Shown here piece after piece: positions 1 to 64,000 of a DNA stretch of 64,000 nucleotides. Positions within the stretch are counted from its first letter, which is position 1. Every line of letters starts with the position of its first letter. This stretch comes from Hymenobacter qilianensis (lineage in GTDB: Bacteria > Bacteroidota > Bacteroidia > Cytophagales > Hymenobacteraceae), in the NCBI RefSeq assembly GCF_014489555.1, contig NZ_CP060784.1:3348001-3412000 (forward strand), written 5' to 3'. The notes beneath the pieces were generated by a model. That model worked only from the letters and a program-made list of their open reading frames with translations. It was not told the DNA's origin and made no database searches. Made by a program: the position numbers and the translations under genes.

Positions 1-215
1 AACAGCGTGATGCTGTTGCCCGTCTCATCGTTGGATTGATCGGCCAGCGGATCAATCAAAACGGAGTTATACCGAAAAGCATAACGATCTGCCTTGAGGC
101 GTGCGACATTAAACCCTGCGCTAATGCCGGCAGCTTGTAGCTGCTGGGCGTAAGTGGGCGTTGCAAAGCAATACAAGCCTAGCGCTGCAAGGCTGCTGAG
201 TGTAGCTTTTTTCAT
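1..215 (-). CDS. Exported protein, N-terminal part only (likely outer-membrane barrel)
   Basis: The gene enters from the left edge, so only its first 71 codons are visible. Translation from the ATG at 213-215 gives a lysine-rich start (MKKATLSS), a hydrophobic stretch and a probable signal-peptidase site after TYA, followed by QQLQAAG. The mature start (AGISAGFNVARL) resembles small porin-like barrel proteins of Bacteroidota, but too little is present to name a family. The stretch upstream (216-409) holds one copy of the AAAAAGCCCCCCAG motif and no gene. Export is well supported; the barrel assignment is only a guess. Confidence 0.6.
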   Translation of the reverse strand, partial: MKKATLSSLAALGLYCFATPTYAQQLQAAGISAGFNVARLKADRYAFRYNSVLIDPLADQSNDETGNSITL

Positions 216-409
216 TTAGTTGAAGGAAGGATAGATCTAAGAAGAGATGATAGCGAAGACAAATCTTAAAAAAAGCCCCCCAGATATGCTGGCTGACCAA
301 CTATGCTAGCGGTATTTTATAGAAGAGCTTACCTGACCATTTAATAGTTGCAGACTAATGGCAGAAATCTCACTGCTTAGAGCCCGGCTTATCAGTAAAG
401 TAGCGCCAC

Positions 410-444
410 AAAAAAGCCCATTCGATCATCGAATGGGCTTTTTT
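410..444. terminator. Intrinsic terminator downstream of isocitrate dehydrogenase
   Basis: A perfect inverted repeat (AGCCCATTCGAT / ATCGAATGGGCT) is flanked by an A run on the left and a T run on the right. It can end transcription on either strand; the minus-strand icd gene stops at 463, so it most likely serves that gene. Confidence 0.85.
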
Positions 445-462
445 ATACCAAGTGAAGCAGAC

Positions 463-1695
463 TTATTTGCCCAGCTTAGCTTTCAGATTTTCATCCAGCG
501 CTTCCAGAAACTCTTCGGTGTAGAGGTAGTCTCTGCCGTGCTCTACCTTGTTGCCGTGGATGCAAACAGCCAAGTCCTTGGTCATTTTGCCGCTTTCTAC
601 CGTTTCGATACAAACGGCCTCCAGAGCTTTGCAGAAGCCGATCAGCTCCTGATTGTTGTCCAGAATTCCGCGGAACTCCAGCCCGCGGGTCCAGGCAAAA
701 ATAGAGGCAATCGGATTGGTCGAGGTAGGCTTGCCGGCCTGGTGGTCGCGGTAGTGACGCGTTACGGTGCCGTGGGCGGCTTCGGCCTCCATCACGGTGC
801 CGTCGGGCGTAACCAGGGTAGAAGTCATCAGGCCGAGCGAGCCAAAACCCTGGGCTACGGTGTCGCTTTGTACGTCGCCATCGTAGTTTTTGCAGGCCCA
901 CACAAAGTTGCCGTTCCACTTCAGCGCCGAAGCCACCATGTCATCAATCAGGCGATGCTCATAGGTGATGCCAGCGGCCGTGAACTTGGCGTTGTAATCC
1001 TGCTCGTAGATCTCCTGGAAAATGTCCTTGAAACGACCATCGTATTTCTTCAGGATGGTGTTTTTGGTTGACAGGTACAGGGGCCAGCCTTTCATCAAAG
1101 CCTGGTTGAAGCAGGCGTGCGCAAACCCCCGAATCGACTCATCGGTGTTGTACATAGCCAGCGCCACGCCGTCGCTCTTGAAGTTGAATACTTCAAAAGA
1201 TTGGGTTTCGCCGCCGTCCTCTGGGGTAAACGTGATAGTGAGCTTGCCTTTTCCTTTGGTCACGAAATCGGTAGCCCGGTACTGGTCGCCGAAAGCATGA
1301 CGGCCAATGCAGATGGGAGCCGTCCAGTTAGGCACCAGGCGGGGTACGTTGCTCATCACGATAGGCTCGCGGAAAACAGTGCCGTCCAGGATGTTGCGGA
1401 TAGTGCCGTTCGGCGACTTCCACATCTGCTTCAGGTTAAACTCTTTCACTCGCTCCTCATCCGGCGTGATGGTGGCGCACTTAATGCCTACGCCGTATTG
1501 GCGGATAGCATTGGCGGCGTCGATGGTAACCTGGTCGCTGGTTTCATCGCGGTACTCTATTCCCAGATCGTAATACTTGATGTCGAGATCGAGATAAGGC
1601 GTGATCAACTTGTCCTTGATGAACTTCCAGATGATGCGCGTCATTTCGTCGCCATCAAGCTCCACTACCGGGTTTGCTACTTTGATTTTTGTCAT
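463..1695 (-). CDS. icd: NADP-dependent isocitrate dehydrogenase
   Basis: The 410-residue protein converts isocitrate to 2-oxoglutarate and CO2, making NADPH in the TCA cycle. It belongs to the eukaryote-like homodimeric type II family (similar to human IDH1) rather than the E. coli Icd type: it starts [20 protein letters not shown] and has the substrate-binding segment [19 protein letters not shown] near residue 100 and the cofactor-region segment [12 protein letters not shown]. Length matches the family. It stands alone, between a terminator at 410-444 and a 270-bp upstream gap. A possible -7 box on the minus strand (TATCTTCG, 1742-1749) lies about 47 bp upstream of the start. Confidence 0.96.
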
Positions 1696-1917
1696 TTCCT
1701 CTGGGAAAGATGGTTGATGTTTTTCCGCTTAATGTGTAGCCCGAAGATACGGGCCCAAGCTTATCTTGTTCACAGGGCTCCGACAAAATCAACTAACGCG
1801 GGCAGGATTGCCCCATCGGGTAGTGAATAGCGGGAAAGAGTGCGGATAAACTGGTCACCCGTGAGGATGAGTGTAAAAAAGCCCCCCATACTTGAATAGT
1901 GGTGGTGAAAATAATTA

Positions 1918-1951
1918 TTGCTATTATTTGTTGATATATCAACTATATTTG
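1918..1951 (+). promoter_or_regulatory. Promoter of the MarR gene, Bacteroidota type
   Basis: TATATTTG at 1944-1951 matches the Bacteroidota -7 consensus TAnnTTTG exactly. A TTG at 1918-1920 lies 23 bp upstream and could serve as the -33 element. The predicted transcript start is only about 10-15 bases before the ATG at 1969. Confidence 0.6.
1930..1943. promoter_or_regulatory. Palindromic operator, likely bound by the MarR protein
   Basis: GTTGATATATCAAC is a perfect 14-bp palindrome. It sits exactly between the possible -33 and the -7 box, abutting the latter. MarR proteins bind such short AT-rich dyads as dimers and usually repress their own operon, so binding here would block RNA polymerase. 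That the MarR product of 1969-2421 binds it is inferred from position. Confidence 0.65.
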
Positions 1952-1968
1952 TATCAAATAAAATACCT

Positions 1969-2421
1969 ATGACCATCGATACTCCCACTCAAACTGTCCT
2001 TTACACGCTTGAACAAGCGATAAAAACGTATCGCAGGCTTTGCCAGCAGAACATTGATCGAGTAGTAGACAAGCTCACTGTAGATCAGGCCCTGATCTTA
2101 ATTGTGCTGGATAAGCACCCTGCTCTTAGCCAGCAACAGATTGCCGAGCTGGTCTTCAAAGACAAGGCATCCCTGACCCGCATCATTGAGTTGTTGGTTC
2201 AAAAAGGCTTGCTAACAAGGGGGATGCACTCTGCCGACCGCCGGAAATTCGAGCTGCACCTCACGCCTCAAGGCCAGCACACTCTCGCCCAGCTAACCGA
2301 TACCATTCTGCTCAATCAGCGAACGGCGCTGGCAGGCCTGAGTGAAGAGGAACTCGTTCAGTTTCACTCGACACTGCAGAAAATCATTGCCAACTGCTCC
2401 ACGCCGGCCCCATGCGCCTAG
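1969..2421 (+). CDS. MarR-family transcriptional regulator
   Basis: A 150-residue winged-helix regulator. The ATG at 1969 is chosen over an in-frame upstream start at 1918 because the latter would place the promoter and operator inside the gene. The helix-turn-helix and wing are visible in LSQQQIAELVFKDKASLTRI, LVQKGLLTRG and the DRRKFELHLTPQG wing motif typical of MarR. Such proteins usually respond to small phenolic or lipophilic ligands. Its stop overlaps the start of the next gene by 10 bases, so the two are translated from one message and the regulator probably controls the serine hydrolase. Confidence 0.9.
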   Translation: MTIDTPTQTVLYTLEQAIKTYRRLCQQNIDRVVDKLTVDQALILIVLDKHPALSQQQIAELVFKDKASLTRIIELLVQKGLLTRGMHSADRRKFELHLTPQGQHTLAQLTDTILLNQRTALAGLSEEELVQFHSTLQKIIANCSTPAPCA

Positions 2422-3767
2422 CCATTATTGTACTGCTTTTTTGCCTGGGCAGCATCAGTACCAGTGTGGGGCAATTGCACCTGCGGCAGCAGTTAGCAAC
2501 CTATATGCAAGCCCAACACGACGTGAACCGCTTCGCAGGGGTTGTGCTGATCACGCGTCACGATACCATTTTATTGCACCAAGCCTACGGGCTGGCCGAT
2601 GCGGAGTGGGCCGTTTCTAACACTCTGGACACCAAGTTTGCCCTGGCCTCCATCACCAAGCACATCACTGCTTTGGCTGTTCTGCAGCTAGCCGAGCACG
2701 GCCGGCTCCAGCTCACGGATAAGCTGAGTACGTTTCTGCCGGGCTTCCCAAACGGCGACGCCATATCCTTGCACCAGCTGCTGACCCACACGGCCGGCCT
2801 AGCCCTGGATTTTGAAGAACTGTACCTGTACCACACGGCCGTCTCAAAAGATTCTGCCCTGGCGTTTATCCAAAAGCAGCCAGCTCAGTTTGATCCTGGC
2901 ACCCGCATAGGATACAGTAACGTTGGGTACTTTTTACTGGGCCAGATCATTGAGAAAGCTTCGGGGATGTCGTACGGCGAGTATCTGCAAAAAAATATCT
3001 TCGACGTGGCTGCTATGACGAACACCGGCCTGCATAGTAATACCGCCCTCGTGCCCAGCTTGGCCCGGTCATACTGCCGGGAGGGCGAGACATTTGTCAA
3101 AAACCCTTACATCAATTGGGACCTCAACGTGGGCCACGACGGGCTGTATTCCACGGCCGGTGATCTGGCAAAACTCGACCGGGCATTGCGGGGCACGGCG
3201 CTGCTTTCGGAGGCCTCTAAATCGCTCATGGCCACTCAGCACAACAAGCGGTTTCCGGGCAACGGCTTTCTGGATCATTACGGCTACGGCGTGTTTGTCG
3301 ACCCCTATTACAGCCACGGCCGCCACCTCTTGACCCACAGTGGGGGATATTTCGGAGCCATGACCACTCTGGACCGATACCCTCAGGATGGAATTTTAGT
3401 CACGGTGTTATCGAACAATCAAGCTGAATCGCACTGGATAGGCTATGGGCTGGCTGGCATCCTGTTCGGCAAAGCGGTGGAAGTACCGTACGTCCATCGC
3501 CCTATCGCCGTCGCTCCGCCCAAGCTGGCCCACTACGCCGGACACTACAAGGAAATTCGCATCCTCTACATCAATGGCCAGCTGTATCTACAGGATCAGG
3601 ACACGCCATTAGTGGCTGAATCCCCTCGAAAGTTCTTTAACCAGAACATTCCTGACCGTAAGGTCGAATTCCTGACCAACAAAGCGGGGCGCGTGTATGC
3701 CCTGACGCTGACCAAAGGAGGCGTAAAAGACCCTCCCCGGAAAAAAAGCGGTTCCGCCGGACGTTAA
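2412..3767 (+). CDS. Exported serine hydrolase of the class C beta-lactamase family
   Basis: The 451-residue protein has an N-terminal signal peptide (LAIIVLLFCLGSISTSVG) and the three signatures of the beta-lactamase/DD-peptidase superfamily: S80-I-T-K83 (nucleophile and general base), Y168-S-N170, and H309-S-G311 in place of KTG. HxG versions are common in esterases and D-aminopeptidases of this family, so peptide or ester hydrolysis in the periplasm is as likely as beta-lactam hydrolysis. A C-terminal domain of about 100 residues follows the catalytic part. The gene starts inside the last codons of marR, indicating translational coupling. Confidence 0.88.
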   Translation: MRLAIIVLLFCLGSISTSVGQLHLRQQLATYMQAQHDVNRFAGVVLITRHDTILLHQAYGLADAEWAVSNTLDTKFALASITKHITALAVLQLAEHGRLQLTDKLSTFLPGFPNGDAISLHQLLTHTAGLALDFEELYLYHTAVSKDSALAFIQKQPAQFDPGTRIGYSNVGYFLLGQIIEKASGMSYGEYLQKNIFDVAAMTNTGLHSNTALVPSLARSYCREGETFVKNPYINWDLNVGHDGLYSTAGDLAKLDRALRGTALLSEASKSLMATQHNKRFPGNGFLDHYGYGVFVDPYYSHGRHLLTHSGGYFGAMTTLDRYPQDGILVTVLSNNQAESHWIGYGLAGILFGKAVEVPYVHRPIAVAPPKLAHYAGHYKEIRILYINGQLYLQDQDTPLVAESPRKFFNQNIPDRKVEFLTNKAGRVYALTLTKGGVKDPPRKKSGSAGR

Positions 3768-3845
3768 TAATGTCTGCTGTCTAAGCGCCAGCTTTATGTG
3801 GTGATAGTCGCAAACCGTCATGTGGTGCACAAACCGCTTAAACGC

Positions 3846-3880
3846 AAAAAGCCGCTCTGCATAATGCAGAGCGGCTTTTT
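3846..3880. terminator. Bidirectional intrinsic terminator
   Basis: AAAAAGCCGCTCTGCATAA and its mirror make a perfect stem of about 15 bp with A and T runs on each side. It lies between the serine hydrolase (+) and tRNA-Glu (-) and can serve both. Confidence 0.85.
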
Positions 3881-3903
3881 ATTGCCAAAAACGAGTGGTT
3901 AAG

Positions 3904-3975
3904 TAGTCCGTAGGGGAATCGAACCCCTGTTGGTAGAATGAAAATCTACTGTCCTAACCCCTAGACGAACGGACC
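3904..3975 (-). tRNA. tRNA-Glu (anticodon TTC)
   Basis: The minus strand folds into a cloverleaf: acceptor GGTCCGT / ACGGACT, the D-arm start TCGTCTAGGGG typical of tRNA-Glu, anticodon stem GTAGA-TTTTCAT-TCTAC with TTC at positions 34-36, and a T arm CAGGGGTTCGATTCCCCT. The 3' CCA is not encoded. The first acceptor pair is a G-U. Confidence 0.95.
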
Positions 3976-4189
3976 AGATGATGTGCCTTACTCGTTTTTA
4001 GTGGTGCAAAGATAAGGCAAGGATAATTCAGCGCAATACGTAGCGCCAAAAAAAAAGCCCCCCAGCAGCAAATAGGCTGACTTTCAGGAAGAAATTCTTT
4101 TTGTAGGGGGCAAATTTTAAGCTTCAAGCCCGTCGGGAACGGCAAAAAACCGTAAGAAGAAAAGCAAAGCAGATGGCTTAGTGGTTGAT
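3976..4189. other. Intergenic DNA between tRNA-Glu and GAPDH
   Basis: No gene is visible. The stretch contains one AAAAAGCCCCCCAG motif (4046-4062) preceded by an unusually long A run, and a related GGGGGCAAA at 4107. Together with 3768-3903 it makes a 515-bp gap whose only contents are the terminator, the tRNA, these motifs and the GAPDH promoter. Confidence 0.6.
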
Positions 4190-4220
4190 TTGGCTATATT
4201 CCCTTAGCCCTGTACCTTCG
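4190..4220 (+). promoter_or_regulatory. Candidate GAPDH promoter
   Basis: TTG at 4190-4192 and TACCTTCG at 4213-4220 are separated by 20 bp, the usual spacing for the Bacteroidota -33/-7 promoter; the -7 box differs from TAnnTTTG at one base. The ATG of gapA is 62 bp downstream. Confidence 0.55.
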
Positions 4221-4258
4221 CTGCGCGTTTCCACCAGGGCCCCTCGTGGTCTTCTTAA

Positions 4259-5290
<1,032 letters not shown>

Positions 5291-5306
5291 CTCCTGCTAC
5301 ATTGCT

Positions 5307-5353
5307 TTCTAACAGAAAAGCCCGCCCACTTTGGGTGGGCTTTTCTGTTAGAA
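5307..5353. terminator. Intrinsic terminator after gapA
   Basis: A 22-bp stem (TTCTAACAGAAAAGCCCGCC and its mirror, with one G-T mismatch) with a short loop. The CTTTTCTGTTAG tail lies inside the right arm. Confidence 0.85.
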
Positions 5354-5478
5354 ATTTAAAGCGACTGGGGGCTTTTTCGAGTGTTTTGACCAGCATCAGC
5401 ACCCGGCATTTTACCTCTCGCCGCTTCTACTTATTTCGCTACTCAACCTTGCGCTTCGCGCCGCGTTTCTATCCATCT

Positions 5479-6357
5479 ATGCCCGCCAAGCCGCGTATCT
5501 GTTTTATCCTGAATCCTGCTTCCGGCACCAACCGTGCGCAAGATGTGCCGGCCCTGATTGAGCAACACCTCGATCATTCCGCCGTTGACCACGCCTTGCG
5601 CCTGACGGCTTATGCCGGGCACGCGGAAGAAATAGCTCGTACGGCCGCCGCTGAAGGGTTTCGTACGGTAGTGGCCGTGGGCGGCGATGGCACGGTAAAC
5701 GAAGTGGGACGCGGCTTACTGGGTACGAATGCCGCCATGGGGATTCTGCCGCGAGGCTCCGGCAATGGCCTAGCAAGGCATCTGGAGGTGCCATTGGCCC
5801 TGCCAGCCGCAATCCGCCGAATGAGCCAGCCCGAGTTTCAGCGTATGGATGTGGGGCGCATCAATGGGCGTCCGTTCTTCTGCACGGCAGGGCTGGGGTT
5901 TGATGCCCACGTGAGCAAGTGCTTCGCCACGGCTGGTACTCGCGGCCTAGGTACTTATGTGCGCGTGGCGCTTCGTGAATACCGGACTTTTCAGCCCAAG
6001 CCTATAACGGTCACGCTCAACAACCGCACGCTGACCACCGATTGCTACGTGCTGGCTTTTGCCAATGCCGGGCAGTACGGCAACAACGCCTACATTGCCC
6101 CCCGCGCCGATATTCGCGACGGCCTGCTTGACGTGTGCCTGATTGATGCGCTACCGCTACGCCGAGCCGTGCGCGTGGCTCTTGGCCTGGCCCTAGGCGA
6201 TTTGCCCCAGTCGGGAGCGGCAGTATATCATACCTCGCGGCACGTACTGGTAGAGGCCGTCGCGCCTATAGGCTTTCACGTAGATGGCGACTATGCGGGC
6301 GAAGCCACTAGCTTTGAAATAGAATTGCTGCCTCTAGCTTTGGAGGTAGCCGTATAG
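5479..6357 (+). CDS. Diacylglycerol/lipid kinase family protein
   Basis: A 292-residue protein of the DAGK_cat (YegS/DgkB/LCB5) family, which phosphorylates lipid alcohols such as diacylglycerol. It shows the ATP-binding motifs NPASGTNRAQD near the N-terminus, AVGGDGTVNEVGRG, and PRGSGNGLARHL, and a C-terminal beta-sandwich domain. The frame extends upstream to 5302, but that part overlaps the gapA terminator and translates to non-conserved residues; the ATG at 5479 (MPAKPRICFILNP) starts right at the family's first strand. The exact lipid substrate cannot be read from the sequence. Confidence 0.9.
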   Translation: MPAKPRICFILNPASGTNRAQDVPALIEQHLDHSAVDHALRLTAYAGHAEEIARTAAAEGFRTVVAVGGDGTVNEVGRGLLGTNAAMGILPRGSGNGLARHLEVPLALPAAIRRMSQPEFQRMDVGRINGRPFFCTAGLGFDAHVSKCFATAGTRGLGTYVRVALREYRTFQPKPITVTLNNRTLTTDCYVLAFANAGQYGNNAYIAPRADIRDGLLDVCLIDALPLRRAVRVALGLALGDLPQSGAAVYHTSRHVLVEAVAPIGFHVDGDYAGEATSFEIELLPLALEVAV

Positions 6358-6362
6358 TTTAG

Positions 6363-6448
6363 ATGGCTGAATGGGTGAGAGTTAAATAGCTTATTGCTCT
6401 GGCAACTCGTTGAACGATCAGCCATTTAACCCTCACCCATTCAGCCAT
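6363..6448. repeat. Long inverted repeat between the lipid kinase and SUI1 genes
   Basis: 25-base arms at 6363-6387 and 6424-6448 are complementary with one mismatch. The right arm is followed by further near-copies of CATTCAGCCATTTAGC and CATTCAACCATTTAA, so the region is internally repetitive. There is no T run on the + strand, so it is not a typical terminator. Confidence 0.75.
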
Positions 6449-6471
6449 TTAGCATTCAACCATTTAAAAGC

Positions 6472-6819
6472 ATGAAAGCCGACAAAAACCGCCGCAGCCG
6501 CGAAGGCGTGGTGTACTCCACCAACTCCGACTTTTCCTACCAGCACGCCGACGAAGAATCGGTGGTAACCCTGCCGCCCCAGCAACAAAACCTGCGCGTG
6601 CACCTCGACCGCAAAAGCGGAGGCAAGCAAGTGACGCTCATCACCGGCTTCGTGGGCCAGGATGCGGACCTGCAAACCTTGGCTAAGCTGCTCAAAACCA
6701 AATGCGGAGTGGGCGGCAACGCCAAAGAAGGCGACATCCTTATCCAGGGCGATTTCCGCGATAAAGTGATGGGCGTACTGCTAGATCAGGGCTATAAAGC
6801 GAAGAAGTCTGGTGGTTAG
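6472..6819 (+). CDS. SUI1/YciH-type translation initiation factor homologue
   Basis: The 115-residue protein belongs to the eIF1/SUI1 family (bacterial YciH). The C-terminal half carries the core: [14 protein letters not shown], a leucine-rich helix ([16 protein letters not shown]) and the ending [22 protein letters not shown]. YciH in E. coli binds the 30S subunit and affects start-codon fidelity; the role in Bacteroidota is untested. The N-terminal 40 residues are polar and probably disordered. It is followed after 36 bp by a small membrane-protein gene in the same direction. Confidence 0.92.
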
Positions 6820-6855
6820 AATAGTAGCAATAGCGAAGTCACTTTATTCACCTCA

Positions 6856-7260
6856 ATGGAATCTGTTAACCCACGTGAATTAGCCGAAAGCGGCATTATA
6901 AACGCCGTACAGTGGCTTAAGCTGGGTGTCGAAACTATTGGGGCGTTCATTATTGCCCTTGGCATACTGGTGGCGGCCTGGTTGCTGATAAAAGCCTTGA
7001 TACAGCGTCGTACGGCCAACTTTACGGCCATTCGCCTGACGCTGGCCCGCTACCTGGCCCTGGCGCTGGAGTTTCAATTGGGCGCTGATATACTATCCAC
7101 GGCTATTGCCCCGAGTTGGGAGCAAATTGGGCAGCTAGGCGCCATTGCCGTCATCCGAACGGGCCTCAACTATTTCTTGACCAAGGAAATGCAGGCGGAA
7201 GAACGTCAGAGCGCCGAACAAGCCGTGACGGAGCGAGCCCACCAGCCTCCCGGCACCTAG
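6856..7260 (+). CDS. DUF1622 membrane protein
   Basis: A 134-residue protein with a hydrophobic helix at about residues 25-47 (IGAFIIALGILVAAWLLIKA) and the conserved DUF1622 segment LALEFQLGADILSTAIAPSW followed by AIAVIRTGLNYFLTKEM. Function is unknown; the family is predicted to sit in the inner membrane. It is probably co-transcribed with the SUI1-like gene 36 bp upstream. The kdsB gene converges on it 26 bp downstream, with a single GGGGGCTTTT motif at 7275-7284 between them. Confidence 0.85.
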   Translation: MESVNPRELAESGIINAVQWLKLGVETIGAFIIALGILVAAWLLIKALIQRRTANFTAIRLTLARYLALALEFQLGADILSTAIAPSWEQIGQLGAIAVIRTGLNYFLTKEMQAEERQSAEQAVTERAHQPPGT

Positions 7261-7286
7261 CAAGCGCGAAAAAGGGCTGGGGGCTT

Positions 7287-8039
7287 TTATGCGGTCATTT
7301 TCAATAACTTCCTGGCCCGCTCCACATCCTCAGGCGTATCGATGCCGATGGTTTCCAGCTCCGTTTCCGCGGTCAGAATGCGAAAGCCGTTCTCCAGCCA
7401 CCGCAGCTGCTCCAGACTTTCGGCCTGCTCCAGCGAGGAGGGCGGCAGTTTGGTAATAGCGGCCAGCACATCGGGCCGGTAGGCATACAGGCCGATGTGG
7501 CGTAGGTAGCGATGGTGTGCAAGCCATTGAACTGATTCATATTGGCGTTGATAGGGCAGGGGATGACGACTGAAATACATTGCGTAGCCCTGGGAATCAA
7601 GCACCACTTTGGGCAGATGCGGACTGAATAACTCGTCCTCGCTGAGCACTGGCTTGACTAATGTGGCAAGCTGGGGGGCTTTTTCACCCTCAAAAAGCGC
7701 TACGAGAGCATTGATTTGCGCGGGGTGAATAAAGGGCTCGTCGCCTTGAATATTGATGATACAATCGGCAGTTACGCCGAGCTGCTGGTAGGCATCGAAC
7801 ACGCGGTCAGTGCCGCTGGGGTGGTCGGGGTCAGTGAGCACTGCCTCGCCCCCGAAACCGTGCACGTGCTCTAGAATGCGCTCATCATCCGTGGCTACCA
7901 CCACCCGGCTCAGACTAGACAGCCGCGCCTGCTCCACGACTCGTTGAATCATGGATTTGCCCCCCAGATCAACCAACGGCTTGCCGGGCAAGCGAGTGGA
8001 GGCGTAGCGGGCGGGAATAATACCAATGGCGTGGATCAT
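7287..8039 (-). CDS. kdsB: 3-deoxy-manno-octulosonate cytidylyltransferase (CMP-KDO synthetase)
   Basis: The 250-residue enzyme activates KDO with CTP for lipopolysaccharide inner-core synthesis. The start at 8039 (MIHAIGIIPARYASTRLPGK) matches the family N-terminus; the open frame continues upstream to 8204 but adds unrelated residues. Diagnostic segments are PARYASTRLPGKPL, VVVATDDERI, GGEAVLTDPDHPSGTDR and INIQGDEPFI. The GCCCCCCAG motif occurs twice in the gene, encoding DLGGKS and EKAPQL. The gene is read toward DUF1622. Confidence 0.96.
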   Translation of the reverse strand: MIHAIGIIPARYASTRLPGKPLVDLGGKSMIQRVVEQARLSSLSRVVVATDDERILEHVHGFGGEAVLTDPDHPSGTDRVFDAYQQLGVTADCIINIQGDEPFIHPAQINALVALFEGEKAPQLATLVKPVLSEDELFSPHLPKVVLDSQGYAMYFSRHPLPYQRQYESVQWLAHHRYLRHIGLYAYRPDVLAAITKLPPSSLEQAESLEQLRWLENGFRILTAETELETIGIDTPEDVERARKLLKMTA

Positions 8040-8219
8040 AAAAAGGAGTTTGCGAAAGCTGGATACAAGCTGGGGGGCTTTTTGCAAAGAACAGCGAAAG
8101 CCCTGAGTTGCCCGTTGCTTATATGCGGAATGTGGCGTGGTAGGCCAATAAATGAAGCCCGACCACGTTAGGTATAAGTGGCTTATCGGGCATCGTTGAA
8201 TCATTCAGAAATGGCCTTT

Positions 8220-8252
8220 TTGGGACTCAGCTGGGATTATTTTTTATCTTTC
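8220..8252 (+). promoter_or_regulatory. Candidate promoter for the LysM gene
   Basis: TTG at 8220-8222 and TATCTTTC at 8245-8252 are 22 bp apart. The -7 box differs from TAnnTTTG only at the last base. It lies about 72 bp upstream of the chosen ATG. Confidence 0.45.
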
Positions 8253-8324
8253 GGCGCTTTTAGATTTCCCCCTAAGCTGCCCCACCCTGAATTTGGGGCC
8301 ACTCGTTTTTCGCGAACTGCTCGT

Positions 8325-9341
8325 ATGACCCGTTTTCTGTTGCTGCTGCCTGCGTTTGTTCTCGCTGGTTTTGCCGCCACCGCCGCGCCCCGGCCCATTC
8401 TCCCGCCCGATTCCATTGGGGTTGAATACCGTAATAATAAAATGCTCATCAAGCACCGTGTGGTGGCTGGTGAAACCCTTTATGGCCTCTCGCGGCGCTA
8501 TTCGGTGCCCGTCGAGCAAATTGTGGAAACCAATTCTTCGCTCAAAGGTGCCCTCGTAACGGGACAGATAGTGTTGGTGCCACGCACACGGGTAGTGCTC
8601 ACAACGCCCGCGCCAACAAGCCCCGCCGCCCGACCATCAGCGCCCGCTAATACCGTTGCCGCCGCCCGCTCTCTGCCCACCGACGACAACGGAAACCGCG
8701 TGTACACGGTGCAAAAAGGCCAGACGCTCTACGCCGTGGCACGCCTGTTTCAGCTTGCTCCCGCTGACCTTGCACGCTTTAACGGCCTGCCTGCCACTAC
8801 GGGCGTAAAGGTCGGACAGCGCCTGATTATCGTGCCGGCAGGCGCGAAGGCGGCCGCAACGGCAACAGCGTCGGCTACTCCTTCCCCTGCACCCGTAGAA
8901 ACGCCCGCTGCTTCCGCGCCCACCTCCACACCAGCACCTGCCCCGCCAAAGCCAGTTGTGACGGCCCCGGTGCCCGCCCGAACGGCTCCTGTCGCTGCTA
9001 ATACAAAAGATTCTGTGCGTACGCCGGCCCAGGAAGCGGAGGAGCGCGCCCCCGAGCGGGCTAGTGAAATCGTGCGTAGAGTAACCGAAAGCGGGCTAGC
9101 TACCAGAATTGAAGGCACGGGCACCGATAAGTATCTGGCCTTGCACAAAACAGCCGCTGTGGGTACCATTATGCAGGTGCGCAATATCATGAATGGGCAG
9201 TCGGTATACGTCCGCGTCATTGGGCAATTGCCTGATACCGGCGAAAACAGCAACATTCTGGTGCGCCTATCACCCCGCGCCGTGCAGCGTCTGTCCACGC
9301 CCGACAACCGCTTCCGCGTCGAAACTTCTTACGTGCCGTAG
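8325..9341 (+). CDS. Exported LysM peptidoglycan-binding protein with C-terminal barrel-like domain
   Basis: A 338-residue protein. The ATG at 8325 is chosen because it is followed directly by a signal peptide (TRFLLLLPAFVLAGFAATAA). Two LysM domains follow, at about residues 43-87 (HRVVAGETLYGLSRRYSV) and 128-176 (YTVQKGQTLYAVARLFQL), then a long Ala/Pro/Thr linker, then a C-terminal domain of about 75 residues (TDKYLALHKTAAVGTIMQVR, YVRVIGQLPDTG) that resembles the RlpA-like double-psi barrel domains found in Bacteroidota LysM proteins. It probably acts in the periplasm on or near peptidoglycan; catalytic activity is not evident. Confidence 0.88.
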   Translation: MTRFLLLLPAFVLAGFAATAAPRPILPPDSIGVEYRNNKMLIKHRVVAGETLYGLSRRYSVPVEQIVETNSSLKGALVTGQIVLVPRTRVVLTTPAPTSPAARPSAPANTVAAARSLPTDDNGNRVYTVQKGQTLYAVARLFQLAPADLARFNGLPATTGVKVGQRLIIVPAGAKAAATATASATPSPAPVETPAASAPTSTPAPAPPKPVVTAPVPARTAPVAANTKDSVRTPAQEAEERAPERASEIVRRVTESGLATRIEGTGTDKYLALHKTAAVGTIMQVRNIMNGQSVYVRVIGQLPDTGENSNILVRLSPRAVQRLSTPDNRFRVETSYVP

Positions 9342-9346
9342 GGGAA

Positions 9347-9438
9347 GAGCTAGGAGGTATAAGCTGGAGATTGGTCGCCAGTATTCTTTCTGGCTCCTGA
9401 CTCCTACCACCTAGCTCCCAGCTTCTACCTCCTAGCTC
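9347..9438. repeat. Inverted repeat after the LysM gene
   Basis: Arms of 24 bases at 9347-9370 and 9415-9438 are complementary with a few mismatches. The right side is built of CTCCTA/CTAGCTCC-like words. Its layout resembles the 6363-6448 repeat but the sequence differs. Confidence 0.65.
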
Positions 9439-9451
9439 CTAACTCCTTCAT

Positions 9452-10210
9452 TTGAATCACGCTCAGCTCCGGGAGTTTCTCGACGACCACCACGACCGCT
9501 ACAACCGGCCGGCCTTCATAGCCAACGACCCGATTAGTATTCCGCACCGGTTTTCGCAGCGACAGGACGTGGAAATAAGCGGACTTTTTGCGGCTCTGTT
9601 AGCCTGGGGGCGTCGCCCGACCATCATCAGCAAGTGCCACGAGCTCATGCGACGCATGGACGATGCGCCCTACCAGTTCATTACCCAGCACTCCGATGAA
9701 GATTTGAAGAAGCTGTTGGGATTCTGCCACCGCACCTTCTGCGACACCGATCTGCTGTATTTCGTGCATTGGCTGCGCTGGTATTATGCCAGCCACGATA
9801 CGTTGGAAGACGCTTTTTTGCAGGGTAACACTCAGCGCCAGCGTCTCGAAAACTTTCACACACTGTTCTTTAGCTTGCCCGATGCTCCCCAGCGGACCCG
9901 CAAGCATGTGGCAACGCCGGCTCGCGGCTCGGCCTGCAAACGGGTGAATATGTACCTGCGCTGGCTGGTGCGCCGCGACGACCGCGGCGTAGACTTCGGC
10001 CTTTGGACGCGCCTGCCCATGACCGATCTGGTCTGCCCGTGCGATGTGCACGTGGAGCGCGTTGCCCGCCGCCTGGGCCTGCTTACGCGCCGCTTAGTCG
10101 ATTGGTCAGCAGCCGAAGAGCTGACCGCGCATCTGCGCGATTTTGCCCCCCACGACCCCGTAAGGTACGATTTTGCCTTGTTTGGGCTAGGCGTGGAGGA
10201 AAAGCTGTAA
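9452..10210 (+). CDS. TIGR02757 (DUF2400) family protein
   Basis: A 252-residue protein with the family hallmarks FSQRQDVEISGLFAALLAWG near the N-terminus, the RMDDAPYQF segment, KRVNMYLRWLVRRDDRGVD, and LVCPCDVHVERVARRLGL. The family is conserved in Bacteroidota, has a helix-hairpin-helix-like core reminiscent of base-excision glycosylases, and has no firmly assigned function. The start is a TTG; no in-frame ATG fits better, and the first residues (NHAQLREFLDDHHDRYN) already match the family. Confidence 0.88.
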   Translation: MNHAQLREFLDDHHDRYNRPAFIANDPISIPHRFSQRQDVEISGLFAALLAWGRRPTIISKCHELMRRMDDAPYQFITQHSDEDLKKLLGFCHRTFCDTDLLYFVHWLRWYYASHDTLEDAFLQGNTQRQRLENFHTLFFSLPDAPQRTRKHVATPARGSACKRVNMYLRWLVRRDDRGVDFGLWTRLPMTDLVCPCDVHVERVARRLGLLTRRLVDWSAAEELTAHLRDFAPHDPVRYDFALFGLGVEEKL

Positions 10211-10232
10211 GCATCGGCCTCGCTCACATCTT

Positions 10233-11534
10233 TTATGGCTGGGCGTACAGCACGCCGCCTTTCATCACCAACTTTACCTGTCGCAGGGCCGCCACATCGC
10301 GGGTGGGGTCTCCGGCTACCGCTACCAGGTCGGCAAGCAAGCCGGGGCGGACGCTGCCGCGGTCGGCGAGATGAAAAATGCGGGCGTTGCCGCTGGTAGC
10401 CGCGCGCAATACCTCCAGCGGCTGCAGGCCATGATCCTGCACCAGCTGTTCCATTTCGCGCACATTGTCGCCGTGCGTGAATACGCCCACATCACCGCCT
10501 ATCACTAACTCGACCCCGGCCTTGCGGGCTGCCTGCATGCTGGTACGCTTTTGCTGCACGCGTTCGGGTAGGGGCGAAGTGCCTCTGCGCCAGCCCTGAT
10601 ATTGGGAAATGGCGTCGCCGGCGGCGACCGTTGGGCAGAGAGCTACACCGCGCTGCTTCATCAGTTTAAATATTTCCGGCGTGCCATTATCGCCGTGCTC
10701 AATGGTTTCAACGCCGGCTAGTGTGGCCCGCCGCATACCTTCGGGCGTGCTGGCGTGGGCCACTACCGGGCGGCCCGCAGCTCGCGCTGTTTGCACAATC
10801 AGGTTCAGCTCGTCCTGCGAAAATGTAGGTCGGGAAGGCTCGCCCTGTCCCCAGCGATAATCGGCGTACACTTTGATGATGTCGGCGCCTTTCCCGATTT
10901 GCTCGCGTACGGCCCGCACAATACCGTCTACGCCATCGGCTTCCTGCGCACCCTGGGGGGCATTTACATCCACGGAAAGCTTGGGACCGTAGCTACCGGT
11001 GGCTACCAGCGCCAGCGTGGCCACAAGTAGGCGTGGGCCGGGTATAATGCCTTGGTTAATAGCTTGTTTTAAGCCCACATCGGCGTAGCCGGCACCCTCG
11101 CTGCCTAGGTCGCGGGCGGTGGTGAAGCCGGACAGCAGCGTTTGCCGGGCGTGGGCAGTAGCGCGGGCCACCCGCAGCGCCTGCGACTCCAGTAGCACTT
11201 GGTCATTCCAACTCGTCTCATTATAAGGGTGAAGCAGCATGTGCGAATGCCCCTCAATCAGGCCCGGCAGCAGCGTAAGTCCCGGCAGCTCCAGCGTGCG
11301 TGCCCCAGCCGGCGCTGCGACCTGGGCGGCCGGACCAGCGGCCGTAATCTTGTCGCCGCTTACCACTACCACCCAGCCCGAATGCAGGTTCTCCCCATCG
11401 AAAACCGCCGCCGGACGCAGCAGCATAGTAACAGCCGACGCAGCTGATGAAGCTTGAGCCAAAACCGCAACAGACCGGCTTACCAAAAATGCAAACAGCA
11501 AAAAAACTATACAGCTAAGTGAAGCACTATTCAT
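10233..11534 (-). CDS. Exported metal-dependent amidohydrolase
   Basis: The 433-residue protein starts at 11534, directly before a signal peptide ([20 protein letters not shown]); the frame is open further upstream without conserved sequence. It has the amidohydrolase-superfamily ligands: EGHSHM (HxH after strand 1), the lysine region [24 protein letters not shown], and the final aspartate in VIGGDVGVF. The closest described relatives are imidazolonepropionase- and Xaa-Pro-dipeptidase-like amidohydrolases; the substrate is unknown. It is exported and probably works in the periplasm. Confidence 0.87.
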
Positions 11535-11817
11535 AGAGAAGAGAGAAAAACGACACAAAGCCAATGGCTGGAACCAGCTTAAAAAGTAAGCTGTGGCTAT
11601 CAATCGAAAGTAAGGCCAATTAGCTTAGAAAAGGCGCCTGACTAGAAAAGCTACACTCTTCATTGGTTATCTCCTTTAATTCAATCCACTAGCTCGTCTT
11701 ACAGAGCGGAGCATCTAGCGTGCTGATGGATGGTCGATTAGTAATCCCACTACTGCGAGCGAGATGCTTCGCTGTGCTCTGCATGACACTGATTTTCAAC
11801 AGGCGAATCAGGAACCA
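11535..11817. other. Intergenic DNA between the amidohydrolase and S46 peptidase
   Basis: No gene visible. It contains one degenerate copy of the 90-bp palindromic element (11696-11787). Confidence 0.6.
11696..11787. repeat. 90-bp palindromic element, copy 1 (degenerate left arm)
   Basis: The right arm GCGAGATGCTTCGCTGTGCT-CTGCATGAC is nearly identical to those of the three other copies; the left arm (CAGAGCGGAGCATCTAGCG) has lost a few bases. The centre contains GATTAGTAATCC, as in the others. No coding capacity. Confidence 0.8.
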
Positions 11818-14068
11818 TTACTTGGTCTTCTTCAATCGTTTAGTTTTCTTCTTGGCCTTCATCTCAGATGGTGCGGCAACAGGCCCGCTTACAAGCGTCA
11901 TCTCATTTACTAAGTGCTTAGCCCCGGCATATTTATCGACCACGAACAACATGTAGCGCACATCGAGGGTGATATTGCGGACGCGGTCGGGGTCAAACAT
12001 GATGTCGCTCATGGTCCCTTCCCAGTTACGGTCGAAGTTGACCCCAATCAGCTCGCCCCGGCCATTGATAACCGGTGAGCCAGAATTGCCCCCGTCGTGT
12101 GATTTGTGGCAATAAAGGCCACCGGCACCGTGCCATTTACGGCATAAGGGCCATAGTCTTTCTTCCGGTACAAATCGGTAAGGCGGGCCGGGACTTCGAA
12201 ATCCGGATTGGCAGAGTCAGCTTTGGCCATGAGGCCATCCAGGGTAGTATAATAGGCATAGCGCACGCCGTCAGCGGGCTCATAGCCAGCTACTTGGCCG
12301 TAAGCCACCCGCAAGGTAGAGTTGGCATCGGGGTAAAACTTGCGGTCCGTCTGCATTTGCCGTAACCCCGCCAGATACGTGCGGGAAAGCACGGCTACGT
12401 TGTCGGTGGCAATAGTATAGGGCGGCAAAATATTCGCGCGGTAGTTTGTAACGATAGCATTAACAAGCTGATAGGCTGGGTCATTCAATAACGCGCGGGC
12501 GTTTCCCTGAGCTACTTCATCGAGCACTGCGTAGGCATCCGCCTGGGTAGTAAGGCGTGATTTTGCATACAGCGTGGAGGCATAGTTGGCCCAGCCCGTG
12601 GGGCCGGGATATTGTTTGCGTAGTGCCTTCACGTAGTCGGGAAGCAGAGCGGTGGGAGTGCCGTCCGCGTAGAGGGCAAGTAAGGCCGCCGCCACTTTTT
12701 GATCAGTTGGTTTATTGTAATTTCTGAAGAAGCCCACGGCTCCTTTCTTAAGCTTTTCTACTGCGGCAGTAATGTCGGCGGCGGGCGTTTTGGCTGCGGC
12801 CATGTCGCCTAAAGCGCTGAGGCTATTAGCGTAAAGCAGTAGTTCCACGCCCATGGCAGCTTCGGTTACGTAGTCGCGGGCCACGGTTAGGTCGCGGAGG
12901 CTATTATAGTTTTTCTCGAATTCGGGAAGCAGCGCACCGTAAGTGGCCTTGCGGGCAGCGTCGCTGGTGTTGGCCCACTGCGTAAAACGAGCTTCCTGCT
13001 CGCGCTTGCGGGCCACGGCATCCAGCTTTTTAAGGCCCCGATTTTCGCCTATCCACTTTTTCCAGTAGTTGGCTAAGCTGGCATATTTGGCCGCGTACTG
13101 AATGCGCACTTTATCCGAAGCCTTCATATCCTGATCCAGAATGTGAAGCTTGGCATCGCGCACCTTGATTTTGGCGGGGTTGGAAAGCGAATACAACTCA
13201 TCGACGCCCCAGGAAGTCAGGTATTCATTGGTCCGGCCCGGAAAACCGAAAACCAGGGTGAAGTCGCCGGGCTTGACGCCGTTTAGGGAAATAGCCAGGT
13301 GATGGCGCGGCTTAAATGGTTTGTTGTCAGGTGAATAGGTGGCTGGCTTGTTGTCAGGCCCGGCATAGATACGGAACAGCGAGAAGTCGCCGGTGTGGCG
13401 GGGCCACATCCAGTTATCGGTGTCGCCGCCAAACTTGCCGATGGCCGAAGGCGGTGCACCCACCAGGCGCACATCCTGGAAAACCTCCGTGACGAACATA
13501 TAATACTCGTTGCCATTGAAGAAGGGTCGCACAAATGCCTGATAATGCGTGCCTTGTACGGCGGCCTGCGCCACGCGCTGCCCGTTCTGCTGCACCAGCC
13601 GCTCGCGCTCAGCCTCCCCAAGACCAGTGGCCGGCACGCCGGCTAATACCTGGCTGGTTACATCCTCCATGCGCACGATAAACGTAGCTGTCAGGCCCGG
13701 ATTGGGCAATTCCTGGTCGCGGCTCATGGCCCAGTAGCCCTTGGTGAGGTAGTCTTTCTCAACGGAGGAGTGGCTTTGAATCTGGCTGTAGCCGCAGTGA
13801 TGGTTGGTGAGCAAAAGGCCCTGGTCGGAGATAATCTCGCCCGTGCAGCCACCACCAAACTGCACTACGGCGTCCTTCAAGCTGCCTTGATTGACGCTGT
13901 AAATTTGCTCTACTGTAAGCTGAAGGCCTTTTTTCTGCATATCCGCCTCGTTTAGCTGCTTGAGCAGCATTGGCAGCCACATGCCCTCATCGGCACGGGC
14001 GGGGGCAAAAAGGAGAGTAGCGTGAGGCTCAGCAGAACCAGACGGGCAGCAAATCGGCGTGTAGACAT
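11818..14068 (-). pseudogene. S46-family dipeptidyl peptidase, interrupted by two single-base deletions
   Basis: The gene encodes an exported serine peptidase related to DPP7/DPP11, which remove dipeptides from peptide N-termini in the periplasm. As read it falls into three frames. (1) The signal peptide (ATG at 14068, STRRFAARLVLLSLTLLSFL) is out of frame with the body; adding one base to the G run at 14001-14005 gives SFLPPARADEGMWLPML. (2) The body runs 12048-13982 with His in TNHHCGYSQ and Asp in DTDNWMWPRHTGD. (3) Adding one base to the C run at 12089-12093 restores the catalytic serine motif TTGGNSGSPVING and joins the last ~90 residues, ending in a Lys-rich tail at 11818. The repaired length is 750 residues, normal for the family. 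Both breaks are five-base runs where six are needed, which suggests a sequencing undercall as readily as a true pseudogene. Confidence 0.85.
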
Positions 14069-14180
14069 CGGCAAGGAATGGCGAAAGAGTATTGTAGGCG
14101 TGTTTGGAGCGCTTTTTCAGCTAAGTAAGTTTGAAAACCAGCCTATTAATTCGTTTGGGGGCAATTCGCACGCAAGAGTC

Positions 14181-14222
14181 AGCCCTCCGCTGGCCGCCAC
14201 TCAGGACGACCAGCGGAGGGCT
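14181..14222. terminator. Hairpin downstream of the DUF1232 gene
   Basis: AGCCCTCCGCTGG and its exact complement form a 13-bp stem around a 16-base loop. No T run follows on the minus strand, so termination here is only probable. Confidence 0.5.
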
Positions 14223-14239
14223 GCAACAAGTGTAAGATA

Positions 14240-14749
14240 CTAAGAGTGACCTAGTTCAGCTACGGCAGGCTGCGACTTATCGGCAACAGCAGGCGCGGAA
14301 GGAAGACCGATAACACCATTGTTGGGCGCCGCCGATTTGCTTTCCCAAGCCTGAAAGCGAGCAATCTCACCCTGAAACTTGCCGATAAACCAGCTAATCA
14401 GACTCAGATCATCCAGAAAACCGACTACAGGGATAAAATCGGGCACCAGGTCGATGGGCGACAGCACATACAGGAGCACGGCGAGGCCGGAGATGATAGT
14501 CGTCGTTTCGATTTGCCGATACGAGCCGCTGACAAAGGCACCTATTAAGCGAATCAGCGTGCGTGCCATATCAATGACCTGTTGTATGGGCCCCTTTTTA
14601 CTGTCTTTTGCGTCGAGCTTGGAAGCTACTTCGCGCAGGATGAGTGCAACGCGGAACGGCCGTCCCAGCAGTTTGCTGGCCCGGCCCAGGAATACGTTGA
14701 AAAGTGCGTTTTTTGAAATGGCGAGGCCTTTTTCGTACAGTGAGGACAT
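14240..14749 (-). CDS. DUF1232 (YkvA-like) membrane protein
   Basis: A 169-residue protein. The DUF1232 core lies near the middle: ISGLAVLLYVLSPIDLVPDF followed by IPVVGFLDDLSLISWFIGKF. The invariant SPIDLVPDFIP turn between two hydrophobic helices is the family signature. The start is set at the ATG at 14749 (MSSLYEKG); the frame extends upstream to 14845 but without conserved residues. Its function is unknown. Confidence 0.85.
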   Translation of the reverse strand: MSSLYEKGLAISKNALFNVFLGRASKLLGRPFRVALILREVASKLDAKDSKKGPIQQVIDMARTLIRLIGAFVSGSYRQIETTTIISGLAVLLYVLSPIDLVPDFIPVVGFLDDLSLISWFIGKFQGEIARFQAWESKSAAPNNGVIGLPSAPAVADKSQPAVAELGHS

Positions 14750-14895
14750 GAGCAATATGTTAAGTAAGGGGTTGGTAAAATGGGTACGGTTGAGAACGGG
14801 CTGGCGTTGTAGAAGTCTTGCTCGATAGATAATTTTTGAGCGCAAGTTGATGCCTGCAATAGGTTGTCACGATCAAAATGAAGCGCTATAACAGT

Positions 14896-14969
14896 CTGGG
14901 GGCTTTTTTAGGGTAGCAGATCTCAAACCGGGGCTTCCGCTTTCTTCACCTTAAGAAAAAAGCCCCCAG
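14896..14969. repeat. Inverted pair of GGGGGCTTTTT motifs
   Basis: CTGGGGGCTTTTTTAG at 14896 and AGAAAAAAGCCCCCAG ending at 14969 face each other across about 43 bp. They could form a terminator-like hairpin between the DUF1232 gene and the next gene's end. This is one of several places where the recurrent motif occurs as an inverted pair. Confidence 0.6.
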
Positions 14970-14983
14970 ACAACCCCTAGAAC

Positions 14984-15018
14984 AAAGAAGGTCCCACTTA
15001 CCAAGTAGGACCTTCTTT
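14984..15018. terminator. Intrinsic terminator of the secreted nuclease-like gene
   Basis: AAAGAAGGTCC...GGACCTTCTTT forms an 11-bp stem extended inward, 29 bp past the minus-strand stop at 15047. Confidence 0.8.
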
Positions 15019-15046
15019 ATTGGGTTGAAACCTGTCAGACGTTCGT

Positions 15047-18000
15047 CTATTGTTTCACAAACCGCTTTACATAGGTCTGGCCCGGACTTGTAATGCGTAG
15101 AATATACACGCCCTCACTGAGGCTAGATAGTTGCTGATTAAGCCGTTGGTTGACTTGCTCCAAAGAGCCCGCCGCCTGTGCCACGGCCCGGCCATCGGCG
15201 CTCATTACCTGCATACGCACCTGCTGTCCGGCGGCAGCTGGCAGGCGCAGCTGCACCTTACTGGTAGCCGGATTCGGATAAATATCCAGCTGAGCATTAG
15301 CCTTTTGTGCACTGCTGCTGGCCGTTACGTAGCCAAAAGCAAAGCGCGTCAATACAGGATAATGGTCAGAAGTGGTGTTGGCGTAGTTGGGAATTAGGGC
15401 CGCCAGATCGGTGCGGAGCTGAGCCGTAGAAGGCAGGTAAAAAGTATTCAGCTCGCTGGACACCACAACGTGGTCGATAACGTCGCCAAAATCGACGGTG
15501 GAGCGCTGGCCTGTCTGGCTCAAAGGCAAGGTGAGCGCTGTGTAGTTGGCCACGTCGGTGGTGAAGGCGCTGAACGATGTAGCGGTGGTGTTCACGCCGG
15601 AGGCCACGGTCTGGTCGAGGTCATCATTGAAGTCGCCCAGAATAATAACGTTGCCGCTGCCGAAGCGCGTGTCCAGCTCTGCTTTCAGCGCATCGGCTCC
15701 CACCTTACGACGGTCGTAGGCCTCCTGAGCATCCGCAACGGAGGTGTTTTCGTTGGCTTTGGCGTGAATAAGCACAAAGTTTATGCGCTTCGTCTGGCCG
15801 TTGATAGTTATATCAGCCTCCATTAAATAAGGAAAGCGTCCCGAAGACCAAGCGTTATACTGGGGGCAAGTAGTGGCGTTATTGGGGCAGCGCAACAGTC
15901 CGGAGAACGTAGGATTGCTCACGACACCCGTGCGATACACAAAAACCAGCTTCTGGGCCGAAGCATAGTCGGGGTCGTTGTTGTCGGGGGCATTTGAACC
16001 GAATTCTGCCACCTTATACTTAAAGCTGCCGGGCAGCTGGCGCACCACCGCACCCAAGCGGGCCGTGTCCACTACTTCCGTCAGCCCATATACATCAGCA
16101 TTCAGGTTTGTCAGAATAGTCTGTACGTTGGTCTGCTGCAAGTCATCATTGGCAGGTGCCTGCGCTGTAGAGCCAAACCACTCAATATTCCAGTTGGCTA
16201 CGTCCAGCGTGTTGTCTGGCGCGTACGTATTGCCTGATACGGCTACAGTTACATTGGAGGCGCCTGTGGTACTGGCTGTTAAGGTAGAAGTATAGGAGCG
16301 CGCCGTCAGTGTAGGCGTGAAGCGCACGGTTAGGGTGGTGGAAGTGAAATTGGCCTCCTCTACGGTGTAAGTCAGGGAATTAGAAAAGGCAGTAGTGCCG
16401 TTTTTGGAGAGCTGGAAGGCTGGGTCAGATGATGTAATGGTTACGGGGCCCGTCAGGTTGCGGAAGGTAGCAGTGAGCGTTTGTTGGGCCGACGCGTTAA
16501 TTGCCTGATAGCCAAAGGCCAGACTAGCGGGGTTGAGCAGCAAAACCGGGGCGGCTGGTGCATTGGCGTTTTGCAGGCGCAAATCATCCAACGTCCAACG
16601 GGCGGCTCCCAACTCCGGGCCACTGGTGTATACAAAAGCTATGTAAACGTTGGGCGCTTTAAAGCGAGTAAGGTCGATATCAGGCGTTAGCGTCCAGACA
16701 TCGGAGCCACTGCCGGGGAAGTCAGCGTTCAGGTCGGTCCAGGTGACGCCGGCGGCGGTTGGGCTGCCCGTTCCCGAGTAGTTGGTCGAAACCCGCAGCC
16801 GCAGCGCCGCACCCGAGAAAGCCACCCGGCTCCAGAACGAGAAAATAGGAAACTGAAAGGTGCTCAAGTCAAAGGCCGGCGAAATCAACCAATCCTCATT
16901 GGGTACACTAGCACCCGAAGCAAAACCATTGATCTGTAGTCCATTAGGTGCAGAAGCGCGGTTGGTGGGGTCGTTGCCTGCGCGGCCAAAGGTGGTGCAG
17001 CCCCAGGTTTGCGGGCCCGTCACGCTGACGGCCGTCCAGGTATCGAAGCTGGTAGAGCCGCTGGGGCACACGTCAAACGAAAACAGGTTGTTGTTTGGAT
17101 CGATGCCCGTACCAGAAACGGCTACACTCTTGGCTTCCGCCCCGGTGCTGGTATGCGTGATGGCCCCGCTGGTAGCGCCGCCTGTGGTGGGAGTAAAGCG
17201 CACATACACCGTTTGGGCCGTAGCCAACTCAGCGGGCGTAAAAGTGAGCGTAGAAGTGAAGACAGCGGCGGGAGCGTTGCTTTTGGATAAAGCAAAACCA
17301 GCTGGGGCCGTGGCTGTTACGTCGGCTGTCAGGCTGCTGCCGGTGATGGTATAGGACTTGAGCGCCGAGTTGGTGTTAATAGCTTGGCGGTCGAAGGCCA
17401 GACTGGCTGGGGTTACACTCAGCAGGGGCGAAGGGGTGCCCGCGTTGAACGACAAAGAAAAGTCGTCAATGGCCATTCCGTCATCGGCGCCGGCGGCATT
17501 GAAATCGGTCCAGCGAATCCAGAAAGTGGCGTTCGGAGCGATGTTCAGGTTGCTGATGGTGGCCGTGAGCGTAGCCGTATGAATAGGAGTAGCTACCCCG
17601 CCACCAATAACAGTTGCGCTGGGCGGATTGCTGTAGTCGAGCGCATCCACATCCAGCCAGCCATCGGTGGTAGTGAGCGAAGTGGCAGACGTACTGTATT
17701 GAAAATCAAGTCGGTCGGAGCGGGCAGTGCCGCCAACGCGCCAGGTTTCGCCCTGATACGTCAGGGTGAGGCTAGTGATGGTAGCGCTGGTATTGTTGGT
17801 GAAAGAAGCTCCCAGCGTAGGTGTCACGCTACCGCTAAGTAAGCCCCCCAGCGCCCGGTCCGTCGACCCATCGGCTCCGTAGCTATATGTATTGCCGCTA
17901 TTCAGAGCGCCATTATTGGCCGTATAGGTAGTATTTGCTGCCGTTCCCACCTCCGCGAAATCCCAGCCAGTGGGAAGCGTAGTTTTCTCATTTGTGCCGG

Positions 18001-18124
18001 TAGCAGGCAGCAAATCAAAGTTTTGGGTGTAGGGGCTGGTGGTGAGGGGCGCCTGTGCCCATGCACCGGCCCCGTGCGCGAGTAGAAGGCAGCAAAGCAG
18101 CCGAAAAAGTAGAGTCTGTTTCAT
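15047..18124 (-). CDS. Secreted endonuclease/exonuclease/phosphatase-domain protein with type IX sorting tail
   Basis: A 1,025-residue secreted protein. In order: signal peptide (LLFRLLCCLLLAHGAGAWA), a lectin-like beta region, an Ig-like repeat (SLAFDRQAIN...), a second beta-sandwich, another repeat (SLAFGYQAIN...), an EEP-family domain at about residues 640-920, and a C-terminal sorting domain. The EEP domain has NWNIEWFG near its start, ILGDFNDDLD in the middle and TTSDHYPVLT at the end, which are the metal and catalytic motifs of DNase I-like phosphodiesterases. The tail (DIYPNPATSKVQLRL ... GVYILRI ... YVKRFVKQ) is a type A T9SS signal, so the protein is exported and attached to the surface or released. 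A role in extracellular nucleic-acid or phosphate scavenging is inferred. Confidence 0.9.
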   Translation of the reverse strand: MKQTLLFRLLCCLLLAHGAGAWAQAPLTTSPYTQNFDLLPATGTNEKTTLPTGWDFAEVGTAANTTYTANNGALNSGNTYSYGADGSTDRALGGLLSGSVTPTLGASFTNNTSATITSLTLTYQGETWRVGGTARSDRLDFQYSTSATSLTTTDGWLDVDALDYSNPPSATVIGGGVATPIHTATLTATISNLNIAPNATFWIRWTDFNAAGADDGMAIDDFSLSFNAGTPSPLLSVTPASLAFDRQAINTNSALKSYTITGSSLTADVTATAPAGFALSKSNAPAAVFTSTLTFTPAELATAQTVYVRFTPTTGGATSGAITHTSTGAEAKSVAVSGTGIDPNNNLFSFDVCPSGSTSFDTWTAVSVTGPQTWGCTTFGRAGNDPTNRASAPNGLQINGFASGASVPNEDWLISPAFDLSTFQFPIFSFWSRVAFSGAALRLRVSTNYSGTGSPTAAGVTWTDLNADFPGSGSDVWTLTPDIDLTRFKAPNVYIAFVYTSGPELGAARWTLDDLRLQNANAPAAPVLLLNPASLAFGYQAINASAQQTLTATFRNLTGPVTITSSDPAFQLSKNGTTAFSNSLTYTVEEANFTSTTLTVRFTPTLTARSYTSTLTASTTGASNVTVAVSGNTYAPDNTLDVANWNIEWFGSTAQAPANDDLQQTNVQTILTNLNADVYGLTEVVDTARLGAVVRQLPGSFKYKVAEFGSNAPDNNDPDYASAQKLVFVYRTGVVSNPTFSGLLRCPNNATTCPQYNAWSSGRFPYLMEADITINGQTKRINFVLIHAKANENTSVADAQEAYDRRKVGADALKAELDTRFGSGNVIILGDFNDDLDQTVASGVNTTATSFSAFTTDVANYTALTLPLSQTGQRSTVDFGDVIDHVVVSSELNTFYLPSTAQLRTDLAALIPNYANTTSDHYPVLTRFAFGYVTASSSAQKANAQLDIYPNPATSKVQLRLPAAAGQQVRMQVMSADGRAVAQAAGSLEQVNQRLNQQLSSLSEGVYILRITSPGQTYVKRFVKQ

Positions 18125-18270
18125 GAGACAGGTGTTTGGTGACGGATAAACAATCTACGTTCTTGTATTAAGAATAGATATTATTTTTATACTACAAATT
18201 CGCCCCGATTTCTGACGCTAAACTTCTCCTCAAACCTCTCCGCGAAACAATTCCTTTGGGCCCACAAACG

Positions 18271-18296
18271 AAAAAAGCCCCCTGGGGGGCTTTTTT
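18271..18296. terminator. Terminator formed by a tight inverted pair of the motif
   Basis: AAAAAAGCCCCC-TGGGGGGCTTTTTT is a near-perfect hairpin with almost no loop. It follows the stop of the ATP-grasp-like gene by about 30 bp on the minus strand and probably ends the cluster that begins at 23705. Confidence 0.8.
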
Positions 18297-18327
18297 AGCT
18301 AACAACCTGTGAATGAAGTGAACAGAC

Positions 18328-19515
18328 TCATTCGAACAGGCACACTGTGCCGCCCACCCAATCTTTATTTTTATTAAAATCAACCCCAATCATTTCGCCC
18401 CGACTCAGGCGACCCAGATTGGTGAGCAAGAGCGGCCGTGGCGCCTGCTCCGGCCAGCCATACAGCATCCTGATTTCGCATTTCACCAGCCCGTCCGGCG
18501 ACTGCACCACGGGCTCGTACTGCACTTTGCGTTGCAGCAGGTAGTTCTGCTTATCCGTAATGGCATCAAGGTCGGCAGCGGTTATGTGCAGGCGCACGCC
18601 GCTGCCGGCAAAGGAAAATAGCGGCTTAAGGACATAATTTTCCAGATCAGCGGGATAGGTAGTCAGCGTGTGCAGGAAGTGGCTTTCGGGCACAAACGGA
18701 CTGTGCAGCAAGGGCATAGTGTACTTGCTGATGCGGAAAAACCAGTTCGGGTGCCCCACCCACGTAACGTCCACATCGTCGGTGAGCTGAAACTCCGTTT
18801 TCAGATCGGGGTGCTGATCCAATTCGTCGAAAATCAGGCGGTTATAAATGCGCTTGATAGGAACATGACGGCCTTCTTTCTCATAGTACAGCTGCCGTCC
18901 TTGCTTGCGAACCTTGGTCAGGCAAACAACCTCAATCCCCAAAGCCCGGCGCGTCAGCTCGAAGTCGAGACGGGTTTTCTGCTTTTCCGGAAATAGCTCC
19001 AGTAAGATCACCTGCTCCGGATTTTCATCGGCTACAATCAGCTGCCGCAAATGCTCGATGTAAGCGGCGCTCCCACCCGGCTGAAACACATGCGAAACCG
19101 AATCGGGCACCGGAAAATGCTCCCGAAACACCCGCGGCAGAAAGTCCTGAAACGCATAAAGCGATGGAAAGCCCTGTAGCTCAATTAGCTGAGGCTCCAG
19201 GTCGCCTTGCGCATTGCGGCAAACGGCAAAGTCAATTGCCAGGAAAGAAGTGTGCTCGTTTTCATTGGGCACGCGCTGGCGAGGCGGCACAGCCTGCTCG
19301 GTAAGCGATTTGAAATTGGGAGCCGTAAGCACATCAATGATGCTTTCGCCGGCGCTGATGAGCTTATCCCGCAGGGCAGCAGGTACAAAAATGGGCGTTT
19401 CAGCAATTCGGAAATCCGGCAGGCCAGGCAACTCACGCTCAATGGCTTCGAGCATTTCCTGGTAGCGCGATACGCTAAAGGCTTGGTTGTACGCTTGGCG
19501 GATTTCGGGAATCAT
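18328..19515 (-). CDS. ATP-grasp-like ligase of the amide-ligase cluster
   Basis: A 395-residue protein. The start at 19515 (MIPEIRQAYNQAF) is preferred over 19557. The C-terminal half looks ATP-grasp-like: NYVLKPLFSFAGSGVRL resembles the nucleotide-binding strand-loop, followed by QRKVQYEPVV, VKCEIRMLYGW and a terminal GEMIGVDFNKNKDWVGGTV. The N-terminal part includes LIELQGFPSLYAFQDF, recalling glutathionylspermidine-synthase-like ligases. It is the last of five minus-strand genes and likely forms one amide bond in their product. The family name is inferred from motifs only. Confidence 0.65.
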   Translation of the reverse strand: MIPEIRQAYNQAFSVSRYQEMLEAIERELPGLPDFRIAETPIFVPAALRDKLISAGESIIDVLTAPNFKSLTEQAVPPRQRVPNENEHTSFLAIDFAVCRNAQGDLEPQLIELQGFPSLYAFQDFLPRVFREHFPVPDSVSHVFQPGGSAAYIEHLRQLIVADENPEQVILLELFPEKQKTRLDFELTRRALGIEVVCLTKVRKQGRQLYYEKEGRHVPIKRIYNRLIFDELDQHPDLKTEFQLTDDVDVTWVGHPNWFFRISKYTMPLLHSPFVPESHFLHTLTTYPADLENYVLKPLFSFAGSGVRLHITAADLDAITDKQNYLLQRKVQYEPVVQSPDGLVKCEIRMLYGWPEQAPRPLLLTNLGRLSRGEMIGVDFNKNKDWVGGTVCLFE

Positions 19516-19573
19516 AGCTAAGGAATAGAAGCGGAGTGGAAAGTAAAGGTTGGGCAAGTGTACGCAAAATAAA

Positions 19574-19609
19574 GAACGTCAGGCTCCACCTGCATGGCGC
19601 CTGACGTTC
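19574..19609. terminator. Hairpin between the amidotransferase and ATP-grasp-like genes
   Basis: GAACGTCAGGC pairs perfectly with GCCTGACGTTC around a 14-base loop; an AT-rich sequence with several T's follows on the minus strand. It may attenuate expression of the last gene in the cluster. Confidence 0.5.
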
Positions 19610-19638
19610 ATTTAACTAAATGCCTGTGCTGATGCTTG

Positions 19639-20472
19639 CTATGCTGGTTGCAATGTAGCCTCAGGCGCTGATAGCGCGGTAATAGCTTCGCGTAGAAATG
19701 TGGGCACCACCACTGACTCCGTTAATTCGATGGTGCCAGGGTCCTGAAGCAGGCGCACCATATCGTTGTACTTGTCTTCGCCATGTTCCTGCACAATCTG
19801 CTGGCGCTTCGCATCGGTCAGGAAGTATCGCAGCATGCCTTCGCCATCAGCCTCCGGATGAAACTGAGTGCCAACTATTTGAGGCGTAAACCGGATGGCC
19901 ATGATGGCCCGCTCCAATGGTACGTGTGGGCGTTCTTTTTCTAGGCACAATACCTTGATGCCCAGGTCTGCCATGTGGTTAGCATCAGGCTCAATTACCT
20001 GATAGTCGCGCGAATCGACGGCGTAGAACGGGGCCGGCAATGACGCAAACAAGGAGTCGTTATTGCCATCGCTTGTTTTGGTGATAGGAAAAATGCCAAA
20101 CGAAGTGGACTTGCGCTTACTTAGCGTGCCAACACCTAAGTGCCGGCTTACCAATTGGAAGGAGTGGCAAATGAGCAGTAAGTGCTTTTTGCGTACATGA
20201 ATGCTGTTCCAAGCAAAAATGCTGTCAATCAGCGCGAAATAGGGCTGCTCCCAAGCCTCATCGGAAGGAAGCGGGCTGCCCGGACCTCCCGACGAGATGT
20301 AAATATCGTAGTCCAACGTCGGCAACTCACTATTGGCCCGGACGTTAAAAATGTCGAAATACAAAGCCGCACCATCAGACTGAGCCTGACGAATTAACCG
20401 CAAAATACAACGCATGCCTTCGTTAGGCCGGTTGTCGTACATATCTAAAATGGCAATCTTCAAAAACTTCAT
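19639..20472 (-). CDS. Class I glutamine amidotransferase-like protein
   Basis: A 277-residue protein with the GATase-I triad: Cys102 in LLLICHSFQ (nucleophile elbow) and His205/Glu207 in GTQFHPEAD. The N-terminal SSGGPGSPLPSD matches the conserved glycine loop of the family. Such domains release ammonia from glutamine, or hydrolyse gamma-glutamyl bonds when they stand alone. Lying between the ligase genes, it could supply ammonia for an amidation or remove a gamma-glutamyl group from the product. Confidence 0.85.
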   Translation of the reverse strand: MKFLKIAILDMYDNRPNEGMRCILRLIRQAQSDGAALYFDIFNVRANSELPTLDYDIYISSGGPGSPLPSDEAWEQPYFALIDSIFAWNSIHVRKKHLLLICHSFQLVSRHLGVGTLSKRKSTSFGIFPITKTSDGNNDSLFASLPAPFYAVDSRDYQVIEPDANHMADLGIKVLCLEKERPHVPLERAIMAIRFTPQIVGTQFHPEADGEGMLRYFLTDAKRQQIVQEHGEDKYNDMVRLLQDPGTIELTESVVVPTFLREAITALSAPEATLQPA

Positions 20473-20518
20473 GCAACGGTGCTTACTACAGAGAATCAGC
20501 CAATTATTGGAAAAAATT

Positions 20519-20554
20519 AGACCTCAGCAGTTGCCCAATGGGTCTGTGAGGTCT
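20519..20554. terminator. Hairpin between the GCS2 and amidotransferase genes
   Basis: AGACCTCA and TGAGGTCT form an 8-bp stem with additional pairing possible inside (CCCAATGGG). On the minus strand the sequence then runs into AATTTTTTCC, so it could be a weak terminator or attenuator. Confidence 0.45.
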
Positions 20555-20621
20555 ACACTCATTGGCAAGATACAACGCAGTTGTCTGTCAGTACGTTTTT
20601 ATCCAATTATCATAACAAAAA

Positions 20622-21725
20622 TCAAAGACCGAAACTGGTTTCCGCGACAATAAAGTCAACTACCTGCTTCAGGTCGCCTGTCTGACGGAATACGGCCAGC
20701 TGACGGTCGGCGCCGGTGCCCATTTCCAGCATTTTCAGCACGTACTCTACTTCCTGGCGGCTACCCAAATCATCTACCACATCATCCACAAAATCAAGCA
20801 GTTCGAGGATGAGCGTGCGGGTCGGAATCTCTTCCTGCTTGCCAAAGTCAATCATTTTGCCGGCAATGCCGTAGCGGGCGGCCCGCCACTTATTCTCATT
20901 GATGAGCGCCTTACGGTACTGCCGAAAGCTTAAGTTGCTGATTCTGAGCTTGTAAATTTTGGCTACCAATGCCTGCATCACAGCTGCCAGCGCAATGGCT
21001 TCATCGGCGCGCAGCATCATGTCGCAGACGCGGTACTCGATGGTGTTGAAGAACGGATGGAGGCGCAAATCCCACCATATTTTCTTGCCATTATCAATGC
21101 AGCCCGTTTTTACCAGCAAGGCAATGTACTCATCATACTCGCTGGCGCTGGCGAAGTGCTCCGGAATGCCCGTGCGCGGAAACCGCTCGAACACCTTGGT
21201 TCTGAACGACTTGTAGCCCGTTTCGCGACCTTCCCAAAAAGGTGAGTTGGTTGATAAAGCGAAAATGTGCGGCAAGAAATACCGCAGCGAGTTCATCATG
21301 TACACGCCCAGTTCGCGGGTTTCGAGGCCCACGTGCACGTGCATACCAAATACAAGGTTGGAGCGGGCGGCATCCTGCAGCTCCTCCACAATCTTGTCGT
21401 AGCGTACGTCAGCGGTGATGGGCTGATCTTGCCAGCGCGAAAACGGGTGCGTGCCCGCGGCGGCAATCTTCAGCCCAACCTTATCGGCCAGCTCAATCAC
21501 CTGCTGGCGCAGATGAATCACCTGATGGCGTGCTTCCTCGATATTCTGGCAAATAGTAGTGCCCACCTCGACCACCGACTGGTGCATCTCGGCCTTCACC
21601 TGCTCCTGCAGAATCATTTGGCCCCCTTCCACAATCTGCGACATGTGAGAGCGCAAATCGCGGGTTTCCGGATCAATCGTTTGAAATTCTTCCTCTATTC
21701 CGAGCGTAAAAACAGGCTTAGCCAT
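20622..21725 (-). CDS. Carboxylate-amine ligase of the GCS2 (YbdK-like) family
   Basis: A 367-residue protein matching the GCS2 family, related to glutamate-cysteine ligase and E. coli YbdK. Visible signatures are TLGIEEEFQTIDPETRDLRS at the start, AAAGTHPFSRWQDQ, LVFGMHVHVGL, ALSTNSPFWEGRETGYKSFR and WWDLRLHPFFNTIEYRVCD. Family members join an amino acid carboxylate to an amine using ATP. With two ATP-grasp-type neighbours it probably makes one of several amide bonds in a small molecule. The product is not known. Confidence 0.92.
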   Translation of the reverse strand: MAKPVFTLGIEEEFQTIDPETRDLRSHMSQIVEGGQMILQEQVKAEMHQSVVEVGTTICQNIEEARHQVIHLRQQVIELADKVGLKIAAAGTHPFSRWQDQPITADVRYDKIVEELQDAARSNLVFGMHVHVGLETRELGVYMMNSLRYFLPHIFALSTNSPFWEGRETGYKSFRTKVFERFPRTGIPEHFASASEYDEYIALLVKTGCIDNGKKIWWDLRLHPFFNTIEYRVCDMMLRADEAIALAAVMQALVAKIYKLRISNLSFRQYRKALINENKWRAARYGIAGKMIDFGKQEEIPTRTLILELLDFVDDVVDDLGSRQEVEYVLKMLEMGTGADRQLAVFRQTGDLKQVVDFIVAETSFGL

Positions 21726-21768
21726 AACGTTACTTACTTATCAATGGGAAGAGATGCCGCGAAAAGTG

Positions 21769-21812
21769 CTGGGGGCTTTTTCTACTTTAATTCCTTAGAA
21801 AAAGCCCCCCAG
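21769..21812. terminator. Inverted motif pair between the ATP-grasp and GCS2 genes
   Basis: CTGGGGGCTTTTTCT and AGAAAAAGCCCCCCAG face each other with a 13-base loop, giving a classical hairpin plus T run on both strands. It splits the cluster into two parts, so downstream genes may be read through at a lower level. Confidence 0.7.
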
Positions 21813-21815
21813 ATA

Positions 21816-22913
21816 CTATTCCTGAGCTTTTTTAGCTTTGGGGGCTGCGGCCTTGGGAGCGGCTGCCTTCTTAGGAGCGGCCGCGGCCTTTGGCGCCGCA
21901 GCTTTTGCAGCGGTTGGCTTTTTAGCAGCCACCGTTTTGCCGGCCGGAATCGAATCCTGGAAACCGTTCTGAGCCGAACGTTGCACGAACGTGCCCCAGG
22001 TTAGGTTGTCGCGGCCGGGCTGGTAGGCGCGGGCCTTCTCGATGGCAAGGTTGGCGGCGGCTTCCACTACCCACTCAAAATTCTGCTGACCTACGGAGTT
22101 CACGTCAGCATCAGGAGCAGGGTTGCCAAAGTCAATGGCGATTGGAATACCGTCGCGCACGGCAAATTCTACGGTGTTGAAATCGTAGCCCAAGCCTTTG
22201 TTGAGGCGCAGTACATAATCTTTAATGGTAGCCAGAAGCTTTTCGCCGGCCGGGCCGGTGGTTTTCATCTGGGTGGCGTAGCGCTGATGAAACTCGTTGC
22301 GGGGCTCGTAAGGCATGATGAGCACCTCTTTGCCGCCGATGCAGTAGCAGCGGAAATAATCGTCGAACTCAATGGCTTCCTGAAGCAGCATTACCAGTTG
22401 GCCGGTTTCGGCGTAGGCGCGGAAAAACTCTTCGGGGTTGTGGAGCTTATACACGCTTTTCCAGCCGCCGCCGGAGTGAGGCTTCATAAAGGCTGGAAAC
22501 CCGATTTTCTCGAAAGCCATGTCCCAATCCATCATTCGCAGATTGCGAAACGACCGTTCGCTGGTGTCGTCGGGGCGCTCTTTGGAGGGCAGCAGTAGGG
22601 TACGCGGCACGGGCACGCCAAGCTGCACAGCCAGGGCATTGTTGAAAAACTTCTCGTCGGCGCTCCACCAAAAAGGGTTGTTGATGACGGCGGTGCCGGT
22701 CAGAGCCGCGTTTTTGAGGTAGGCCCGATAAAAAGGGACATCCTGGGAAATGCGGTCGATGATGACGGCGTAGTCGGTGGGTACGTTCTGCTCGACCTGG
22801 TCGATGGAGACAAACTCGGCGGTGAATTCGCCGCCGGCTTTTTCATTTACCCGATCGACAAAAGCCTGCGGGAACGTGTTTTCCTGGCCAAAGAGGATTC
22901 CGATTTTTTTCAT
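21816..22913 (-). CDS. ATP-grasp ligase with histone H1-like Lys/Ala/Pro tail
   Basis: A 365-residue protein. The first ~300 residues form an ATP-grasp ligase: GILFGQENTFPQAFVDRV, the strand-loop FPAFMKPHSGGGWKSVYK that binds ATP, MLLQEAIEFDDYFRCYCIGG, and the metal-binding segment GIPIAIDFGNPAPDADVNS. The last ~45 residues are a low-complexity tail of repeated KKAAAPKAAAPKA units, like histone H1 or Bacteroidota HU-like tails, and probably disordered. The tail is unusual on a ligase and may bind nucleic acid or a polyanion. Confidence 0.85.
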   Translation of the reverse strand: MKKIGILFGQENTFPQAFVDRVNEKAGGEFTAEFVSIDQVEQNVPTDYAVIIDRISQDVPFYRAYLKNAALTGTAVINNPFWWSADEKFFNNALAVQLGVPVPRTLLLPSKERPDDTSERSFRNLRMMDWDMAFEKIGFPAFMKPHSGGGWKSVYKLHNPEEFFRAYAETGQLVMLLQEAIEFDDYFRCYCIGGKEVLIMPYEPRNEFHQRYATQMKTTGPAGEKLLATIKDYVLRLNKGLGYDFNTVEFAVRDGIPIAIDFGNPAPDADVNSVGQQNFEWVVEAAANLAIEKARAYQPGRDNLTWGTFVQRSAQNGFQDSIPAGKTVAAKKPTAAKAAAPKAAAAPKKAAAPKAAAPKAKKAQE

Positions 22914-23000
22914 GGTGTAGAGGTTAAAGACTTAGGGAGGTGTTCAATATGAAAGGGCGTAGGGCAAAGCCCGACGCTGTGAACGGGCTTGGGGGCTTTT

Positions 23001-23705
23001 TTACATCTGGGACAAGTAGTGCGGAAACATTTCGCGCCAGATGGGCCAGTCGTGGCTGCCGTTGGGCCGGATGTCGAGCCAGTGCCGGATGCCCTTGTTG
23101 TGCAGAATGCCCGACATTTCCTCGTTGCCGGGGCGGCAGAAGTCGTGCTCCGCAGTGCCGAGCACGATATTCATCTGATGAAAATGCTCGTTCTGGGCAT
23201 CGGGCATGTACTGTGGCGGATTGTTGTAGTACACGTCTTCGTCGTAGTGCCCATCCAGAAAGCGCCGCATATCGAAAGCAGCGCCCATCGTAAATAGATA
23301 AGCTACCTGCTCGGGGTGGCGGAAGGCGAAGTTGAGGGCGTGAAAGCCGCCGAAGCTGCATCCGGCTACGCCAATCTTATCGACGTGGCACTCCTGCTGA
23401 AGCGCGGGCACGAATTCCTGGCTAAGGAAACGGTCGTAGCGGTTGTGGTTTTGGACCCGCTCACCGGGGTGCAGGTGCTTGCCATACCAGCTGTCGTGGT
23501 CACGGCTATCGAGGCAAAAAAGCTTGATTTTGCCCGACTCAATAAACCAGCGTACCGATTCGACCAGCAGAAAATCCTTGGCTTCGTAATAGCGTCCGCC
23601 CGAGGTGGGGAAAATGACGATAGGGTACCCGTGCGTACCAAAAACCAGCATTTCGATGGCATGGCCAAGATGCTGGGAGTGAAAGGTGCGGTATTCTTCG
23701 TGCAA
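23001..23705 (-). CDS. Esterase D-like alpha/beta hydrolase
   Basis: A 234-residue cytoplasmic alpha/beta hydrolase of the putative-esterase family. The nucleophile is S117 in GVAGCSFGG; the histidine is in NGSHDWPIWREMF near the C-terminus. It is the first gene of the five-gene minus-strand cluster and lies 138 bp from the divergent esterase-DinB gene. No signal peptide is visible. It could release or trim the product of the ligases by cleaving an ester or thioester. Confidence 0.87.
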   Translation of the reverse strand: MHEEYRTFHSQHLGHAIEMLVFGTHGYPIVIFPTSGGRYYEAKDFLLVESVRWFIESGKIKLFCLDSRDHDSWYGKHLHPGERVQNHNRYDRFLSQEFVPALQQECHVDKIGVAGCSFGGFHALNFAFRHPEQVAYLFTMGAAFDMRRFLDGHYDEDVYYNNPPQYMPDAQNEHFHQMNIVLGTAEHDFCRPGNEEMSGILHNKGIRHWLDIRPNGSHDWPIWREMFPHYLSQM

Positions 23706-23843
23706 AATGGTCAGGACTTAGAGGGAGAGGAGAGTTGGAGAAAAGTAATGAAATATTTCATTGCACCATGTAAGCATGAGCTAAGAACCGGAAAAAGGTA
23801 CCTTGCAAGCCTAACATAGCGTCCGCCGATTTAGCTTTTAGTA

Positions 23844-25346
23844 ATGAATCAGTCACTTTTTTCGCCTTCCCAAGCCGCCACCGTACAAATAGTACGCGAC
23901 GAAACGCTCAGTTCAGCTTCTTTAGAGCGTACGGTGCGGCTGGATGTGGTGTTGCCGCCGGCCTTCGATCCTGCCGGGCACGGGCCTTATCCGGTTTTGT
24001 ATCTGAACGATGGCCAGGATTTGCGGCGCCTGCGCCTAAAAGCCACCCTCGATGCGCTGTATCAGCAGCAGGCGCTGCGGCCGTTCGTGCTGATTGCCAT
24101 TCACGCCGGCGACCGCATGCACGAATACGGCACCGCCGGCCGCCCCGATTACCTGGAGCGCGGCAACAAAGCGCACCTCTACACCGATTTTGTGCTGGAA
24201 GAATTGCTGCCCTATGTGCAGCAGAAATACCACGTGACCTCCGACCCGGAGCAATCCGTTTTTGCGGGGTTTTCCTTAGGCGGGCTCATGGCTTTCGACC
24301 TGGTGTGGCGCAACCCGGACGCGTTTGCGTGGGTGGGCGTTTTTTCCGGCTCATTCTGGTGGCGGCGCAAAGCCTTTGACGATGGCTACATCGATGCCGA
24401 CCGCATCATGCATGCGCTCGTGCGCTCGGGCCAGCCGCATCCCAGCCACCGCTTCTGGCTCCAAACCGGTACGCTGGACGAGACTAACGACCGTAACAAG
24501 AACGGCATCATCGACTCCATTGAAGATACGCTGGACCTGCTGGCGGAACTGACTCGGCAGGGTGTTCCCGATGAGCATATTCGCTACGTAGAAGTGGCTG
24601 GCGGCCGCCACAACCAGGAAACCTGGGGCCGCATTATGCCCGACTTTCTGCGCTGGGCCTTCGGCAAAACACCATCCCGGCCCTCCGATGCCTGGCTGCC
24701 CGCCGGCGCTCTGCCTTCCAAGCGGAACTGGGGCAGCTCTCAGCGTCTGAACCGGCAGCGGCGGCTGGCACCCAAAAAAGCCCCCCAGACCGCTGAAACC
24801 CCAGTGCCAGCGGAGTCAGTTGTAATTAAGCAGCCCATCAGCGGCGAATATCCCGCGTATTACGAAAACTACCTCCGGCACGTACCCGACAGCATCGATC
24901 CGGTGGAGCTGCTGGAAAAACAAGGCGCCCACGTTCGGGCTTTGCTAGGCGCCCTCACCGATGAGCAGGCGCTGCTGGCATACGCCCCCGAAAAGTGGAC
25001 CATTAAGGAGATGATTCTGCACATACTGGACTCAGAGCGCATTTTTGCCTACCGCGCCCTGTGCATTGCTCGCGGCGACCAGCAGTCGTTGCCGGGCTTT
25101 GATGAAAACGCCTACGCCCAGGCTTCGGAAGCCAACACCCGCCCGCTGGCAGATTTGCTGGCCGAGCACGCCGCCGTGCGCGCCAGTACCGTAGCGCTGT
25201 ACCGGTCATTTGCCCCCCACATCCTCGACAAGGTGGGTATGGCCAACGAGCACCCCATCAGTGTGCGGGCGCTGGTGCATGTGGTGCCGGGCCATGAAGC
25301 GCATCATTTAACAATTTTACATGAACGGTATTTGCCGTTATTGTAG
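23844..25346 (+). CDS. Esterase fused to a DinB/YfiT-like domain
   Basis: A 500-residue two-domain protein in one frame. Residues ~1-270 form a Fes/EstD-like alpha/beta hydrolase with nucleophile S144 in FAGFSLGGLMAFD and an acid/His region ending EVAGGRHNQETW. After a linker rich in Lys, Pro and Ala (PKKAPQTAETPVPAE, encoded by the AAAAAAGCCCCCCAG motif), residues ~335-500 form a DinB_2-like four-helix domain with histidines in ILHILDSER and VPGHEAHHLTIL that could bind a metal. DinB-like proteins often are thiol-S-transferases or isomerases using bacillithiol or mycothiol. The gene is divergent from the amide-ligase cluster and its first domain resembles the esterase there, so the two units are probably linked in function. 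Confidence 0.82.
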   Translation: MNQSLFSPSQAATVQIVRDETLSSASLERTVRLDVVLPPAFDPAGHGPYPVLYLNDGQDLRRLRLKATLDALYQQQALRPFVLIAIHAGDRMHEYGTAGRPDYLERGNKAHLYTDFVLEELLPYVQQKYHVTSDPEQSVFAGFSLGGLMAFDLVWRNPDAFAWVGVFSGSFWWRRKAFDDGYIDADRIMHALVRSGQPHPSHRFWLQTGTLDETNDRNKNGIIDSIEDTLDLLAELTRQGVPDEHIRYVEVAGGRHNQETWGRIMPDFLRWAFGKTPSRPSDAWLPAGALPSKRNWGSSQRLNRQRRLAPKKAPQTAETPVPAESVVIKQPISGEYPAYYENYLRHVPDSIDPVELLEKQGAHVRALLGALTDEQALLAYAPEKWTIKEMILHILDSERIFAYRALCIARGDQQSLPGFDENAYAQASEANTRPLADLLAEHAAVRASTVALYRSFAPHILDKVGMANEHPISVRALVHVVPGHEAHHLTILHERYLPLL

Positions 25347-25418
25347 CTTTAAAGCGCACAACACAAGCGAAGCTGCCTGCGTTAATACGTCCACCTCTCA
25401 CCTTCATCTGTTCTAGTC

Positions 25419-25538
25419 ATGGCTAAAGCACAAGACGCCCGCAAAGAGAAAAAGAAAGAGCCGACCAAGACGGCCAAAGAAAAGAAAGCCGCCAAGGACG
25501 AAAAGAAAAAATCGCGCGAGAGCAGCAGCGAACTGTAA
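25419..25538 (+). CDS. 39-residue Lys/Glu-rich microprotein
   Basis: An ATG at 25419 opens a short frame (MAKAQDARKEKKKEPTKTAK..., ending SRESSSEL) in which about a third of the residues are lysine. It is followed 15 bp later by a good terminator, and the codons look typical of the region. Similar tiny basic proteins occur in Bacteroidota, without known function; nucleic-acid binding is a guess. It starts 72 bp after the esterase-DinB stop and could be transcribed with it. Confidence 0.6.
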   Translation: MAKAQDARKEKKKEPTKTAKEKKAAKDEKKKSRESSSEL

Positions 25539-25552
25539 GCTGCTTACGCCCG

Positions 25553-25587
25553 AAAAAGCCCCCAAGTGTCAATTGGGGGGCTTTTTT
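25553..25587. terminator. Terminator from an inverted motif pair
   Basis: AAAAAGCCCCCAA and TTGGGGGGCTTTTTT pair around a 7-base loop, with a T run on the + strand. It ends the microprotein transcript. Confidence 0.85.
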
Positions 25588-25607
25588 GTGTTCGCCTAAA
25601 TCAGGCG

Positions 25608-25699
25608 GTCATGCAGAGCGCAGCGAAGCATCTCGCTCTCGGTCGTCTGATTACTAATTCTACTAAACACGCGAGATGCTTCGCTTCGCTCTGCATGAC
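25608..25699. repeat. 90-bp palindromic element, copy 2
   Basis: GTCATGCAGAGCGCAGCGAA on the left is mirrored by the right arm ending GCTCTGCATGAC, around a variable centre that includes GATTACTAATTC. It ends 18 bp before the stop of the next gene. Confidence 0.85.
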
Positions 25700-25716
25700 T
25701 GCCTTTTATAATCACT

Positions 25717-26337
25717 TTATAACGTATAATACACTTCCTTCTGCTTGTCGTGATGGCGCAGATAACCGTGCAGAACGAGCTTGATGAGGGTGCGGTAGGC
25801 GCGGCGCTGTCCTACATTGATGAGTTTTTGGTATTGGGCCAGCGTGATGCGCGGATTGGTGCGCAGGTAATCGAGCACGGCCAGCTCATCTTTGTTCAGC
25901 GGGATTTTCTCGAAGGTTGGCTCTTCGCGTTGCAGCACTTTTTCGGTGAGGCTGCTGGTTTGCACGCTCTGGTCGCGCACGCGCACGTAGCCGCGCCAGT
26001 CGCCCTCGGCCACTTGAGCGCGGTGGGGCTTGTGGGCGCTTTCGCGCACCGTCACGATGAGTACTGTCCGGTTGTCTTCTTCTACTTCTTTGAACGTGAG
26101 CAGGATAGGCGGATCTACGTAATGGGTGGCCGCCTCGCGCAGCACATGTATTTCCTCCGCGGCATCGCGCACGCCCACAATTCGCCCGTCATCATCGACG
26201 CCGACCAGCACGTAGCCACCGCGCGTGTTGGCCAGGGAAGCCAGGGTGCGCGAAATGCGCGTCGGGTGCGTGGTCTTTTTTTTAAATTCCACCTGCTCCC
26301 CTTCGCCTTCCCGAATCAACTCCTGTAGCGTAGGCAT
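25717..26337 (-). CDS. AlbA_2 (Schlafen-type) DNA-binding domain protein
   Basis: A 206-residue protein. The N-terminal ~120 residues form an AlbA_2/divergent AAA-type domain: EGEQVEFKKKTTHPTRISRT, a strand GGYVLVGVDDDGRIVGV, and TVLIVTVRESAHKPH with VRVRDQS. The remaining ~80 residues look like a winged-helix domain (RITLAQYQKLINVGQRRAYR). Proteins with this arrangement are usually transcription regulators of unknown target. A neighbouring palindromic element sits close to its 3' end. Confidence 0.8.
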   Translation of the reverse strand: MPTLQELIREGEGEQVEFKKKTTHPTRISRTLASLANTRGGYVLVGVDDDGRIVGVRDAAEEIHVLREAATHYVDPPILLTFKEVEEDNRTVLIVTVRESAHKPHRAQVAEGDWRGYVRVRDQSVQTSSLTEKVLQREEPTFEKIPLNKDELAVLDYLRTNPRITLAQYQKLINVGQRRAYRTLIKLVLHGYLRHHDKQKEVYYTL

Positions 26338-26423
26338 GGGCTATGCACTAATGTTGAACTAAAAACTTGCCCTGAAGAGCCAGCTAAGAAAATCAAACGT
26401 GCTGATAATTAACTACTTATCTG

Positions 26424-27307
26424 TTATTCCACGCCCGTTTCCTCCTGCGAGAGGCGCCAGAGGCGGGCAGATTCGGGGCGGCTCTGGGAGCGGCCGGAGG
26501 CACGGCTGGGTTTGCGGTTTTTGAAATACTTGCCGCTAACTCCTTCCACCTCAGGCGAAGAGGCCAGGTAGATGCTGGTTTGGGCGCCTTTCTCGGGCTG
26601 ATCATAAATGGCCGGGCGGCCCACCACATGGCTTTCATCAAGGGTGAACTTCCAGGATGGACCAAGCCCGTATCTACCATGCCGGGGTGCAGGCAGTTGG
26701 CCGTTACCTTCGTGAGGTCTAGGCGGTGAGCTAACTCGCTCGTGAACATGATGTTGGCTAGCTTGGAGTCGCAGTAAGCCGTGAACGAGCTGTATTTTTC
26801 GCGCGCATTGCGGGCTTCGGCCGAAGTCTCTATCTCACCCAGCCAGTGCGCTTCGGAGGCTACGGTAAGAATACGCGCTTTCGGAGCTTCCAGCAGCTGC
26901 GGCAACAGCAGATTGGTCAGCGCAAATACGGCCAGATGATTTGTGGCCCAGCTCAGCTCGTGGCCTTCTTCGGTGATGGTAAGCGGGCCCGGAAATATGC
27001 CGGCGTTATTCACCAGAATATCAAGCTGATCGAAGCGGCGGCTTACTTCCTCGGCCAGGGTGCGCACGTTGGCCAGCAACGACAGGTCGCAGAGCAGCAA
27101 ATCGAGCTGAGCGTCGGCACCGATGGCTTCGCGGATGGCCGTGCGGGCTTGCTCGCCGCGCTCCGGGTTGCGGCACACCATTATTACGCGGGCGCCGCGC
27201 CGTGCCAGCTCGCGAGCCGTTATCAGCCCGATGCCGCCGGAAGCGCCAGTAATGAGGGCCGTTTTACCGCGCAGGGGAGGAGAATTTGATTCAGAGGACG
27301 CGGTCAT
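26424..27307 (-). pseudogene. Short-chain dehydrogenase/reductase with a C-terminal frameshift
   Basis: An NAD(P)-dependent oxidoreductase, close to retinol dehydrogenase/protochlorophyllide-reductase-like SDRs: cofactor motif TGASGGIGLITARELA, NNAGIFPG, and the catalytic Ser with YCDSKLANIMF. The frame goes wrong after FMISP: the visible continuation (RKAPKPASTWPLRL) is not SDR-like, whereas adding one base to the GGG at 26595-26597 gives SPEKGAQTSIYLASSPEVEG and a natural end, SQEETGVE, at 26424. The repaired protein has 294 residues. The active site is upstream of the break. A sequencing undercall is possible. Confidence 0.82.
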
Positions 27308-27615
27308 CAGAAAAAAACAAAATCAGTAGTGGGGGGCAAAAATTGAGGTAACGTACGCTTTAGAAGGGCAGACGTTGAAAAACAGGCAGTGGTTAGGCAG
27401 TAAACGGCTTTTCAAGATGAAAAAGTGTCTTTGATCAAAAAGGCATGCGATAAGTAATGAAAGCAAAAAAGAACGTCATGCAGAGCGCAGCGAAGCATCT
27501 CGCGTGCTGATGTGAGGTTAGTAACCCAAATCAACACGCGAGATGCTTCGCTCCGCTCTGCATGACTCAAGACCATCATCTGAAACAAAATCTAAGTAAA
27601 AAAGCCCCCCAGCCG
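27308..27615. other. Intergenic DNA with repeats between the dehydrogenase and DUF3127 genes
   Basis: No gene visible. It contains GGGGGGCAAAA at 27331, a palindromic element (27475-27566) and an AAAAAAGCCCCCCAG motif at 27598-27612. Confidence 0.6.
27475..27566. repeat. 90-bp palindromic element, copy 3
   Basis: Left arm GTCATGCAGAGCGCAGCGAA and right arm TTCGCTCCGCTCTGCATGAC flank a centre with GGTTAGTAACCC. Nearly identical to copy 2 in both arms. Confidence 0.88.
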
Positions 27616-27651
27616 AAAAAAACAATGCCGCCCTCGGTAGAAGGCGGCATT
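27616..27651. terminator. Terminator of the DUF3127 gene
   Basis: AATGCCGCC and GGCGGCATT form a stem of 9 bp with a 10-base loop; on the minus strand a run of seven T's follows. It lies 26 bp past the stop at 27677. Confidence 0.85.
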
Positions 27652-27676
27652 GAGAAGATTTCGCAAAGCAGAGCGC

Positions 27677-28108
27677 TTAGAAAGGAAGATCGTTGTCGTC
27701 GTCGCCGGCGATAGGAGCGGCGGGCTGAGCGCGAAGGTTCGGGTTTTGGTTCTGAGCGGGGGCCGCAGCGCGGGGAGCCGCTTGCTGCTGATTGCCATAG
27801 TTGCCGCCAGCAGCGGGAGCACCGCCACCTGCACCAGCTTCGATGCGCCAGGCTTCCAGGTTAGTGAAGTACAGCATCTGGCCGTTTTTGTTGAAGCCGC
27901 GGCCACGCAGATTAAACGTCACTTTTACCTCGTCGCCGATTTTGAAAGGATCTATCAGGGCTGTCTTATCCTGCACCAATTGGAACTTGATATGCTCGGG
28001 GTACTGGCCCTCCTGGACTTCCAGCACGAACTCGCGCTTGCGGAATTTTTCACTCACCTGCTGTTCGTCGAAAATCTCGTGCAGGCGGCCGGTAGCGTCG
28101 TAAGCCAT
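27677..28108 (-). CDS. DUF3127 protein with SSB-like acidic C-terminal tip
   Basis: A 143-residue protein. Residues 1-90 are the DUF3127 domain (VSEKFRKREFVLEVQEGQYP, IKFQLVQDK, IGDEVKVTFNLRGRGF), probably an OB-fold. A Gly/Ala/Gln-rich linker leads to the end DDDNDLPF, which resembles the C-terminal tip through which single-stranded DNA-binding proteins recruit partners (DDDIPF in E. coli SSB). The start at 28108 is preferred over 28354, whose extra 82 residues are not conserved. A DNA-replication or repair role is inferred from these features. Confidence 0.85.
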   Translation of the reverse strand: MAYDATGRLHEIFDEQQVSEKFRKREFVLEVQEGQYPEHIKFQLVQDKTALIDPFKIGDEVKVTFNLRGRGFNKNGQMLYFTNLEAWRIEAGAGGGAPAAGGNYGNQQQAAPRAAAPAQNQNPNLRAQPAAPIAGDDDNDLPF

Positions 28109-28144
28109 AAAAAAGGAATAGTTGAAATGATGAAAATGGGAAGT

Positions 28145-28152
28145 CAAACGTA
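28145..28152 (-). promoter_or_regulatory. -7 box for the DUF3127 gene
   Basis: The minus strand reads TACGTTTG, an exact match to TAnnTTTG, 37 bp upstream of the start. No convincing -33 TTG is seen at the usual spacing. Confidence 0.45.
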
Positions 28153-28307
28153 CGAAAAAAAACCCGTTTCGGTTAATAAAACGGGTCGAACTCCGGTCCG
28201 TTGAATGCGTACCTAGTAGGACCAGGAACACCCGAAACTGGTTCCCGAAGCTACCCAGGGTTTGTCTATATTTTGCGCTTTCAGGCGTATCCACCCATTT
28301 CTTGCTT

Positions 28308-29258
28308 ATGAAATCCACCTTTGCACTGGCCATACACGGCGGGGCCGGCACCATCTCCCGCGACCAAATGACCCCCGAAAAGGAGCAGGCCTACCACGCC
28401 GCGCTCCGGCAGGTGCTCGAAGCGGGCCACGACGTATTGCGCCAGGGCGGCGCCGCCCTCGATGCAGTAGAAGCGTCGGTGCGTGTGCTCGAAGATTCAC
28501 CTTTGTTTAACGCTGGGCGAGGAGCCGTATTCACCCATGATGGTCGCCACGAAATGGATGCGGCCATCATGGACGGGCGAGACCGAAGCGCAGGCGCCGT
28601 GGCAGGCGTGCGCAATCTGCAAAACCCGATCAGCGTAGCTCGCATGGTGATGGAAAAGTCGGACCACGTGCTGCTGGCCTGGCCGGGTGCGGAGGATTTT
28701 GCCCGCGAGCACAACCTGCCCACCCAGCCCGACGAGTACTTTTTCACCCAGCATCGCCACGACCAATTGCAGGAAGCGCTGGAGTCGGGGGGAATTCAGC
28801 TTGACCACAGCGAATCGAAAAAAGCCCCCCAGCCCAAGAAAATGGGAACCGTGGGTGCGGTGGCCCGCGACCAGCACGGCAACCTGGCCGCGGCCACCAG
28901 CACCGGCGGCATGACCAACAAGCGCTACTCCCGCATCGGCGACTCGCCCATTATTGGGGCCGGCACCTTCGCCGACAACCGAACCTGCGCTATTTCCTGC
29001 ACTGGCTCGGGCGAATACTTTATGCGTGCCGTAGCTGCCTACGATGTAGCCTGCCTCATAGAATACCGTGGCCTGAGCTTAGCCGAAGCCTGCCGCATCG
29101 TGGTGCACGATAAGCTAGAGCCAGTAGGGGGCGAAGGTGGATTGATAGCGGTAGATGGCGCCGGTAATCTAGCGCTGCCCTTCAATTCAAGTGGCATGTA
29201 TAGAGGCACCATCACTTCCGAAAGCCCACTTTTCACCGCTATTTATGAGGATAAATAG
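28308..29258 (+). CDS. iaaA: Isoaspartyl peptidase/L-asparaginase (N-terminal nucleophile hydrolase)
   Basis: A 316-residue precursor of the plant-type asparaginase family, which hydrolyses beta-aspartyl dipeptides and asparagine after self-cleavage. The cleavage site is G180/T181 in KKMGTVGAVARD, where Thr becomes the nucleophile; TSTGGMTNKRYSRIGDSPII and CTGSGEYFMR are the other active-site segments. The loop before the cleavage site contains KKAPQP, encoded by the AAAAAAGCCCCCCAG motif. ATG at 28308 is preferred to the TTG two codons earlier. It converges with a cyanophycinase gene 125 bp away, and the two enzymes classically act in sequence. Confidence 0.93.
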   Translation: MKSTFALAIHGGAGTISRDQMTPEKEQAYHAALRQVLEAGHDVLRQGGAALDAVEASVRVLEDSPLFNAGRGAVFTHDGRHEMDAAIMDGRDRSAGAVAGVRNLQNPISVARMVMEKSDHVLLAWPGAEDFAREHNLPTQPDEYFFTQHRHDQLQEALESGGIQLDHSESKKAPQPKKMGTVGAVARDQHGNLAAATSTGGMTNKRYSRIGDSPIIGAGTFADNRTCAISCTGSGEYFMRAVAAYDVACLIEYRGLSLAEACRIVVHDKLEPVGGEGGLIAVDGAGNLALPFNSSGMYRGTITSESPLFTAIYEDK

Positions 29259-29326
29259 CTGCATTCAGACTGCGACATATATATAAGGAGTGGTACGCTG
29301 ACCTTAGATATCGAGCTTTGTCAATT

Positions 29327-29362
29327 AAAAAGGCCGCGCTTCCTTGGAAGCGCGGCCTTTTT
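29327..29362. terminator. Bidirectional terminator between iaaA and the cyanophycinase gene
   Basis: AAAAAGGCCGCGCTTCC and its perfect mirror form a strong hairpin with A and T runs on both sides, serving both converging genes. Confidence 0.9.
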
Positions 29363-29383
29363 AGTGAAGAAACAAGAAGTATT

Positions 29384-30304
29384 CTACCTCACCTGCGACT
29401 CAGGCTTGGGCGAAGCTATGGGGGGCAAAACTGCCTTACTTGGGTAGAACTTGCGCTCCTCTATATTATACACGTTGCCTTTGATGAGCACATGCAGCAC
29501 CATGTTTTCGATGGAAAGGGCTGCGCCTTTCTTCGCTAGGCTGGCGTTGTTATGCTCCAAGTTGTGCCCGTCCATAATCACGACCAGGTTGGAGCCGATG
29601 GTTTCAATCAGATTGCCCTCCGTGATAAGTATACCGGTGTCCTCACCCAAACCGATACCGATGAGCTTGGGGTATAGGGCAACGGCCTCAATGAGCCGGC
29701 CGAAGCGGCCGCGCTTCACGAAATGAGAGTCAATGACAACTTTAGGCATCAGGGCGAGGCCCGTACCCATTTTGACGGCACCTTTCATTAGGGCATCGGG
29801 CACGCTGCCGCCCCGAATCATGACTTTTGACATGGCCATGGCCCCGGCGCTAGTGCCGGCGATGATAAAATTGGGGTGGTTGTGGTAGCGCTCCGTAAGC
29901 ACACGCAGAAACTCGGTGTTGCCGAACATTTCGGTCAGCCGCGACTGATTGCCCCCGCTAAACATGATAATGTCGGCGTCGCGCAGGCGGTCCAGGTGCT
30001 CAGGCCGGTCAGTATCCTCGGGCACCCGGATATCAAACACCCCCACGTTCAAGCAATTGAGCATGGCAAAGGAAGCCACATAAATGCGGGCTACCTCTTC
30101 CGGAATCATGGAGGCAGTGGTAACAACCTCAATGCGCGGGTCGGCTTTCCCCGATTCGGTTACAATGCGTTTCAGAATACCTAACTCAAAGAAGTTGAGG
30201 TAATATTTCTTCTTGGTGCGGGGGTTGGGGTAAGTGCCTTTATCTTCATTGCCACCGATGGCAATCAGTTTACCGAGAGGTTTTAGATTTTCCAATACCA
30301 ACAT
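29384..30304 (-). CDS. Cyanophycinase-family (S51-like) peptidase
   Basis: A 306-residue serine peptidase. The nucleophile is S152 in IIAGTSAGAMAMS; GKLIAIGGNEDKG near the start, MFSGGNQSRLTEMF and SHFVKRGRFGRLIEA match cyanophycinase (CphB). These exopeptidases release beta-Asp-Arg from cyanophycin, which the isoaspartyl peptidase at 28308-29258 could split. No cyanophycin synthetase is in this window. There is no signal peptide, so it acts in the cytoplasm. The C-terminal end carries the motif as LPPIASPK. Confidence 0.88.
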   Translation of the reverse strand: MLVLENLKPLGKLIAIGGNEDKGTYPNPRTKKKYYLNFFELGILKRIVTESGKADPRIEVVTTASMIPEEVARIYVASFAMLNCLNVGVFDIRVPEDTDRPEHLDRLRDADIIMFSGGNQSRLTEMFGNTEFLRVLTERYHNHPNFIIAGTSAGAMAMSKVMIRGGSVPDALMKGAVKMGTGLALMPKVVIDSHFVKRGRFGRLIEAVALYPKLIGIGLGEDTGILITEGNLIETIGSNLVVIMDGHNLEHNNASLAKKGAALSIENMVLHVLIKGNVYNIEERKFYPSKAVLPPIASPKPESQVR

Positions 30305-30470
30305 TCTATACTAGTTCAACACAAAAAACAACAGAGCAGTCAGCTCCAAATTCAAGCAAGCTTCGGGCCATGCGTGGCCTAGGGTAGCTCCCCTGGCAGA
30401 GCGGGTAACTGGTCGCTTAACAACTCAACAACTCAAATCTCTTACTTTCGGCCCTTTTTCTTCTTCAGAT

Positions 30471-32285
30471 TTAGGCCGGGCGGCCCAGTAGCGCATCAAA
30501 TGTGCTGGTAGCTACGGCGTGATAGTTGGGCCGGGCGCGGGCATAGATTGCCTGGGCGCGGGCCAGCCCATCGGGGAGGGCCAGAAGCGCTTTATAAAGA
30601 GGAGTTAAAAACTTACGTCGGCCTACACGCAGCAAAAAACGCTGGGTAGCTTCCTCGGCCGGCAGATGGCCGGTTGCCAAAGCAACCGGCAGCCAGGCAG
30701 TCAGAATTTCGGCGTTGCCGGATTGGGTGAGCGCGAAGGCCGCATCCAACTCTGAAATTTGCCCCCTGGACAAATCCGTAGGCAGCCCCTGTATAAAGTA
30801 CACCCACTCATGCGTGCTCCACTCCGACACCACCAGGTCGGCGGCCGGCGTGCCACGTTCCCACTGCCGCCGCGCGGCATCAACCGCCGCGAAGCGCTCG
30901 GATGTTACGGCCGGGGCCCCGCTCGGAATACCGGACCCGTTGATCCAGGCGTCGAGCTGCAGCTTTTCTTCGAGGCCGGGCTCCCGATCCAGGAGCTCAC
31001 GGCGCAGGTAAGCCACAAAGGAAACCGTGTCCATGCTCTGAAAACTGTGCTGCGCGAAGTACTCCTTAATAAAGGCGTCGAGGCGGGAGCGACCTATAAG
31101 GCTCTCCAGGGTGAGGAGGAGGTAATTGCCTTTTTCGTACGCAATATCATTAAGGCCATCATCTGGGTCGCGGCCGGCAAGGTTGAGGTAGAGGTGGGTG
31201 TCGGGGCTTTGGGGGCCAATTTCCTCTATGGTATGGAGCAACGACTTATAACCCAGCATCTGAAGCATAGCGGCGTAGGCGGGGCCATATAGCTTCTCCA
31301 TTATCCGCCGCTCAAAATAGACCGTGAAGCCTTCATTTAGCCAGAAATCATTCCACGTTGCATTTGTAACCAGGTTGCCCGACCAGGAGTGAGCAAGCTC
31401 ATGCGCTATTAAGCTGGTCAGGCTACGGTCGCCGGTGATTACGGTAGGTGTTACAAATGTTAATCTTAAGTTTTCCATTCCACCAAAAGGAAAGCTGGGG
31501 GGCAAAACCAACAAATCGTATTGTTCCCAGCGGTAAGGTCCGTACAAGCCCTCGGCTGTTGCTACCATTTTTTCCAGGTCTCGGAATTCCGAGGCAGCCG
31601 CTGGCAAGCTTACAGGTTCGGCATAAATGCCAGTGCGGGCACTGATGGGAGTGTAGCTTAGGTCGCCCACAGCCAGCGCCATGAGATACGCAGGAATGGG
31701 CTGCGTCATCCGAAAGTGGTACTCGCCCTGCGGGTCCTTTGCCTGCGGATTCTCGGCGCTCATCAGCGCCAGCAGATGGGCCGGCACCCGCACCCAGGCA
31801 TTGTAAGTGAAGCGCACGCCGGGCGAGTCTTGGCAGGGAAGCCAGGTGCGCGCCAGAATTGCCTGCGACTGGGTAAACAAAAATGGCTGCTCCCGGCCGG
31901 CGGTTTGGATAGGAGGCAGCCACTGCAAAGCGGCTGCCTCGGGTGAGGTCTGATACCGAATGGTGACAGCCGTAGTCGCCGGCTTCACGGCTATGCGCAA
32001 GGCCTGACCCAGCACCTCGTCGGGGGCTCCCAACTCGTAGGTGGTAGCCGGACCATCAGGGCCGTCGAGCAAGACGGACTCTATCAGAAGGTCGCGGGCA
32101 TCCAGATAAATATCGGGGGCACCGCCGGGGTTGCTAAACTGCCACGTGGCCTGACCCGTGAGTGCCTGCGCCGTAAAGTCAACGCTTAGCTCAAGGGTTA
32201 GGTGATGAACCCGGGCTTCGGCAGGGCGGGCGTAGCTGTGCGGATCGGGGCTGGGGAAAGAAGCAGGAGCAGAGGAAGTGGGCAT
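30471..32285 (-). CDS. M1-family metallo-aminopeptidase (leukotriene A4 hydrolase-like)
   Basis: A 604-residue zinc peptidase removing N-terminal residues. The exopeptidase motif GGMEN is at 268-272 and the zinc site is H295-E-L-A-H299 with the third ligand E318 in NEGF. The overall arrangement, with an N-terminal beta domain and a helical C-terminal domain, resembles LTA4H. The ATG at 32285 (MPTSSAPASF) is used because the open frame upstream to 32486 is not conserved. No signal peptide is seen. Divergent from the L,D-transpeptidase gene. Confidence 0.92.
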   Translation of the reverse strand: MPTSSAPASFPSPDPHSYARPAEARVHHLTLELSVDFTAQALTGQATWQFSNPGGAPDIYLDARDLLIESVLLDGPDGPATTYELGAPDEVLGQALRIAVKPATTAVTIRYQTSPEAAALQWLPPIQTAGREQPFLFTQSQAILARTWLPCQDSPGVRFTYNAWVRVPAHLLALMSAENPQAKDPQGEYHFRMTQPIPAYLMALAVGDLSYTPISARTGIYAEPVSLPAAASEFRDLEKMVATAEGLYGPYRWEQYDLLVLPPSFPFGGMENLRLTFVTPTVITGDRSLTSLIAHELAHSWSGNLVTNATWNDFWLNEGFTVYFERRIMEKLYGPAYAAMLQMLGYKSLLHTIEEIGPQSPDTHLYLNLAGRDPDDGLNDIAYEKGNYLLLTLESLIGRSRLDAFIKEYFAQHSFQSMDTVSFVAYLRRELLDREPGLEEKLQLDAWINGSGIPSGAPAVTSERFAAVDAARRQWERGTPAADLVVSEWSTHEWVYFIQGLPTDLSRGQISELDAAFALTQSGNAEILTAWLPVALATGHLPAEEATQRFLLRVGRRKFLTPLYKALLALPDGLARAQAIYARARPNYHAVATSTFDALLGRPA

Positions 32286-32566
32286 TGGCAAAATCCAAAA
32301 AGTGCGATTTAATCTTTTCCTCAAAAAGGAGGGCGAGGAAAGTAAAGGTAGCCAAAACCCTCGCTGGGGAGCAGCAACGCAGTATACAAGTGTGGAAGCA
32401 AAACATGTATATTGCCAACCGAGGCGTATTCGTAACCCTGCGGAAACTTCGCGGGGCCGAATGCAGTAGAACGCCCAAGCCGCCACCAGGGACCTATCTT
32501 AGGTTCAGGTTTGTTGAGGAGGTTGCTTGGTACTATTTGCGTTTTCTGTCGCTTCTTTATTTACAT

Positions 32567-34323
32567 ATGAAATCTCTCTTTCGCTTTTCTTTTCTCTCCA
32601 CCTTCATGGTTTGGCTGCTGGGCCTTGCGGTGCTTGCCACGTCCTCATCATGCAGCCAGGATCAGAAGGATCAAATTAAAGATGCTCTCCCCGGTGCGCT
32701 CACTAAAGCAGGTGGCCCTCAGCCCAAGCTGGACAGCACCTACGTAATTCGACAGATGAGCGCTGAGCCTGCTTTCAAGGAGCACATCGATTGGGGCAAA
32801 AAGTTTTATAAGGAGCGGGACTACCGCCTGGGCTGGTTCCGAAACCATGAGCTGGTGCCGCAGGCCAAAACAATGCTTGGGGTGCTGGAAAAAGCCGCCG
32901 ATGAAGGCCTGAATCCTAAAGACTACAAAATCAAGGACTTCGATAAGCTTTTTGCCGATCTGGAGGCAGTGCAATCCGATTCGACCAAGCGCAATGCCTT
33001 GGAAAAGGAGATTGATGTAGCCTTATCGAGCACGTATTTCAACTGGGCCTCCGATTTTTATCGGGGGACGGTAAGCCCGCGCGAAGTCAAGAATATAGAT
33101 TGGCGCGTAAAACGTAACAAGATCAAGCTGCACAAGGCCCTGATGACGATCCTTCAGGAGCGGGAAAGCACCTATCCTTACTACGAATTTGAGCCACTGC
33201 ACCCGGAGTATAATGCCCTGAAAAAGGCCTTGGCTGACTACCGGGCGTTGCAGCGCAATGGCGGCTGGCCTATCATTCCGGCTGGCACCAAGTTGAAACC
33301 AGGGAGTTCATCGCCGGCCGTTGCGCAGTTGCGGCAGCGTCTGCTGGGGGCAAAGCTGAGCCTGAAGTGACGCCGGTGCAGCCCGTAAATAACAACGGCG
33401 CCGCTGCTGCACCGACCGCTAATACGAGTCCGGCCGCTGTCTATGAAGGCGAGTTGGTAGATGCCGTGAAGGCCTTTCAAACGCAAAATGGCCTCAAGCC
33501 CGACGGCGTAGTTGGAGGAGAAACCTTGCGTCTTCTCAATGTGCCGCTGGCCGATCGCATCGATCAGATCATGCTGAACATGGAGCGCTGGCGCTGGATT
33601 CCCAAACGATTTGAACCAGATTATTTACTGGTTAATATTCCCGATTATAAGCTTCACGTTATTGAGGACAACAAGGAAGTGTTCAATATGCGTGTGATTG
33701 TGGGCAAGACTTTGAACGCCACGCCGGTGTTCAGCGACAAGCTGGAATACGTGGTTTTGTCGCCTTACTGGAACGTGCCCATGAGCATCATCCAGAAAGA
33801 ATTGGCTCCTAAACTGGCCAACGATCCTAGCTACCTAGACCATCTGGATATGGAAGTGGTGAAGGGATACGGAGCCAAAGCAGTGCCCGTCGATCCCGGT
33901 TCTATTGACTGGACCAACGTGAACGAGAAGACGTTTAAGTATACACTGCGTCGTCGTCCGGGCCCTAAAAACGATTTGGGTGAGGTGAAATTTATCTTCC
34001 CGAACTCCGACGATATCTACCTCCACGACACTCCCAACGATGAGTTGTTTAACCAAACCAAGCGTGGCTTTAGTCATGGTTGTGTGCGGGTAGAGGAGCC
34101 CATCAAGCTGGCGGAATATCTGCTTCGCAACAAGCCCGGCTGGGACCGGCAGACTATCACGGATACCATACAGGCCCGCAAAGAGAAGTACATAACACTA
34201 AACGAAAAGCTGCCCGTGTATTTGGTTTACTTCACAGCGTGGGTAGATGAAGGTGGGAGCGTGCATTTCCGCGACGACATCTATGGGCATGATAAGGTGC
34301 TAGCTCAGCAGTACTTCAACTAA
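32567..34323 (+). pseudogene. L,D-transpeptidase lipoprotein, interrupted by one base
   Basis: A murein L,D-transpeptidase of the YcbB/LdtD type, which makes 3-3 peptide cross-links. The ATG at 32567 begins a lipoprotein-like leader (MKSLFRFSFLSTFMVWLLGL ... SSSC). Next are the scaffold domain, a peptidoglycan-binding domain (VKAFQTQNGLKPDGVVGGET) and a YkuD domain with the catalytic cysteine in SHGCVRVEEP. The frame breaks at the G run 33346-33350: as read, one frame ends at LLGAKLSLK and the next begins MTPVQPV. A sixth G restores LLGGKAEPEVTPVQPV and a 585-residue protein. Sequencing undercall or slippage tract are both possible. Confidence 0.85.
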
Positions 34324-34378
34324 GGATTTCGTACTTAGGCTGTATCTTCTTCGAGTGTATTAGATAAGGTTCTTAGCC

Positions 34379-34418
34379 AAAAAAGCCCCCCGCGACTTAG
34401 CGTTCGTGGGGGCTTTTT
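34379..34418. terminator. Terminator from an inverted motif pair, after the L,D-transpeptidase
   Basis: AAAAAAGCCCCCCGCGA and TCGTGGGGGCTTTTT form a GC-rich stem with a T run on the + strand, 56 bp past the stop. Confidence 0.88.
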
Positions 34419-34689
34419 GCTGCTGTAAATTTTAAGATCTGCCTCTTTGACCATCCTTTACCTGCTCCTGATGAATCTGTGTGGATAACAGCAAAATCAG
34501 CTTACAGTAGGCGCACGTAATTCTATATGAGTTTATATTTGACATTTGTAAACAGCTGTACTATTATTTACTGTTGTTAACATACGTAACGCAATGAGCA
34601 TGTATAGTTTATAAATGTAACTAGTATCGTGATGCACCAATGATTCCTTCATACTCGTACATTTGTAAATCATTAGTCCAGCACATATT
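34419..34689. other. AT-rich regulatory stretch upstream of the HTH gene
   Basis: No gene visible. It contains two good -7 matches (TATATTTG at 34534-34541 and TACATTTG at 34658-34665) and a direct repeat ACATTTGTAAA at 34542-34552 and 34659-34669, each overlapping or abutting a -7 box. The repeat could be an operator for the HTH protein encoded just downstream. Confidence 0.5.
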
Positions 34690-35346
34690 ATGGTTGAGCG
34701 CATCCGGCAGATTTTACAGACCCGACAGTTGAGTCCTACTCAATTTGCCGATGCGCTGGGCCTGGCGCGTCCTATTATAAGCCATGTGCTTAGTGGGCGC
34801 AATAAGCCAAGCCTTGAGGTTGTCCAGAAAATAATCGCAGCCTTTCCAGACATATCATTGCCGTGGCTCCTGAGTGGGCAAGGCCCCATGATGGCTTCTG
34901 TTGCTTCTCAACCTGCTACCCTAGCTCCAGCCGCCCTAGAAAGCACCGCAATACCCGTTAGCCCAGGTCCAACAGCGGCTAAGCCACGCCCTAAACGCAC
35001 GGCAGCACATGCCCAAGAAGCCACTGTGCCCGTTGCTACGGCCGCCCCGCCTGCACAGCCAGCATCATCTACTCCTGCCCCGCCGGCTCCAGTGTACGCC
35101 GCTCCTGCGCCCGAAAGCATGGAGGCGCCTCGGCCAGCTTCACCGGAGGTGGCCACTCAGCCTGCACTTGCTCCATCAGCGGCTGTTGCTGCGCCGCAAA
35201 ACGCCCCCCAGGCACCTGCTACCCCGGCGCCCGCTTCCCCCGATTTGCTGTCAGCTTTCGCGGAGCCAGGCAAAACGATTCGCCGCATCGTGATCTTTTA
35301 TCATGATGGCACCTTTTCTGCATACCAGCCGGAAATGCCCGGTTAG
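34690..35346 (+). CDS. Xre-family HTH regulator with Ala/Pro-rich linker
   Basis: A 218-residue protein. Residues 1-70 are a Cro/C1-type helix-turn-helix (LSPTQFADALGLARPIISHV, SGRNKPSLEVVQKI, PWLLSGQGPM). A ~120-residue linker made almost only of Ala, Pro, Ser and Thr follows, then a short conserved-looking end (IRRIVIFYHDGTFSAYQPE). The linker contains one GCCCCCCAG motif (APQNAPQAPA). The gene lies in an AT-rich patch with repeated operator-like sites upstream, so self-regulation is likely. Its targets are unknown. Confidence 0.85.
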   Translation: MVERIRQILQTRQLSPTQFADALGLARPIISHVLSGRNKPSLEVVQKIIAAFPDISLPWLLSGQGPMMASVASQPATLAPAALESTAIPVSPGPTAAKPRPKRTAAHAQEATVPVATAAPPAQPASSTPAPPAPVYAAPAPESMEAPRPASPEVATQPALAPSAAVAAPQNAPQAPATPAPASPDLLSAFAEPGKTIRRIVIFYHDGTFSAYQPEMPG

Positions 35347-35408
35347 GGTATTGCTCTTGCCTGCTTAAGGTAGCCAAACTACTTAACCAACTCCCGGCGT
35401 ATATCCCT

Positions 35409-35437
35409 CTGAAACCGCCTGCGTGAGGCGTTTTCAG
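35409..35437. terminator. Hairpin after the HTH gene
   Basis: CTGAAACCGCCT and AGGCGTTTTCAG form a 12-bp stem with one mismatch around a 5-base loop; no clear T run follows. Confidence 0.55.
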
Positions 35438-36143
35438 ATACGTATATAGCCCTGTTTTTTAGCCCTACAAGACACAAATATTTAAAATGCTGTATAAGGG
35501 GTATGCAGCCTTTTATACCAACCGAAGTACAATCAGGTCTGACCTGTTTTTATGGGTTTTTGGGCTGTGCGTAAAAGGTGATTTATCCATAGGATACGCA
35601 TGAAAATTATGTCTGTATCAATAAGGATAATCATAGTTGAAAGCAGGTATATGATATAGATATTGTTTTGCAGATATTTTAATCATATATACCGAATAAT
35701 CAGATGTTTACAGCAATTTTATCAAAGTAATACTAGTAGTATTCGTGTGCTGTTTTGGAGGCTGTGAGTTTATTGCTTGATTGCAAAAGAAGGGCTATAA
35801 TTAATTGGTTGTCATTGCTGCGCTGATTTTAAGAGATTACTAAGCCTTTTGACATGGTTAATTCATGTTAAAAGTGAAAGTGACAGGAGGGTGGCAGGGC
35901 GCTAAAGGCTTTAGTACTAGCTCTTGAATGTGCCGCGAGTTTGAACGCATAGTGAGACCATCTATCAGGCCTGCCTACACGGCTTTTTTATCGGTCTTAA
36001 TATGCTCGCTCTTTCGTCTTAGTTTTCAAATGTTATCTGGCGGAAGGGTGTGGGCAGGTGCATTGCTACCTCACTTGGTATATGGGATTAGCCATACATA
36101 ACTTGTTGCGTTCTCAAAGCTGCTTTTTCGTTTAGCATAGCAG

Positions 36144-36174
36144 TTGGGAGTTTTGACGGGGGTGCTTACCTTTG
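36144..36174 (+). promoter_or_regulatory. Promoter of the small lipoprotein gene
   Basis: TTG at 36144-36146 and TACCTTTG at 36167-36174 (exact TAnnTTTG) are separated by 20 bp. The ATG at 36179 is only 4 bases past the -7 box, so the message would be leaderless or nearly so. Confidence 0.65.
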
Positions 36175-36178
36175 GCGC

Positions 36179-36357
36179 ATGAAAAAATTCCGTCTGCTTC
36201 TGCTGTTTGCTTCCTGCGCCTCGATCCTCATGACGACGTCTTGCTCAGTGCCCCAAACGCTGAGGAAGATCCCAACGCCGATGCGGCCTACAAGCGTGCC
36301 CACCGCACGGAGATGTACCGCAAGGCACAGAGCAGCGAACCTTCCATTCAACAGTAG
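36179..36357 (+). pseudogene. Small lipoprotein, apparently frameshifted
   Basis: A short lipoprotein: signal MKKFRLLLLFASCASILM with lipobox ending TTSC. As read, the frame then continues as VPQTLRKIPTPMRPTSV to a stop at 36394. If one base is added to the CCCC run at 36251-36254, it reads VPPNAEEDPNADAAYKRAHR and ends SSEPSIQQ at 36357, a 59-residue acidic lipoprotein that looks far more natural. Because the gene is short, this repair is less certain than in the large genes. It has its own promoter and terminator. Confidence 0.55.
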
Positions 36358-36417
36358 TTACTTCAAGGCCGGCCGCTATACTGGCCCGGCGTAGTAGATA
36401 GACCTCAGAATATAACA

Positions 36418-36455
36418 CAGAAGCCCCACCCGACTTATGTCAGGTGGGGCTTCTG
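36418..36455. terminator. Terminator after the small lipoprotein
   Basis: CAGAAGCCCCACC and GGTGGGGCTTCTG form a 13-bp perfect stem with a 12-base loop. Confidence 0.8.
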
Positions 36456-36495
36456 CATTGCTAGTCAGTTTGCCTATGAGAGTTAGCCCTTGTTA

Positions 36496-36999
36496 TTAGT
36501 CGACCAACACCGTTGCTAGTTGCTCGGTGGTGGGAACCGGAGCGGGCTGGGGGGCAAAATCGGGGAGGCTGATGTCGGCTAGTAAAGAGTTTTCCAACAA
36601 GTCGGCCCAAGTGCGCAGGTAGAGTACAACGTCGTCGCGCTGATTGTGGCGGAGAGCATTGCGACGCTCAAAGGGAATTGCCGCCCGAATGGTAGGGTCG
36701 GCGAGGCGTTCGAGGTGCGTCAGATCTTCGCGCGAGAAGCCTAAAGCCAGCATTTCGTCAATGGTTTGATCGATGGGCAGGCCGCTGGTGGGGCAATAGT
36801 CGATTAGTTGGCGCTCCCAATCGCCGTAGCGCTGCATGGCGCGGGCGTGAATCTCAGCTTTCGTGAGGCGCGTGACAGTTTGGGCAAGGTGGCCGCAGTT
36901 GCAGCTGCCCATGTGGCCCCATTGATAAGGAGCCTGAGTAGCGAGGCGCTGAGCCGTGTCGCGCAGGGCCTGAATAACGGGAAGAGTGCTCTTAGCCAT
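36496..36999 (-). CDS. Conserved hypothetical protein
   Basis: A 167-residue protein I cannot assign. The N-terminal region has YQWGHMGSCNCGHLAQ, whose paired cysteines and histidines could bind a metal, and then a mostly helical middle (TKAEIHARAMQRYGDWERQL, TIDEMLALGFSREDLTHLER). The C-terminus is Pro-rich and contains the motif as DFAPQPAP. No signal peptide. It lies alone between a terminator and the helicase gene's terminator. Confidence 0.7.
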   Translation of the reverse strand: MAKSTLPVIQALRDTAQRLATQAPYQWGHMGSCNCGHLAQTVTRLTKAEIHARAMQRYGDWERQLIDYCPTSGLPIDQTIDEMLALGFSREDLTHLERLADPTIRAAIPFERRNALRHNQRDDVVLYLRTWADLLENSLLADISLPDFAPQPAPVPTTEQLATVLVD

Positions 37000-37076
37000 A
37001 AAAGGGTAGATCGGGTTGAGACAAGTACTGGACGACTTCCAAGAATATAAGGCTAAAGAACACCGTTTTGTTTCAC

Positions 37077-37112
37077 AAAAAAGCGGGGCCGACTACTTGT
37101 CGGCCCCGCTTA
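37077..37112. terminator. Terminator of the helicase gene
   Basis: AAGCGGGGCCGAC and GTCGGCCCCGCTT form a strong stem; the minus strand continues into a T run, 20 bp past the restored stop. Confidence 0.9.
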
Positions 37113-37131
37113 GTGTTAGCTTGCTGAGTGG

Positions 37132-38543
37132 CTATCGGCCATTTCCGCCGCTGCCGTAGCGACGACGATTTTGCCCCCCACCACTGCTACCGCTGCTCGT
37201 GCGCTCGCCACCGGCGGGCCGGGGGAAGAAGAGCGCGGACCAGCGGCCTGGCGTCCTTGACCACCGCGGCTCGCTGACTCAGCGCCAGCACGGGCTGGGC
37301 GTCCACCGCCGCCACCCTCGCGGCCGGGCCGCGCTGGGCGACCAGCCGGGCCCTTCGGACGCGGAATGGATTCGCGACCGTTTAGCAGCACGGGCGCAAT
37401 AGCCGTGGAGCGGAAAGGGTGCGTAGCCACGTCGATCTGGCGGCGGATCAGCTTCTGAATGTCCTGAAGGTAAGCGCGCTCTTCGTCTTCGCAGAAGGAA
37501 AGGGCAATACCATTGGCTCCGGCCCGGCCCGTGCGACCAATGCGGTGCACGTAGGTTTCGGGCTCGTTGGGGATTTCGTAATTAATAACGTGCGTCAGCT
37601 CATCCACATCAATGCCGCGGGCGGCAATGTCGGTGGCGACCAGCACGCGGATGCTGCCAGCCTTGAAGTTGGACAAAGCGCGCTGCCGGTGATTCTGGGA
37701 CTTGTTGCCGTGAATAGCTTCGGCGGCAATGTCGGCCTTCACCAACGTTTTTACCACTTTATCAGCGCCGTGCTTGGTGCGCGTAAATACGAGTACCCGG
37801 CGGATATTCTTGTCAGAAAGCAAATGCTCCAGCAAGTCGGCTTTATCGTGCTTATCAACCATGTACACGGCTTGGGCCACCGTATCGGCCGTGCTTGACA
37901 CGGGCGTAACGGCCACCTTCACCGGGTTTGGCTTCAGAATCGTGCTGGCCAACTCCTGAATAGGACCAGGCATAGTAGCCGAGAAAAACAACGTCTGGCG
38001 AGCGGTCGGCAGCTTGGGCAGAACACGCTTGATATCGTTGATAAAGCCCATATCCAGCATGCGGTCGGCCTCGTCGAGCACGAATACTTCCACGTGGCGC
38101 AGGTCCACGAAGCCTTGGTTCATCAAGTCGAGCAGACGACCGGGCGTAGCAATGAGCACTTCCACGCCGCGACGCAGGGCGTTGGTTTGGGGCAATTGGC
38201 CTACGCCACCAAAAATAACGGTGTGGCGCAGCGGCAAGTGGCGACCGTAAGCCGCGAAGCTTTCGCCAATCTGTATGGCCAGCTCGCGGGTAGGTGTAAG
38301 CACCAGGCAGCGAATGCGCGAGTGCGACACGTGCGCTACTTTGGCCGTCTGGGTCAGAATTTGAAGAATCGGAACAGTAAAGGCAGCGGTTTTGCCGGTG
38401 CCCGTTTGGGCAACGCCCAGCAAATCGTGGCCTTCCAGCACCTGCGGAATGGCTTGCTGCTGGATAGGGGTGGGCGTGGTGTAGCCTTCCTCGTGCAAGG
38501 CACGGAGGATAGGATCAATCAGATTGAGTTCGTCGAATGACAT
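37132..38543 (-). pseudogene. DEAD-box RNA helicase (RhlE type) with frameshifted C-terminal tail
   Basis: The catalytic core is complete: Q-motif region ([15 protein letters not shown]), [47 protein letters not shown] and [10 protein letters not shown]. It unwinds RNA duplexes, typically in ribosome assembly or mRNA decay, including in the cold. After about residue 430 the visible tail ([16 protein letters not shown]) is not helicase-like. Adding one base to the G run at 37221-37225 gives [20 protein letters not shown] and a natural Arg/Gly-rich end with a stop at 37132. The repaired protein has 470 residues; the enzyme core is intact either way. Confidence 0.9.
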
Positions 38544-38758
38544 TGAAAAAGATAAAAGGAGCCACCCCTAACTAGTACAGCAGGCGGCAGCCGACAAGAA
38601 ACGCGGCTTCAGAAACCGGTCGAAAAAGAGAAAAAGCCCCAGCGTTGCCGGGAGCGTAAGCGGATTGCGGCGGTTGAACGTATAACCAGAGCCAGGCGCC
38701 GCGCCTGGTTCAGTTATTTCCGATAAAATCCAACGTTTTTACGCCAAGCTTACGCCCT

Positions 38759-39283
38759 ATGAACATAAAGGACCGGAAAATCCTCTACAAAGGCTTTTAC
38801 AAACTTAGTGAACTCACGGTGCAGGATGGCCCCGAGGAGTACCAGCGCATCCGGTTCGAGCCCGGTGAGGCCGTAGCGGCCTTGGTGCTGGATACCACCC
38901 GCCAACGTTATCTACTGGTCCGTCAGTTCCGTGTAGGTGCCGAGGCCGACGTATTAGAGCTGCCAGCCGGCATGCTCGACAAGGAAGGGGAAAGCCCGGA
39001 AGAGGCGCTGCGTCGTGAGATCAAAGAAGAATTAGGGTACAAAGTTGATCATTTAGAACAAATAATCCAGATGTATCCATCTCCGGGGGCCAATGCGGAG
39101 CGCATTACCATCTATTATGCGGAGGTAAGCCAGCAAATCGCCCCCGGCGGCGGTGAGGCCAGCGAGGGCGAAAAGTTGACGGCGGAAGAATTTAGCTGGG
39201 AAGAGCTGATTGCCGAACCCCTGCAAGATGCCAAAACCATTATAGCCGTGCAGTGGGCCCAATTGCGGAAGGCAAAAGGATAA
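38759..39283 (+). CDS. NUDIX hydrolase (ADP-ribose pyrophosphatase-like)
   Basis: A 174-residue NUDIX enzyme. The NUDIX box is visible as ESPEEALRREIKEELGY (REUxEExGU), and ELPAGMLDKEGE just before it fits the ADP-ribose pyrophosphatase subgroup. The N-terminal beta strands (ILYKGFYKLSELTVQ) match NudF-like proteins. Such enzymes split ADP-ribose or related nucleoside diphosphate compounds. It is a single gene between the helicase and a palindromic element. Confidence 0.88.
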   Translation: MNIKDRKILYKGFYKLSELTVQDGPEEYQRIRFEPGEAVAALVLDTTRQRYLLVRQFRVGAEADVLELPAGMLDKEGESPEEALRREIKEELGYKVDHLEQIIQMYPSPGANAERITIYYAEVSQQIAPGGGEASEGEKLTAEEFSWEELIAEPLQDAKTIIAVQWAQLRKAKG

Positions 39284-39294
39284 GAACGTAGTGA

Positions 39295-39392
39295 ACGTCA
39301 GGCAGAGCGGCAGCGAAGCATCTCGCGTGTTTTGCAGGATTAGTAATCCAGTGTCAGCACGCGAGATGCTTCGCTGCCGCTCTGCCTGACGT
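39295..39392. repeat. 90-bp palindromic element, copy 4 (variant)
   Basis: Arms of ACGTCAGGCAGAGCGGCAGC and its mirror, with GGATTAGTAATCC at the centre. Here both arms have GTCAGGCAG where the other copies have GTCATGCAG, and an extra base near the middle of the arm, so the base changes are compensated on both sides. Confidence 0.85.
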
Positions 39393-39397
39393 TTAAA

Positions 39398-39982
39398 TTA
39401 ACCCTGCGGATCTACCACGTACTCGAAGTTCTGCTGGAGCTTGGAGTCGGTGATGATAACGGTGAGGGGCTGTGGCGTTTCGGTTTTAACAAATGGAATA
39501 GTCCGCTCGCTCTTGTAGAGGTCACGGTTCCAGAAGCGGCCATTACCAGCGGCTGGGGTTTGGCTGAATACTTCTTCCCCGGCTTTATTCTTGGCCGTGA
39601 TGGTAAGCAGGCTAGGGTCGGCGTTCTGAGCACCACGCCGATACATGGTTACCACCAAGTTGCCACCGGCGGGCAGGCTGTTGAAACGGCGCTGATATGT
39701 CGTGTCGGCCCAGTTATTCATCTTGCGCAGGGCGTTGATTTCGGTCAGCAGCTCCTCGTAGGGGCGATAAGCCAGGCGCGTGGCGGTGCCAGCGGCTTCG
39801 GAGTCTTCGCCCGTATTCTTAGTCACGTTGGAGATATAAGCGCAGTCTTTATCCTTTTGGGGAATCATATAGCGCTGTTTGCGCTCTTCCTTCTCCTTTT
39901 CTTTGTCCTTGGACTTTTGGCTTTTTTGGGCCGTAGCAGCAAAGGATGATACGAGGCAGCAGAGGAGTAAAAGTTTTTTCAT
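39398..39982 (-). CDS. Exported hypothetical protein
   Basis: A 194-residue protein with a clear signal peptide (MKKLLLLCCLVSSFAATAQ); the ATG at 39982 is chosen for this. A Lys/Glu-rich stretch (KSKDKEKEKEERKQRY) follows, then a globular domain rich in beta strands (NLVVTMYRRG, LLTITAKNKAGEEVFSQTP, PLTVIITDSKLQQNFEYVV). I do not recognise the family; periplasmic location is likely. The gene ends 5 bp from palindromic element copy 4. Confidence 0.75.
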   Translation of the reverse strand: MKKLLLLCCLVSSFAATAQKSQKSKDKEKEKEERKQRYMIPQKDKDCAYISNVTKNTGEDSEAAGTATRLAYRPYEELLTEINALRKMNNWADTTYQRRFNSLPAGGNLVVTMYRRGAQNADPSLLTITAKNKAGEEVFSQTPAAGNGRFWNRDLYKSERTIPFVKTETPQPLTVIITDSKLQQNFEYVVDPQG

Positions 39983-40341
39983 GGAAATAAGTAAGAAGGA
40001 AAAATGAGCCTGCGCTGTAGCGCGATAAAAGCAGGAGTGGAGTGCCGCCCCAAGCTGAAGCTTGACGGCATAGCCGCGCCATAGCAAAAAGCATGACAAA
40101 CCTATTATAACGGGGTAACGCTGGGGTCATGGGCCGCCCTGATCTTTGCGGCGGGTCTGCTTCGGCCGATCAGGTGACTGGCGCTCCGGAAGCGGCGCTG
40201 GTCGTAGAAATCAGGATTGGAAAGTAGACTTAATGTTGCTTTATAAAGCCCGATCTACATATAACCCAAATAAATGCCGAAATAGCACGGAGCTTGCTAC
40301 CTCAACAGTTGCTCTATTATTTCACGTTTAATCTCATTCTC

Positions 40342-41340
40342 TTGCCCCGTATTCTTTACGCCATTCAAGGCACCGGCAACGGCCACCTGAGCCGGGCCCG
40401 CGATATTATTCCGCTGCTTCAGGAGCGCGCCTCCCACCTCGATGTGCTCGTGAGCGGTCCGCCGGCCGACCTGGCCTTGCCCTTTCCGGTGCAGTATCAG
40501 TTTCACGGCATGGGCTTCGTGTTTGGAAAAAGTGGCGGTATCAGCTTTACCAAAACATTTGGACAAGTAAATGCTCCCGCTTTCGTGCGCGAGATGCGGC
40601 AGTTGCCGGTAGAGCAGTACGATCTGGTTATCAACGACTTCGAGCCGGTGTCGGCGTGGGCGTGCCGGTTGCGCCATGTGCCGTGCATTTCCCTGAGCCA
40701 TCAGAGCGCTGTGCTGACCAAAAATGCCCCCCGGCCCAAGCGTCCCGACGTGGTTGGCCGTATGGTGCTACGCCACTACGCCCCCGCCACGGCTCACTAC
40801 GGCTTTCACTTCGAGCGCTACGATGAAGGCACGTACACGCCCGTCATCCGGGGGCAGGTGCGCGCCCTGACTCCTGCCAATGAGGAGCACTACACAGTGT
40901 ATCTGCCGGCATACGACGAGGCAACGCTGGTGGCGCGCCTGCGCTACCTCAGCCGTACCACGCGCTGGGAGGTATTCAGCAAGCACAGCCAAAAGGAAGC
41001 GGAGTACGGCAATGTGCGCGTACGCCCCGTAAGCGGCGCGGCCTTCACCGATAGCCTCGCCCGTAGCGCCGGTGTGCTGTGCGGGGCCGGTTTCGAGACG
41101 CCCGCCGAGGCACTCTTTCTGGGCAAGAAGCTGGCTGTGGTGCCCATGAAAAACCAGTATGAGCAGGCGTGCAACGCCGCCGCGCTGGCCAGGATGGGCG
41201 TGCCTGTAGTGAAAGGACTCAAAGACAAGCACCTCGATGGCCTCGACCAATGGCTGCAGTTTGGTGAGCCCATTCCCGTAAACTATCCCGACGAAACCGC
41301 TGCTGTGCTGGACAAGCTGCTGCGCGAACACTTAAAATAA
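40342..41340 (+). CDS. MurG-like glycosyltransferase family protein
   Basis: A 332-residue protein of the GT-B fold. The N-terminus has RILYAIQGTGNGHLSRARDI, the glycine-rich loop found in MurG-like and UDP-glycosyltransferase-like proteins; near the C-terminus GAGFETPAEALFLGKKLAVV and PMKNQYEQACNA are typical nucleotide-sugar-binding segments. A TTG at 40342 just before PRILYAIQ is the best start; the frame opens from another TTG at 40294. The substrate is unknown. A GGGGGGCTTTTT motif follows the stop. Confidence 0.8.
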   Translation: MPRILYAIQGTGNGHLSRARDIIPLLQERASHLDVLVSGPPADLALPFPVQYQFHGMGFVFGKSGGISFTKTFGQVNAPAFVREMRQLPVEQYDLVINDFEPVSAWACRLRHVPCISLSHQSAVLTKNAPRPKRPDVVGRMVLRHYAPATAHYGFHFERYDEGTYTPVIRGQVRALTPANEEHYTVYLPAYDEATLVARLRYLSRTTRWEVFSKHSQKEAEYGNVRVRPVSGAAFTDSLARSAGVLCGAGFETPAEALFLGKKLAVVPMKNQYEQACNAAALARMGVPVVKGLKDKHLDGLDQWLQFGEPIPVNYPDETAAVLDKLLREHLK

Positions 41341-41428
41341 GCGCTGGGGGGCTTTTTCAGGAGGCGAGTGTTACATCTGCTGCTTATATAACTTCCTGAT
41401 TCTTGTAGCTGGTTAAGATAATAAGCTT

Positions 41429-41480
41429 AAAAAAAGTGTTCAGAACTTCGCCCTAAGCTGAGAAGTCTGAGCACTTTTTT
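41429..41480. terminator. Terminator between the glycosyltransferase and histidine kinase genes
   Basis: AAAAAAGTGTTCAGAACTTC and GAAGTCTGAGCACTTTTTT form a long stem with small irregularities, followed by a T run on the + strand. Confidence 0.75.
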
Positions 41481-41576
41481 GGTTTATGCTCCTTACAGCG
41501 CTGTTATCTTAGCTCTCCAGCTTGCGCTGTTCGTGCGGGCCCCTATGCCCGTCGCCTTTGTTTTCTCTGCCACAAA

Positions 41577-44396
41577 ATGCTCCATTCTGACACTGTCCCG
41601 AACTCACTTATGCCTGGTCTGCATGACCTGCAGCCGCTGGATGAGGTGCTACGGGGCGTGCTCGATGTATCGCTTACCGGGCTGATTATTTATCGTCCGG
41701 TATACGATGCGGATGGCAGCGGCAGCGTCGTTGATTTTGCTTTTGCGTACGTGAACCCTGCCGCCCAGCGCATGCTGAGCCTGCCTGAGCAGCCCGCCCT
41801 GACGCACTTGCAGCACTGGCCGCGAAGTCAGGCATATGGCACGTTCGCCCTCCATCTCCACGCGTTCGAGTCCGGGGAGCCTGGGCAGCAAGATGTGCAG
41901 TACCAGGCCGATGGCTACCAAAATTACTACCGCCTGGCCGTCCGCCGCTCGGGCCAGAGCTTACTGGTAAGCCTGAGCGATACGCCCGACCAACCCCGCA
42001 CCCTCATAGAAGTAGCTCAGGCCCAAGCCGAAGTTCAACGGCAAGGGCAGCAGCTGCAACGGCTGTTTATGGAAGCGCCCGCTGCCATCTGCATTCTCTC
42101 GGGGCCTGACTTTGTATTTGAGCTGGTAAACCCCGGCTACCAGCGTCTGTTGCCGGGGCGGCAGCTGCTGGGGCTGCCCTTTGTGGAGGCGGTGCCCGAG
42201 CTAGCCAATCATTCGTCGGTGGAGGTGTTCCGTCAAATTTATCAGACAGGCGTAACACACGAAGAGCTTGGCATCCTCGTTCCCGTTGCCAGGCCCGATG
42301 GGGTGCTGGAGGACCGTTATTTCAACTACATTCAACAGGCCCGCCGCAATGAGCGCGGACAGATTGACGGCATACTCGTGTTTGCCTTTGAGGTAACCGA
42401 GCAGTTTTGTGCCCGTCAGCAGGCCGAAGCACTCCAGTCGGAGCTGCGGGCGGGTGCCGAGCGCCAGGCCCAAGCCAGCAAAGCCATCTATCAGATATTC
42501 GAGCACACCCCGGCTGCCATCTGCATTCATCGCGGGCCCGAGCATCGCTACGAGTATGTCAACGCCGCCTATCAGGCTTTCTTCCCCGACCGCCAGCTGC
42601 TTGGTCTCTCCGTAGCCGAAGCATTGCCTGAAACCGTAGAGGCGGGCGTTGTGGACTTGCTGGATAACGTTTACCATACCGGAGAAACCTACTTCGGTGA
42701 GGAGTTGCCCTTGCTGATTGCCCAGCCCGATGGCCGTCCGCCCAAGCAGATGTACTTCACTTTTACCTACCAGGCTTACCGCGAAAACGGCGAGATTGTG
42801 GGCATCTCCACCTTCGCCTACAATGTGGCCGACCAGGTACTGGCCCGCCAGCGGCGCGAGGCCCAGCAGCGGCAGCTGGATCAGCTATTCATGCAAGCGC
42901 CCACACCCATCGTCATTCTCGACGGGCCTGAGCTGGTGTATCAGTTGGTAAACCCTGCTTACCAGCAAATTTTTCCCGGCCGCGACCTGCTCGACAAGCC
43001 TCTGCTGGAAGCCTTGCCTGAGCTGGCCGATACGTCCATTCCCGGCATATTAAAGCAAGTCTACCAAACGGGAGAAACCTATGTGGCGCACGAGTTGCCC
43101 CTGATGCTGGCCCGCTACCGAGATGCCCCGATGGAGGAGATTTACTGGAGCTTTACCTTTCAGGCCCGACACAACGGGCAGGGGGCCATTGATGGGATAT
43201 TCGTGTTTGCTCAGGACGTAACGGCGCAGGTGCTGGCCCGGCGCATGGTGGAAGAGAGGGAAGAGTCCTTTCGCCTGATGGCCGACAACGCGCCGGCTAT
43301 GCTCTGGGTGACTGATCCCGAAGGATATTGTACTTACCTCAACCAGCCCTGGTATACCTTCACCGGCCAAACTACCGCCGAGGCCCTGGGCATGGGCTGG
43401 GTGGGAGCCATTCATCCCGAGGATGCCGCCGCTGCGGGCACTGCCTTTGTAGAGGCAAACGCCAACCGCGCCCCTTACCATAAGCTCTTCCGGCTGCGGC
43501 GCCACGACGGCGTGTATCGCTGGGTAACCGACAGCGGATTGCCCCATTTTAGTGAAGCCGGCGAGTTTGAGGGCATGGTGGGCACGGTGATCGATGTGCA
43601 CGAGCAGAAGCTGGCCGAGCTGGCGTTGCAGCGCCTGACCAAAAAGCTGCGCACCTCCCGCGACAAAGCCCAGGCCCTGAACGCGGAGCTGCAAACCGCC
43701 AACGACCAACTCACCCGCATCAACGTCGACCTGGACAACTTTATTTACACGGCCTCCCACGACCTGAAAGCGCCTATTACCAACATCGAGGGCCTGGTAA
43801 GTGTGTTATCGGGAGAGTTGCCCACGAAAGACCGGTCGGGCGAAGTAGACTACATTCTGGAGCTGATGCAGGGCGCAGTGGACCGCTTCAAATCCACCAT
43901 CAATCACCTAACTGACGTTTCGAAGCTGCAAAAGGAGCATGGGCAGGCCGTTAGTCAGGTGATGCTGGCGGAAGTAGTGGAAGATGTGCGCTTGGATCTG
44001 GCTCCTTTGCTTCAGGAAGCCGATGCGCAGTTGAAAGTGGATGTGCTGCGTTGTCCGGTGGTTGCTTTTTCGGAGAAAAACCTGCGCTCCGTGGTTTATA
44101 ACCTGCTCAGCAACGCCCTCAAATACCGCCATCCCGACCGCCCGGCGCAGGTAAGCCTGCACTGCCACGAAGAAGATGCGCACGTGGTGATGAAAGTACA
44201 GGACAACGGCCTAGGCATTGATTTGACGCGTGAGCGTCAGCTGTTTCAGATGTTTCAGCGCTTCCACACGCACGTGGAAGGCTCGGGCGTGGGCTTGTAT
44301 ATGGTCAAGAAGATGGTGGAGAATGCGGGGGGCAAAATTGAGGTGGAAAGCGAAGTAGGAGTGGGCTCTACCTTCACGGTTTACTTCAAGCGCTAA
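41577..44396 (+). CDS. Multi-PAS sensor histidine kinase
   Basis: A 939-residue soluble sensor kinase; no membrane segment is visible. After an N-terminal PAS-like part there are three tandem copies of closely similar PAS domains (each with an APAAICI/APTPIVI motif, a VNPxYQ or VNAAYQ motif and a PGRxLLGLP-type segment) at about residues 160-285, 305-430 and 435-560, then a distinct PAS (AMLWVTDPEGYCTYLNQPWY) with PAC-like end, a HisKA domain with phospho-accepting His near 728 (ASHDLKAPITN), and a HATPase with N box NLLSNALKY and G boxes DNGLGI and GSGVGLYMV. No response regulator gene is nearby, so its partner lies elsewhere. The signal is unknown. Confidence 0.92.
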   Translation: MLHSDTVPNSLMPGLHDLQPLDEVLRGVLDVSLTGLIIYRPVYDADGSGSVVDFAFAYVNPAAQRMLSLPEQPALTHLQHWPRSQAYGTFALHLHAFESGEPGQQDVQYQADGYQNYYRLAVRRSGQSLLVSLSDTPDQPRTLIEVAQAQAEVQRQGQQLQRLFMEAPAAICILSGPDFVFELVNPGYQRLLPGRQLLGLPFVEAVPELANHSSVEVFRQIYQTGVTHEELGILVPVARPDGVLEDRYFNYIQQARRNERGQIDGILVFAFEVTEQFCARQQAEALQSELRAGAERQAQASKAIYQIFEHTPAAICIHRGPEHRYEYVNAAYQAFFPDRQLLGLSVAEALPETVEAGVVDLLDNVYHTGETYFGEELPLLIAQPDGRPPKQMYFTFTYQAYRENGEIVGISTFAYNVADQVLARQRREAQQRQLDQLFMQAPTPIVILDGPELVYQLVNPAYQQIFPGRDLLDKPLLEALPELADTSIPGILKQVYQTGETYVAHELPLMLARYRDAPMEEIYWSFTFQARHNGQGAIDGIFVFAQDVTAQVLARRMVEEREESFRLMADNAPAMLWVTDPEGYCTYLNQPWYTFTGQTTAEALGMGWVGAIHPEDAAAAGTAFVEANANRAPYHKLFRLRRHDGVYRWVTDSGLPHFSEAGEFEGMVGTVIDVHEQKLAELALQRLTKKLRTSRDKAQALNAELQTANDQLTRINVDLDNFIYTASHDLKAPITNIEGLVSVLSGELPTKDRSGEVDYILELMQGAVDRFKSTINHLTDVSKLQKEHGQAVSQVMLAEVVEDVRLDLAPLLQEADAQLKVDVLRCPVVAFSEKNLRSVVYNLLSNALKYRHPDRPAQVSLHCHEEDAHVVMKVQDNGLGIDLTRERQLFQMFQRFHTHVEGSGVGLYMVKKMVENAGGKIEVESEVGVGSTFTVYFKR

Positions 44397-44417
44397 AAGC
44401 CAACTTGCTGTCTGGCT

Positions 44418-45056
44418 TTAAAAGCGGGTTTTGGTCGTGAAGCCTTTGCCGTTTGTGATGGATACCTGCTTGAAGCCGAGCTCGGTCAGCTCGCTGCGCA
44501 CCTGCTCGAGCACGAAATCCTTGTTGTCTTCATTGAATGCGGGCGAGGAAAGGGTAATATTCTCGGCCTGAGCACCCGAGACGCGGGCCCGGACGTTCAG
44601 CTCATCCGAGATAGCGTCTTCGGGCAATTCCTGGGCATAGTATTTCTTGAACTCGTCGGGCAGCTGGTCGGCGTGGGCGCGGCGGGCGGCTATGGCTATC
44701 CGGTTTTCGGCGGCTCGCTGCTTGGCGGCCGCTATTTCAGCCGGGGAAGGCTGGGGAGGAGCGGGGGGCGTGGGGGGCAAAACTGGCTCCTCAGCCAGCT
44801 CCTTTTCAGCGGGCACCTCCTTTTCGTCTGGGGCGGCAGCAGAGCTTTGCGCCAGCAGGACGGCGGCCACCGAATCCTGCATTCTGGCCCGCCGGGCTAC
44901 CGCTGCCGCCGATTCGGTCCGGCGGGCGCTCACTGCCCGGCTGGTGGGCTGAGGAATGCGGGCAGGAGTTGCCCGCTGGAGTCGACCAATGAAAAATGCC
45001 GCAACAAATGCGAGCATACAAAGTCCTAGGATTCCTAAAAGGACATTTTTACTCAT
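44418..45056 (-). CDS. Membrane-anchored hypothetical protein
   Basis: A 212-residue protein with one N-terminal membrane helix (LLGILGLCMLAFVAAFFIG), an Ala/Arg-rich region, a Pro/Glu linker (containing VLPPTPPAP, encoded by the motif) and a C-terminal domain (NVRARVSGAQAENITLSSP, FVLEQVRSELTELGFKQV). The C-terminal part resembles the small single-domain proteins often found beside Bacteroidota signalling genes but I cannot name the family. It converges on the histidine kinase gene 21 bp away. Confidence 0.7.
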   Translation of the reverse strand: MSKNVLLGILGLCMLAFVAAFFIGRLQRATPARIPQPTSRAVSARRTESAAAVARRARMQDSVAAVLLAQSSAAAPDEKEVPAEKELAEEPVLPPTPPAPPQPSPAEIAAAKQRAAENRIAIAARRAHADQLPDEFKKYYAQELPEDAISDELNVRARVSGAQAENITLSSPAFNEDNKDFVLEQVRSELTELGFKQVSITNGKGFTTKTRF

Positions 45057-45425
45057 AGCCGGGAAGTTAAATGGCGCATAAACAGCCGATTTTACTTTTC
45101 ATGTCCAGTAGTAAGGCTCAACCCAAATCTGCGACTTTAACTCATGGAAGGTAAGCGAGTGCGCTGCTTTTGTACCAACCGACCAGTGTTTTTGTGGCTG
45201 CAAACCATGCTAACAGAAGCCTTCAATAATGCACGCCTCGCTGATTACCTCAGTTTATAGAGTACAGAAAACCCTGTGGTAACGCTGAAAGTTGCTTTTC
45301 AATGAAAGCCACAGCTTGATCTTCTTGCCCCGCTTACCCGTATGCGTAGCCAAAAATAAGCAGATCAGGCTAGTCACTTCTCCTGATTCGAGCGTCGGTG
45401 CCTGCTGTCCTTAGTTACTGTCTGA
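45057..45425. other. Intergenic DNA between the membrane protein and beta-glucosidase
   Basis: A 369-bp stretch. I see no gene, hairpin or repeat that stands out; it must hold the promoters of both flanking divergent genes. Confidence 0.5.
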
Positions 45426-46855
45426 ATGCCTGCTTCTGCCGCTGCCTTGTCGGCCGCTTTCTTTCCCGAAAATGCCCCCCAGACCTATTCGCGCGCCGAT
45501 TTTGGCCCTGATTTCCGGTGGGGCGTGGCGGCCGCGGCCTATCAGACCGAAGGCGCCTGGGACGCCGATGGCAAAGGGCCCAGCATCTGGGATGACTTCG
45601 TGCGGCGTCCCAAAAAAATTCGGGGCAACACCCACGCCCGGACAGCCACCGATTTCTACCACCGCTGGCCCACCGATCTGGATTTGATGCGGCATCTCCA
45701 CATCCCCAACTTTCGGTTCTCGGTGGCGTGGTCGCGGGTGCTGCCCAGCGGTACGGGCGAGCTGAATACCAATGGGTTGGATTTTTATGACCGTTTGGTA
45801 GATGGCTGTCTGGAGCGCGGCATCACGCCCTGGCCTACGCTCTACCACTGGGATTTGCCCGCCGCCCTCCAGCAGCGCGGGGGGTGGACCAACCGCAGCA
45901 TCGTGGGCTGGTTTGCCGATTATGCCCAGCACGTAGCCGCCCGCCTCGGCGACCGGGTGCAGCACTGGATGGTGCTGAATGAGCCGATGGTTTTTACGGG
46001 TGCCGGCCACATGATCGGCATTCACGCGCCCGGCGGCCGGGGGCTGGGGGGCTTTTTGTCGAGCACGCACCACGCCGCTTTGGCCCAGGCCGAAGGCGGA
46101 CGGGCCCTGCGCGCCACACTCCCCGCCACCGCCCAGATTGGCACCACGTTTTCCTGCTCCTACCTCACGCCCTGGCGGCCCGCCCTGCTGCGCGACCAGC
46201 GCGCCACCGCTCGCGCCAATGCCATTCTCAACCGCCTGTTCGTGGAGCCAGCCCTCGGCCTGGGCTACCCGGTAACCGAAGCGCCCGTGCTCGGCTGGCT
46301 CAGCCGCTACATGAAACCCGGCGACGAGCAGCGCCTGCCCTTTGCCTTCGACTTCTGGGCATCCAGAACTATACCCGCGAAGTGGTGCGCCATTCGCCCT
46401 ATATACCGCTGGTGTGGGCCAAGCTGGTAGGCGCCGCCGAGCGCGGCGTGCCCCACACTACGATGGGCTGGGAGGTGTATCCCGAAAGCATCTATCACAT
46501 GCTCAAGCAGTTCAGCGGCTACAAAAATGCCCCCCGCTTGCTCATTACCGAAAATGGCGCCGCCTTCCCCGACGAGCTCATCAACGGCCGCGTGCCCGAC
46601 GCCGCCCGGCAAGCCTTTCTGCGCGCCTGCATAGCCCAGGTGCTGCGCGCCCAGCGCGAGGGCGTGCCCGTAGATGGCTATTTCGCCTGGTCGTTCACCG
46701 ATAACTTCGAGTGGGCCGAGGGCTACCACCAACGCTTCGGCCTGGTCCGCGTGGACTACGACACCCAGCAGCGCACCATCAAAGACTCCGGCCACTGGTA
46801 TGGCGACTTGCTGGGGGCAAAACGGTATGAGTTGAGCTCTCTGACTCTGGCCTAA
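45426..46855 (+). pseudogene. GH1 beta-glucosidase, interrupted by one base
   Basis: A family 1 glycoside hydrolase, cleaving terminal beta-glucose or related sugars. The start has FRWGVAAAAYQTEGAWDADG; the acid/base Glu is in VLNEPMVF and the nucleophile Glu in LLITENGAAF. As read, the frame breaks at ~46355: after FAFDF it gives WASRTIPAKW and stops, while the C-terminal half continues in another frame. Adding one C (TTC CTG GGC) gives FLGIQNYTREVVRHSPY, the conserved GIQNY segment, and a 476-residue protein of normal length. There is no signal peptide. This break is not in a long run, only next to TGGG. The motif occurs as NAPQT, KNAPR and LGGFL. Confidence 0.85.
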
Positions 46856-47133
46856 GGTAGCAGCAGAATACCCCTGAGAAGAGATTATGGCCTCTCGCTA
46901 TTTGCTTTGCGGAATATAAGTGTGATAGTATAATGTGTTGACTATTAATTTATAAACAAATGTTTAATGGATGTTTTACTCAAATGTATATACAAATTGT
47001 TGTTAAGAATCCGCTCTGTATTCCCCTTGATTTCAGCCCTCCTGAAACCGGATTATCGATGACAGCCGGCTAGCGGTCTTGCCCCGGCCAAGTGTATCTT
47101 GGGGGGCATTTTGTGCCGGTTTAGCTTCTCCTT

Positions 47134-48681
47134 ATGCTGCTCACTATTACTACCACTCACCAGCCCGCCACCGATCTGGGCTACCTGCTACACAAGAATC
47201 CGGCGCGCCTGCAATCGGTGGACATTGCCTACGGGCAGGCCCACATCTTTTATCCCGAAGCCACTGCGGAGCGGTGCACGGCTGCTCTACTGCTCGACAT
47301 AGATCCGGTGGCGCTGGTGCGCAACCACCGCGGCTGGGCCGGCGAAGGCTTTGCTCTGGAGCAATACGTGAATGATAGGCCCTATGCTGCTTCCTCTTTT
47401 ATGAGCACGGCCCTGGTTAAAGCCTTCAACACGGCCATGAACGGCACCTGCAAAGACCGCCCCGACCTGCCCGACACGCTTCTGCCCCTAGAAGCCACCG
47501 TAGCCGCCCTGCCTGCCGCCAACGCCAGCCAGCTCCAACGCCTTTTTGCCCCCCTGGGCTACGAAATCGAAACGGAAGCCCACCCGCTCGACCCCACCGT
47601 GCCGCAGTGGGGCGACAGCCGCTACTTCACGCTCCGCCTGCGCCACCCGGCCCTGCGTCTGCGCGATTTGCTGAGCCACCTCTACGTGCTCATCTCCGTC
47701 CTCGACAACGATAAGCACTACTACATCGGGCAGGCCGAGGCCGACAAACTCCTGCACCGCGGCGCCGACTGGCTGCCCCAGCACCCCGACCGCGAATTTA
47801 TCACGCGCCGCTACCTGCGAAATCTGCGCGAGTATGTGGACCCCACGCTTGAACGGCTGCTGGCAGGGGAGGTTGACCTTACGATTACGACGGCCTCACC
47901 CCCTAGCCCCCTCTCCCAAAGAGAGGGGGAACTAGATTCTAGTATTTCTAGCTCTAGTTTAACTTCTGGCCTATCTGATCTAGAATTAGCTTTAAAAGCT
48001 AGTCCCCCCTCTCCTTGGGACTCTGCGCTTAAAGCAGATGCGGGGCTAGGGGGTGAGGCCGTCGTTGAACAAGCCGAGAAGCAAAGCCTCCACGACCACC
48101 GCCTCGACCGCGTAGCCGAAGAAATCCGACGCCTCGGAGCCAAGCGCGTGCTCGACTTGGGCTGCGGCGAAGGCAAGCTGGTACGTCGGCTGCTTAAAAT
48201 TCCGCACGTGGAGCACATTCTGGGCATGGACGTGTCGCACCGCGAGCTGCAACGCGCCCACGAGCGCCTGCACATCCTAGAAATGCCCCCCAAGCAGCGC
48301 GAGCGACTCACGCTGGTGCAAGGCTCCCTGCTCTACCACGACCCGCGCCTCAGCGGCTACGACGCGGCGGCCGTCGTCGAAGTCATCGAGCACCTCGACG
48401 AAAACCGGCTGGCGGCGTTTGAGCAGGTGGTATTCGCCCGCGCCCGCCCTGGCGCCGTGCTCGTCACCACGCCCAACGCCGACTACAACCAGCGTTACGA
48501 AACCCTATCTGCCGGGGAGTTCCGTCACCAAGACCACCGCTTCGAGTGGACGCGGGCGCAGTTCGCGGCTTGGGCGGCGGGAGTTGCTGAGCGCCACGGC
48601 TACCGCGTGCGCGTGGAACCGCTAGGGCCGGAGGCGGAAGAAGTAGGGGCGCCTTCGCAGTTGGCGGTGTTTGAGCGGTAA
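47134..48681 (+). CDS. hen1: Hen1 3'-terminal RNA ribose 2'-O-methyltransferase
   Basis: A 515-residue RNA-repair methyltransferase. Bacterial Hen1 marks the 3' end of RNA broken by ribotoxins with a 2'-O-methyl group before Pnkp seals it. Residues 1-240 are the Hen1-specific N-terminal domain (ATDLGYLLHKNPARLQSVDI, QAHIFYPEAT); residues ~325-515 are the methyltransferase, with SAM motif VLDLGCGEGKLV and the metal-binding EVIEHLDE and FRHQDHRFEW. Between them, residues ~251-311 come from an in-frame palindromic insertion and look disordered (Ser-rich). pnkp lies 4.1 kb downstream, not adjacent as in most species. Confidence 0.93.
   Translation: MLLTITTTHQPATDLGYLLHKNPARLQSVDIAYGQAHIFYPEATAERCTAALLLDIDPVALVRNHRGWAGEGFALEQYVNDRPYAASSFMSTALVKAFNTAMNGTCKDRPDLPDTLLPLEATVAALPAANASQLQRLFAPLGYEIETEAHPLDPTVPQWGDSRYFTLRLRHPALRLRDLLSHLYVLISVLDNDKHYYIGQAEADKLLHRGADWLPQHPDREFITRRYLRNLREYVDPTLERLLAGEVDLTITTASPPSPLSQREGELDSSISSSSLTSGLSDLELALKASPPSPWDSALKADAGLGGEAVVEQAEKQSLHDHRLDRVAEEIRRLGAKRVLDLGCGEGKLVRRLLKIPHVEHILGMDVSHRELQRAHERLHILEMPPKQRERLTLVQGSLLYHDPRLSGYDAAAVVEVIEHLDENRLAAFEQVVFARARPGAVLVTTPNADYNQRYETLSAGEFRHQDHRFEWTRAQFAAWAAGVAERHGYRVRVEPLGPEAEEVGAPSQLAVFER
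47887..48065. repeat. In-frame palindromic insertion inside hen1
   Basis: Perfect 24-base inverted arms (47887-47910 and 48042-48065, ACGACGGCCTCACCCCCTAG and mirror) flank a 130-bp middle that itself holds mirrored CTCTCCC/GGGAG words and is AT-rich. The whole piece keeps the hen1 frame open and adds about 60 residues at the junction of the two domains, where an insert would do least harm. The sequence resembles intergenic palindromic elements seen in other bacteria with CCTAGCCCCCTC-type ends. Confidence 0.85.
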
Positions 48682-48699
48682 ATAATTTTTTACATGGAA

Positions 48700-49269
48700 T
48701 TATGATGTTCCGTTAACTTGTAGATCAGACAGCTTATTTTTAGTAAGGTTAACATTGACTTCCCAATAATAACTTCCACCATCAAATACTGTTGAATAAT
48801 CAGAATCGTATTTAAGTCTTGTATCTAGTGAGCCTCTTATCTTGTCAACAAGAGTATATTCATCCCAATGAAAATTGATATGTATTATCTTGTCTCCCTT
48901 TTTATTAACGAATCCTACATACTGTCTAAAATATTTATTTAAATTTTTATGAATTATCGGATTATCATCTGATTGATTCATGCGACTCCTATTTACGAAC
49001 TGTAGTTTTCTTGATAAGATATATTCTGCCTCTTGTAACTCCTCTAATGTTGGTGTAAACCTTTTTAGAGAATCAATATCTGATACATGTAATAAAGTAA
49101 AAGGATATTTATAAGTGAAAATAGTTCCTCTGAAATTGTTACTCTTCACGCCTAATAGTGTAGTCTTACTAGTATCAAAAACTTCTATTGTTATTTTGTG
49201 ATTAATTAATCTTGGTTTACAAGATGAAAATAAAAACAGTATGACCAGGGTTAAATGCTCGATTCTCAT
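48700..49269 (-). CDS. AT-rich lipoprotein of unknown function
   Basis: A 189-residue lipoprotein. The ATG at 49269 is chosen because it precedes a lipobox signal (RIEHLTLVILFLFSSC); the frame extends into the neighbouring GH97 gene but that part is not real. Domain content is unrecognised; the end is beta-rich (SYYWEVNVNLTKNKLSDLQV). The gene is markedly AT-rich compared with its neighbours, a hint of recent gain. It converges with hen1 at 18 bp. Confidence 0.75.
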   Translation of the reverse strand: MRIEHLTLVILFLFSSCKPRLINHKITIEVFDTSKTTLLGVKSNNFRGTIFTYKYPFTLLHVSDIDSLKRFTPTLEELQEAEYILSRKLQFVNRSRMNQSDDNPIIHKNLNKYFRQYVGFVNKKGDKIIHINFHWDEYTLVDKIRGSLDTRLKYDSDYSTVFDGGSYYWEVNVNLTKNKLSDLQVNGTS

Positions 49270-49313
49270 TATATAGATTTTTACTATTGAGTTGACTGCA
49301 TAATAAGCTGCTC

Positions 49314-51251
49314 TCAATTCAACTCCAGCACAAATCCGCCGCGCGCCTTTACCGGCAGTGTGAGCGCCGTGCCCGTAAAGCTGCGGGTGCTGAAGTCGCG
49401 GTTGGTGGTGCCGTCGGTGATGAGGGTGCCGCCTTTGGTAGCGCCCAGCTTGGATAGGTCGAGGGTGATGGTGCGGTCGGTGGGGGTGCCGTTGATGCCG
49501 GCCACGTACCATTTGTTGTTGGCTTTGCGGGCCACCACGGCGTACTCGCCGGGAAAACCGTCCAGAAACTTCACGTCGTCCCAGCTGGGGGGCAAATTCC
49601 GCATAAAGTTCACCACGTAGGGCGGCTGCTTTTGCATGCCTTCCGGCACTTCCACGTAGTGCTGAATGCCCGATTGAAACAGCACCGAAAGCGCCAGCTC
49701 GAAGCCGTTGGTGGTAAGGCGGTTAACCTTTGGGATTTCGGAAAAGCAGACGGGCGTAAAATCCATGGGGCCCACGGCGTTGCGAGTGAAGGGCAGCATC
49801 GCGCAGTGCGTGGACTGATCATCGGCATCGGCCTGGGCGAAGGTCAGAAACTCGAAGCCGCGGACAGCTTCCATAGTCATCAGGTGGGGATAGGTGCGTG
49901 TCCAGCCGCGGGGGATGGTAGTGCCGTGAAAGTTCACCAACAGCTTAGCCTGGGCCGCATCGTCCAAGAGGTCCTGGTAGTAGCCCATCATCGACTGCCC
50001 GTCGCCGCCGAAGAAGTCGATTTTCACACCTTTGATACCCATTTGCTGCAAGCGGGCAAACTCCTTTTTGCGCGTTGCCGGGTCAAAAAGCACGTTTATG
50101 GGCGTCTGGGGGGCTTTATTCCAACTGCCGTTGGAGTTGTACCAAAGCAGCAGGTCCACGTTTTTGGTGCGGGCATAGGTGGCCAGCTCCGTCATTTTAT
50201 CGTACCCGATTTGCTTGTCCCACAGGGCATCAATCAGGCAGTAGCGCCACTTCATGTCGGCCGCGTAATCGACGAAGCGCTTCTGCACATCATACACCGT
50301 GGCCTCGTCCTTCAGCAAAGCCCAGCTCCAGGAGGCCTTGCCCGGCTGGATAAAGGCGGTATCCTTGATTTTAGCGGGCGCACTCACGTCGGTCGTCAGC
50401 GTCGACTCGACGATAGTGCCCAGCGTGGAACCCACCACCAGCACGCGCCACGGCGTGCTCCACGGCAGCGTCGACTCGGGCGCGGTGCTCGCCGTGGGCG
50501 TGGTGCCTTCGCGCTCCTGGGCAAAGGCGATGCTGTACTCGCCGTCGGGCGAAAGATGGGCCAGGTGGGTGCCCCCATAGCTGCGGTCCATGCCCGCTTC
50601 CGTCAGCAACACCCAGTGCCCGGCCGCCTGAAACAGCGCCGGAAACGACCAGCCTTGCCCCAAACTCGATGGGGTGCCGGCCGCCAAGCCCAGCTTGTAT
50701 TTTTCCTCGTAAGAAGGCTGGGTATTCGACCAGCCCGTTTGGGCTACCGCGTGCGGATGCAGCCAGCCTTTGGCTGCGGCTGGCAGCTTAAAAGTGGTCT
50801 TTTCGGCCAGAATCCGCTGTTTCTCCTTGGATTTGCCCCCCAGCGCATACCGAAATGCTACCCCGTCGTTCGACACCTGAAACACCACGCTGAGCGTGCG
50901 CCCTTGGCTGCCCAAAAACGCAATTTCGCGCCGATTGGCCTGGTAGCGGCAGGCCGAGCGCTTGTCATTGGTGAGGGTGTAGCTGTCGGAAACGGGAGTG
51001 GTTTTGCCCGCGCTGCTCAGCTTGAGATTCTGAGTTAAGTCAGCATCGGCCAGCTGCAAACCCAGGCGGGAAGGTCCGATCAGCTTCGTTTGTCGATAAG
51101 CCACCGAATACGTGGGCACGCCCTGGTCTGTGACGCTGACCGTGACTTGCACCGCGCCGTCGGGGCTGGTCACGAGAATGGGCTCGGGTGGGCCGGCCTG
51201 GGCCAGTATAGTTGTCAGGAATAGCACGAAACACAAGGAGGCTTTCAGCAT
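49314..51251 (-). CDS. Glycoside hydrolase family 97 enzyme
   Basis: A 645-residue exported enzyme of the GH97 family (SusB-like alpha-glucosidases and alpha-galactosidases of Bacteroidota). The signal peptide is LCFVLFLTTILAQAGP. The N-terminal beta-sandwich (SPDGAVQVTVSVTDQGVPTY) leads to the barrel with YCLIDALWDK, VDLLLWYNSNGSWNK and IKGVKIDFFGGDGQSMMGYY; a glutamate in MTMEAVRGFEF is the probable catalytic residue, and the C-terminal domain ends at ELN. GH97 members act on starch-derived or galactosyl oligosaccharides in the periplasm. The motif occurs as LPPSW, NKAPQ and LGGKS. Confidence 0.92.
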   Translation of the reverse strand: MLKASLCFVLFLTTILAQAGPPEPILVTSPDGAVQVTVSVTDQGVPTYSVAYRQTKLIGPSRLGLQLADADLTQNLKLSSAGKTTPVSDSYTLTNDKRSACRYQANRREIAFLGSQGRTLSVVFQVSNDGVAFRYALGGKSKEKQRILAEKTTFKLPAAAKGWLHPHAVAQTGWSNTQPSYEEKYKLGLAAGTPSSLGQGWSFPALFQAAGHWVLLTEAGMDRSYGGTHLAHLSPDGEYSIAFAQEREGTTPTASTAPESTLPWSTPWRVLVVGSTLGTIVESTLTTDVSAPAKIKDTAFIQPGKASWSWALLKDEATVYDVQKRFVDYAADMKWRYCLIDALWDKQIGYDKMTELATYARTKNVDLLLWYNSNGSWNKAPQTPINVLFDPATRKKEFARLQQMGIKGVKIDFFGGDGQSMMGYYQDLLDDAAQAKLLVNFHGTTIPRGWTRTYPHLMTMEAVRGFEFLTFAQADADDQSTHCAMLPFTRNAVGPMDFTPVCFSEIPKVNRLTTNGFELALSVLFQSGIQHYVEVPEGMQKQPPYVVNFMRNLPPSWDDVKFLDGFPGEYAVVARKANNKWYVAGINGTPTDRTITLDLSKLGATKGGTLITDGTTNRDFSTRSFTGTALTLPVKARGGFVLELN

Positions 51252-51494
51252 AAATGCAAACAGATAGGGGAGGCAGAATGATAGCGCGCGGGCGTACCCG
51301 CCGGGCTAAGGTAAGGCGCCTTTACTGTCTGTTCAGCATACGCAGCATTTTGCCTCATCCTTCCCGGTGCACAATTGTGCTGGGCTGGGTCAGCTGTTTG
51401 CCAAGGTCGCTTTTAATATGAAGCGGCCTGCTTATTTTATCGCTTTTAATAAATTGTTGGACTTTGATATTTTCCCAGATAATTAATTTGTCCT

Positions 51495-52748
51495 CTACTC
51501 TCGTAATGGCGCGAATATCCCGTCCTGAGAAATAACAAAGCCCAAGCTGCCATTATTATTCCAGCAGTAAGAAAACATAGAGCAGTGCCGGGTGCCAAAT
51601 TGATTAGAACTTACGGCCGTTATTTTGTCGTCGCTCACCGTGGCGCTTTTGGCCACATACACATACGGCGGCATGGGCTTAGACCGAATAACGGTGCCGA
51701 AACCTTTAACTTTTAAATCAGTGGTGAGCACGACTAAGCCATCAATACAGGAAAGGGAAGAAATAAACCGGATAGCGCCTTTTATTTCATCACTCGTCTC
51801 ATTTTTTTGCGCTTCTGATACGTTTTCGCTTACGTACAACGATACCGGAAGTAAATTTTTCTCATCTCTTGAGAACTGATCGGCTATGGCATTTGAGTAT
51901 TTATAATGCGAGATATTTAGCTGAATATAATTTACAATTGCCTTAAATAATCGGTCGTATGATAGTTCGTGCTTCACAATTAAACCGGCTTTTTTATAGG
52001 GTGTCATCAAAAAAGCCCCCCCGTGATGATAATTCTGGCTTTTAAGTAGAATGCGAGATAATGATTGAATAATAGATGTTTCTATGTACTCGTCCCAGTC
52101 CTTGGGATCTTCATCTTTATAATATTTATTAATATAACTCCGTATGGCCTTTTTGTAAGGCTCAGAAAACGACTTTAATATTTTATTGACGGTTCCTTTT
52201 CTGAAAACATCGACATAATTACTGATCAGCGTATTCTGTTTTAAGGTGGCAATCAGCTCATAATCGAGCATTACATGAATGCTTCCGATGTCGGATATGG
52301 AAGTCTGGAAAAAACCAGGCTGCTCGGAGCCTGACTCGGTTTCGTAGTTGAGAAAGTCTTGGTAGTGAACCGCTTGGTCAATCATTCCCCAGATATACAG
52401 CTCATTATTGGCGTCGTAGTACACGGCCAGCGACGAGCTCCAGGGGTCGGCTGCTTTCGACAGCTTCACGATGTTCTTGACGGTGAAGGGAATGCGCTTG
52501 CGGAAGTGGATATAATTCCAGCGGTCGGCCACGATGCGTTCCGGCGGGCTGGGGTCGGGGTCTGCAGGGTCGATAAAGGTGACCGTGACCTTAATCAGCT
52601 GGCCTTCTTCTGTTTTGAGGCTGGTAAAAAACAGGTTTTCGAACAGATGAGTTAATATGCTCTCGCTGGGCTGCGGATAATTCGTCTTCGCTAGCTTCTT
52701 GTATACAAGCCTGGCCAAATCATGATAAGTGGAGTTTAAATGTGCCAT
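51495..52748 (-). CDS. Protein with C-terminal DAC-like (diadenylate-cyclase-fold) sensor domain
   Basis: A 417-residue soluble protein. The last ~100 residues look like a DisA_N/DAC fold: CIDGLVVLTTDLKVKGFG near 334 and GTRHCSMFSY near 385 parallel the DGA and GTRHR motifs of diadenylate cyclases, followed by GFVISQDG. The Arg-rich catalytic motif is altered (RHC for RHR) and the N-terminal ~300 residues are long, so it is more like the DAC-related sensor domains (DACNV type) predicted to bind nucleotides than an active cyclase. It starts 79 bp from pnkp on the opposite strand. The 3' half of the gene is AT-rich, the 5' part less so. The DAC assignment is by motif only. Confidence 0.65.
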   Translation of the reverse strand: MAHLNSTYHDLARLVYKKLAKTNYPQPSESILTHLFENLFFTSLKTEEGQLIKVTVTFIDPADPDPSPPERIVADRWNYIHFRKRIPFTVKNIVKLSKAADPWSSSLAVYYDANNELYIWGMIDQAVHYQDFLNYETESGSEQPGFFQTSISDIGSIHVMLDYELIATLKQNTLISNYVDVFRKGTVNKILKSFSEPYKKAIRSYINKYYKDEDPKDWDEYIETSIIQSLSRILLKSQNYHHGGAFLMTPYKKAGLIVKHELSYDRLFKAIVNYIQLNISHYKYSNAIADQFSRDEKNLLPVSLYVSENVSEAQKNETSDEIKGAIRFISSLSCIDGLVVLTTDLKVKGFGTVIRSKPMPPYVYVAKSATVSDDKITAVSSNQFGTRHCSMFSYCWNNNGSLGFVISQDGIFAPLRE

Positions 52749-52827
52749 CGTATCGTGCCGAATAAGCCAGAAACCCGTTAACGTTGCCAAGTAAGCTATT
52801 CCTTAAATATACGCCCGCTTTTTCCTT
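52749..52827. promoter_or_regulatory. Shared divergent promoter region of pnkp and the DAC-like gene
   Basis: Only 79 bp separate the two starts, so promoters of both must lie here and probably overlap. I see no exact TAnnTTTG; an AT-rich TTAAATATAC at 52803 is the best candidate element. Shared regulation of the sensor and the RNA-repair enzyme is plausible. Confidence 0.4.
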
Positions 52828-55587
52828 ATGGCTCTGACTACCCTAAAACTTCCCGAACTCTCGCTGGTCCTGCTCATGGGTACGTCGGGGGCGGGGAAGA
52901 GTACGTTTGCGCGTCGCCTGTTTCGGGCCACCGAAATTGTGTCTTCTGACTACTGCCGGGCGCTGGTAGCCGACGATGAAAACGACCAGTCGGCCACGCC
53001 CGACGCGTTTGCCTTGCTCCAATACCTGGTGGGTGTGCGCCTGAAGCGCGGCCTGCTGACGGTAGTTGATGCAACCAACGTGCAGCCCGAAGCCCGCAAA
53101 GTGCTCGTGCAGCTGGCCCGCGACTACCACGTGCTGCCCACCGCCATTATCCTCGACGTGCCCGACCGCGTAGCCGAGGACCGCAACCAAAACCGTCCCG
53201 AGCGGCGCCACATGCCCCGCCACGTGGTGCCTCAGCAGCGCCAGCAGCTGCGCCGCAGCCTCAAAACGCTCAAGCAGGAAGGCTTCCGGCATATTTTCCA
53301 TCTGCACGGGCCCGAGGAAATAAACGCCGTGCAAGTCATCCAGCGTGACCCGCTTTACAGCAACCGCAAGCACGAAACTGGCCCCTTCGACATCATTGGC
53401 GACGTGCACGGCTGCTACGACGAGCTGGTGCAGCTGCTCGGTAAGCTGGGCTATGCGGTGGAAGAGGAGCCGGTAGTGGATGTGCGCGATTTAGGCGTGC
53501 GGGTGACGCGCCGCGCTGAGGTGGCAGGTGGTAGAGACGCAATATCTTGCGTCTCGTCGTTGAACGACTCGTTGCAGAACAAATCAGATCAAGTCATCCA
53601 ACCTAACAACATCAGCAACGACGAGACGCAAAATATTGCGTCTCTACAACCGTACAAAGGAGCAGCCGAGCGCCGGGTTATATTTCTAGGCGACCTAGTA
53701 GACCGTGGCCCAGCTTCGCCGCAGGTACTGCGCCTCGTCATGCGCATGGTGCAGGATGGCTTAGCCTTATGCGTGCCCGGCAACCACGATATTAAGCTGC
53801 TGCGGCATCTGGGGGGCAAAAATGTGAATGTGCAGCACGGTTTCGCCGAAACGCTGGAGCAACTCGCTGCCGAATCAGATACGTTCAAGAGCCAGGTGCG
53901 GCAGTTTCTGGATGGGCTGGTGAGTCACTATGTGTTGGATGACGGCCGCCTGGTGGTGGCTCACGCGGGCATGCGCGAAGACATGCAGGGCCGCGGTTCG
54001 GGCGCCGTGCGGGCGTTTGCTTTGTTCGGAGAAACGACCGGCGAGATAGACGAATTCGGCTTGCCCGTACGCTACAACTGGGCCTCTGAGTATCGGGGCC
54101 GGGCCATGGTGGTGTACGGCCACACGCCCGTGCCTGAAGCCGAGTGGCTGAATAACACTATTGACATTGATACGGGCTGCGTGTTTGGCGGTCAGCTTAC
54201 GGCCCTGCGCTACCCCGAGCGGGAACTGGTAGCCGTGCCCGCGGCCCGCGTGTACTGCGAGCCGGTGCGCCCGCTGAACTACCGCGCGCTTCAGCTCTTG
54301 GAGGCCACCCAAACCGACCTCTCCGCCCAACAGCAGCACGACGACCTGCTCGACATCCGCGACGTGACCGGCAAGCAAATCATTCGGCCGCGCCTGCTGC
54401 CTTCGGTTACCATTCGGGAGGAAAACGCCATTGCGGCCCTTGAGGTGATGAGCCGGTTTGCTCTTAATCCCAAGTGGCTGCTGTATTTGCCCCCCACCAT
54501 GTCGCCCACCGAAACCTCGCCGCTGCCCGACCTGCTGGAGCATCCCGCCGAGGCCTTCGACTACTTCCGCCGCCAGGGTGTAGAGCGCGTGGTGTGCGAG
54601 GAAAAGCACATGGGCAGCCGCGTAGTGGTAGTATTGGCCCGCGACGAGGACATCGCGCGCCGCCGCTTCGGCATAGTAGGCGAGGGGCCGGGCAAATGCT
54701 ACACCCGCACCGGCCGCAACTTCTTCACTGACCCAACTCTGGAAGCCGCCTTCCTCACCCGCCTGCAAGACGCCCTGCTGGGGGGTAATTTTTGGGAGAA
54801 ATTCCAAACGGACTGGCTCTGCCTCGATGCCGAGCTGCTGCCGTGGTCGGCCAAGGCGCAGGAACTGATCAAGAACCAGTACGCCGCTGTAGCCGCTGCC
54901 GCTGACGCGGCCCTGCCCTTGGCCGAAGCCACGCTAACCCAAGCCGCTACCCGCGGCCTCGACGGCGTGGAAGCCCTGCTGGCCCGCACCTCGGCCCGCC
55001 ACACCGCCGCCACCCACTACGCCGAAGCCTACCGCCGCTACTGCTGGCCAGTCGAAAGTCTGGGCGATTTGCGCCTGGCTCCCTTCCACCTGCTGGCTAC
55101 CGAGGGCCGCACCTACTTCGATAAAGACCACGCCTGGCACATGGAAACTCTGCGCGCCCTCAGCCTCCAGGACCCCGGCCTGCTCCGCGCCACCACCTAC
55201 CACGTAGTAAATCTGCAAGACCCCGCCGCCGTAGAAGCCGCCACCCAGTGGTGGACCGACCTCACCGAAGCCGGCGGCGAAGGCATGGTCGTGAAGCCCT
55301 ACGATTTTATTCCTGCCACCAAAAAAGGCATCCTCCAGCCCGCCCTCAAGTGCCGCGGCCGCGAGTATCTGCGCATCATCTACGGCCCCGACTACCTGCT
55401 GCCCGGCAACCTGGAGCGCCTGAAGGAGCGGGCCGTAAAAGCCAAGCGCAATCTGGCTCTGCGCGAGTTTGCCCTCGGCGTGGAAGGCCTGGAACGCTTC
55501 GTAGCCGGCGCCCCGCTGCGGGAGGTGCACCAGTGTGTGTTTGGTGTGTTGGCGTTGGAAAGTGAGGCTGTAGACCCGCGGCTTTAA
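52828..55587 (+). CDS. pnkp: Pnkp polynucleotide kinase-phosphatase-ligase
   Basis: A 919-residue three-domain RNA-repair enzyme. Kinase: P-loop G18-TSGAGKST (K24), with DATN near 81. Phosphatase (metallophosphoesterase): GDVHGCYDE from 191, FLGDLVDRGP 287-295, PGNHD 317-321, HAGMRE near 379, and YGHTPVPEAE. Adenylyltransferase: the nucleotide-linked lysine is K593 in CEEKHMGSRVVV, and GGEGMVVKPYDF lies further on. It heals the ends of RNA cut by ribotoxins and, with Hen1, reseals them. Residues ~235-276 derive from an in-frame palindromic insertion between phosphatase motifs I and II. Divergent from the DAC-like gene. Confidence 0.96.
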   Translation: MALTTLKLPELSLVLLMGTSGAGKSTFARRLFRATEIVSSDYCRALVADDENDQSATPDAFALLQYLVGVRLKRGLLTVVDATNVQPEARKVLVQLARDYHVLPTAIILDVPDRVAEDRNQNRPERRHMPRHVVPQQRQQLRRSLKTLKQEGFRHIFHLHGPEEINAVQVIQRDPLYSNRKHETGPFDIIGDVHGCYDELVQLLGKLGYAVEEEPVVDVRDLGVRVTRRAEVAGGRDAISCVSSLNDSLQNKSDQVIQPNNISNDETQNIASLQPYKGAAERRVIFLGDLVDRGPASPQVLRLVMRMVQDGLALCVPGNHDIKLLRHLGGKNVNVQHGFAETLEQLAAESDTFKSQVRQFLDGLVSHYVLDDGRLVVAHAGMREDMQGRGSGAVRAFALFGETTGEIDEFGLPVRYNWASEYRGRAMVVYGHTPVPEAEWLNNTIDIDTGCVFGGQLTALRYPERELVAVPAARVYCEPVRPLNYRALQLLEATQTDLSAQQQHDDLLDIRDVTGKQIIRPRLLPSVTIREENAIAALEVMSRFALNPKWLLYLPPTMSPTETSPLPDLLEHPAEAFDYFRRQGVERVVCEEKHMGSRVVVVLARDEDIARRRFGIVGEGPGKCYTRTGRNFFTDPTLEAAFLTRLQDALLGGNFWEKFQTDWLCLDAELLPWSAKAQELIKNQYAAVAAAADAALPLAEATLTQAATRGLDGVEALLARTSARHTAATHYAEAYRRYCWPVESLGDLRLAPFHLLATEGRTYFDKDHAWHMETLRALSLQDPGLLRATTYHVVNLQDPAAVEAATQWWTDLTEAGGEGMVVKPYDFIPATKKGILQPALKCRGREYLRIIYGPDYLLPGNLERLKERAVKAKRNLALREFALGVEGLERFVAGAPLREVHQCVFGVLALESEAVDPRL
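53528..53650. repeat. In-frame palindromic insertion inside pnkp
   Basis: Left arm GTAGAGACGCAATATCTTGC (53531 on) and its mirror, ending GCGTCTCTACAAC near 53650, flank a ~50-bp AT-rich middle. Each arm is itself a palindrome (GAGACGCAA-TTGCGTCTC). The insert stays in frame and encodes a polar, Ser/Asn-rich loop (CVSSLNDSLQNKSDQV) between the phosphatase motifs GDVHG and GDLVDRG. It is a different family from the insert in hen1. Confidence 0.85.
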
Positions 55588-55663
55588 TTCAGCACGGTCA
55601 TACTTGCTTGCGGCGTTGGTGTGGCCCGACTGCAATTGAATTATAGAACTAACCGTGTAGGAT

Positions 55664-56161
55664 TTATTGTAAATAAATCCTGTCTCGTATTACAAACGCC
55701 GTATCAGTTCCTTTGTGGGTAGAAGTATAATCAATCTTAAAAGCACACCGCCAGATCAAAGATTGATTGTGTGTATACTGAGTATTCGGCTTTGGTTGGA
55801 TGGTAAAATAACAAGTATCGAACTTTAATTCTGATTGAATTACCACTATATCAGGATCGTCTTCAAGTTGGAAATTAGTATGTAGGTAACTACTGATTCC
55901 GTTTCTCTTCGCTATTCTATAAAATGCATCAGAACCCATATATACTTTCCTTCTGTAGGGTTTCTGCTCAGCTATTGAAATGGTGTCTGGATTAGAGCCA
56001 TAGAGACGAGGGCTTTCAAGATGGATAAACTCGTGGACTTTATCGTCTGAAGACTTTTCTATAATAGGGCTATCTATCGGCTCTTCCCTAGACTTATCGG
56101 AGCATGATGTTACTATAGCTAAAACGATAGTTGAGGCTACAAATGAAAATGGTTTGATCAT
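55664..56161 (-). CDS. AT-rich lipoprotein of unknown function
   Basis: A 165-residue lipoprotein: signal KPFSFVASTIVLAIVTSC with lipobox, then a polar stretch (SDKSREEPIDSPIIEKSSDD) and a beta-rich domain (YRRKVYMGSDAFYRIAKRNG). I do not recognise the family. Like the lipoprotein at 48700-49269 it is AT-rich and lies next to the RNA-repair genes (76 bp from the end of pnkp, opposite strand), suggesting late arrival. Confidence 0.75.
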   Translation of the reverse strand: MIKPFSFVASTIVLAIVTSCSDKSREEPIDSPIIEKSSDDKVHEFIHLESPRLYGSNPDTISIAEQKPYRRKVYMGSDAFYRIAKRNGISSYLHTNFQLEDDPDIVVIQSELKFDTCYFTIQPKPNTQYTHNQSLIWRCAFKIDYTSTHKGTDTAFVIRDRIYLQ

Positions 56162-56253
56162 GTTTGCTGCTCTTCGAAAGTGACTTTGACGTTGGTGGCT
56201 TAGCTGGATAATTTCATCAGTTGCTGAAGTTGCAATGCTGTTGGCTGACGATT

Positions 56254-57960
56254 TTACTGCCCACTCATACTCTTATCACGCGCTCCTTTAAACTCCGAAC
56301 CAGCTTTCCACTGTGGAAAGGTCGTTTCACTAGCCAAGCGCTGACCTACGCGGAAGTAGAGCTGGGCGTCCTGAGTGATGCCGGATAGGTCCCATTTGGG
56401 GTCGAACTGGTCGGCGGGCTTGTGGTACATGTTAGTGGTGTAGTTCTGGCGCTGCTCAGAGATGTATTCCTTGCCGCGGGTGCGGCTCTCGAAGCCACCG
56501 CTGGCGTAGAGCGAGGGCACGCCCACGTGGGCGAAGCTGAAGTGGTCGGAGCGGTAGAACATGCCGGTTTCGGGTGTCTGGTCGGGGAGGATATAGCGGT
56601 CCTGCTCCTTGGCGGCGGCGCGGGCGTACTCCTCCAACTCTGATTGGCCGTAGCCAATGACGGTGAGGTCCTTCATCTTGCCGTAGGGCCAGAGCATGTC
56701 CATGTTCAGGTCGGCCACGGTCTTGTTGAGCGGAAACACCGGGTGCTGGGCGTAGTAAGCCGAGCCCAGCAGGCCCTGCTCTTCGCCCGTCACGGCCAGG
56801 AACACGATGCTACGGGCAGGCTTCTGGGGGGCTTTTTGGAAGGCTTCGGCAATGCTCAGCAGGGCAGCCAGACCAGTGCCGTCGTCCACGGCGCCGTTGT
56901 AGATGGAGTCGCCGGCAATAGCTTTGCCTACGCCAAAGTGGTCCCAGTGAGCCGAGTAGATGATATACTCATTGGGGCGGGTAGTGCCGGGTATCACCGC
57001 CAGCACGTTGCGACTGGTCTGACGGCGCAGCTTGTTCTGGATGCTGGCCGTGACGGTGAGGCCCGCAAGCGGGCGAGGCCGGAAGCCTTTCTGATTGGCA
57101 GCGGCGTAAAGTTGGTCGTAGTTCTGGCCGGCGGCCTGGAAGAGTCGCTTGGCCGCATCGAGCGTCAGCCAGCCTTCGATGGCGCACTTGCTGGCGCCTT
57201 TGTCAGGGGTTTGGGCGCGCAGCTTGGGGCTGATGGCCCCGCTCAGCACCACCGACCAGGGGTAAGCGGCCGGCTTGGTGTCGTGCACGATGAGTACGCC
57301 AGCGGCGCCTTGGCGGGCGGCTTCCTCGTATTTGTAAGTCCAGCGGCCGTAATAAGTCATGGCCTTGCCCTTAAACAAGGTGGTGTCGGTGCCCGCGTTG
57401 CCGGGGTCGTTTACCAGTACTACTACCGTTTTGCCTTTCACATCGAGGCCGGCGTAGTCGTTCCAGCCGTACTCGGGTGCCACCACGCCGTAGCCGGCAA
57501 ATACCAGCGGCGAATTGGTAACGGCCACCTGGGGCTGCTCGCGCTGTGTGAAGGCTACAAAATCGGTCTTGTATTGCAGATTCAGGCTTTTACCGTTGCC
57601 CTTGATCTGCATGGTCGCGGCCGGGGTGCCGGTTATTTCTACCAGCGGCACAGATTGAAAGTAGCCGCCATCCGGGCCAGGCTTGAGACCGAGCTGCTTG
57701 AATTGGTCCGCGAGGTACTTAGTGCTGCGCTCCTCGCCCACGGTAAACGGCTTGCGGCCCATCATCTCATCCGATGACACTGCCTGCAAGTACTTGCTGA
57801 TGCTAGCCGAACTGATGGTATCTGTAGAAGCAGCGGTTTCGGTAGCGGAAGCTGCTGGCTGGGTTGCTTCCGTGGTGTTGGAGCTGGATTGCGACTGGCA
57901 GCCGGCCAGGGCCAGGCCTAGCAGCCCGGCCGCGGCAACAGAACGAGTAGTGTGTAGCAT
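56254..57960 (-). CDS. M28-family metallopeptidase lipoprotein
   Basis: A 568-residue zinc peptidase anchored as a lipoprotein (TTRSVAAAGLLGLALAGC, Cys21). A PA domain lies in the middle (VFAGYGVVAPEYGWNDYAGL). The zinc ligands of M28 are visible: H and D in YSAHWDHFGVG, D in GAVDDGTG, E-E in AVTGEEQGLLGSA, D in DLNMDML, and H in RSDHFSFAHVG. Family members are aminopeptidases on periplasmic or surface peptides. The motif occurs as QKAPQKP. The Ser/Thr-rich start after the Cys is a flexible tether. Confidence 0.93.
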   Translation of the reverse strand: MLHTTRSVAAAGLLGLALAGCQSQSSSNTTEATQPAASATETAASTDTISSASISKYLQAVSSDEMMGRKPFTVGEERSTKYLADQFKQLGLKPGPDGGYFQSVPLVEITGTPAATMQIKGNGKSLNLQYKTDFVAFTQREQPQVAVTNSPLVFAGYGVVAPEYGWNDYAGLDVKGKTVVVLVNDPGNAGTDTTLFKGKAMTYYGRWTYKYEEAARQGAAGVLIVHDTKPAAYPWSVVLSGAISPKLRAQTPDKGASKCAIEGWLTLDAAKRLFQAAGQNYDQLYAAANQKGFRPRPLAGLTVTASIQNKLRRQTSRNVLAVIPGTTRPNEYIIYSAHWDHFGVGKAIAGDSIYNGAVDDGTGLAALLSIAEAFQKAPQKPARSIVFLAVTGEEQGLLGSAYYAQHPVFPLNKTVADLNMDMLWPYGKMKDLTVIGYGQSELEEYARAAAKEQDRYILPDQTPETGMFYRSDHFSFAHVGVPSLYASGGFESRTRGKEYISEQRQNYTTNMYHKPADQFDPKWDLSGITQDAQLYFRVGQRLASETTFPQWKAGSEFKGARDKSMSGQ

Positions 57961-58111
57961 GTGAGTATAATGCGTTATGGCTCGGTGACAAGTGTCGTAG
58001 CTGAAATATGGAAGTAATATTTAGCTACTCAATAGTAGCGGATATTTTGCTTATTCAATTCTCATCCACGACCGAAGAAATTGCCCTCATGAACAACTTC
58101 ATGTAAGTAGG
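57961..58111. other. Start of the M28 upstream gap with broken coding remnant
   Basis: Includes the M28 promoter region. Near 58068 a weak reading frame (ATTGCCCTCATGAACAACTT) ends in a TAA at 58103, just before the in-frame remnant at 58112-58309, and may be an earlier piece of the same lost gene. Confidence 0.4.
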
Positions 58112-58309
58112 CCCAACCGGGAGTTTCTGCTACAAATCCGCCGGGGCGAGTTTGAGTATGAGACGCTAGTAGCGGAAGCCGAGGCGCTGGTGACGCGGGT
58201 AGAAGCTGCGTTTGCCGCCTCTACTTTGCCGGAGGCGCCAAACAGACAAGCCGCTGAGCAACTGCTGATTCGGGTGCGACGGGAGTTTTACGCGGCAGCA
58301 AGCGGGTAA
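58112..58309 (+). pseudogene. C-terminal remnant, likely of a nucleotidyltransferase-type protein
   Basis: An open 65-codon stretch (PNREFLLQIRRGEFEYETLV ... AEQLLIRVRREFYAAASG, then TAA) with no start codon. Its make-up (LLxIRRGEFxYE, EALVTRVEAAF) resembles the C-terminus of COG3541-type predicted nucleotidyltransferases. A second, more decayed copy of the same sequence lies at 59862-59998, on the other side of the barrel-protein gene. Only the end of the gene is present. Confidence 0.55.
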
Positions 58310-58353
58310 GGGCAGCCCAGCCCCAAGCAGCTAGCCCAGCACTAGCGACCGGC

Positions 58354-59594
58354 TTAAAATGCCTCCGCCACGTTGATATAGAAATTGCCCCCCGCGTCGC
58401 CGAAGGCCGCGTCGAAGCGCAAGTTCAGGTTTTCGGCCTTCACAAGCTTGAAGCGCAGGCCCGCGCCCGCGGCCGGATGCAGGCCATTGAAATCGAAATC
58501 GCGCAGGCGCGAGGCCACCCTGCCGGCGCTGACGAAGCCCACCACTCCAAAGCGGCTGGTGAGCGGCAGGCGATATTCAACCTGGGCGGCGGCGTAGTTG
58601 CGGTCGAGGTAGCGCCCTTCGTAGTAGCCGCGCATCAGCCCACCGCCCCCAAGGCCCCGTGTTCCAGCAGCGGCACGTTGCCGCCAGTCAGGTAACCGAA
58701 CACCTGATAGGCCAGCACGTGCTGGCGGTTACCCGCAATCTGAAAATACTGCCGCACGTCGATTTTGGTCAGCTCATAGCGAAATTGCCCCCCGAGTTGT
58801 TGGCCGTACCAGCCGTGGGTGATTTCGGCTAATATACCCCGCTGGGCATTCAGCACGTTGTCGCGCGTGTCGTAGGTCAGGGCCGTTTCCAAGCCCGTGC
58901 TCACGGCGCCGAGCGCGCCGGTTTCTCGCGGCTGGCCGGCGGCGTCGAGCAGGAGGCTTTGCGGAGCCAACTGCACGTCGCTCGTCCGCACGTGGCGCAC
59001 GCCGCCGCCCACAAACAGCTTTCCCACGATCCGCCGCAATAGTAGCGGCTCAATTACCGTGTAGCGGTAGTCGTAAATCTCCTCGTTGGAGCTGGGCGTG
59101 TTGTTGCCCACGCCGTAGAAGAGCTGCGGAAAGCTGGAATGCCGCAGGTTGCCGCGCAGCAGGTAGTTTTCGTGGTTGAAAAAAACCGTGTAACCCGAAT
59201 ACAGGATGTACTGCTTATTGAGCGTGTACTGAAACGACACCGGAATGTTGGAGGTCCGGGTATCGGTACTGGCGCCTCTGGGCTTGAAGAGAAATTTGGC
59301 CCCCAGGCCCGCGCCCCAGCTGGTTTCGGGGGCATAGGAGATGATGGGGGCCAGCACCAGCCGGGTTGGGTAGGCGCCGCGCTGCGCCACCGCCTGCCGG
59401 TTGATGTCGAACTCGAACACATCGAGCACGCGGTCGAGAAACGAGCGGCTGGTATCAGCCGGGGCTGTCTGTCCGCCCGCCGTGCTGCTGCGTAGCGAGT
59501 CGGCCGGTAGCTGCTGGGCCGCCGCCGGAAAAGTGGCTAGTGTGCTTCCGGCTGCCAGCAAAACCGCCAGGAGTGCGCCCCCATATACTTTCAT
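58354..59594 (-). pseudogene. Outer-membrane BamA/surface-antigen-like barrel protein, interrupted by one base
   Basis: An exported beta-barrel protein of the surface-antigen (Bac_surface_Ag) family: signal peptide ALLAVLLAAGSTLATFPAAA, then many alternating beta strands (VSFQYTLNKQYILYSGYTVF, GNLRHSSFPQLFYGVGNNTP) and a C-terminal barrel ending GGNFYINVAEAF. As read it stops at ALGAVG and restarts at MRGYYEGRYLDRN. Adding one base to the C run at 58646-58650 gives GALGGGGLMRGYYEGRYLD, matching the conserved GGxxxxRGY strand of the family, and a 413-residue protein. No POTRA domains are visible. The motif also occurs as AGGNF and LGGQF. Confidence 0.85.
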
Positions 59595-60169
59595 ATATCT
59601 AGTTAACCTGATTTACCACGAAGGTAGGGTGAAGGGAAATTCAGAGCCGAGCTTGGCTTGCAACGCTGGCTACCATCGGGGGCGAACTGCGGGGTCTGGT
59701 CAAGGCAGAAGCCGCCAAGCTGGACCAAGCTAATTTTTCCGGGGATAACCAAGCGGCGTTTTTCTGCCTTACGGATAAACTGAACTGTGTAGTCGGAACA
59801 GCAGTGAATAAGCTACACGGCCGCCCGGTGCGCTCTGGCCAACGTGCCTCACCTCCCCGACGTAGCGGTAGCTGAGGCCCTGGTAACGCAAGTGTAAGCG
59901 GCCTTTGCCTCCCTTTGCCGGAGGCGCCCAACAAACAAGCCGCCGAGCAGCGGCTGACTTAAGTGCGGCGGGAGTTTTATGCGGGAGTAAGCCGGTAGCC
60001 AAGTGGCCTAGTGGTGTCACGACTTTTTCGGTCGTGGTACCACTCAGATGTTTCTGAAAATAATTTTCGCGGCGCGTGTGGAAAAAAGCCCCCAGGGCAT
60101 CATCCTCCCGTCGGCCGGCGGATAGCTTGGGCCCGACCAGTTTTCTGGCCTTTCCAACCTGCCTCGCCT
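59595..60169 (+). pseudogene. Decayed coding DNA, second remnant of the nucleotidyltransferase-type gene
   Basis: From 59862 to 59998 the + strand matches the remnant at 58112-58309 (GTAGC-GAGGC-CTGGT-ACGC words and a common end GGGAGTTTTAYGC), but with stops and shifts. Upstream (about 59650-59850) an open frame without a start translates as IGGELRGLVKAEAAKLDQAN..., possibly more of the same gene. The rest, to 60169, holds a GCCCCCAG motif at 60087 and the promoter region of the next gene. Confidence 0.5.
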
Positions 60170-63100
60170 ATGCCCCGACACCTACGCCTCGTCTTTGTAT
60201 TGCTGTATTTGTTGAGCTGGCAGGTGGCCGCGGCCCAGCAGCGCCTGGCTCAGGGCCGGCAGCGCAGCTACTACACCAAAGTCTTCCGCCTCACCGACGC
60301 TAAAACGCTGCTGCTGTACCAGAAAGGTTTGAGCGCGGCCAAGGCCAGCTTTTTCATCCAGCCTGTCGACTCATTTCCGACGGACAGCCTCCGCCAGTGG
60401 CGTCGTCCGCTGCCAGTGGGCTACTACCTGGTGGCCCACACCGAGGGGCCGCGCCTGGTGTACTGGCTGCGCTCCGTGACTGACCGCGAGGTAGTGGTGC
60501 TGGACAATCAGGTGGATCTGGCTCTGGTGGTGCGCGATACGACCGGCCAGTTGCTCGACGGCCGGGCCCAGGTGCGTATAGGCGGGCGCGAAGTGCCATT
60601 TGATGCCGCTACGCAGAGCTTCCGCAAGGCGCGGGGCGGGCGCGGCGGCATTGTGGCCGTCACGCAGGGTGGGCGCACGACCTATCATCTGCTCACCCGA
60701 ACGTTTCCCTCCAAAATGCCCTTCACGGCCCGCAGCGTAGCTAATCGGGTGGTGTTTGGGTTTCCGCTGGGATACCTCACGGGCCCCGTACGCAACTTTG
60801 TGCGCGGCCTCCGGCACTTCAGCTACACGACTACTGGGCTGGTGGGCTTGGTGCGGTCGGTGTTTAGCGAAGACGTGCGCGAGGAGCGTCAAAATCAGCG
60901 CGAGCAGCGGCGAGAGCAGACCTGGACGCACTACCTGGTATTTAGCAAGCCCCGCTACCGGCCCCAGGGCGACACCCTGCGGCTGAAGGCGCGGGTGACC
61001 CGGCGCGACGGCGGCCGGCTCTGCACCGCTCCGCTCACGCTGTGGCTCACCAATAATGGTAAGGATAGAAAGATAGCCGTGCTCCGCGCAGAGCGGCCTG
61101 GTTCTTACGTCTTTGAGTTGCCGCTGACCGATACGCTGGGCCTGCAAAGCAGCCGCCCCGTGTACGTGCGCCTCGACAATTCTCATGATGTGACCCTGGC
61201 CAGCGGGGAGTTTCAGCTGGAAGATTATGAGCTGAAAAACACCCGCTACACCCTGCGCGTGGCCGAAACCGAGCAGCGCCGGGGCACGCCCCAGGCTTTG
61301 TTTCTGCGCGGCACCGATGCCAATGAGTTGAACCTGCTGGATGCGCGGGTGCAGGTGGCGGTGGTGCCCACGCAGGTTACGCGCCTGGCCTCGCCCGTGG
61401 TGTTTGTGCCCGACACGCTCTGGACGTATGCTCAATCCCTTGATCCTGTTGGCGAAACCCGCCTGAATTTGCCCCCCAGTCAGCTGCCCGCCGCCGAGTT
61501 GCGCTACCGCGTAGAAGCCACCTTCCTCAACTCCGACAACGAGCGCCACGCCGAGCAGGCCCAGGTTACCTACCGCCTCGACCCCGGTCAGCTGACCGTG
61601 CAGCTCCACAACGACTCCGTGCAGCTGCGCTTTCAGCAAGCCGGCAAAAATGCCCCCCAGACCGCCACGCTGGAGATTTGGCCCCCGGATTCCGTTCTAC
61701 AGAAACCTCTGTTTCGCGGCCCCGTGCAGCTGCCGCTGGATTTGCCGGTGCTGCCCCAGGCCGCCCGTTATGTGCTGCGCGATGCCGCCGGCCGCACCGC
61801 CGAGCTGCGCCTGACGCCCGCCAACGCCGCCCTGTCCCTGCGCTCCGACCGCACCCACGACTCTATTTTTGTAGAAATGGAAAATCCCCACCGACTGGCG
61901 TTCTGGTACTTCGTGTATCGGGGTAATGAGCTGGTGCGCCGGGGCTATGGCCGGGAGCTGAAAATGGCCGAGCGGGCCAGCAGTCCCGAGCCGTGGTTTG
62001 CCTCGGTGCAGTACGAGTGGGGCGGGGAGATGCGCACCGATGAATACAGTATCCCATTGAATCAAAGCCAGTTGCAGGTTCGCGCCGAGCAGCCTGCCGT
62101 GGCCTATCCTGGCCAGCGCATCCGCCTGACGTACCACGTTACCGATGGCGCGGGCGCGCCGGTGCCCAATGCCGACCTCACTTCCTATGCCTACACCAGC
62201 AAGTTCCGGCAGCCCGAGGCCCCCGAGCTGCCCAGCATTGAGCCACCTACGGTGGGCCGAAGGGCCGGGCGGCGGTTTCGGCTGGCGGAGCAGTTTGACA
62301 ACAAACCCGAGCAAACCAGCCAGCAACTACTCGATTGGGCGCAGTGGCGCAGGCAGTTGGGGCTCGATTCGCTGGTGTTTTATCAATTTCTGTATCCTGA
62401 TTTCGGCGTATTTGGCGAATACCGCCCCGCGCCGGGCGGCATCACGCAGGTGGCACCCTTTGTAGTCGATTCGGGCCGAGTGCAGCCGGCGGCAGCCGTA
62501 TATCTGGATGGTGTGCCGATTTACATTCGCGCCATCAACCACACCGAGCCCTACGCCCTGGTAGCCGACAGTGGCTACCACACCCTGGCCGTTCGCACCG
62601 CTACTCGCCTCATCACTTTGCGCGGCGTGTACCTGCGGCCCCTGCACAAGCTCACCGTCAGCCTCGACCTGAACTACCCGCGCCCCGATATGACGGTGGA
62701 AGAGCGCCCCGCCACTTTCACTCCCCTTGAGCAAACCGAGCTGAACCGACGTTTGCTGCCCGTGAGCGTCACCAATTTGCCCCCCGGCGTGTTGCCCACG
62801 CTCCGGCAAGGTGCCCGTTTGCAGGTACTTACGTATCAGCATCGTTCCCAGCAGGACTATCGAAATGCGGTGTGGATGGGCGGGCCGTTTCGGGCCGACT
62901 CGGTGCTGTACCGGGAGGGGAGCGGGCTGCGGCAGAAATTTCTGTTTGAGCCTGCTTACCGCTACGCCTTCGCGCCGGGTCTGCTCAAGCAAACCAGCAC
63001 ACCGCCCTATCGCTTCGAGGGCCTGACTCGCTACAGCTCCGCCGATTCGCTGCCGTTGCGCGGCTTTGCCTACACCGAAGCCGCCGTGCGCAAGCTCCAG

Positions 63101-64000
63101 GAGCAGCTCAGCTTCCAGCCAACCACCCGCGCCTGGACCTTCGTGCAGCTCGATGACACCGTGCAGACCCGCGCCGGGCAGGGCCGCCTGGTGCTGTGGG
63201 CGCCACCTACGAATGCTGATATGAAACCGCAAACGCCCGTGCCCGCTGTTTTATACACCTTAATTACCCAGCAGAGCCAGCCAAAGTTTGGTCGGCTGTT
63301 GCGTGGGCTAATGCCTGTACAAGGCCTGAAGCCCGGCAAATACCGCGTGGCCGTGCTGCTGGCCGACAGCACCTGTCTGGTGCCCGCCGATGTAAACGTC
63401 CGGGCCGGCGGTACTACCTACGTGCAGCTTCAGCACTCGCATCGGCAGCCAAAAGGTCCTGCGAGCCAGCGTGTGAGGCGTTTTATTGAGATGCGCACCA
63501 TCCGTTCGACGGCGGCGACTGAACAGCCGGCCGTGCGCACCTACCAAATCCGGGAAACGACGGCGGCGGAGCGGCGGGGATGGCCGCTGGTGCGGGGGCG
63601 GGTGCTCGATAAAAGTTCGGGCGAAGGTCTGCCGGGCGTCACGGTGCTGGTAAAAGGCACCAGCGTAGGAGTGTCCAGCAACGCCGATGGCAGCTTTGAG
63701 CTAAACGTGCCCTACGGTGGTACACTGGTTTTCTCTTTTATTGGCTACCTCACAGTGGAGCGCGTGGTGATTGGGCGGGAGCTGGAGGTCAGCTTAAGCG
63801 CTGATACCAAGCAGCTTTCGGAGGTGGTTGTGACAGGTTTAGGTAGCCAAAGTCTACAGGGCCGAGTGGCTGGAGTAACTATAACCAACAGTGCATCAGG
63901 TGTAAGCAGCAATATCATCAGGATTCGAGGCAACGCTAGCTTATCCATGACAAACCAACCGCTCTACATCGTGGATGGAGTGCCTTTCAATGGCCGGGTG
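60170..64000 (+). CDS. Giant exported protein ending in CarboxypepD_reg and TonB-plug domains (partial)
   Basis: An open frame of at least 1,277 codons runs off the right edge; I checked the frame at several points and saw no stop. It starts with a signal peptide (PRHLRLVFVLLYLLSWQVAA). About 1,100 residues of alternating beta-rich modules follow, including YRPQGDTLRLKARVTRRDGG and VAYPGQRIRLTYHVTDGAG, which look like MG2-type (alpha-2-macroglobulin) domains. Near residue 1,150 comes VRGRVLDKSSGEGLPGVTVL, the carboxypeptidase-regulatory-like domain of Bacteroidota, and then a TonB-plug-like segment (GVTITNSASGVSSNIIRIRG, NQPLYIVDGVPFNGRV). Whether a barrel follows cannot be seen. The combination suggests a surface or envelope protein. 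Confidence 0.8.
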   Translation, partial: MPRHLRLVFVLLYLLSWQVAAAQQRLAQGRQRSYYTKVFRLTDAKTLLLYQKGLSAAKASFFIQPVDSFPTDSLRQWRRPLPVGYYLVAHTEGPRLVYWLRSVTDREVVVLDNQVDLALVVRDTTGQLLDGRAQVRIGGREVPFDAATQSFRKARGGRGGIVAVTQGGRTTYHLLTRTFPSKMPFTARSVANRVVFGFPLGYLTGPVRNFVRGLRHFSYTTTGLVGLVRSVFSEDVREERQNQREQRREQTWTHYLVFSKPRYRPQGDTLRLKARVTRRDGGRLCTAPLTLWLTNNGKDRKIAVLRAERPGSYVFELPLTDTLGLQSSRPVYVRLDNSHDVTLASGEFQLEDYELKNTRYTLRVAETEQRRGTPQALFLRGTDANELNLLDARVQVAVVPTQVTRLASPVVFVPDTLWTYAQSLDPVGETRLNLPPSQLPAAELRYRVEATFLNSDNERHAEQAQVTYRLDPGQLTVQLHNDSVQLRFQQAGKNAPQTATLEIWPPDSVLQKPLFRGPVQLPLDLPVLPQAARYVLRDAAGRTAELRLTPANAALSLRSDRTHDSIFVEMENPHRLAFWYFVYRGNELVRRGYGRELKMAERASSPEPWFASVQYEWGGEMRTDEYSIPLNQSQLQVRAEQPAVAYPGQRIRLTYHVTDGAGAPVPNADLTSYAYTSKFRQPEAPELPSIEPPTVGRRAGRRFRLAEQFDNKPEQTSQQLLDWAQWRRQLGLDSLVFYQFLYPDFGVFGEYRPAPGGITQVAPFVVDSGRVQPAAAVYLDGVPIYIRAINHTEPYALVADSGYHTLAVRTATRLITLRGVYLRPLHKLTVSLDLNYPRPDMTVEERPATFTPLEQTELNRRLLPVSVTNLPPGVLPTLRQGARLQVLTYQHRSQQDYRNAVWMGGPFRADSVLYREGSGLRQKFLFEPAYRYAFAPGLLKQTSTPPYRFEGLTRYSSADSLPLRGFAYTEAAVRKLQEQLSFQPTTRAWTFVQLDDTVQTRAGQGRLVLWAPPTNADMKPQTPVPAVLYTLITQQSQPKFGRLLRGLMPVQGLKPGKYRVAVLLADSTCLVPADVNVRAGGTTYVQLQHSHRQPKGPASQRVRRFIEMRTIRSTAATEQPAVRTYQIRETTAAERRGWPLVRGRVLDKSSGEGLPGVTVLVKGTSVGVSSNADGSFELNVPYGGTLVFSFIGYLTVERVVIGRELEVSLSADTKQLSEVVVTGLGSQSLQGRVAGVTITNSASGVSSNIIRIRGNASLSMTNQPLYIVDGVPFNGRV

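Follow-up and report, generated by a model that had tools for sequence, protein, structure and literature searches.

Three amide ligases and associated hydrolases form a conserved gene set in Bacteroidota that may make a small amide-bonded metabolite

Six genes of Hymenobacter qilianensis, encoding an esterase (EST), two ATP-grasp ligases (GRASP1 and GRASP2), a carboxylate-amine ligase (GCS2), a protein of class I glutamine amidotransferase fold (GAT1) and a divergent esterase, appear on balance to be a dedicated pathway to a small amide-bonded metabolite, and our best reading of the product is a gamma-glutamyl-type pseudopeptide or peptide-amine conjugate, accompanied by a recycling hydrolase. 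We read the genes as a pathway because their strand and order are kept across loci, the ligases co-occur even when unlinked, GRASP2 and GAT1 are replaced in some genomes, and the set is absent as a block from two congeners; the predicted fold of GRASP2 and the conservation of catalytic or near-invariant residues also support this reading. The genes lie in the window, i.e., the whole 64,000-nucleotide stretch that was analysed (contig NZ_CP060784.1), where an earlier note had correctly placed two ATP-grasp genes, a GCS2 gene, an amidotransferase, an esterase and a divergent esterase-DinB gene:

23001 to 23705, minus strand: EST, alpha/beta hydrolase of PF00756 type, heading the gene row (Pfam match)
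21816 to 22913, minus strand: GRASP1, ATP-grasp ligase of RimK/LysX-like fold (TIGR00768 below cut-off and predicted structure)
20622 to 21725, minus strand: GCS2, carboxylate-amine ligase of YbdK/PRK13515 type (Pfam and NCBIfam)
19639 to 20472, minus strand: GAT1, class I glutamine amidotransferase fold (Pfam and conserved residues)
18328 to 19515, minus strand: GRASP2, ATP-grasp ligase, predicted glutathionylspermidine/eukaryotic glutathione synthetase fold
23844 to 24800, plus strand: divergent esterase, N-terminal part of the esterase-DinB gene (approximately residues 1-319)
24801 to 25346, plus strand: DinB part of the esterase-DinB gene (approximately residues 320-500)

The reading frames are where that note had put them, except that GRASP2 probably starts at 19515 rather than at the TTG at 19557, since the methionine at 19515 is invariant (44/44 aligned sequences). 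EST and the divergent esterase both match PF00756 in a Pfam search, and across 36 EST sequences D188 is invariant while S117 and H218 are near-invariant.

Among 160 loci fetched (80 anonymous and 80 named), all five genes of the row, i.e., EST, GRASP1, GCS2, GAT1 and GRASP2, were found in 31 of the anonymous and 49 of the named loci. Since all 80 of these five-gene loci (76 distinct) keep a single strand and an identical order, the arrangement goes beyond chance and the five genes are a real unit; the gene order is kept in other Bacteroidota, and a lack of conservation elsewhere is excluded. Named carriers include Hymenobacter, Spirosoma, Dyadobacter, Chitinophaga, Pedobacter, Arenibacter and Saprospiraceae MAGs. 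Core gaps between the genes have medians of 12-44 bases across loci, lengths that are lower bounds because ORFs were taken from the first possible start. Clustering of the ORFs, in which shadow ORFs over GRASP1 were chosen in some loci, was used for neighbour finding only.

Searches of 395 Bacteroidota genomes found GRASP1 in 134, GRASP2 in 114 and GCS2 in 117; GRASP1 and GRASP2 were shared by 110 genomes, GRASP2 and GCS2 by 109, and all three ligases by 105 (about a quarter), counts in which related genomes are not independent samples and misses are possible, since few first-look candidates were scored per genome. The 134 include the divergent GRASP1 genomes G126, G205, G278, G404, G474, G486 and G505; the weak GRASP1 genomes G172, G176 and G472 and twelve weak GCS2 genomes (<410 bits) were left out. 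The three ligases were frequently unlinked, with GRASP2 apart from the others in some genomes. GCS2 was missing from 5 and GAT1 from 45 of the 114 GRASP2 genomes, which counts against the pathway reading.

Gaps in the window are 87-149 bases long with hairpins inside them, and a terminator-like hairpin between GCS2 and GAT1 occurred in 10/16 Hymenobacter loci, a sample that contains three genomes twice (9/13 after merging duplicates) and was searched without a shuffle control. A scan of the window region gave 17 terminator-like sites, where shuffled sequences averaged 10.0 (sd 3.1); in the window, the gap between GCS2 and GAT1 folded only slightly better than its shuffles (z -1.63). No RNA element reached the Rfam gathering score at 14000-30500. 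The inter-gene hairpins argue against one simple transcript in Hymenobacter, where the genes may be independently regulated. These hairpins, together with the scattering of the genes in several families, could be taken to mean that the genes encode independent household enzymes that are neighbours by accident; gene order, co-occurrence even when scattered, the replacement pattern and the block absence contradict this explanation and make it highly improbable.

In two congeners, the whole set is absent as a block from a site that is otherwise conserved. Both lack the divergent esterase part and carry a free-standing DinB (residues from 320 or 326 to 500) at the same site. Of the 160 loci, 14 carry the fused esterase-DinB gene, all of them Hymenobacter (12 distinct genomes); one further Hymenobacter (L131, the same as L167) has esterase and DinB as separate frames, and other genera have the divergent esterase without DinB. 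Since the flanks and a DinB gene standing alone remain in the cluster-minus congeners, we judge DinB to be a flanking gene that became fused and lies outside the unit. In addition, bshC was present in all 62 genomes tested, with or without the cluster, so these bacteria probably make bacillithiol. The earlier suggestion that the DinB-like domain points to a thiol cofactor was not borne out: the cue is weak, as DinB lies outside the unit, its fusion among these loci is confined to Hymenobacter, and bshC is present regardless of the cluster. The place of DinB outside the unit and the general presence of bshC also speak against a glutathione-like thiol as the product, for which GCS2 would make gamma-glutamylcysteine and GRASP2 would finish a thiol tripeptide. 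Such a thiol would suit a cluster in which a GCS-family ligase accompanies a ligase of glutathione-synthetase fold, but the cut-offs that GCS2 does and does not reach also speak against it, and we consider it quite improbable.

GCS2 matched PF04107 at E 1.8e-67 (228 bits, cut-off 21) and scored above the cut-offs of two YbdK-type models, TIGR02050 and NF010039 'carboxylate-amine ligase' (542 bits, cut-off 371), but reached just 62 bits against TIGR02048 (cyanobacterial-type glutamate-cysteine ligase), far under the cut-off of 249. Its family profile aligned with YbdK 1r8g over 333 positions, and on sequence GCS2 is firmly assigned as a YbdK-type carboxylate-amine ligase. Like glutathione biosynthesis (GCS plus eukaryotic-type GSS), the cluster holds a GCS-family and a GSS-fold ligase, and it differs in its YbdK-type GCS2, its third ligase, its hydrolases and its bshC-bearing hosts.

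The GRASP2 protein of the window had no match in Pfam or NCBIfam at E 0.001 and represents a ligase family that both miss at this threshold. Its predicted model was informative, in that all 30 Foldseek matches at E<=0.001 belonged to the glutathione/glutathionylspermidine synthetase group, with Z 25.6 to YjfC and YgiC (7uk6: Z 25.6, rmsd 3.6, 341 residues) and Z 8.8 to the next group. GRASP2 is thus predicted to be an ATP-grasp protein of glutathionylspermidine/glutathione synthetase fold. Since its best-scoring relative (L220: 16.2 bits, E 0.0061) missed the Pfam GSP_synth cut-off of 29.3, we claim the fold and not membership of the family; a sequence-level tie to YgiC was rejected (E 0.026 across 74 positions only). 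Gsp synthetase/amidase pairs a ligase with an amidase, and in the cluster, similarly, a ligase lies beside a separate amidase-like gene. Gsp synthetase and YgiC/YjfC resemble GRASP2 in predicted fold (Z 24-26), whereas sequence identity is 10-14%, the cluster adds two further ligases and, compared with Gsp synthetase, GRASP2 is without a fused amidase domain and below the GSP_synth cut-off. YgiC/YjfC have been described as peptidyl-polyamine synthetases (Pederick 2023, cited in PMC12568646). The predicted model also shares its fold with Cp1B (9cjn, Z 22.3), the ATP-grasp enzyme which, with an amide-bond synthetase, carries out NRPS-free stepwise synthesis of a pseudopeptide in the E-64 pathway (PMC12568646), as we propose for the cluster; that pathway is fungal, uses another second amide-forming enzyme and makes its epoxysuccinate warhead first. 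ATP-grasp/GCS2 amidoligase neighbourhoods described by Iyer et al. 2009 likewise link ligases of different folds (PMC4431377). The kind of system, an amide-ligase cluster, is already known, and this particular set looks like a new form of it.

GRASP1 matched TIGR00768 (RimK family) at E 2.3e-7, and as its 30.5 bits fall under the curated cut-off of 143.4, we call it RimK-like by fold and do not file it as RimK. Its predicted structure (pLDDT 86.9) gave Z-scores of 22.5 to RimK, 21.8 to LysX, ~22 to LysX/ArgX and 20.3 to Ddl; by this weak family match and the predicted fold, GRASP1 is an ATP-grasp protein. RimK glutamylates ribosomal protein S6, and the substrates of RimK and LysX/ArgX are protein carriers. 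The ligases could, then, tag a protein or peptide with a gamma-glutamyl or polyamine tail, with GAT1 or an M29-like peptidase and the esterase trimming the tail, an explanation which would suit the closeness of GRASP1 to RimK and LysX/ArgX and the 7/134 genomes whose divergent GRASP1 is accompanied by neither GRASP2 nor a permuted ATP-grasp. However, RimK, LysX/ArgX and Ddl lie within ~2.5 Z, so the fold of GRASP1 does not decide between small and protein substrates, and inspection of the loci, which was unsystematic, noticed no recurrent carrier or target gene; we regard tagging as unlikely. The Foldseek matches of GRASP1 include the graspetide ligase PsnB, and graspetide clusters are known in Bacteroidetes (PMC8939145). 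That an ATP-grasp here modifies a ribosomal peptide would also fit recurring short ORFs, the most widespread of which (L160:2676-2795, ~1 kb beyond the divergent esterase) recurs in 10 other named loci, but core gaps are short and, in a simple screen, every short ORF was confined to at most 11 of the 80 named loci including its own (<=10 others). A graspetide is therefore most improbable. An Rfam search of three loci bearing ORFs like L160:2676-2795 gave no match.

GAT1 is assigned the class I glutamine amidotransferase fold on its Pfam GATase score (PF00117: E 2.5e-8; 34.2 bits, cut-off 22.8) and its Cys-His-Glu residues C102, H205 and E207, invariant in 43/43 sequences. Strong matches (>500 bits) to an M29-like peptidase were found in 8/45 GRASP2 genomes that lack GAT1 and in 0/35 others tested, and 7 of these 8 genomes carry it between GCS2 and GRASP2, i.e., in the place of GAT1. 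The occupation of this place by a peptidase in seven genomes hints that GAT1 is a hydrolase and speaks against ammonia delivery by GAT1. The strong M29-like gene explains just 8 of the 45 GAT1-less genomes, and since weaker matches (93-116 bits) were also obtained in 6/25 GAT1-positive genomes, the M29-like family is not exclusive to genomes without GAT1. GRASP2 shows a comparable pattern: a circularly permuted ATP-grasp, one representative of which matched PF14403, was found in 16/24 GRASP1-positive, GRASP2-negative genomes and in 0/49 others tested. Judged by this distribution, it takes over from GRASP2 in the 16 genomes, 9 of which lack GCS2 at the threshold used. The Puu putrescine pathway scavenges amines through gamma-glutamylation, and PuuD has the class I GAT fold. 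A Puu-like role, with GAT1 as gamma-glutamyl hydrolase, would agree with the fold of GAT1 and with its replacement by the M29-like gene, but it needs fewer than three ligases and unsystematic inspection of the loci noticed no recurrent oxidase or aldehyde dehydrogenase; it is very unlikely.

Returning to the dedicated pathway, we infer its enzyme activities, step order, substrates and product as follows. GCS2 would link an amine to a carboxylate, in all likelihood the one at the gamma position of glutamate. GRASP1 would then attach another amino acid, and GRASP2 would cap the growing chain with either an amino acid or an amine. The product of the three ligases is thus most likely a small peptide that is glutathione-like or carries an amine tag. 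GAT1, or the M29-like peptidase instead, would trim or recycle this conjugate by hydrolysing an amide bond, and the esterases would remove an ester or thioester. The earlier note had seen an amide-ligase cluster that might make some small peptide or conjugate; gene order, co-occurrence, the predicted fold of GRASP2 and the block absence lend support to this reading, in which the product is a proposal. To our knowledge, no product of this gene set is known, and its retention across many genera of Bacteroidota suggests an overlooked, widespread metabolite. More tentatively, and with some doubt, between a quarter and a third of Bacteroidota may have in common a so far undescribed metabolite distinct from bacillithiol. 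This would be a peptide-amine conjugate or gamma-glutamyl pseudopeptide that three ligases of different folds assemble and an exchangeable hydrolase breaks down, unrelated proteins having taken the place of the last ligase and of the hydrolase in some lineages. For knock-outs, the set is a well-defined target in genera that can be cultured, and cluster-minus congeners provide a natural comparison for metabolomics.

Several further candidates were considered. GRASP2 had no match among 72,556 plasmid records, and a search of the genome that holds the window for GRASP3, a third ATP-grasp, run without a positive control, gave no match. GRASP2 neighbours tested in other loci included an amidohydrolase, an aminotransferase and others; a sodium symporter was rejected as a general partner, being present in L219, L220, L221 and L223 only. 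The cyanophycinase and isoaspartyl peptidase next to the cluster (28302-30304) were likewise rejected as dedicated partners, since both are retained in the two cluster-minus congeners and genome G000 carries two more cyanophycinase genes.

The cluster region of the window (G000:C1:3348001-3412000) holds the following genes:

18328-23705, minus strand: EST (PF00756-type esterase), GRASP1 (ATP-grasp ligase), GCS2 (YbdK-type carboxylate-amine ligase), GAT1 (class I glutamine amidotransferase fold) and GRASP2 (second ATP-grasp ligase), in that succession
23844-25346: divergent esterase and DinB domain, as one gene

Curated family models clearly identified GCS2 as a YbdK/PRK13515 carboxylate-amine ligase. 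The GRASP1 sequence was weakly RimK-like (30.5 bits, below the model cut-off), and its predicted fold (pLDDT 86.9) was likewise RimK-like, with Z of 22.5 against RimK and ~20 against D-Ala-D-Ala ligases. GRASP2 had no Pfam or NCBIfam match, and its sequence profile matched YgiC only (E 0.026). Its predicted model (pLDDT 91.5) aligned almost full-length with glutathionylspermidine synthetase, YgiC/YjfC and eukaryotic-type glutathione synthetases (Z 19.6-25.6), the next group dropping to Z 8.8; all 30 Foldseek matches of this model at E<=0.001 belonged to the glutathionylspermidine/glutathione synthetase group. C102, H205 and E207 of GAT1 were invariant in 43 of 43 sequences, as was D188 of EST in 36 sequences, with S117 and H218 almost so.

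The earlier note had read these genes as a set that may make a small peptide or conjugate, and the same order was indeed found elsewhere in the phylum. Two sets of 80 loci were sampled: an anonymous set centred on GRASP1, and a named set centred on GRASP2 that comprises the best 80 of 580 relatives, the closest of which were from Hymenobacter. The anonymous loci held EST in 47, GCS2 in 46, GRASP2 in 43 and GAT1 in 42; these best 80 named loci, several of them on short contigs, held GAT1 in 71, GCS2 in 58, GRASP1 in 57, EST in 50 and a divergent-esterase match (>=35% identity) in 46. All five genes were present in 31/80 anonymous and 49/80 named loci (best 80 of 580), which amount to 76 distinct loci since four pairs came from the same genome, and strand and order were identical in every one. 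Median intergenic gaps in the fetched loci were 12-44 bases, and GAT1 and GRASP2 lay <=10 bases apart or slightly overlapped in 44 of the 105 loci having both.

Among 395 genomes of the phylum, GRASP1 occurred in 134 (137 minus three weak matches), GRASP2 in 114, GCS2 in 117 (129 minus twelve matches <410 bits) and GAT1 in 86. GRASP1 was found with GRASP2 in 110 and with GCS2 in 113, GRASP2 with GCS2 in 109 and with GAT1 in 69, and all three ligases together in 105, figures that are inflated by the relatedness of the genomes. Since the ligases are not adjacent in many genomes (none of the other four genes was present in 30 of 40 further GRASP2 loci, picked mostly because GRASP1 was already known to sit elsewhere), their co-inheritance reflects more than linkage.

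Within the genus, GRASP1 was matched in 30 genomes, including that of the window, and unmatched in 13. Two of the latter, G011 and G026, retain the flanking order of amidohydrolase, S46 peptidase, DUF1232, AlbA-like, SDR, SSB, isoaspartyl peptidase, cyanophycinase and M1 peptidase genes; at this conserved site all five minus-strand genes (GRASP2, GAT1, GCS2, GRASP1 and EST) are missing, and of the divergent gene, which lacks its esterase part, the DinB part persists as a free-standing frame. Neither ligase GRASP1 or GRASP2, nor GCS2 or GAT1, was found anywhere in the G011 genome. The esterase-DinB fusion occurred in 14 of the 160 fetched loci (the named half being the best 80 of 580), all from Hymenobacter (12 genomes), and one further Hymenobacter locus carried the two as separate frames. 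Because the two cluster-minus congeners keep DinB alone and the fusion is limited to Hymenobacter among these loci, the unit takes in the divergent esterase and excludes DinB. A T9SS-tailed protein with an exo/endonuclease-phosphatase domain (window 15047-18124) is missing along with the cluster in both congeners, which keep the isoaspartyl peptidase and cyanophycinase (one of three in the window's genome) adjoining the cluster at 28302-30304.

The DinB-like domain had also been taken as a hint of a thiol cofactor. It proved uninformative on the product, given the free-standing DinB and the presence of bshC in all 62 genomes tested, whether or not they carry the cluster; in 60 of them the match exceeded the curated cut-off. 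Bacillithiol genes have been reported from Bacteroidetes in a published survey (PMC6282198); bacillithiol is not substituted by the cluster.

In the window, the gaps measure 87-149 bases and contain hairpins, with z of -2.71 for GRASP1-GCS2, -3.03 for GAT1-GRASP2 and only -1.63 for GCS2-GAT1, where the hairpin is followed by a T run (20473-20621). In a simple search, terminator-like hairpins with differing stem sequences occupied the GCS2-GAT1 gap in 10/16 Hymenobacter loci (9/13 genomes), compared with 4/16, 0/16 and 0/16 for the other three gaps and with 13/87 over all loci. Since GRASP1-GCS2 is also separate from GAT1-GRASP2 in two loci (L242, L245), these results suggest two sub-modules.

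Individual members can be replaced. A different ATP-grasp adjoins GAT1 in eight GRASP1 loci, and the one representative scanned scored 37.3 bits, against a cut-off of 32, with PF14403, the circularly permuted ATP-grasp family. A profile built from these eight (A6), run on 73 genomes, matched 16, all among the 24 with GRASP1 but without GRASP2 and all with GAT1; it matched none of the other 49 genomes tested. Of the eight among these 24 genomes without an A6 match, seven had only a divergent GRASP1, the eighth being G498. Exchange events may be few, since the 16 genomes sit in families other than those of GRASP2.

Similarly, an M29-like peptidase (PF02073) occupies the place of GAT1 in some loci. 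Strong matches (>500 bits) occurred in 8 of 45 GAT1-less GRASP2 genomes, leaving 37 without, and in 0/25 GAT1-positive and 0/10 cluster-less genomes; in seven of the eight, the gene sits between GCS2 and GRASP2. Weaker paralogues (93-116 bits) in 6/25 GAT1-positive genomes argue against exclusivity. Since a peptidase stands in its place, GAT1 is suggested to hydrolyze an amide rather than supply ammonia.

In the pathway we propose, a gamma-glutamyl-type peptide would be assembled by GCS2 together with GRASP1, and the final amino acid or amine would be attached by GRASP2 or its permuted ATP-grasp counterpart. Reversing or trimming a bond would fall to GAT1 or to the M29-like enzyme, much as glutathionylspermidine synthetase/amidase does with its amidase half, and the esterases would target an intermediate held as an ester or thioester. 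In the E-64 pathway, a GRASP2-fold ligase is able to produce pseudodipeptides (PMC12568646), and linkage of amidoligases with different folds is a known theme (PMC4431377). Literature titles and abstract openings, a scope outside which the founding 2009 work falls, gave no description of this gene set.

Several other arrangements were observed. In six loci (L081, L082, L091, L188, L199, L208), the cluster has a third ATP-grasp (weakly DdaF-like) and a third esterase nearby, together with an M17 aminopeptidase. Five genomes of one other genus (G131, G213, G327, G394, G425; including L081 and L082) encode cyanophycin synthetase, adjoined by a cyanophycinase, on the strand opposite to GRASP2 and 0.1-1.7 kb behind it. 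Outside the window, the H. qilianensis cyanophycin synthetase (G000:C1:2686912-2689523) is split into two frames that overlap and score 720 and 387 bits, unlike the single frame over cut-off in 11/11 congeners tested; this could be an assembly error. Mutually similar short open frames (L160:2676-2795 and neighbours) lie ~1 kb past the divergent esterase in 11 named loci (best 80 of 580), three of which gave no Rfam match. Lastly, GRASP2 is in frame with a sodium:solute symporter in L219:5637-8240 (867 aa) and with a partial one in L221, and symporter genes lie directly upstream in L220 and L223.
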